From positions 1-23,519 of IMG/VR virus record IMGVR_UViG_3300036985_005109: a stretch of 23,519 nt of DNA; one strand, given 5' to 3'. Positions 1 to 23,519 of this stretch are shown in pieces. The notes under the pieces are model-generated. The model had not been told where the DNA came from and did not search any database. It worked only from the letters and a program-made list of their open reading frames with translations. This DNA comes from a virus. Position numbers and translations under genes: made by a program. Every line of letters starts with the position of its first letter. The first letter of the stretch is position 1.

Positions 1-207
1 AGTTTCACTTTCGATGCCGACACGGATAAAATCGATATCAAGGCGCTCATGGCCGAGCTGACTGGTGAGGTGCCCGAGGAAAACAATCGGGCCCAATCCA
101 CGGAAGGGCCCGCGCGTGTGAAGCAACCGAATCTGGTAGACGAGAGTTTCGAGACGTTGCCGTTGGGAGTAATCCCGACGGGTGACACAATTCGCTTGTT
201 CGGATAG
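1..207 (+). CDS. C-terminal end of an unidentified protein (5'-truncated)
   Basis: The frame is open from the first base of the window and ends at TAG 205-207, giving the last 68 residues of a protein whose start lies upstream. The tail is acidic and hydrophilic (LMAELTGEVPEE near the start, ending TGDTIRLFG) and shows no motif I recognise. Codon use is GC-rich like the rest of the window, so I take it as a real gene end. In head clusters of tailed phages the large terminase gene often stands upstream of the portal, so a terminase C-terminus is one possibility, but nothing in these residues proves it. Confidence 0.6.
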   Translation, partial: SFTFDADTDKIDIKALMAELTGEVPEENNRAQSTEGPARVKQPNLVDESFETLPLGVIPTGDTIRLFG

Positions 208-281
208 GGTCGGCGAGACCTGGGGTAGGGTTCGCTCACTTTTCCTGGGTTTCGTCGGCCCCCATTTACCAGGAGGTTTTC

Positions 282-536
282 ATGCAAAACGTCGCGGCGG
301 CGCAGGACCATCCGGTGGATATCTATGCACTCGAGCGGCTTTTGCTCCATCCGAATTTTCGAGAAATCGCAAAGGTCTGGACGGGGGAAGCTGGGGATGC
401 TTACGTGGTGTCCTTCCGAAGCAAGGATCGTTGGGTCAACGTCACGAGCTATTATCCATGTCCTGGGGACGCGGTAAAAGAGGCGCTCGAGGCGATCGAC
501 GCGCAACACGAGGAGGCCGAGTCATGCGGAAATTGA
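282..536 (+). CDS. small hypothetical protein, 84 aa
   Basis: The start ATG 282 has a strong Shine-Dalgarno AGGAGG at 271-276, five bases upstream. The product is small and mixed alpha/beta in character, with no signal peptide or membrane segment. Its second half (YVVSFRSKDRWVNVTSYYP followed by an Ala/Glu-rich helix) follows the same pattern as the second half of the next gene: a beta stretch with R(S/D)xxxxW, a T/S-x-Y/R segment, a Pro, then a helix rich in A and E. I read the two as diverged tandem paralogs. It is the first of five overlapping small genes. Function unknown. Confidence 0.75.
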   Translation: MQNVAAAQDHPVDIYALERLLLHPNFREIAKVWTGEAGDAYVVSFRSKDRWVNVTSYYPCPGDAVKEALEAIDAQHEEAESCGN

Positions 537-796
537 CTCCACGGGATGCACTCCAGGCGAGCCCAATAGAGGCGAATACACTAGCTCGGGTGGCTGGCCA
601 TGCCCGGTTTTTGATGCTGTGCAAGGGCTGGGGTTGGGCCGACGGCAAAGGGCTGCATGATACGTTTACGGTCCGGTTGCGGGACCTCACCGGGGAGTGG
701 TGCTCGGCGACGCGCTTGACCCCGTGGGAAGCGGCGGAAGAGGCCGCGGAGCGGCTGGAACAAATCGAGGCGATAGAGCGGGAGGTGCTGGCATGA
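524..796 (+). CDS. small hypothetical protein, 90 aa
   Basis: I chose ATG 524 because it lies just inside the end of the previous gene (stop at 534-536) behind a GAGGAGGCCGAG stretch that can serve as ribosome binding site. An upstream in-frame extension would overlap the previous gene completely. The product ends in an Ala/Glu-rich helix (AAEEAAERLEQIEA). The central part (FTVRLRDLTGEWCSATRLTP) resembles the preceding small protein, suggesting gene duplication. No known domain, signal peptide or membrane helix is visible. The 13-base overlap upstream and ATGA overlap downstream imply co-translation with its neighbours. Confidence 0.7.
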   Translation: MRKLTPRDALQASPIEANTLARVAGHARFLMLCKGWGWADGKGLHDTFTVRLRDLTGEWCSATRLTPWEAAEEAAERLEQIEAIEREVLA

Positions 797-1023
797 GTAC
801 ACGGAAATATTTCACGGTTTGGGTACGCATGCCGAATCCGTTGACCGCGGGCCCGGTAGCGGTGGGCATGCAGACCCGGGAGCGTGCGGACGCGGACCTG
901 GTGGTGGATTATTTGACCTCGCAGGGTATCGAGGCCGGGTGGACAGAGACCGTCGAGGGCTTGTATGTCTGCGCATGCTGCGCGCAGACGAGGCGCTGTG
1001 CCTGTGATAAGGGGGGAGCATGA
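793..1023 (+). CDS. small hypothetical protein with Cys-rich C-terminus, 76 aa
   Basis: ATG 793 overlaps the upstream stop as ATGA, with GGAGG at 781-785 as ribosome binding site. The N-terminal part (KYFTVWVRMPNP) is beta-like and is followed by a helix containing ADLVVDYLTSQGIEAGW. The C-terminus is Cys-rich (VCACCAQTRRCAC, five cysteines), which could bind a metal. The fold pattern, a short beta strand then 'LVxYLxxxGI' then a final strand, also appears in the 50-residue protein at 1352-1504, so these two may be distant paralogs. Function unknown. Confidence 0.7.
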   Translation: MSTRKYFTVWVRMPNPLTAGPVAVGMQTRERADADLVVDYLTSQGIEAGWTETVEGLYVCACCAQTRRCACDKGGA

Positions 1024-1355
1024 TCCAGATATTCAAGGTCGAGGTGGAGTGCTGGGGCAATTCTTCCCAGAAATTCGAGTTTTCGATAAACGGCGCGGCG
1101 GAGCCGAGCCTAAGCGAGCCGTGTATGGAGGGCTTGCAGCTCAAGCCCGGGTGGGCGGTGGAGCTGGCCAGGCGGACCTGGGGGGCGATAGAGCGCGGGG
1201 GGCTGGTTAGCTCGGATCTGCGCTTGTGGCGGCTTATTTTGCCCAATGCGTCCCCGTCGCTTGTCCCTGGCAGGCCGTTCAATGACGTGCTGGTGCTGTA
1301 TTGGCATTATATCCCCAATCGCATTTACGGGGGCGAGGAGCCGATCCAATTATGA
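1020..1355 (+). CDS. small hypothetical protein, 111 aa
   Basis: ATG 1020 overlaps the previous stop as ATGA, with the purine run GGGGGGAG at 1011-1018 just upstream. The product starts with a beta stretch (IQIFKVEVECW), then a segment with WAVELARRTWGAIERGG, and ends with aromatic residues (LVLYWHYIPNRIYGG). No catalytic motif, membrane helix or known family is recognised. The overlaps on both sides put it in the same translational cascade as the other small genes here. Confidence 0.7.
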   Translation: MIQIFKVEVECWGNSSQKFEFSINGAAEPSLSEPCMEGLQLKPGWAVELARRTWGAIERGGLVSSDLRLWRLILPNASPSLVPGRPFNDVLVLYWHYIPNRIYGGEEPIQL

Positions 1356-1504
1356 AAAAATTCCGAATCGCTATAACCACGTATCAAAACGGGGAGCGCA
1401 CCCTGGTGGTGGTCTGGGCTGAGCTGAAACCCGAGGCGGGCATGCTGGTGGAATATCTGCGGGGGCTGGGCGTCGGGGTGACGTGCGTTGAGGTGTCGGG
1501 GTAA
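1352..1504 (+). CDS. very small hypothetical protein, 50 aa
   Basis: ATG 1352 overlaps the previous stop as ATGA; GGGGGCGAGGAG at 1329-1340 is the nearest purine-rich stretch and reinitiation after the upstream stop is likely. The product is a single small domain: a beta strand (KKFRIAITTYQNG), a second strand (RTLVVVWAEL), a helix (EAGMLVEYLRGLG) and a last strand (GVTCVEV). The layout resembles residues 4-55 of the product at 793-1023. It ends the run of overlapping genes; a 59-base gap follows. Function unknown. Confidence 0.6.
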   Translation: MKKFRIAITTYQNGERTLVVVWAELKPEAGMLVEYLRGLGVGVTCVEVSG

Positions 1505-1563
1505 AGGTTGGCTTTTGCTGCGATCCTGGCATGATGGAGGAAATAACGCGCGTGGAGGCTACA

Positions 1564-1773
1564 ATGGCTGAAGTACATCGGGTGCTGGTGGAACTAGATC
1601 ATACGGTAGAGGTGCTGCGGCATGAGCTTCTACGCGTCCGCAAGGCGTTCGAGACCTACGCGCGACATCTCGGGAATTGCGAAATCGAGCGCACGAATTC
1701 CTGTACTTGTGGATTTATCGGCATTCGCCGATCGGTGGACACCGGGGAGTGGAGCGATAATCATGCCAGCTAG
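1564..1773 (+). CDS. small protein with predicted coiled coil and C-terminal Cys cluster, 69 aa
   Basis: I prefer ATG 1564 to the upstream in-frame ATG 1531 because GGAGG at 1554-1558 sits five bases before it, while 1531 has no ribosome binding site. The N-terminal two thirds (VHRVLVELDHTVEVLRHELLRVRKAFETYARH) look like one long amphipathic helix able to form a coiled coil. It is followed by NCEIERTNSCTCGF, where His and three Cys could hold a metal ion; small phage proteins with an H-x-x-x-C...CTCG ending are common, from memory. The gene overlaps the start of the next one by 11 bases. Confidence 0.65.
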   Translation: MAEVHRVLVELDHTVEVLRHELLRVRKAFETYARHLGNCEIERTNSCTCGFIGIRRSVDTGEWSDNHAS

Positions 1774-4700
1774 CATAGTGCGGCCCGGGGAAGAGCATTT
1801 CTGGGAGCGCGCCAAGGCCCGCGCGGCGAAGCAAGACCACAAGGAAGACTGGCCGTATGTTACGGCCATTTTTTTGAAAATGGTGGGGCGCGGATCGCTC
1901 AAAAAGGGATTTTACATCCCGGAGAAATACCGGGCCTACCGAATCCCGGGCCAGGTGCCTCCGATAAATCCGAATTCCCCCGAGCGGCGCGTCCAGGACG
2001 ATCTCCAGAAAATGCCGGACGGGGTATCGGTGGCGCGGTTGCTCGACCACGACTCGCCCCGGGCGTCGGCCCAGTCGGTGGTGGACAACCTGGGGCTCGA
2101 CATGCCGACCCAGCGCCGATGGACCCAATTTCTGGAAAAAGCGGTGCGCTCGAGCCCCAATGAGCTGACCTACCGAAAGAGCGTCCACGAGCAGCTAACC
2201 GATGCGCGCATGGGGAGCGAGCTTCGCATGGCCATCATGCAGCGGGCTGTATCGCACTGGCGGACCCTGCACAAGGGCCTGGTGGAGATACTGACCCCGG
2301 ACGAGGCCCTCGAGAAGGCCTGGGGTAGCGAGCGGCCGGGACACAAATACCTCCGGCGAAAGCGGGTGGGCGATCACTGGGAGTATGAATACCCGGGCAA
2401 GCCTGGGAGCCAACCCCAGCAGCTCGGGCTATTCGCCAATGTCGGGAACAAGCCGAAGCAACCCCCCGTCGAGCATTTAGAGACCCGGGTGGTGGAGCCC
2501 GTACCGCCGGAGGCCGCGGCGCATGTCCCCGAGGTGCCGCTACCCCTACCGCCGGAGCCGACCTCCGAAGCCGTGGAGAAGCCGAAAGAGCGGTTTGTTG
2601 TAAAGCCCGAGCCCCGGGAGGCGGCGACCGAGGCCGCGGTGGGCGTATTGAGCGGAGGCAAGTGGGATCAGCTCAAGGCGGCCGGTTGGACGGTGAAATG
2701 GGAAGACGAGGTGACCGGGGCCGACGAGGTAGATCCGGACAAGGGCGTGGGTCCGTTGCCTGGATCGAAAGCTCGACAGCTTGCCGAGCGAGGGCTGGTG
2801 GTGGTCAAGCCCCGGGCCCCGGAGCCCGAGCGGCCCAAGCTGGTGCTCACCGAGCCGGAGGCCAAGGGCCAGGAAGGCCTTACCGCGGAGCAGGGCGAGC
2901 ACGTTTGGGGATCGAGGAAAGACAAGGCGGATCTCAATTCGAGCGCGGATCTCGACGAGCTGACCCCCGAAGCCCAGGCCAAGGCGGTCACCAAGAAAAA
3001 GCTCCTCCCCACCTGGGAGCCGGAGGATTTGCTCGAGCAGGGATGGAGCCCGGACGGGGTGTTGCTCCGTAAGGCCCTCGAGTCGTTGATTGCCGAGAAG
3101 CCGGGCAATTCCATCGGGGAGCGAAAGGGGTTTTTCGAGGGGGTGGATTTTATCGCCAGCTCGTTCGACAATTGCCGCACGGCCGACGACGTGGTGGATT
3201 TCCTCGAGGACTGGAAACACCTCGGCCAGAAGGAACGGCGCATAGGGAAAATGACCCCCGAGGAGATCAACGAGGCCACCGACAAGTACCTGACCGCGAC
3301 GGGTGAACCCCCGGAAATGGGGTGGCGGGAGCGCAAGGCCTGGGATGAGAAGGTGTTCGAGGCCTACACCAAGTACCGCCAGGCGAGCTATCGGGACAGC
3401 AACGCCCCCGAGACCAAAAAGCTCCTCGAGGAGTACCAGGCGCTCGCCGCCGAAGCGCGGGAAAAGGGGGCAAAGGCTCCGCTGGTCCCGATGAATATGG
3501 TGCTCGCCCACCATTTCCGGAGTGCTCGGAATGTGTCGATCGGCTACAGCGCCGACGGGTCGGTGATGGCCTACGGGCAAGACGATACGCTCGGGGACAA
3601 GCTCGACAACCCTTATATCCGGATGGCGGTGTCCTGCGGGGACCGGTTGCGCAATGCCATTGCAGGGGGTGGCGGGCGCTACGGGAGCAAGCGGCCCAAG
3701 GCCCTCGAGGACGCGCTGAAGCAAGCCCGGGAGATGGCCAAGCTCGAGGACGGCAACGCCAAGGCGCTGGCCCTGTTTGCCATCCTCGGGAAAAAGCGGG
3801 AGACCGGGGAGCGGCGGCAACCCTTCAAGTGGGAGCGGGACGTGCCGGGGGAGATCGACCGCAAGGGAGGCCGGGAAGTCGCCAAGGCCGACCCCCAGGC
3901 GTTCGCCAAAGATTTCGGCTTCAAAAATGTCCAGTTTGGCGGCTGGGTGAGCGAGGGGGACGCCGACAGTCACCTCAAGGGCGCGCACGGGGCGCTGTTC
4001 GACCTCGCCGACCTCATGGGGGTGGACCCCCAGCACATTTCCCTCAACGGCCGGCTGAGCATCGGCTTTGGGGCGCGGGGCTCTGGGAGGGCCGCGGCGC
4101 ATTACGAGCCCTTGGGGCGGATCATCAACATCACCAAGGTGGCCGGCGGGGGATCGCTCGCCCATGAGTACGGGCACGCGCTCGACCACATCATTTCGTT
4201 GGCCGGCGATCTTTCCAGCTCAAAGGCGGACCGCATGCTCACCCACGGCGACCACGCGGGGGTGAATCCCAGGGTGGTGGCGGCCGTGAAAAAGGTGATG
4301 GGGCACATCTACTACAAAGATCCCGAGGCCTATGAGGCCCGGGAGAAAATGAACCAAATGCAGCGAGACGCCCGGAGCGGGAAAGAGCCGGTTACTCTGG
4401 AGACGCGGGTGGAATTTGCGCGGCTCAACAAGCTGGTGAATGCGATCAAGGCCAGCGACTACAGCAAGCACGCGCTCAGTTTTTCCCAGGGCGGGGACGG
4501 GTACTACTCCCGATCGCATGAGCTGTTTGCTCGCGCGTTCGAGAGTTACGTGGAGGATGCCCTCGAGGGCCAGGGGCGGAAATCAAGCTACCTGGTGGCC
4601 GGTACCAAACAGAAGTACGCTACCGGGAAATTCATCAACGAGGAGGCCCGGAAAAAGGGGGAGCATAGCCAGATCTACCCCCAGGGCGAGGAGCGGAAAG

Positions 4701-5206
4701 CCATCAACCAAGCAATCAAGGAGTTTGTGGCGGTGCTACAGGAGGAAAATACCTTGGAAAAGTCACTCCAGGCGCTCGAGGACTTCGAGAAAGGTCAATC
4801 TCGGATGTTTTTCTTACCGTCCGAAAAGCCTACCCTGAAGAAAACCCGGGAGCCCCGGGGCGGTACTTTCCACCGGCGCGTCCCTAAGCCTGGGGGCGGT
4901 TTCACGTATTATTACGACCCTGAGAAGTACGCCGGCCGGAAGGATGCCCATCTGACCGGGGAGGAGGCTACCAAGGCGCACCTCCACGGGAAAATTCACA
5001 AGGCGATAGCGGAGCAGGGCAAGGGTGGGGCGCATATCAAGCATTTCGCCGAGCTGGCCAAAAAGCATGGGAGCCAGGCGGTGGCCGAGGCCTTGCGGGA
5101 AAACGTAAAAACCGGCAAGCTGAATTTCAAGAAAGGGCGATTTCACGGTAAGGTAGAAGAGGCCCAGGAAGCCGAGAAACCGGCCCCTGAAAAAAAGAAG
5201 GAATAG
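1763..5206 (+). CDS. polyvalent virion protein with LPD1/zincin-like domain, 1147 aa
   Basis: ATG 1763 has GGAG at 1751-1754 and overlaps the upstream gene by 11 bases; the frame is open further upstream but without a better start. Residues 1-45 carry a FWERAKARAA...YVTAIFLKM helix pair typical of phage polyprotein starts. LEK185 is followed by an AWGSERPGHKYLRR repeat, then QLGLF at 220-224 and a Pro/Glu-rich linker. Residues about 690-950 match the Large Polyvalent protein-associated Domain 1 described by Iyer and colleagues: FGFKNVQFGGWVSEGD, SLNGRLSIGFGARG, then SLAHEYGHALDH. H801-E-Y-G-H805 is a zincin motif and E920 in ELFARAFESYV is the likely third ligand. TLEK1000-S, FEK1010-G and LKK1027-T follow, then a second RRVPKPGGG repeat. 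I infer a packaged precursor cut into several proteins. The substrate of the zincin is unknown. Confidence 0.85.
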   Translation: MPASIVRPGEEHFWERAKARAAKQDHKEDWPYVTAIFLKMVGRGSLKKGFYIPEKYRAYRIPGQVPPINPNSPERRVQDDLQKMPDGVSVARLLDHDSPRASAQSVVDNLGLDMPTQRRWTQFLEKAVRSSPNELTYRKSVHEQLTDARMGSELRMAIMQRAVSHWRTLHKGLVEILTPDEALEKAWGSERPGHKYLRRKRVGDHWEYEYPGKPGSQPQQLGLFANVGNKPKQPPVEHLETRVVEPVPPEAAAHVPEVPLPLPPEPTSEAVEKPKERFVVKPEPREAATEAAVGVLSGGKWDQLKAAGWTVKWEDEVTGADEVDPDKGVGPLPGSKARQLAERGLVVVKPRAPEPERPKLVLTEPEAKGQEGLTAEQGEHVWGSRKDKADLNSSADLDELTPEAQAKAVTKKKLLPTWEPEDLLEQGWSPDGVLLRKALESLIAEKPGNSIGERKGFFEGVDFIASSFDNCRTADDVVDFLEDWKHLGQKERRIGKMTPEEINEATDKYLTATGEPPEMGWRERKAWDEKVFEAYTKYRQASYRDSNAPETKKLLEEYQALAAEAREKGAKAPLVPMNMVLAHHFRSARNVSIGYSADGSVMAYGQDDTLGDKLDNPYIRMAVSCGDRLRNAIAGGGGRYGSKRPKALEDALKQAREMAKLEDGNAKALALFAILGKKRETGERRQPFKWERDVPGEIDRKGGREVAKADPQAFAKDFGFKNVQFGGWVSEGDADSHLKGAHGALFDLADLMGVDPQHISLNGRLSIGFGARGSGRAAAHYEPLGRIINITKVAGGGSLAHEYGHALDHIISLAGDLSSSKADRMLTHGDHAGVNPRVVAAVKKVMGHIYYKDPEAYEAREKMNQMQRDARSGKEPVTLETRVEFARLNKLVNAIKASDYSKHALSFSQGGDGYYSRSHELFARAFESYVEDALEGQGRKSSYLVAGTKQKYATGKFINEEARKKGEHSQIYPQGEERKAINQAIKEFVAVLQEENTLEKSLQALEDFEKGQSRMFFLPSEKPTLKKTREPRGGTFHRRVPKPGGGFTYYYDPEKYAGRKDAHLTGEEATKAHLHGKIHKAIAEQGKGGAHIKHFAELAKKHGSQAVAEALRENVKTGKLNFKKGRFHGKVEEAQEAEKPAPEKKKE
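2318..2398 (+). repeat. HKYxRR peptide repeat, copy 1 (degenerate)
   Basis: Residues 186-212 of the LPD1 protein, directly after LEK185. The core is SERPGHKYLRRKRVGDHWEY. It matches copies at 4844-4921 and 13965-14042 in the order acidic/Arg, G-H-K-Y, R-R, then an aromatic YxY end. It looks like the first two strands of a small beta domain placed at the new N-terminus of a released fragment. Confidence 0.6.
4844..4921 (+). repeat. HKYxRR peptide repeat, copy 2
   Basis: Residues 1028-1053 of the LPD1 protein, directly after LKK1027. The core FHRRVPKPGGGFTYYY is nearly the same as the core RRVPKPGGGYTYFY of copy 3 in the giant protein, although the rest of the two genes is unrelated. The residue after the lysine here is Thr, unlike the other junctions. 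Confidence 0.65.
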
Positions 5207-5210
5207 GGTC

Positions 5211-7877
5211 ATGGCCCCTCGATTTTTTGTAAACGATCCAGATTTGGCCAAAGCTCGGCGAGACCCCTTGACCGCGCCAGTCGTGGCCGGCAAGCCCAAG
5301 CGCCCGGCCAAGGAATACGCCGACCAGGGAACGGTGGGTCCGGCGGATTATGCCGACCCCCAGAATTTCAAATATCCGCTGCACAAGCCGGCGAACGTCA
5401 AGGCGGCCATCCAGCATTTTTCCAATGCGAAAAATGCCGGGAAATATCCCGCCGACGAGCAGGCGGCCATCTGGGGTAGGATCAAGGCTGCGGCCGGGAA
5501 ATTCGGGATCGCGATCCAGGAAAGGAAAATTCCGATGAGCAAATCCATGTCCGGGTTGGAGCGGATCAATCAATACCTCGAGCTATCCAAGGCCGGCGGC
5601 CCGTATATCGGGCCCCACGGTGGCAAGTGGGCAGACCCCCAGCACAAGGTTTCCTGGAAAGAATTGGGCAAGACCTCGAGCGGGAAGCCGGTTCATGAGG
5701 CCACCCACGAGAAATACAACACGAGGGGCAAGGTCAAGGGCGAGCCACGGCATGGCAATGCTTTGTACGAGCCCAAGTTGATGCGGGAGCAATTCCCCCA
5801 GCACACCAAGCAAGATCATGCCGACGCGGCAAAGATCCACCAGGAGCACGCGGAAAAGACTGCGGCCGAACATGCGAAGTTGGTCCACCGGGCGGATACG
5901 GTTCACGGGGTGACTTTGAATTCCCGGGACGATTTCAATCTCCTCCCCAAGGGTATGGGGGAGGAGATTGACGCGCTGAAAGAGCAGAGCACCAAGTCGA
6001 GCATGGCGGCCAAGTCGCACGAGGCCGCCGGCAAGGCGATGAAGCGCAATCCTAGCCAGGCAGAGCCCCAGCCCGAGGAGCCGAAAGCCGAAGCCAAGCC
6101 CACGGCCTCGGGGGAGCCCACTGATCGGGAGAAATTCGACAGGGATAGGCCCGACGTGAAAGCGGCCGAAATGTCGCATGCGGCCAAGCAAGCGTCCGAA
6201 AAAATCAAAGGCATGCGCCCTGGAGATCCTGGATTTCAGGAAGCTCATACCGCTGCGGCGGAAGGACACCGCAAAGCCAGGGAAGCGTTGAATTCTGCGC
6301 GTGATGAGCAGCAGAAAGCGACTGGTTTTTCTAGGGGTAGCCAAGGGACCGATCACACCGAGGGGATAGCGTATCACGAGCACCAGGCAAAAAAGACGGG
6401 CAAGGCCCCGGAAAAGAAGACCCCCGCGCTTGATGCCATGCGGGAAAAAATAGCGGCTGGGATGGCGAAGTTTGGAAAGCCAGCTTATAAACCGGATCTT
6501 ACAGAGGTACATCGTTTGCGCGATGAAGCGCACACAGCATCTGATAAGACCAAAGGGATGAAGCGGACAGATCCAGGATTTCATGAAGCGCATAAGACGG
6601 CTGAAAAAGCTCACCATAAGGCGCGAATTGCTTTTACGCGTGCAGCGGACAAAGAGGGCAAGGCTACAGGCACCCATCCGGGTTATTCGTTAGAAGCTCT
6701 ACGTCATGATAAGTTTGAAAACCATCACCGGATTGCGACAAGTAACGAAAGCGGCGGTTATCAGGTTAAACAGGAAAAGCCAAAGGCCCCCCAGGCGAAA
6801 CCATCCAAGGATAATTCTCAGTATATAAGCTCTAAAGCCAATGAGGCCAGTAAAGATGCGGCGGTGCAGAGCAAGGCCTTTCCCATCCAGCACACGGCGA
6901 TGCATGAGCGGGCAGCGAGTTTCCATCGTCTGGCAGCCAAAGACCAAGAAAAAGCCGGGTTTCAAGAGGCTGCGGATAATCACCGAGCGGTGGCAAAGCA
7001 TCACGACGAATGGGCTGCGAATAAGCCCGGACCCGCTCCGGCACCAGAAAAGAAACCCGAGTCTGGCCCCACGAAAAAAGACCAGCTCGATTTATTCGGA
7101 GGTAGCAAAGTGAAAAAGTCATTTGATGGGATCGAGGGAATGCTCGACTACCTCCGGAAGTCGGAGCCCCAGGCGCTCCCCACCGGCGAGCCGAGCATGG
7201 GCGGCTCGGGCGCGGAGCAGGGCGGCGACGTGGCCGGCAAGGGCAAGGTGGGCGGTTCCCCGGATTCGGCCCCGAGCAAGGGTTTCGACAAAGACGGCAA
7301 GGCGCAGGGTGTCTCTCCGGGCAAGACCGAGAAGCTATCCGAGGATGACGAGGACGTGGAGGCCCAGCTCAAGAACAAGGCCCCCAAGACCCTGGGTAAG
7401 AGCATGGCCATGCCCGCGCACCAGCGGGAGATGGTGGCCAGGGAGCACGCGCTGGCCGTCTCCCGGCTCGTCCGCGGGCAGCGCGACATCGTGGTAGGGT
7501 GCGGGCCTGGAGCCCCTCCTGCGGCTCCGGAGCCCCTACGGAAGGCCCATTCCTGGGCCCAGGGGCGGGATTCCCGGGTGGTGTATTCCGATGCCTCGGA
7601 TCAGGCGGTGGAGCAGCTACTCAAGGGCGACCCGTTTTACACTTACCAGGCCCCGACCACCAAGCGTGATTCAATCCTGATTCACCAGGTTCGGGAGTGC
7701 GCGGCGTGCCAGGGCACGTTCACCAAGAGCCTGGCCTCTTGCCCGCATTGCGGGGTGGGGTCGCTCAATCCTCTGGTGGCGATCCATGGGCACGAGCCGG
7801 TGGAGGAGCTTCAGAAAAGCCGAGCGCCGTTGCTGCGCCCGCGAGTGGAGCGGGATCTCTATTTCGGGAAAAAATAG
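5211..7877 (+). CDS. multidomain virion-associated protein (DUF6582-like N-terminus, repeats, C-terminal zinc ribbon), 888 aa
   Basis: ATG 5211 follows the upstream stop by four bases, with AAGGA at 5198-5202. Residues 1-105 (KYPLHKPANVKAAIQHF...ADEQAAIWGRIKAAAGKFGI) match my memory of the DUF6582 type of small domain seen in phage head proteins. LSK127 is followed by a GGPYIGPHGGKWADP repeat. Residues about 180-610 are rich in Ala, His, Lys and Glu and contain a 45-residue repeat. QLDLF at 625-629 fits the bacterial sliding-clamp binding consensus. KVKKSF, LRKSE, LGKSM, LRKAH and LQKSR sites follow. The end carries C830xxC833 and C844xxC847, a zinc ribbon. It stands right before the portal gene. 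Overall function unknown; I infer a head or injected precursor protein. Confidence 0.8.
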   Translation: MAPRFFVNDPDLAKARRDPLTAPVVAGKPKRPAKEYADQGTVGPADYADPQNFKYPLHKPANVKAAIQHFSNAKNAGKYPADEQAAIWGRIKAAAGKFGIAIQERKIPMSKSMSGLERINQYLELSKAGGPYIGPHGGKWADPQHKVSWKELGKTSSGKPVHEATHEKYNTRGKVKGEPRHGNALYEPKLMREQFPQHTKQDHADAAKIHQEHAEKTAAEHAKLVHRADTVHGVTLNSRDDFNLLPKGMGEEIDALKEQSTKSSMAAKSHEAAGKAMKRNPSQAEPQPEEPKAEAKPTASGEPTDREKFDRDRPDVKAAEMSHAAKQASEKIKGMRPGDPGFQEAHTAAAEGHRKAREALNSARDEQQKATGFSRGSQGTDHTEGIAYHEHQAKKTGKAPEKKTPALDAMREKIAAGMAKFGKPAYKPDLTEVHRLRDEAHTASDKTKGMKRTDPGFHEAHKTAEKAHHKARIAFTRAADKEGKATGTHPGYSLEALRHDKFENHHRIATSNESGGYQVKQEKPKAPQAKPSKDNSQYISSKANEASKDAAVQSKAFPIQHTAMHERAASFHRLAAKDQEKAGFQEAADNHRAVAKHHDEWAANKPGPAPAPEKKPESGPTKKDQLDLFGGSKVKKSFDGIEGMLDYLRKSEPQALPTGEPSMGGSGAEQGGDVAGKGKVGGSPDSAPSKGFDKDGKAQGVSPGKTEKLSEDDEDVEAQLKNKAPKTLGKSMAMPAHQREMVAREHALAVSRLVRGQRDIVVGCGPGAPPAAPEPLRKAHSWAQGRDSRVVYSDASDQAVEQLLKGDPFYTYQAPTTKRDSILIHQVRECAACQGTFTKSLASCPHCGVGSLNPLVAIHGHEPVEELQKSRAPLLRPRVERDLYFGKK
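5592..5663 (+). repeat. GGPYIGPxGGKWADP peptide repeat, copy A
   Basis: Residues 128-151 of the 888-residue protein, right after LSK127. The core reads GGPYIGPHGGKWADPQHK and ends in SWKE. Three further copies stand in the giant protein at 10743, 16185 and 17292. Codons differ between copies, so selection acts on the peptide and the copies are not a recent DNA duplication. Confidence 0.85.
6192..6326 (+). repeat. 45-residue internal repeat, unit 1
   Basis: Begins ASEKIKGMRPGDPGFQEAH and ends QKATG. About 25 of 45 residues equal the second unit at 6537-6671 by hand alignment. Both are predicted helical hairpins with a conserved DPGF turn and regularly spaced His and Ala. Confidence 0.7.
6537..6671 (+). 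repeat. 45-residue internal repeat, unit 2
   Basis: Begins ASDKTKGMKRTDPGFHEAH and ends GKATG. It lies in a stretch (about 6430-6850) whose codons use A and T at third positions far more than the flanks, so this unit may have come from a different source than unit 1 rather than by local duplication. A weaker third unit may follow near 6890-7010 (MHERAASFHRLAAKDQEKAG). Confidence 0.65.
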
Positions 7878-7886
7878 GAGCTACCC

Positions 7887-9632
7887 ATGGGTATCGGGGA
7901 CTCGATACGCGACCTGGGGCTGAGTGCTCTGGGCTTCGCGGGGACGGCGATGCGCGACTGGGCGGATTCTGCGCTCCGAAAGGCCGACGGCGAGGGCGCG
8001 GAGACCAGCTCGGGGGGCATGAGCGAGGATACCGCGAAAAACAATCCGGTGCCCGAGGAAAAGGCGGCCGATGACCCGAAGTCACTTTTTTGGGACCCTT
8101 TTGCCATCGTCGAGCAGCTCGGATTTAAGGACAAGCCCTCCCATATCACCTACGGGACGTTGAAAGCGATTGCTTGGAAAACGCCGGTTATCCAGGCCAT
8201 CGTCCAGACGCGGATCAATCAAATCGGCTCGTTTGCTCGGGTGCAGAAAAACCGGTACGAGCTAGGGTATCGGATCAAGCTCCGGGACCAGAATAAGGAG
8301 CCCACCAAAGCCGAGATGAGGTGGATCGAGCAGATGGAAAGTCTCATGAATCGAACCGGGGTGACCGACCACCCGCGCGGGCGAGATGACATGGAGACTT
8401 TCTTACGCAAGCTGGCGTTCGATACCCTGATTTACGATCAGATGTGCTTCGAGATTGTGCCAGATCGCAAGGGCCGGCCGGCGGAGTGGTACGCGGTGGA
8501 CGCGGCGAGCATTCGGCTGGCCGACGCGGCGAGTACATTCCAGGACGAGGACAAAAACAAAGCGGTGCGCTATGTCCAGATTTACGATGGCATGGTGATT
8601 ACCGAGTACACCCAGGAGGAGCTTTGTTTCGGGGTGCGAAATCCGCGATCGGATCTGCGGATTTACGGGTACGGGACCTCGGAGCTGGAAATGCTTGTGC
8701 CGGCCATCACGAGCTTGCTCTATGCGTGGGAATACAATCAGAAGTTTTTCACGGCGGGATCAGCGGCCAAAGGGATTATCAATTTCAAGGGGACCATTCC
8801 GGAAAAGACCCTGCAAGCATTCCGTCGCCAGTGGTACTCCCAACTATCGAGCGTGGCCAATGCTTGGCGGACGCCAATCACGAATTCCGATGACCTCCAG
8901 TATATCAATCTCCAGCAATCTTCAAGGGATATGGAATTTAACAGTTGGATGGATTTTTTAATTAAGGTCTGCTCTGGTATGTACAGTATAGACCCGGCCG
9001 AAATCAATTTTAAGTACGGGACAACGGGGCAAAAGGCCTCCATGAACGAGGCCTCGAACAAGGAAAAAATCACCGAGAGTAAGGAGCGCGGGTTGCGGCC
9101 CCTCTTGCGCTTTATGGCTCGGAGCATCAACAAGCACATCATCTGGCCCTTGAACGAGTCTTTCGAATTCGATTTCGTCGGGCTCGACGCCATGACCCGA
9201 CAGGATCTATCGAAGATTAACACCGAGCGCGTGAAAACGTATCGGACGGTGGACGAGCTACGGGCAGAAGACGATTTGCCTCCCCTGCCCGACGGCAAGG
9301 GCGAGATCATCCTGGATCCGACCTGGTGGCAAGCGGCGCAGGCAAAGGACCAGGCGGCTATGGGCCCCGGGGGCATGCCGGGGCAGATGGGTGAGGGCGA
9401 GCAGCCGGACGATGACGGCGAGGGTGGGAATTTCCAGAACATGCTCGACAAGTACGCCGGAGGCGACCAGGGGCAGCAAGGCGGGCCCGGTGGGCAGAAT
9501 GTCCCGCCCAACATGATGGGCAATCAGGGTGCTCCCAAGCCCGCGCAGGCGGCAAAGCCTGCGGGCCCTGCGCAAAACTTCCAGAAAAAGCCGAATCCCT
9601 TCGCCAAGTCGCTGATCGCGATCGACCTCTAA
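7887..9632 (+). CDS. phage portal protein, 581 aa
   Basis: ATG 7887 is preceded by TAGGAG (7875-7880) with six bases of spacing. The product forms the dodecameric ring at the capsid vertex through which DNA is packaged and ejected. Portal features seen: early TYGTLKAIAWKTPVIQAIVQTRINQI, a middle part with YGYGTSELEMLVPAITSLL and the aromatic YNQKFFTAGSAAKGIINF segment, then ISLLYAWEYN-type helices, KVCSGMYSIDPAEINF, and a C-terminal DAMTRQDLSKINTERVKTYRTVDELRAEDDLPPL part. The C-terminus is a Gly/Gln/Pro-rich tail. Length fits the family. ALRK32-A near the N-terminus and PFAK574-S seven residues from the end fit the cleavage-like motif found in the other virion proteins here. Identity as portal is firm; trimming is inference. 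Confidence 0.93.
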   Translation: MGIGDSIRDLGLSALGFAGTAMRDWADSALRKADGEGAETSSGGMSEDTAKNNPVPEEKAADDPKSLFWDPFAIVEQLGFKDKPSHITYGTLKAIAWKTPVIQAIVQTRINQIGSFARVQKNRYELGYRIKLRDQNKEPTKAEMRWIEQMESLMNRTGVTDHPRGRDDMETFLRKLAFDTLIYDQMCFEIVPDRKGRPAEWYAVDAASIRLADAASTFQDEDKNKAVRYVQIYDGMVITEYTQEELCFGVRNPRSDLRIYGYGTSELEMLVPAITSLLYAWEYNQKFFTAGSAAKGIINFKGTIPEKTLQAFRRQWYSQLSSVANAWRTPITNSDDLQYINLQQSSRDMEFNSWMDFLIKVCSGMYSIDPAEINFKYGTTGQKASMNEASNKEKITESKERGLRPLLRFMARSINKHIIWPLNESFEFDFVGLDAMTRQDLSKINTERVKTYRTVDELRAEDDLPPLPDGKGEIILDPTWWQAAQAKDQAAMGPGGMPGQMGEGEQPDDDGEGGNFQNMLDKYAGGDQGQQGGPGGQNVPPNMMGNQGAPKPAQAAKPAGPAQNFQKKPNPFAKSLIAIDL

Positions 9633-9656
9633 ACATTTCCCGATTATCGCAGGCCT

Positions 9657-9686
9657 TTGACTCCGGCCCCGCTATGCCCGTAACCT
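9657..9686 (+). promoter_or_regulatory. possible weak promoter after the portal gene
   Basis: TTGACT at 9657-9662 matches five of six bases of a sigma70 -35 box. Eighteen bases later TAACCT (9681-9686) matches the -10 box at the T, A and last T only. It lies in a 75-base gap, the longest between 5' end and 21861, upstream of the gene at 9708. The same TTGAC-N18-TA layout occurs at 21858. The evidence is weak. Confidence 0.25.
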
Positions 9687-9707
9687 ATCTGGGAAAGCGA
9701 GGGCGCT

Positions 9708-9998
9708 ATGTGTCATGAGCTGAACCTGGGGCTAGAGCTGGAGACCGATGCAGGGGATATTCAGCGGCTCGATCGTGCTAAGCGGGTTTGCGAGGAAATG
9801 CACACGAGATTTTCTAACCTGCGAGCTTTTTTGGGGGATGTAATTGCCGACAGAGATGAAGGGAAAACCGCTATCGTAAATCTGGAAACTGCGTACTATA
9901 TGGCGTTGATCGGGGTGATCCGGAAATATCGGGTTAGCTCGGATTGCATCAAAAATCTGGACCGAGAGGAGAAGCCATGCGGATCAGGCACAAGGTAA
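9708..9998 (+). CDS. small helical hypothetical protein, 96 aa
   Basis: ATG 9708 has only a weak GAGGG ribosome binding site at 9699-9703. The product is mostly helical with four Cys spread along it (C2, C28, C80, C91). LETAYYMALIGVIRKY in the second half is the most hydrophobic stretch but too short and mixed for a sure membrane helix. Codon use is less GC-rich than in the flanking head genes. The last 22 bases overlap the next gene, implying coupling. I do not recognise the family. Confidence 0.65.
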   Translation: MCHELNLGLELETDAGDIQRLDRAKRVCEEMHTRFSNLRAFLGDVIADRDEGKTAIVNLETAYYMALIGVIRKYRVSSDCIKNLDREEKPCGSGTR

Positions 9999-10393
9999 AC
10001 GTGCGGGTATCAAACGACGTGGACATGAAGGATTTGCTATTCGCCCCGGATGATGTCCTATCCGAAGTGGTGGTGGATGGGTGCACCCACCAAGTTTCCG
10101 GCAAGATTTTCGTCCTGGCCGGGGAGACGTTGACCCTCACGTTTGCGGATCTCGGGGTAGGGATCTGCAAGGGACTTTTCCTCAAGCTCGACCAGGACGC
10201 TTCGCTGACCCTGGACGAGGGGGGCGTCCCGATCGTGCTGGCTCGATCCGGCACTGGGGCGAGTGACTTCGCGAAATTTTTCATCGAAGGGATTCTGTCC
10301 ACGGTGGAAATCGAAGCGCCGGCCGAGGAGGATGTGGCTGGGATCTATTGCGCGTGGGGCATTGTTGCCGAGGAGGAGCCCCCTGTTCCCTGA
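9977..10393 (+). CDS. beta-rich hypothetical protein, 138 aa
   Basis: I chose ATG 9977 because AGAGGAG (9965-9971) lies five bases before it; an in-frame codon further upstream would deepen the overlap with the previous gene. The sequence alternates short hydrophobic beta strands with turns (KVNVRVSNDV, KIFVLAGETLTLTF, LFLKLDQDASLTL, GIYCAWGIV), as in a beta sandwich or small virion decoration protein. There is no signal peptide or membrane segment. Position between portal and the packaged polyprotein suggests a virion role, but that is inference only. Confidence 0.7.
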   Translation: MRIRHKVNVRVSNDVDMKDLLFAPDDVLSEVVVDGCTHQVSGKIFVLAGETLTLTFADLGVGICKGLFLKLDQDASLTLDEGGVPIVLARSGTGASDFAKFFIEGILSTVEIEAPAEEDVAGIYCAWGIVAEEEPPVP

Positions 10394-10427
10394 TTCCCTG
10401 ATTCGATGACCCCGTGGAGGTATCCCG

Positions 10428-13400
10428 ATGAAGCTCCGAATCGAAGCTACTCCAGCCGAGATGGTGGAAAAATCCGAGGACCTGGTGCGCGCGCTGAGCA
10501 ATCGACTTGCCCCGTTCGATCCACATCTGGCCGATATTCTGGAAAAAGCCCTGCCCTATCCCGAGCCGGATCTGAAATACCCGGTGCTGCAACACCTCAA
10601 AGAGCAGACCAGCAAGCTCTACAAAGAGCACATCGAGGCGATGCTCGGGGAAATCGGCAAGGTGCTCGAGGGCGGCGACATGCAGAAATCGGAAATCGGG
10701 GAGGACTGGGGCGACCTGGCCATGGGCGAGGCCCTCGAGAAAGCTGGAGGACCGTACATCGGACCGCGGGGAGGAAAATGGGCGGATCCGGAGCATACGA
10801 TCTCGTGGAAGGAAAATGACAACCCGCACCCCGAGGGGTTTGTGGCTCCCACCGAGCGGCACCCGGATGCCAAGGTGCTCGAGAAGCTGACCGAATGGGG
10901 CGAGCAGCTTTACGAGACCCAGCAGATGGACCCGCTAGAGCAGGATAGCAGCGGATTCTCGTACTATGACATGGAGGTTTGGCGAAGCGTTCGATCGAGC
11001 GGGAATGTCACCCGGATGCGCAACCTATTGCGGAAATACCGCCGGCAATTGCTCGGGAGCAAGGTGCACGCGGAAGTGGACCACGAGGACCTGGCTGAGT
11101 GGATCAAGCTGGGGATGACGGACCAGGTGCAGGACAAAACGGCCCCGGTTACGATTTTGGCGAGCTATCACCCGACCTATGGCAGCTTGAACTTGAAGCT
11201 GGGCGGCTGGGTAGCTCGGGATAAATTCGACAAGTTCATGGAGGTGGCCTGGAAATACAAGCTCAAGCCCGGGGGCAACGGTGTGGTGTACATCCATCGG
11301 CGGGATCTCGCCGATTTTGATCCGGAAGCCTATAGCAAAGAGGTGGCCGAGCTAGGCTGGGTAGTCACTCCTCCCGAGGGGGGTTGGCACACCGAGCGGC
11401 CGGTCAACGCTCCGGCACCGGTGCCGGTGGCGGTAACCGCCGAAGAGATTCGAGACGGGATACAAGCCAAGCGGGTTTACAATAAGATCGCGGTGATTCG
11501 GGGTGATGACGGGATTTTCCGGTTCTACTCGCCCTTTTCTCGAGAATTCAATGCGGTCATGTCGAACAAAAGCGGGCGGCTCACGGGGATCATCCGGACC
11601 GACCCGGTGACGTGGGCGCGGGAGACCCACCAGCTCGACCTGGTGGAGGAGGCGATCGTCAAGCTCCAGGAAGTGCACCCGGACTGGGAAATCGTGACCT
11701 CGGGGGTGAAAGAGGCCCAGCTCGAGCGCGACACCACCCTGGCCGACCTCCAGAAGCCCATTCCAGGCGTGGCCGAGAAGCTCGACCCGCGGTTCAAGCT
11801 CTTTCCCTATCAAAACGAGTGCGTTCGATTCCTGGATCAGGCCGACGGTAATGCGCTGATCGGCGACGAAATGGGGTTGGGAAAGACGCTCGAGACCCTT
11901 GCCTGGGCCGTGAAAGGCAACAAGCGACTCCTGATCGTATGTCCTAAAGTCGTCCGCCGGCAATGGCTGAGTGAAGCCCAAAAGTTCTTTCCAGGCCATT
12001 TCCGGGGTACTGAGCTAGTGTCGGCGGATATTAAAAAGAAGCGCGTGCCGGATCTGGCGGGGATGAATATTGCGGTGGTGAATTACGAGAGCCTGGATAA
12101 GTTCGAGCCCTATTTGAAGGGGGCAGGGTTCGATACCATCGTGATCGATGAGTCGCACCGCATGAAATCCCCCAAGGCAAAGGTCACCAAAAATCTGCAA
12201 AAAGCTGCGGCCGGCATGAAGCACCGGATTCTTTTGTCCGGCACCGCGGTGAAAAACAAGCGCGACGATCTGATTACCCAGCTCGAGCTGGTGGCTCCGG
12301 GGAAATTCGCGGATACAAAGGTGACCCAGGTTTACGTGGTGCCTGGTACCGATGAGCGTATCCCGGTAAAGACGAAATCGAAGTTGAAAAACTCGACCAT
12401 CGGCGGGCTCTGGCAGGACATGAGGGGCGTGTATCTGGCTCGATCGAAGCACAAGGTGCTCAAGGATTTGCCCGATAAAATCACGACCGTGGCCCGGATT
12501 AATGTCCCCGACCTCCCCGATTTCGATCCGCGCTGGGAGGGTAGCGAGAAATTCGAGCGGATGAGCCAGCTACGCAATCAAATTGCCGTGGGCAAGGTCC
12601 CGGCGACGGTGGAATTTATCCAGAATATCCTGGAGAATTCCCATGACAAGGTGCTGGTGTTTTCCGAGTCGGTGGAGTGCACGCGCCAGATCCAGGCGGC
12701 GTTGGGAGACGATACCGCAATTTTCAATTACGGTGGATTGAGCGACAAGGTGCGGGAGGAAAACAAGGCGGAATTCCAGCGCCAGGACGCGAACGGGGAT
12801 TTCGTGAGCCCGAAGCGCGTGTTTGTGACCACCCGGCCGTCCCTCGCCGAGGGGGCCAACATGACCGCGGCCAATGCCGTGGTGTTCAACGATCTGCCCT
12901 GGACCGCTGCGGCAATTCGCCAGGCCGAGGACCGGACCCATCGGCCTGGCCAGAAAAAGAGCGTCAACGTCTACTGGGTGACCGCGGCCGATAACGCGTT
13001 CGATTCGAACGTGCAATCCATCATTGAAAAGAAATACGCGTTAGCCAAAAAGCAGAATCAAGGCCTCCAGCTCACGGCGGAAGAGGTTGCCTGGATGGAG
13101 AAGCCGGTCAAGATGGGTGACCTCATGGCCCAGTTGTCGGGTCATGACGTGGCTCCCGGGGTGCCGGTGGTGACCAGCGAAGAGGACGAGGCTGCGGCCG
13201 AAGCGGCCATGGATGCAAATCTGGATAAGTCGTTTATTTTTTCGACCTCGGGGCATGACCAGCTACAGAAAGGGGCCGGTTATGGAAGAGACGACGCTGC
13301 GGGTGGAAGGGGATACCTGGGAGGAGGCGATGGGGGAGCTTTACCTTTGGATCGTGGAGAAGTACTCCGGGATTTTCCAGGTGAAGCTGAAAAGCCCTTT

Positions 13401-16400
13401 GCTGAGACATCCGAATGGCAAGTGGGAAATCACGCTGAGCGCGCAGAAAAAAGCCTGGGATCGGCGGTATCATCCTCCGAAGGATACGGAGGGGGAGCAG
13501 ATTCGAGCCCTCCGGAGCCTACTGAATCAGGACGTGGACTTGAAGGTGGCGCGGGTTTTGGAAATGAATCTCCCGGAGCTGGAAATGCAGATGAAGGGGA
13601 TGGGTATGCACCTTTCGCCCTAGCCCATGAAATTGAAATGCCGGCCGACCTGGTGGAGGCGCTTTTCGGGGACCTCGAGCTGAGTCTGGAGGCCGGAGCG
13701 CGCCGGGTGCGCGCCGACGGGGAGCCCACCCGGTATTTCTACCGGGCGGCGGACGGACACCCCGAGGATTTCGAGTGGGGCAGCACTTTCCGGGTGAGCG
13801 GGCAGACGGTGCGGGTCAAGGCTGCGATCGGTGACCTGGTGAAAGCCGAGCACGCTGGCCAGGTCTACCTGGTATCCCCGAAAGAATTTTCAACCTTGCT
13901 GTACTACCACGAGGACGGCTGGATCCAGATGGAGGAGGCCGCGGGCTCCGAGGCGTTTGAGAAATCCCTCGGGCAGGAAAGGGCCGGCCACAAGTACATC
14001 CGGCGAGTGCCGAAGCCGGGTGGCGGGTACACCTATTTTTACAGGGACAGCGCAATCGGGCGCGGGCCCACGGCGGGCGAGAGCGTCAAGGTCGGCGACC
14101 GGCACATCCACGTCAAAGCCGTGGACGAGGAGTCGGGCAAGGTCACCCTGCACGACGGCGAGCGTGACTTGGAGGTGGGGCACGAGGACTGGGGCAAGCT
14201 CCTCGCCGAGCACTACGGCGAGGCCTATTTTGCGAGCGCGGAGAAGCGGGCGAGGCAAGTGGTCCGGGCGGTGGCGAAGCACATCCCGGTAGAGGCCCTG
14301 GCCGGCCTCAAAGAGGGGACCGATACCGAGCGGCTGACCGAGCTGGAGACCCGGGTGCCCGAATTGCACGCGAAGCTGGCAGCGGCGTTCAAGCGGGCCG
14401 GCTTGTCCATGGTGCAGGCTAAAACCATCCTCGGGGACGTGCTGGCCAGGCGGGGGTGGCAGCCGGAAGCTCGAGCGGTGGTGATCGGGTCGGTAGTCTC
14501 CGAGGGCGGTATCCAGATCGCCAATGCCTACAAATCGGTCATGAAAGGTGCGGAAAACCTGGCCGGCGCGGGGGTGGTCGAGGCCCGGCACGCGCAAGCG
14601 GCGGTGGAGCTGATTCGGCCGCAACCCAAGGATCACACCGATAAGCTCGAGGCCGAGCTGACCCGACTCCAGGGGTTGATCCGGGCGGCGATGTCTGGAG
14701 GGGACAAGGCCCGGGTGGCGGGTATCCTGGCCCACACCATGGCGCTATCCTCGGAGGTGCTCCACCAGGCGCAGGCGATGGGCGTGGCGTACCCTGGAGC
14801 CCTGGGGGACAGCCTGGTGGGTGGAGCCCGAGAGGCGCTCCTCCAGGTGCCCGCGGTGGCTCCCAGGGCCAAGCCCACGACCGAGGGGGCCCAGACCCAG
14901 GTTTACGTGGCGGGGGAGGGTGGCAAACCCCAGGCGCTCCGGGCCCGGTATCGATTGGTGGACGCCGGGAAGCTCCGGGCGAGCCACGATCCGCTGAAAA
15001 ACTTCGCGGCAAACCCTGATTATCCAGCAGGGGTGCAAGAGCGCGCCTACCATCGGGACCTCGCCGAGCAGGCCAAGGTCCGGACCAATGCCCAGAAGCT
15101 CACGCCGGCATTTTTGGTCAACACGAATCCCGACGCCGTGAATGGGCCTCCGGTGGTGACCGAGGATGGGGTGGTGTTGGGCGGGAATTCCCGGACCATG
15201 AGCATGCAGCTCGCCTACCATGAGCATCCCGAGCGTGCGGCCGAGCTGCAAGCCTACCTCGCCGAGCATGCCCACGAGGTAGGGTTCAAGGCCGAGGATG
15301 TTGCAGCGATGCAACATCCGGTGCTGGTGCGGGTGCTCGAGGGCGGGGAGCGGAGCAAGGCCGAGCTACAGCTTTTGGTGAGGCAAGCGAATGAGTCTTT
15401 TACCCAAAGCATGGACCCCAGGACCATGCAGGTTGCGCTTGCCCGGAAGCTCGACGATCAGACCATGAAAAGCCTTATGTTAGGGATGGATAAGGATGAA
15501 ACCCTAAACGCTTTTCTAGGGTCGAAACGGGTCGATGGTTTCATCGCAAATTTGCGTCGGGTGGGTGTGATCGATGCCCGCAACGTCAACCAATTTCTAT
15601 CCCCCAAAACGGGCAAGCTGAACGAGGATGGCAAGACCCTGGTGGCCAGGATTCTGGTGGGCAAGGTGATCGATAACGCGGACCTCCTGGCCGAGACCGG
15701 GAGCAAGATCCTGGCCTCCATCGCGCAGTCGGTCCCGCATATGTCGCAGGCGGCTGGATTCGGGGCGGGCTATGACCTATCGGGCTCACTCCAGACGGCC
15801 ATGGGCGCGTTTAATCGACTTCAGGAAAGGGTTGAAGCTGGGAGCCTTAAGGGCTTGGATTCAAAGATTTCTGATCGGGAAATCGATTCGATCATGAATA
15901 ACGAATTCGCCGACATGTTTGGCACTCGACACCCGATCCTGGAAGACTCCCGCGCGCAAGAGATTCTGCGGGTGCTGATCAAAAAGCCAGGGCCCACCCA
16001 GATGTCAGGGGTATTTCAGGAATACGCGGCCCTGGCTGCGCAGAATCCAGAGGGCCAGGCGGTGCTCGGGGGCAAGGCCCGGACGCCGGAGGAGGTGTTT
16101 CATTTGTCGGTCGAGGCGGCCACCCGGAAGGGCTCGATCGAGAAATCCCTCGCCGGGGAGCTGGGCTTCTGGACGTTGGAAAAAGGTGGGCCCTTTATCG
16201 GACCTCGTGGCGGGAAATGGGCTGACCCAGAGCACACGATCGCATGGAAAGAACCCGAGGCAAAGCAGAGCAAACCGGCCGAGGGGCAGAAGCCCGAGGA
16301 GCCCATTGCGGTCAATTTCCATCCGGTCATGTTGCGGAATATGCACGAGCAGGTGACATGGAATTACCGGGTGGTGAAGCGGGAGGGTGGCCAGGTGAAA

Positions 16401-18404
16401 TTGTCCCGGCACGAGGGGCTTGATTATGGCCCTACGATGCCGGAGGAGTCGGTCAAGCATTTCCAGAATGACCTCGCCGGTAAAGTGGACCTCCCCCCCG
16501 CGGGTCGCCCGGAAATCGATGCAGTGACCTCCGGCAAGGCCGAATTTCTCGGGAAGGGCGACGATGGGTTGGTGTTTAAGGTCGGGGATCAGGTAGTGAA
16601 GGTGTCAACTACGGTACCCTACCAGCCAGAAAACCCCGGGCACCGGACGCCAGAGGCGGCGGCGGAAATGCTCCGAAAGCAAGTCGAGGTGGGAAATTTA
16701 CTTGCTGGCAAGGGTATCCCGGGGATTCAGCGATCGGAATACGTGCGGCATGGGGACAAGGGATTCCAGATCAAGCCATGGGTGGAGATCCCGAAGACCT
16801 TCACCCGGGAGCAGCTTGATAAAATCCAGGATACGGTGATCGGCGTCCATAAGGCGGGTTACGCGTTGCGGGATTCAGTGCAAGCGGGGCTCGACGCCAA
16901 GGGCGAGCCGGTGTTGTTCGACGTGGGCAAGGCTGGGCTCCAGGGGAAAGGCACGGGGATTTATAGCGATATTGAAAGCGACATGGATAGTTTGCGGAAA
17001 GTCTATCACGAGAGCGGGGAGGATTTTGTCCGTCGAGATGTGAATGAGGGCGAGCAGGCCTGGCAGCGGACTACTGCGCGTTTTCCAAAATTTTTTGCAG
17101 AAGGGAAATTCAAGATTGCTCGAAATAATCTGAAAATGGCGGTGGACAAGCGATTGCAGATTGCTCGAGCAACCCTAAAAGGGGAAGAGCTGAAAAGCGC
17201 CGAGAGCCGGATTGATTTTGAGCGGCTGGTGTACGAGGGGGATATCGAGGACGCGGAGAAAAAGGCTGCGGAAAATCCAGAGCTGAAAAAAGCCGGAGGT
17301 CCCTATATCGGGCCCAAAGGCGGAAAATGGGCAGACCCCCAGCATACCATTTCCTGGGAGCCGGAGAAGCCCAAAGAGGCCGAAGCACGCAAGTGGGAAA
17401 CGGTTAAAATTGTCGATACCCGCGATTATGATTGGGAGACGGGAAAGCCTATCCCGGGGACCGGGGCGGGGGCAACCTGTACGCGCTGCGAGCGCACCCA
17501 CGACGTGATCCACACCATGCGCCACCCGGAAACGGGGGAGCACCGGGAGGTGGGCAGCGGGTGTGGGCCGAAAATGGCCGGCGGGAAAGAAAACCTGGAT
17601 GATGCTTCTATCGATCGCGCCAAGACCGTGGCCAAAAAAGAAATGGCGGAGAAATTCGAGAGCCAGGCCCGGAAATGGCTGCATGCGGCAAGTAAGAAAA
17701 TAGATGAGGTGATCCAGGAAGGGCGAATCACGCATAAGCCTTTTTACGTGGGCCACACCCCGGTTGATCCGGATATGGTACGCAGTGAGTTTTCTAAAAA
17801 GAATTGGGATACCTATGCCCCCTTGGGGCAAATCCGGATCTACGAGGACCCAGAAAAAACTCATGAGGTGCTGGCTTCCCGGAGCCCCATGGATAAAGAA
17901 AACATGCTCACCCAGACGGTGCAGGGGGCTTATATTCATGGGATTGTCGATCAGGTTTTGCAGGAAATTGGGGTACCAGAAAAAACAAAATGGCCGGTTA
18001 AGCTCGGGCGTCCTTTTCGGAGCAAAGATCCGAGGGCCGCGCTTCGACAAATTATTTTTCATACTCTAGTGCACCGGTATTTTGCGGTAGGTGCCGGTTG
18101 GGGAAAGCCTGGGTACCGTTGGACTGAGGGTCATGCAGAGCCGAGTCTGACTATCACTAAAAAGAATCCTCGGGGCATTGATCTGGAAAAATACCCGATC
18201 CTGCAAAAATCCCTGGAGCCCGAAGCCGAGGACTTCGAAGACCCGACCCAGGAAATCCTGGAGCGGGAGGCGCTGGCCTACCGCCGGCTGAAAGCGGTGC
18301 TGGCTCGACTAGGGTATAGTGAGGCCGACTATGATATATCCGGTCCGCTGTACGGGCTGAGCGCAAATCAATTGCTGGAAGTCGCGCAACGGGGGAGGAA
18401 ATGA
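10428..18404 (+). CDS. giant polyvalent polyprotein: SNF2 helicase, DdrB/ParB-like, kinase-like and Zn domains, 2658 codons
   Basis: ATG 10428 has GGAGG at 10416-10420, seven bases upstream. Residues 1-105 hold four ΦxK-[SA] sites (MVEKS, ILEKA, DMQKS, ALEKA) and look like a leader. The order after it is: GGPYIGP repeat; SNF2-family ATPase with GLGKT 483-487, DESH 574-577 and RTHRPGQ 836-842; LDK934-S; a Gly/Ser-rich stretch of odd codon use (about 952-1070); FEK1179-S with HKYIRR repeat; DdrB/ParB-like domain with GGNSR near 1585; IEK1906-S and LEK1919-G with GGPFIGP repeat; kinase-like domain about 2030-2200; LKK2288-A with GGPYIGP repeat; a CTRC domain; LQK2594-S and a tail. Such domain mixtures are known from polyvalent proteins injected with phage DNA. 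The stop overlaps the methyltransferase start as ATGA. The frame may be an artificial or recent join of two genes (see 13282-13623). Confidence 0.85.
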   Translation: MKLRIEATPAEMVEKSEDLVRALSNRLAPFDPHLADILEKALPYPEPDLKYPVLQHLKEQTSKLYKEHIEAMLGEIGKVLEGGDMQKSEIGEDWGDLAMGEALEKAGGPYIGPRGGKWADPEHTISWKENDNPHPEGFVAPTERHPDAKVLEKLTEWGEQLYETQQMDPLEQDSSGFSYYDMEVWRSVRSSGNVTRMRNLLRKYRRQLLGSKVHAEVDHEDLAEWIKLGMTDQVQDKTAPVTILASYHPTYGSLNLKLGGWVARDKFDKFMEVAWKYKLKPGGNGVVYIHRRDLADFDPEAYSKEVAELGWVVTPPEGGWHTERPVNAPAPVPVAVTAEEIRDGIQAKRVYNKIAVIRGDDGIFRFYSPFSREFNAVMSNKSGRLTGIIRTDPVTWARETHQLDLVEEAIVKLQEVHPDWEIVTSGVKEAQLERDTTLADLQKPIPGVAEKLDPRFKLFPYQNECVRFLDQADGNALIGDEMGLGKTLETLAWAVKGNKRLLIVCPKVVRRQWLSEAQKFFPGHFRGTELVSADIKKKRVPDLAGMNIAVVNYESLDKFEPYLKGAGFDTIVIDESHRMKSPKAKVTKNLQKAAAGMKHRILLSGTAVKNKRDDLITQLELVAPGKFADTKVTQVYVVPGTDERIPVKTKSKLKNSTIGGLWQDMRGVYLARSKHKVLKDLPDKITTVARINVPDLPDFDPRWEGSEKFERMSQLRNQIAVGKVPATVEFIQNILENSHDKVLVFSESVECTRQIQAALGDDTAIFNYGGLSDKVREENKAEFQRQDANGDFVSPKRVFVTTRPSLAEGANMTAANAVVFNDLPWTAAAIRQAEDRTHRPGQKKSVNVYWVTAADNAFDSNVQSIIEKKYALAKKQNQGLQLTAEEVAWMEKPVKMGDLMAQLSGHDVAPGVPVVTSEEDEAAAEAAMDANLDKSFIFSTSGHDQLQKGAGYGRDDAAGGRGYLGGGDGGALPLDRGEVLRDFPGEAEKPFAETSEWQVGNHAERAEKSLGSAVSSSEGYGGGADSSPPEPTESGRGLEGGAGFGNESPGAGNADEGDGYAPFALAHEIEMPADLVEALFGDLELSLEAGARRVRADGEPTRYFYRAADGHPEDFEWGSTFRVSGQTVRVKAAIGDLVKAEHAGQVYLVSPKEFSTLLYYHEDGWIQMEEAAGSEAFEKSLGQERAGHKYIRRVPKPGGGYTYFYRDSAIGRGPTAGESVKVGDRHIHVKAVDEESGKVTLHDGERDLEVGHEDWGKLLAEHYGEAYFASAEKRARQVVRAVAKHIPVEALAGLKEGTDTERLTELETRVPELHAKLAAAFKRAGLSMVQAKTILGDVLARRGWQPEARAVVIGSVVSEGGIQIANAYKSVMKGAENLAGAGVVEARHAQAAVELIRPQPKDHTDKLEAELTRLQGLIRAAMSGGDKARVAGILAHTMALSSEVLHQAQAMGVAYPGALGDSLVGGAREALLQVPAVAPRAKPTTEGAQTQVYVAGEGGKPQALRARYRLVDAGKLRASHDPLKNFAANPDYPAGVQERAYHRDLAEQAKVRTNAQKLTPAFLVNTNPDAVNGPPVVTEDGVVLGGNSRTMSMQLAYHEHPERAAELQAYLAEHAHEVGFKAEDVAAMQHPVLVRVLEGGERSKAELQLLVRQANESFTQSMDPRTMQVALARKLDDQTMKSLMLGMDKDETLNAFLGSKRVDGFIANLRRVGVIDARNVNQFLSPKTGKLNEDGKTLVARILVGKVIDNADLLAETGSKILASIAQSVPHMSQAAGFGAGYDLSGSLQTAMGAFNRLQERVEAGSLKGLDSKISDREIDSIMNNEFADMFGTRHPILEDSRAQEILRVLIKKPGPTQMSGVFQEYAALAAQNPEGQAVLGGKARTPEEVFHLSVEAATRKGSIEKSLAGELGFWTLEKGGPFIGPRGGKWADPEHTIAWKEPEAKQSKPAEGQKPEEPIAVNFHPVMLRNMHEQVTWNYRVVKREGGQVKLSRHEGLDYGPTMPEESVKHFQNDLAGKVDLPPAGRPEIDAVTSGKAEFLGKGDDGLVFKVGDQVVKVSTTVPYQPENPGHRTPEAAAEMLRKQVEVGNLLAGKGIPGIQRSEYVRHGDKGFQIKPWVEIPKTFTREQLDKIQDTVIGVHKAGYALRDSVQAGLDAKGEPVLFDVGKAGLQGKGTGIYSDIESDMDSLRKVYHESGEDFVRRDVNEGEQAWQRTTARFPKFFAEGKFKIARNNLKMAVDKRLQIARATLKGEELKSAESRIDFERLVYEGDIEDAEKKAAENPELKKAGGPYIGPKGGKWADPQHTISWEPEKPKEAEARKWETVKIVDTRDYDWETGKPIPGTGAGATCTRCERTHDVIHTMRHPETGEHREVGSGCGPKMAGGKENLDDASIDRAKTVAKKEMAEKFESQARKWLHAASKKIDEVIQEGRITHKPFYVGHTPVDPDMVRSEFSKKNWDTYAPLGQIRIYEDPEKTHEVLASRSPMDKENMLTQTVQGAYIHGIVDQVLQEIGVPEKTKWPVKLGRPFRSKDPRAALRQIIFHTLVHRYFAVGAGWGKPGYRWTEGHAEPSLTITKKNPRGIDLEKYPILQKSLEPEAEDFEDPTQEILEREALAYRRLKAVLARLGYSEADYDISGPLYGLSANQLLEVAQRGRK
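10743..10814 (+). repeat. GGPYIGPxGGKWADP peptide repeat, copy B
   Basis: Residues 106-129 of the giant protein, directly after ALEK105 and before the helicase-bearing segment. The core is GGPYIGPRGGKWADPEH, ending SWKE. If cleavage after K105 occurs, this peptide becomes the N-terminus of the helicase fragment. Confidence 0.85.
10743..13229 (+). other. predicted mature segment: SNF2-family helicase/translocase
   Basis: Residues 106-934 of the giant protein, bounded by LEK105-A and LDK934-S. Residues about 245-340 and 375-440 each contain a beta-rich piece (LNLKLGGWVARDKFDKFM; IAVIRGDDGIFRFYSPFSREF) that recalls the HARP-like extensions before SMARCAL1-type SNF2 enzymes. The ATPase core has motif I GDEMGLGKT, motif II DESH (the SNF2 variant of DEAH), motif III LLSGTAVKN and motif VI RQAEDRTHRPGQ, all intact, so DNA-dependent ATPase activity is likely. 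SNF2 translocases occur in phage P1 DarB, an injected antirestriction protein. The segment limits depend on the proposed cleavage sites and are inference. Confidence 0.7.
13282..13623 (+). CDS. nested small gene in another frame, 113 aa hypothetical protein
   Basis: ATG 13282 opens a 113-codon frame, +1 relative to the giant frame, ending at TAG 13621-13623; AAAGGGG at 13268-13274 is a modest ribosome binding site. The product (EGDTWEEAMGELYLWIVEKY, then KWEITLSAQKKAWDRRYHPP, then a helical end) has ordinary protein composition, and its third codon positions are mostly G or C as in the neighbours. The giant frame across the same bases is Gly/Ser/Glu-rich with mostly A or T at third positions. 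I conclude that this frame is the one under selection here. No family is recognised. It could be a true overprinted gene, or a gene caught between two genes that were joined by loss of a stop. Confidence 0.6.
   Translation: MEETTLRVEGDTWEEAMGELYLWIVEKYSGIFQVKLKSPLLRHPNGKWEITLSAQKKAWDRRYHPPKDTEGEQIRALRSLLNQDVDLKVARVLEMNLPELEMQMKGMGMHLSP
13965..14042 (+). repeat. HKYxRR peptide repeat, copy 3
   Basis: Residues 1180-1205 of the giant protein, directly after FEK1179. The core is HKYIRRVPKPGGGYTYFY. It starts the segment that carries the DdrB/ParB-like domain, as copies 1 and 2 start segments of the LPD1 protein. Confidence 0.75.
13965..16145 (+). other. predicted mature segment: DdrB/ParB-like domain
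   Basis: Residues 1180-1906 of the giant protein, bounded by FEK1179-S and IEK1906-S. After the HKYIRR repeat comes a small beta piece (KVGDRHIHVKAVDEESGKVTL) and a long helical part. Residues about 1508-1600 match the ParB-superfamily domain of the P1 DdrB type: VDAGKLRASHDPLKNF, QKLTPAFLVNTNPDAVNGPP, then VVLGGNSRTMSMQLAY. The helical part to 1880 fits the rest of DdrB-like proteins. Such domains bind nucleotides or DNA in relatives, and P1 DdrB is an internal head protein encoded with DarA. Function in this phage is inferred. Confidence 0.65.
16185..16253 (+). repeat. GGPYIGPxGGKWADP peptide repeat, copy C
   Basis: Residues 1920-1942, directly after TLEK1919. The core reads GGPFIGPRGGKWADPEH, ending AWKE. 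It lacks the Ala that precedes the two glycines in the other copies, so the residue after the lysine is Gly here. Confidence 0.8.
16185..17291 (+). other. predicted mature segment: divergent protein-kinase-like domain
   Basis: Residues 1920-2288 of the giant protein. FLGKGDDGLVFKVGDQVVKV (2041-2059) has the shape of a kinase glycine loop with K2058 as the candidate ATP-contacting lysine. Later H2141-KAGYALRD2149 resembles the catalytic loop and LFD2165-VGKAG resembles the DFG region. The Asn normally found five residues after the catalytic Asp is a Gly, so activity is uncertain. Kinase-like domains in polyvalent proteins are known (the family I recall as Kinase-PolyVal). The part after 2200 is helical and basic. 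It could be an active kinase, a pseudokinase or an unrelated nucleotide-binding fold. Confidence 0.55.
17292..17363 (+). repeat. GGPYIGPxGGKWADP peptide repeat, copy D
   Basis: Residues 2289-2312, directly after LKK2288. The core is GGPYIGPKGGKWADPQH, ending SWEP. It opens the last large segment of the giant protein. Confidence 0.85.
17292..18209 (+). other. predicted mature segment: Cys-containing (zinc-binding-like) domain
   Basis: Residues 2289-2594. C2351-T-R-C2354 is followed by a beta stretch and GSGCG with C2379; H2358, H2362, H2366 or H2372 could supply a fourth ligand. The pattern CxRC...H...VGSGCGPK is one I associate with small domains in polyvalent proteins, of unknown role. The rest is helical, then HRYFAVGAGWGKPGYRW. 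Codon use here is less GC-rich than in the helicase part. The segment ends at ILQK2594-S, leaving a 64-residue acidic tail. Confidence 0.5.
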
Positions 18405-19822
18405 GCTTTCCTTTTTCGCTTCACCTCGGGGATTGCCGCGTGGTGCTCCGAGAATTTCAAGCGGATAGTCTGGATGCTTGCATTACCGATCCGCCCTATG
18501 AAATAGGGTTTATGTCTAAGGCTTGGGATAATGCCGGGGTATCTTTCCAGGCGGATACCTGGCAGGAGATTTATCGGGTCCTGAAGCCCGGGGCGCACTT
18601 GTTCGCTTTCGGCGGGACCAGGACCTATCACAGAATCGCTTGCGCGATCGAGGATGCCGGATTCGAGATACGGGATTGCATCCAATGGCTGTACGGGCAG
18701 GGCTTCCCCAAGAGCTTGGATATTGGCAAGGCGATCGACAAGGCCGCGGGGGCGGAGCGGGAAGTGGTAGGTCCTAAATTTTATGCTGGGCATGATGCCC
18801 GTAAAAAAGATCCTGGGGGGCAGACTATGGGGGAGGGTTGGCGGCGTCCTTGGCAGAATGATAGAGAAGCGATGCTGCGAAGGACGCATGAAACTGCCCC
18901 CGCCTCCGATGAAGCCAAAAAATGGGATGGCTGGGGCACGGCTTTGAAACCAGCCTATGAGCCCATCATTGTGGCCCGGAAGCCCTTGGTTGGTACGGTG
19001 GCGCAGAATATCTTGAAGCACGGGGTTGGTGGGCTCAACATCGACGGGTGCCGGATTACATATTTGGGAAAATCGGATCAGATAGAAGCTACTAGGAGCC
19101 AGCGTAAAACCAGTAGGTCGGGCGCGCTGGCGGGGGGTGACCGGGAAGATCACGAGAGAAAATCATTTACCCCTACCGCTTCACCGATAGGCCGCTGGCC
19201 AGCCAATATCCTCCTGGACGAGGAGGCGGCGGAAATGCTGGACGAGCAAACGGGTATTCTGAAAAGCGGAAAGTTAGATACCGCAAATAATTCAATTGCT
19301 ATTTTTGGGAGTATTACACGCGGTACAGGGAAGCGTTCTACAGTTTTAGAGGCTAATTCGGGAGGCGCTTCCCGGTTTTTCTACTGCGCCAAGGTATCCC
19401 CCGCGGAGCGTAATGCCGGGCTTGAGACGATGGACTGGGTGCTGGCGGGGGAGATGACCGGGCGACAGGAGGGGAGTGCTGGGCTGGAAAGCCCCCGGGC
19501 GGGCGCGGGGCGCTCCAGCGGTGGGCGTAATTTCCATCCTACGGTGAAGCCGGTCGCGCTCATGCGCTACCTGGTGCGGCTGGTGACTCCCCCAGGTGGG
19601 CGGGTGGTCGATCCTTTTCTGGGCTCGGGGTCAACGGGGATAGTGGTATTGATGGAGGGTGCGCAATTTATCGGGGTGGAACTTGATCCGGAGTATCTGA
19701 CAATCGCGCGGCGGAGAATTGTTCATGGGATTCGAAAGCCGATTTTGTCAGAAAACCAACCCGTATCTATGCAAAATAAGATTAAGCGGTATCCTGTACT
19801 GGAGGATCAAAAATGCTCTTGA
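18401..19822 (+). CDS. beta-class site-specific DNA methyltransferase (N6-adenine or N4-cytosine), 473 aa
   Basis: ATG 18401 overlaps the giant gene's stop as ATGA, behind GGGGGAGGA (18391-18399). Catalytic motif IV DPPY is at residues 30-33, near the N-terminus. The AdoMet-binding motif DPFLGSGST is at 404-412, after HPTVKP at 379-384, followed by GVELDPEYL. The order DPPY before FxGxG defines the beta class. DPPY is seen in both N6-adenine and N4-cytosine enzymes, so the base is open. The middle (ALKPAYEPIIVARKPL, GGLNIDGCRI, GRWPANILLD) is typical of phage enzymes and includes the target recognition part. No restriction endonuclease lies next to it, so protection of phage DNA is the likely role. 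Tight coupling to an SNF2 protein recalls P1 DarB, where helicase and methylase are one chain. Confidence 0.92.
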   Translation: MSFPFSLHLGDCRVVLREFQADSLDACITDPPYEIGFMSKAWDNAGVSFQADTWQEIYRVLKPGAHLFAFGGTRTYHRIACAIEDAGFEIRDCIQWLYGQGFPKSLDIGKAIDKAAGAEREVVGPKFYAGHDARKKDPGGQTMGEGWRRPWQNDREAMLRRTHETAPASDEAKKWDGWGTALKPAYEPIIVARKPLVGTVAQNILKHGVGGLNIDGCRITYLGKSDQIEATRSQRKTSRSGALAGGDREDHERKSFTPTASPIGRWPANILLDEEAAEMLDEQTGILKSGKLDTANNSIAIFGSITRGTGKRSTVLEANSGGASRFFYCAKVSPAERNAGLETMDWVLAGEMTGRQEGSAGLESPRAGAGRSSGGRNFHPTVKPVALMRYLVRLVTPPGGRVVDPFLGSGSTGIVVLMEGAQFIGVELDPEYLTIARRRIVHGIRKPILSENQPVSMQNKIKRYPVLEDQKCS

Positions 19823-21654
19823 ATGACCACCAGCTTTACCAGATTCGGGAGATCATCCAGAATTACCACGAGGCCTTTATCGTCTCGGCGATCGGCCCCG
19901 AGGCCGTGGCCGGGGAGATCCTGGAGAAGCTGAAAAAGCTCGGGCTGGTAAATCCCCAGGTCAATTTCGTCGAGGATGCCTATCTGTACGGCCAGCTCCT
20001 CGCCACCCTGGAAAATCCCCAGGTGGCCAGGATGTCCTATCCGGAATTCAAGGCCTACCTTTCGAAAAATCCCATTCCCCTGTCCGCGGCGGAAAAGCAT
20101 GCGGTGAGCATGGCCCGGCACCAGGGGGCGCAGTATGTCCGCGGACTAGGTAATAGGGTGGATGTCCAGACCGGCAATGTCCTGATCGAGGCCGACCACC
20201 AGCTCCGGCAACGGCTCGAGAGCGATATTCGGGAAAAGGTATCTGAAAATATCGCCAAGCGGGAGACGATCAAAAAGCTGAAATCGGATCTTGGCTGGAA
20301 AACGAGGGACTGGGCCCGGGACTGGGATCGGATCGCTATCACCGAAAAGCAGACGGCCACCCTGAACGGCCAGGCGGACCACTACCGCAAGCGGCACGGG
20401 TCGGGGGCGCAGGTAGCCAAGCGATCGATGCCCGATGCCTGCCCGAGGTGCAAGGCGCTCTACAATTCCCCCGACGGGTATCCTCGGATCTTCCGGCTCG
20501 AGGACCTCCAGGCCAATGCCACAAACGTGGGGCGAAAGGTCAATGACTGGCTCCCGACCGTGGGCCCGATCCATCCGAATTGTCAGTGTGTCCTCGTGCG
20601 TATCCCGGACGGCTGGGGATACAATGAGGAGGGCGAGCTGGTGCCCGGTGGGGAGTTTGGGAAATCCTATGCCAGCTCGAGCGAGCTACGGCTGGCGCTT
20701 CTCCAGGAAAACGATTTGCAGAAATCCTACCAGATCGTCGGCAAGGTCAATTTCCAGGGCTTGCCTATCACCATTGAGACGCCGGTGGGCGGCACGCGCA
20801 AATGGCGAACCGCCGACGGGGAGGCCGGCGAGACGGTCATGCAAGCGGCTTACGGGTTTATCGAGCGCACCGAGGGCGCGGACGGGGACGGTATCGACGT
20901 TTTCCTGGGGCCCTGGCCGGACGCGCCGAAGGCCTTCGTTATCCACCAGCAGAATCCAAAAAGCGGGTTGTACGACGAGGACAAAGTTTTTCTCGGATTC
21001 ACGAGCAAGGAAGCGGCCGAGACCTGTTACTCGATCCACTACACGGACCCGGAGTCGTTTTTTGTGACCACCAGCGAGATGGATATGGAGCAATTCAAGC
21101 GGTGGGCGCAAGCCACCAAGCCTATCTCAGACGGCATGCTGAAAAAACACGAGGGCCCGCGGCTGATCATTCCGCTGGAGAAGAGCGCGCAAAATGGTGG
21201 GGTGCAGGTGAGCACGGAAATCGGGGGAGCCACGGGGATGGCCGTGGCTCGTAACCCGGGGCCCGGCACCATGGTCAATTACCTCCTGGGGGACGCCGAG
21301 CGGCACACGGCGGTACCCAGCCGGGCGGTGCCCGAGGCTATCGCGCTGACCACTCCCCGGGCCGAGCAAGAGGTCAAGCGCAATCGCAAGTCGATCAAGC
21401 GGGATAAGCGCGTTTACCTCTACAAAGAGCCGTTGCCGGTGGTGCCTCGGAAGCTCGAGGGCGCGGATACGCTCGAGGCCCAATCAAAGGAAGCGCGGAA
21501 GGGGAGCGAGGAGCGGCACCAGCGGCTTGTGGACAATTACCTCCGGAATGTCGGCCGGCCGAAAAACAAGCCGATCAGCAGCGAGCCCGAGGACGAGGAG
21601 AAGCCGAAAGAAGAGGACGAGGAGGAGTCGCAGGAAAAGGGGGTAATCCATTAA
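19813..21654 (+). CDS. MuF-type head morphogenesis protein fused to inorganic-pyrophosphatase-like domain, 613 aa
   Basis: ATG 19813 has GGAGGA (19801-19806) six bases upstream and overlaps the methyltransferase end by ten bases. Residues about 95-270 are a MuF (phage head morphogenesis) domain: helical part with EIAKRET-like segments, C210PRC213 and the closing HPNCQC at 254-259. After LQK304-S comes residues 305-435: QGLPITIETPVGGTRKWR, GYGFIERTEGADGDGIDVFLGP, AFVIHQQNPKSGLYDEDKVFLGF, which fit the inorganic pyrophosphatase-like domain described in polyvalent proteins (acidic DGDGIDVF at 357-364). LEK457-S stands at its end. The C-terminus is charged and probably disordered. MuF proteins are minor capsid proteins that carry effector domains into cells; pyrophosphate hydrolysis is inferred from family only. 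Confidence 0.88.
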   Translation: MLLNDHQLYQIREIIQNYHEAFIVSAIGPEAVAGEILEKLKKLGLVNPQVNFVEDAYLYGQLLATLENPQVARMSYPEFKAYLSKNPIPLSAAEKHAVSMARHQGAQYVRGLGNRVDVQTGNVLIEADHQLRQRLESDIREKVSENIAKRETIKKLKSDLGWKTRDWARDWDRIAITEKQTATLNGQADHYRKRHGSGAQVAKRSMPDACPRCKALYNSPDGYPRIFRLEDLQANATNVGRKVNDWLPTVGPIHPNCQCVLVRIPDGWGYNEEGELVPGGEFGKSYASSSELRLALLQENDLQKSYQIVGKVNFQGLPITIETPVGGTRKWRTADGEAGETVMQAAYGFIERTEGADGDGIDVFLGPWPDAPKAFVIHQQNPKSGLYDEDKVFLGFTSKEAAETCYSIHYTDPESFFVTTSEMDMEQFKRWAQATKPISDGMLKKHEGPRLIIPLEKSAQNGGVQVSTEIGGATGMAVARNPGPGTMVNYLLGDAERHTAVPSRAVPEAIALTTPRAEQEVKRNRKSIKRDKRVYLYKEPLPVVPRKLEGADTLEAQSKEARKGSEERHQRLVDNYLRNVGRPKNKPISSEPEDEEKPKEEDEEESQEKGVIH

Positions 21655-21861
21655 ATGCGTTGCCCCCATTGTGACAATCATGTCCTGCAAAAATCCGGAG
21701 ACAAGATCCGCCTGCGCACCCAGGGGCAGATTATTTTCGACGAGGGCGGGAAATGCCGGACCCGTTGTTTCTGGTGCAAAAGCGCAATAGAAATACCCCT
21801 CGAAATACAAGAGGGGGTGCCAATATCCGCCGAAAGATTTTTCCTTCCCACCAAGAGTTGA
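21655..21861 (+). CDS. small zinc-ribbon protein (Com-like), 68 aa
   Basis: ATG 21655 directly follows the TAA of the previous gene; AAAAGGGGG at 21633-21641 is a distant ribosome binding site, so translational coupling is likely. C3PHC6 near the start and CFWC (residues 39-42) near the middle form a two-knuckle zinc ribbon like phage Mu Com and related small proteins found beside portal or MuF genes. VLQKSGDKIRLRTQGQIIF between the knuckles is well ordered beta sequence. Mu Com regulates translation of the modification gene mom; here the neighbouring genes are head genes, so a regulatory or structural role is open. Confidence 0.75.
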   Translation: MRCPHCDNHVLQKSGDKIRLRTQGQIIFDEGGKCRTRCFWCKSAIEIPLEIQEGVPISAERFFLPTKS

Positions 21862-21887
21862 CAATTCTCTGATTATTCAGCTACCTT
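21858..21887 (+). promoter_or_regulatory. predicted promoter upstream of the protease-scaffold genes
   Basis: TTGACA at 21858-21863 is a perfect sigma70-type -35 box, straddling the stop of the zinc-ribbon gene. Eighteen bases later TACCTT (21882-21887) is a weak -10 box (three of six). It lies at the left edge of the longest gap in the window (145 bases) and upstream of the structured leader, which fits separate strong expression of protease, scaffold and probably capsid. Confidence 0.45.
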
Positions 21888-21921
21888 GAATTTATATCGA
21901 GCGGTAGGCCCAAAGAAGTTT

Positions 21922-21984
21922 GGCGCTAAGGCGTGCGCCGGTAGGGGCGATTCGCTGGGATGAGCATCCCTGGTGGGTCGCCTC
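21922..21984 (+). promoter_or_regulatory. structured RNA leader (two hairpins) before the prohead protease gene
   Basis: Hairpin 1 pairs GGCGC 21922-21926 with GCGCC 21935-21939 over an 8-base loop. Hairpin 2 pairs GGGAT 21957-21961 with ATCCC 21966-21970 over GAGC, enclosed by GGGGCGA 21944-21950 pairing with TCGCCTC 21978-21984 (one G-U). A TCGTTTT run follows, then AAGGAG 21994-21999. It could be a translational operator, an attenuator or a processing site. It does not fold as a tRNA by eye, and I recognise no riboswitch class. Confidence 0.5.
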
Positions 21985-22006
21985 TATCGTTTTAAGGAGT
22001 TTTTGC

Positions 22007-22864
22007 ATGCGCTCCGAATTGCCTTTTGACTTTGAAATGCCCCTCCACGTTTTTGAAAAAGCCGACGCGGGCGTAGGCAAGACCCGGCGCATTGGCGGGG
22101 TGGCGTCTCTGGACTCCGACGATCGACACCAGGAAGTTGTTCTACAATCGGGCCTGAATTGGCAGGATTTCAACAAAAATGGCTGGTTTAATGACAATCA
22201 TTCGAAAAAAACCGTGGACATCCTGGGTTACCCAGATGGCCCCGCGCGCTATTTTCGGAAGGGCCAGGCCCTCCCCAGCGGTGATAAGGCAAAGGCGAAT
22301 TGCCATTGGGTCGAGGGTTACCTTTTGGACACCCCGAAAGCAGATGAGGTCTGGGAATTGGGCAAGGCACTGGCAAAAACCCATCGGCGGCTCGGGCTGA
22401 GCGTCGAGGGCAAGATTTTCCGTCGCCAGGGACTTGGTAACAAGGTGATCGCCGAGGCCCTGGTGCGCAATGTGGCCATCACCAATTGCCCGGTCCATCC
22501 GGATGCCAAAATGGAGGTCCTGGCAAAAAGCCTGCTAGCCGTCGAGCACGCCGAGCCCGACGAGCTGGAGAAGGCTTTGACCATGGGCGTGGCTACTCCA
22601 GGCGTGGGCGTAGCCACCCAGGGCCCGCAATCAGGCCCGGGAGCGGGCAAGGTGCTGGTTGGCCAGAGCCTTGAACACGGGGCTCCCAGGCCTCGACTGG
22701 ACGCCAAGGAAGACGAGGAAAAAGAGAAAGCCAAAAAGGCAACGGTACTCACCAAGAGTGAGGCCTTTGCATGGGTTCGGGCTCGGATGCCACGGGCTAC
22801 GCCGGATCAAATTGAGCGATTTCTGAAGCTCACCCGCACGGCGAAACGCGCGGGAAACCTTTGA
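22007..22864 (+). CDS. HK97-like prohead (capsid maturation) protease, 285 aa
   Basis: ATG 22007 has AAGGAG (21994-21999) at seven bases; the open frame upstream to 21920 runs through the leader hairpins and has no ATG start. The product is a serine protease that digests scaffold inside the procapsid. The core shows NGWFNDNHSKK with H65 as catalytic His, LGLSVEGKI with S132 as nucleophile, and ALVRNVAITNCPVHPDAK, the usual segment that ends the core, with E150 just before it as possible third residue. The usual HK97-type order His, Ser, then acidic residue is kept. VFEK18-A lies near the start and LAK174-S right after the core, followed by LEK189-A and LTKS in a 110-residue charged tail, as expected for a protease that trims itself. 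It stands directly before the scaffold-like gene. Confidence 0.85.
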   Translation: MRSELPFDFEMPLHVFEKADAGVGKTRRIGGVASLDSDDRHQEVVLQSGLNWQDFNKNGWFNDNHSKKTVDILGYPDGPARYFRKGQALPSGDKAKANCHWVEGYLLDTPKADEVWELGKALAKTHRRLGLSVEGKIFRRQGLGNKVIAEALVRNVAITNCPVHPDAKMEVLAKSLLAVEHAEPDELEKALTMGVATPGVGVATQGPQSGPGAGKVLVGQSLEHGAPRPRLDAKEDEEKEKAKKATVLTKSEAFAWVRARMPRATPDQIERFLKLTRTAKRAGNL

Positions 22865-22876
22865 GGAGAAAAAACC

Positions 22877-23519
22877 ATGGCCAAGAAAATTGAGAAAGAC
22901 AAGCTGAAGAAAGCCGAAGAGGACGAGGAGGGCGAGGGCGGCGGGCAGGGCGGCGGGCCCGAGACCGAGGACGAGGACGAAGGGGACGAGGACGGCGACG
23001 AGGACGAAAATGGAGGCAAGGTGCCCAAGAATTTCGCGAAAAAGAGTGAGGATCTGACCCAGGACGATCTGGAAAAGTCGCTGAACAAGCTCGAGGCCTA
23101 CGTGGCCGACGGGGACAAGCCGACGCGCAAGGCCCAGCTCCTCGAGAAAGCCCAGAGCGGCGAGCTGGCCAAGAGCGAGCGCGACGAGCTTTTCCAGATT
23201 CTCGGGGGCGGCACTCCCGCGGCCGAGGGCTTGGGCGCGAAGCTCGTGAAGGGCCTCGAGGATAACGAGACCCTGGCCAAGGCCCTGGACGTGTCGGACT
23301 ACCTCCAGGAGCAGCACACCGAGCTGTGCAAATCACTGGATGCCCTCGGCGAGCACATCGAGAAGTCGGATTCGCGACAGCACGAATTCAACCTCGTCCT
23401 GGCCAAGGCCGTGGCCGACATCGGCGGGCTGGCCAAGGCAATGAGCGAGCGGCTGGAAGTGATCGAGGGCCAGCCGGTGCGCGGCCCCAAGTCGCGCGGC
23501 GTCTCCGCGGCGGCTCCGC
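22877..23519 (+). CDS. scaffold/delta-domain-like protein, 3'-truncated by window end
   Basis: ATG 22877 has AGGAG at 22864-22868 with eight bases of spacing. The frame stays open to the window end (214 complete codons). Residues about 14-50 are an extreme acidic and Gly run (EDEDEGDEDGDEDEN), followed by long charged helices, the composition of a scaffold. It contains nine L-x-K-[SAG] sites (for example DLEKSL, LLEKAQ, ELAKSE, TLAKAL, ELCKSL, GLAKAM) plus HIEKSD, so a Lys-specific protease would reduce it to short peptides. Position right after the protease fits either a free scaffold or, as in HK97 gp5, an N-terminal delta domain fused to the major capsid protein. The missing C-terminus decides between the two. 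Confidence 0.75.
   Translation, partial: MAKKIEKDKLKKAEEDEEGEGGGQGGGPETEDEDEGDEDGDEDENGGKVPKNFAKKSEDLTQDDLEKSLNKLEAYVADGDKPTRKAQLLEKAQSGELAKSERDELFQILGGGTPAAEGLGAKLVKGLEDNETLAKALDVSDYLQEQHTELCKSLDALGEHIEKSDSRQHEFNLVLAKAVADIGGLAKAMSERLEVIEGQPVRGPKSRGVSAAAP

What the first reader, a model, noticed from the sequence alone, without database searches (positions are those of the whole stretch)
1763..5206. LPD1 zincin-like protein encoded upstream of the portal as a likely injected metallopeptidase
HEYGHALDH with a downstream ELFARAFESY Glu gives a full zincin metal site within a domain family known from polyvalent proteins of phages and conjugative elements. Targets are unknown; a metallopeptidase delivered with DNA could destroy a defence protein or mature the phage's own cargo.
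Basis: partly seen in the sequence, partly recalled or inferred. Interest (0 to 1): 0.5.

Follow-up and report, generated by a model that had tools for sequence, protein, structure and literature searches.

The report
Phage cargo metalloprotease between protease-cut linkers
A bacterial virus appears to carry a zinc protease as one of several enzymes spliced into its head proteins between short cutting sites, which the virus's own head protease would use to free each enzyme before it is injected into the host.

Summary
Window 1763-5206 encodes an 1147-aa protein with a zincin domain: HEYGHALDH at 801-809, the predicted third-ligand Glu at 920, an accessory His at 780. Model pLDDT is 90.9; the leading VIA fold matches are zincins. 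Pfam LPD1 covers only the C-terminal part that holds Glu920. The domain class is already published (Iyer 2017).

Relatives show the protein to be a small "carrier" (residues 1-185 plus 1028-1147) opened by an insert of about 840 aa that holds the metallopeptidase. The carrier normally joins at LxK|[SAG] followed by a short tag. [LF]xK[SA] is over-represented fourfold in the window's ORFs. In 53 portal-defined loci LxKS and LxKA rank 1st and 2nd of 8,000 patterns after homology reduction. Tag A follows such a site in 46 of 46 cases there. The signal tracks an SPO1-like portal and assemblin-like head protease, not the metallopeptidase. HK97's head protease cuts at K103/S104.

Best reading: the head protease, not the zincin, cuts a modular cargo polyprotein at LxK|[SAG] inside the prohead, freeing the zincin and other units for injection. 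Cleavage, packaging and target are inferred, not shown.

The parts
1763..5206 (+). whole ORF, 1147 aa: carrier protein with inserted zincin metallopeptidase unit
1763..2317 (+). carrier N-terminal part (residues 1-185), homologous to the separate small genes L010:4594-5652, L011:4447-5328, L090:468-1259
2309..2320 (+). predicted head-protease site LEK|A (residues 183-186) at which the carrier is opened
2336..2392 (+). tag B copy 1 (PGHKYLRRKRVGDHWEYEY)
2318..4843 (+). inserted unit, residues 186 to about 1027, absent from uninterrupted carriers; ends at LKK|T
3830..4762 (+). zincin metallopeptidase domain (residues about 690-1000)
4100..4102 (+). His780 on core strand, 79 of 82 sequences
4163..4189 (+). 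HEYGHALDH: HExxH plus Asp808 three residues on
4520..4522 (+). Glu920, predicted third zinc ligand, 82 of 82 sequences
4490..4747 (+). Pfam LPD1 match (residues 910-995), C-terminal part of the zincin domain
4754..4795 (+). predicted sites LEK|S (998-1001) and FEK|G (1008-1011) directly after the zincin domain
4844..5203 (+). carrier C-terminal part (residues 1028-1147) with tag B copy 2 (4859-4915)
5211..7877 (+). 888-aa protein: DUF6582, tag A (5589-5657), seven [LF]xK[SA] sites; its C-terminal part is fused behind the zincin unit in L010
7887..9632 (+). SPO1-like portal protein (39-42% identity to the best herellevirus matches)
10428..18404 (+). 2658-aa polyvalent protein: SNF2 helicase, ddrB-ParB and further units; tag A x3 (10740-10808, 16179-16247, 17289-17357), tag B (13983-14042), eight [LF]xK[SA] sites
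18401..19822 (+). N6/N4 DNA methyltransferase
19813..21654 (+). MuF-type head protein with inorganic pyrophosphatase domain (residues 304-432) between sites LQK|S (20716-20727) and LEK|S (21175-21186)
22007..22864 (+). head maturation protease, assemblin/HK97 type; candidate catalytic His and Ser identical in 9 of 9 aligned sequences
22877..23519 (+). scaffold-like protein (weak family match, open at window end), eight [LF]xK[SA] sites in 214 aa

Best explanation
The gene encodes a zincin metallopeptidase carried as a removable unit inside a head-associated carrier protein. During head assembly the carrier, the giant polyvalent protein, the MuF-pyrophosphatase and other head-module proteins would enter the prohead. 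There the assemblin-like head maturation protease (22007-22864) would cut them at [L/F]-x-K|[S/A/G], the same kind of cut that would also trim scaffold and, in SPO1-type relatives, the capsid N-terminus. This turns a polyprotein-like cargo into separate units, many starting with a short tag (A, B or C). The free metallopeptidase would then leave the head with the DNA and cut a host protein. Shown by computation: the zincin site and fold, the carrier-insert architecture, the enrichment and lineage specificity of the sites, and the site-tag linkage. Inferred: that the protease cuts these sites, that cargo is packaged and injected, and that the zincin acts on a host target.
For: Zincin: conserved ligands, model pLDDT 90.9, leading VIA matches are zincins (lethal factor catalytic domain Z 9.8, 3dl1 Z 8.0, PPEP-1 Z 7.7). 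Carrier with insert: window residues 1-185 and 1028-1147 correspond to one contiguous protein in L010, L011 and L090, joined at LxK|A. Of 24 distinct contigs with both carrier parts in one ORF, 17 have [LF]xK[SAG] with at most 3 residues between K and the start of the C part (14 of 21 without the three seeds), and 7 have raw gaps of 86-994 aa there (in two of these, L124 and L144, the C part matches only from model position 40, so the true inserts are about 40 aa shorter). Two carriers bear a zeta-toxin kinase domain in C-terminal extensions. Sites: 40 against 9.2 expected in 11 window ORFs, reached by 0 of 1000 shuffles; six control patterns near expectation and one ([LF]xK[EDR]) below it. 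53 portal-defined loci: 635 against 253.6 expected, with controls at 0.95-1.08 and [VI]xK[SA] at 1.35; LxKS and LxKA rank 1 and 2 of 8,000 after homology reduction (3 and 2 before it, behind CxHC), against 283 and 66 in 60 control loci. Six named phages: head-module genes 57 against 18.0 expected, other genes 17 against 15.9. Tag A: 46 of 46 preceded by [LFMI]xK[SAG], background 5.9%, no tags in 60 control loci. Site next to the zincin's C-terminal end: 24 of 26 loci with SPO1-like portal/protease, 24 of 59 without. Protease model: the 14 best Foldseek matches are herpesvirus maturation proteases. Precedents: HK97 cut at K103/S104 (PMC10275583, passages); SPN3US AXE| with Ser favoured at P1' on head proteins including ejected ones (PMC10052503, passages).
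Against: No cleavage, packaging or injection data. Homology breakpoints lie near sites only weakly: 8 of 52 clusters, p 0.32, with all relatives; 10 of 40, p 0.02, with 17 close ones that I picked. Sites are only mildly depleted inside conserved regions (9 against 13.8 expected at coverage 2 or more; 14 against 16.4 at coverage 1; 31 sites), and one lies inside the SNF2 core (residue 592), so some matches are surely not cut. The window's own insert ends at LKK|T; the nearest [SAG] site is 17-20 aa upstream. Of the 6 other carrier inserts, 5 were scanned and none gave a Pfam family above its cut-off, so the window is the only case with an identified enzyme at the carrier joint. [LF]xK[SA] is modestly raised in loci without this portal/protease too (ratio 1.37). 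Non-head genes of phage Mx1 are also raised (6 against 2.1), and Staphylococcus phage 812, in the same family as SPO1, has no such site in its capsid or scaffold gene. Low TM-scores (0.26-0.38) and pLDDT 73 for the protease model. The window ends before a major capsid gene, so its capsid site is unseen.
Confidence: 0.62

Rival explanations
1. The zincin itself is the processing enzyme: it cuts the phage's polyvalent proteins, as proposed in general for such domains by Iyer et al. 2017.
For: Published proposal (PMC5512222, two sections read in full); per that paper, phage P1 DdrB, which holds such a domain, is processed before packaging.
Against: Predicted sites are as enriched in 50 portal-defined loci with no metallopeptidase in the fetched stretch (ratio 2.52) as in 3 with one (2.40). 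SPO1 and its relatives have the sites, while none of the 20 phage records matching the metallopeptidase is named as a phage of the herellevirus hosts seen (one of the 20 is an unclassified record). Loci with the metallopeptidase but without an SPO1-like portal/protease show as a group only a mild enrichment.
Confidence: 0.15
2. The zincin acts on phage cargo or on its own polypeptide only after ejection (delayed self-release), with the head protease doing little on this protein.
For: Conjugative relatives of such domains are transferred as full-length proteins (PMC5512222); the insert's right-hand joint in the window lacks an S/A/G site.
Against: A site lies directly after the zincin domain in 24 of 26 loci of this lineage.
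Confidence: 0.13
3. [LF]xK[SA] plus tags are docking or packaging signals (capsid or scaffold binding), not cleavage sites.
For: Sites are about fivefold enriched in the first 25 residues (68 against 13.2 expected), against 2.5-fold in the rest, where a targeting peptide would sit; DarB of P1 has an N-terminal capsid-targeting signal (PMC9024508, passages).
Against: The form (P3 preference, charged P1, small P1') matches known head-protease cuts, and the motif recurs behind the protease domain and near capsid N-termini. The two roles are not exclusive.
Confidence: 0.22
4. The domain is a catalytically dead or structural zincin fold.
For: No activity data.
Against: The predicted ligands, the general-base Glu and accessory His/Asp are conserved across distant homologues.
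Confidence: 0.05

Closest known systems
Polyvalent proteins with zincin-like MPTase domains (Iyer et al. 2017, PMC5512222)
   Same: same MPTase clade features (HExxH, Asp three residues on, conserved His on strand 2), same partner domains nearby (SNF2, ddrB-ParB, InPase, MuF), phage head context; they already draw the polyprotein analogy
   Different: they assign release to embedded peptidases; here a separate head protease and a lineage-specific site-plus-tag linker are indicated, and the zincin sits as an insert in a carrier
Head-protease processing of internal head proteins: SPN3US gp245 (AXE|; PMC10052503) and P1 DarA by Pro (PMC12810830, passages)
   Same: head protease with a P3-x-P1 rule acting on internal proteins, some ejected
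   Different: there 13 of 14 mapped SPN3US sites remove N-terminal propeptides; here many internal sites between different units are predicted
HK97 gp4 and herpesvirus assemblin
   Same: protease fold matches assemblins; HK97 cut is K|S
   Different: HK97's known substrate is the capsid scaffold domain; no multi-enzyme cargo is known to me for it (recall)
SPO1-type herelleviruses
   Same: portal (39%) and head protease (35-36%) homologous; in SPO1 [LF]xK[SA] is raised in four head genes (10 against 1.8) and not in ten others (2 against 3.7)
   Different: one tag A query found no match in the phage collection, and the metallopeptidase query listed no phage named for these hosts
Lethal factor catalytic domain, PPEP-1, MtfA-like 3dl1 (fold only)
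   Same: leading VIA matches, all zincins
   Different: 13-15% identity; Foldseek has no match at E 0.001 or better, and unrelated dehydrogenases score near the first hit (E 0.1); no functional inference

Membership tests
Zincin-like MPTase of phage polyvalent proteins | HExxH in a helix and a Glu in a second, later helix | tested here: met
[quoted passage not shown]
   strands 127-130, 140-143, 148-151; helices 92-113, 160-176, 279-297 in the model; sheet pairing itself not inspected
Zincin-like MPTase of phage polyvalent proteins | clade feature: His at end of strand 2 and Asp three residues after HExxH | tested here: met
   His780 79 of 82, Asp808 82 of 82; clade text
Zincin-like MPTase of phage polyvalent proteins | ligand geometry and zinc-dependent proteolysis | not testable with these tools
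   coordinates not exposed; no assay
Pfam LPD1 (PF18796) | profile match above gathering score | tested here: met
   78 bits against 27; covers residues 910-995 only
Polyvalent protein | several unrelated domains in one polypeptide in a head or conjugation gene context | tested here: inconclusive
   the window ORF holds carrier plus one identified enzymatic domain; neighbours 10428-18404 and 19813-21654 are multi-domain
Herellevirus/SPO1-type head module | portal and head protease homologous to SPO1 | tested here: met
   membership of the virus in Herelleviridae not tested
Assemblin/HK97-type head protease | fold and conserved His/Ser | tested here: met
   catalysis not tested
Head-protease substrate (zincin carrier) | cleavage at predicted sites in virions | not testable with these tools
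   no proteomics

The most novel reading that the evidence does not exclude
A plug-in cargo system: a lineage of phages with SPO1-like heads builds its injected arsenal as in-capsid polyproteins in which cassettes (zinc protease, zeta-toxin kinase, helicase, ParB-like, pyrophosphatase) are exchanged at LxK|[SAG]-tag junctions, so that any enzyme dropped between two sites is packaged and then cut free by the ordinary head protease. (Probability lowered from 0.5 to 0.45 on recheck, because no other carrier insert scanned has an identified enzyme.)
Probability: 0.45. Interest if true: 0.78.

Novelty: new variant of a known kind. Interest (0 to 1): 0.6.

Why it matters
If true, a sequence rule ([LF]xK|[SAG], often followed by a tag) would mark cargo units in a group of mostly uncultivated phages, let one read the injected arsenal from sequence, and separate two roles so far left open: zincins as processors and zincins as effectors. 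It also predicts the cut site of SPO1-type head proteases. The literature searches made here (in a library of open-licence papers only) did not show this site rule or these tags in the titles, starts of abstracts and passages I saw; absence elsewhere was not tested.

Tried and rejected
Single-protein scan of the viral contigs with the zincin domain found no relative; the alignment scan did (568 candidates confirmed, only the best 80 kept). Sequence search of the PDB gave one chance hit, E 0.51. Breakpoint and domain-depletion tests gave weak or null support and are told as such. A first regex for tag B and for the carrier N-terminus found nothing. Tag A query against named phages: no match. 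HK97 cut-site search with one term set found nothing; another led to PMC10275583. DOI look-up of the SPO1 genome paper: not held. Rejected: tags as recent DNA duplications (pairwise DNA identity of the four tag A copies 65-81%).

Motif origin and rows dropped: [LF]xK[SA] was chosen after looking at the window, so alone is circular; searches use other sequences. In one search the supersets [LF]xK and K[SA] are also raised (95 against 58.3; 131 against 89.1), as they contain the motif. In one search five loci (L001, L021, L036, L037, L047) and the window were dropped as copies. In one search, 20 of 73 loci were dropped as redundant (18) or overlapping seven discovery sequences (2). The 'without' group includes loci whose fetched stretch may miss the portal (L054 and L070 are enriched). 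In one search, 26 and 59 are the ORFs whose domain match reached near the profile end; window and L001 excluded, near-copies not removed. In one search I chose which genes count as head genes. In one search the tag seeds held no upstream residues, but some seeds came from test loci (for example L124, L125, L133). In one search six ORFs were dropped as copies of the same contigs; some of the 24 are close relatives of each other. Protein starts in the scripts are first Met of stop-to-stop frames, an approximation.
Full report
What was claimed.

Observation. The ORF, motif and coordinates are right. ATG1763 is the better start, since homologous proteins begin there. Pfam finds one domain, LPD1, spanning residues 910-995, so it holds Glu920 but not HExxH (801-805). 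In an alignment with seven homologues found by tblastn, H801, E802, H805, D808, E920 and R924 are identical in 8 of 8 rows (the row L007 is cut short, so its last two columns are doubtful). In 82 non-redundant sequences, window included, D808, E920 and R924 never vary and H780 is 79 of 82; HExxH itself was part of the pattern that fetched the 80 viral-contig loci.

Fold. An AlphaFold2 model from 63 sequences has mean pLDDT 90.9. HExxH sits in helix 160-176, Glu920 (model 281) in helix 279-297, His780 (model 141) on strand 140-143. Foldseek has no match at E 0.001 or better; its first is lethal factor (E 0.1), with unrelated dehydrogenases close behind. VIA-align, a second look at Foldseek's own list, puts lethal factor's catalytic domain first (Z 9.8, rmsd 4.0, 188 aligned), then 3dl1 (8.0) and PPEP-1 (7.7), with further, mostly zincin, rows below; the tool warns that Z up to 8 is common. 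The features are those of the clade that Iyer et al. describe by a strand-2 His and an Asp three residues after HExxH (PMC5512222, peptidase section read). So the enzyme is not new.

Neighbourhood. Portal and head protease resemble SPO1-type herelleviruses (SPO1 itself 39.0% and 35.6%). The protease model (pLDDT 73.1, core above 90) has herpesvirus maturation proteases as its 14 best Foldseek matches (best E 8.7e-4, TM-scores low). The other ORFs include a DUF6582 protein, a 2658-aa polyvalent protein with SNF2 and ddrB-ParB domains, a DNA methyltransferase, a MuF-type protein with a pyrophosphatase domain, and a weakly matched scaffold-like protein. A related portal (59%) lies in a Myxococcales MAG chromosome.

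Carrier and insert. In L010, L011 and L090 a small gene matches window residues 1-185 joined directly to 1028 onwards. The joint is LxK|A followed by a tag. The window protein is this carrier opened at that joint by an insert of about 840 aa that begins with another copy of the tag and ends after the zincin, at LKK|T. Twenty-four distinct contigs have both carrier parts in one ORF: 17 show [LF]xK[SAG] with at most 3 residues between K and the C part, and 7 have raw gaps of 86 to 994 aa at the joint (L124 and L144 match the C part only from model position 40, so their true inserts are about 40 aa shorter). Inserts hold further site-tag units. Of the six inserts other than the window's, five were scanned and gave no Pfam family above cut-off; C-terminal extensions of the carriers L106 and L125 hold a zeta-toxin kinase domain.

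Site rule. The 11 ORFs examined from 1763 to the window end hold 40 [LF]xK[SA] against 9.2 expected (0 of 1000 shuffles reach it). Six control patterns are near expectation ([LF]xR[SA], [LF]xE[SA], [LF]xQ[SA], [LF]xD[SA], [LF]xK[LV], [VI]xK[SA]) and [LF]xK[EDR] is below it (4 against 11.9). Because the pattern was chosen from the window, I tested it elsewhere. Among 86 loci, 28 with an SPO1-like portal or protease have ratio 2.43 and 58 without have 1.37 (p 2.7e-7); of seven controls one reached p 0.04. In 53 loci chosen by portal, not overlapping the discovery loci, the ratio is 2.50, with controls 0.95-1.08 and [VI]xK[SA] 1.35. In an open scan of 8,000 triplets LxKA and LxKS come second and third behind CxHC, and first and second (LxKS, LxKA) on 276 homology-reduced proteins, against 283rd and 66th in 60 control loci. 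In six named phages head-module genes have 57 against 18.0 expected, other genes 17 against 15.9; Mx1's other genes are an exception (6 against 2.1). SPO1, EalM-132, LysYB1 and Mx1 capsid proteins carry LxK|A with K at residue 23, 23, 20 and 14; phage 812's capsid and scaffold genes have none; PHB04's capsid gene was not identified in the stretch.

Tags. Three short Gly-rich modules recur. In the 53 test loci tag A (46 copies in 32 proteins of 19 loci) is preceded by [LFMI]xK[SAG] in 46 of 46, tag B in 8 of 10, tag C in 11 of 13; background 5.9%; none in 60 control loci. Tag A starts 1-7 residues after the predicted cut. Their function is unknown; an N-terminal cap or sorting signal is my inference.

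Mechanism. HK97's head protease cuts at K103/S104 (PMC10275583, passages), SPN3US's at AXE| with Ser favoured next (PMC10052503, passages), P1's capsid is cut at E120|S121 (PMC9024508, passages). The same form here, in scaffold-like, protease, portal and cargo ORFs, points to the head protease as the cutter. The zincin is then cargo. That it is not the cutter is suggested by equal enrichment in 50 loci without it (2.52) and 3 with it (2.40). A site lies at the zincin's C-terminal end in 24 of 26 ORFs of this lineage and 24 of 59 others (p 5e-6).

Limits. Breakpoints and domain depletion give weak support. No experiment shows cleavage, packaging, injection or a target. The most likely role, an injected protease acting on a host protein, is inference (about 0.55).

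Verdict. The enzyme is of a known kind; the carrier-plus-cut-site architecture, with a head protease serving a multi-unit cargo, is a new variant.

Noticed in passing
L019:12012-16295: SPO1-like portal ORF interrupted by two insertions of about 430 aa that start with Cys and end in HN before Cys or Ser: probably two inteins.
   Followed up: no
L098 (CP070713.1, Myxococcales MAG): Related portal (59%) with two tag A copies nearby in a bacterial chromosome: likely a prophage, hints at a myxobacterial host for part of the group.
   Followed up: partly
L096:13002-16721 (Myxococcus phage Mx1): Head protease annotated in a 1239-aa ORF with five [LF]xK[SA] sites.
   Followed up: no
L095 (Bordetella phage PHB04): (p)ppGpp synthetase-like, p169 and a 2097-aa methylase each have LxK|A or FxK|A with K at residues 6-8, like short propeptides.
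   Followed up: no
window 4490-4747: Pfam LPD1 appears to be the C-terminal part of the zincin domain rather than a separate domain.
   Followed up: partly
window 2546-4189, - strand: Antisense ORF of 547 aa over the metallopeptidase gene; not examined further.
   Followed up: no
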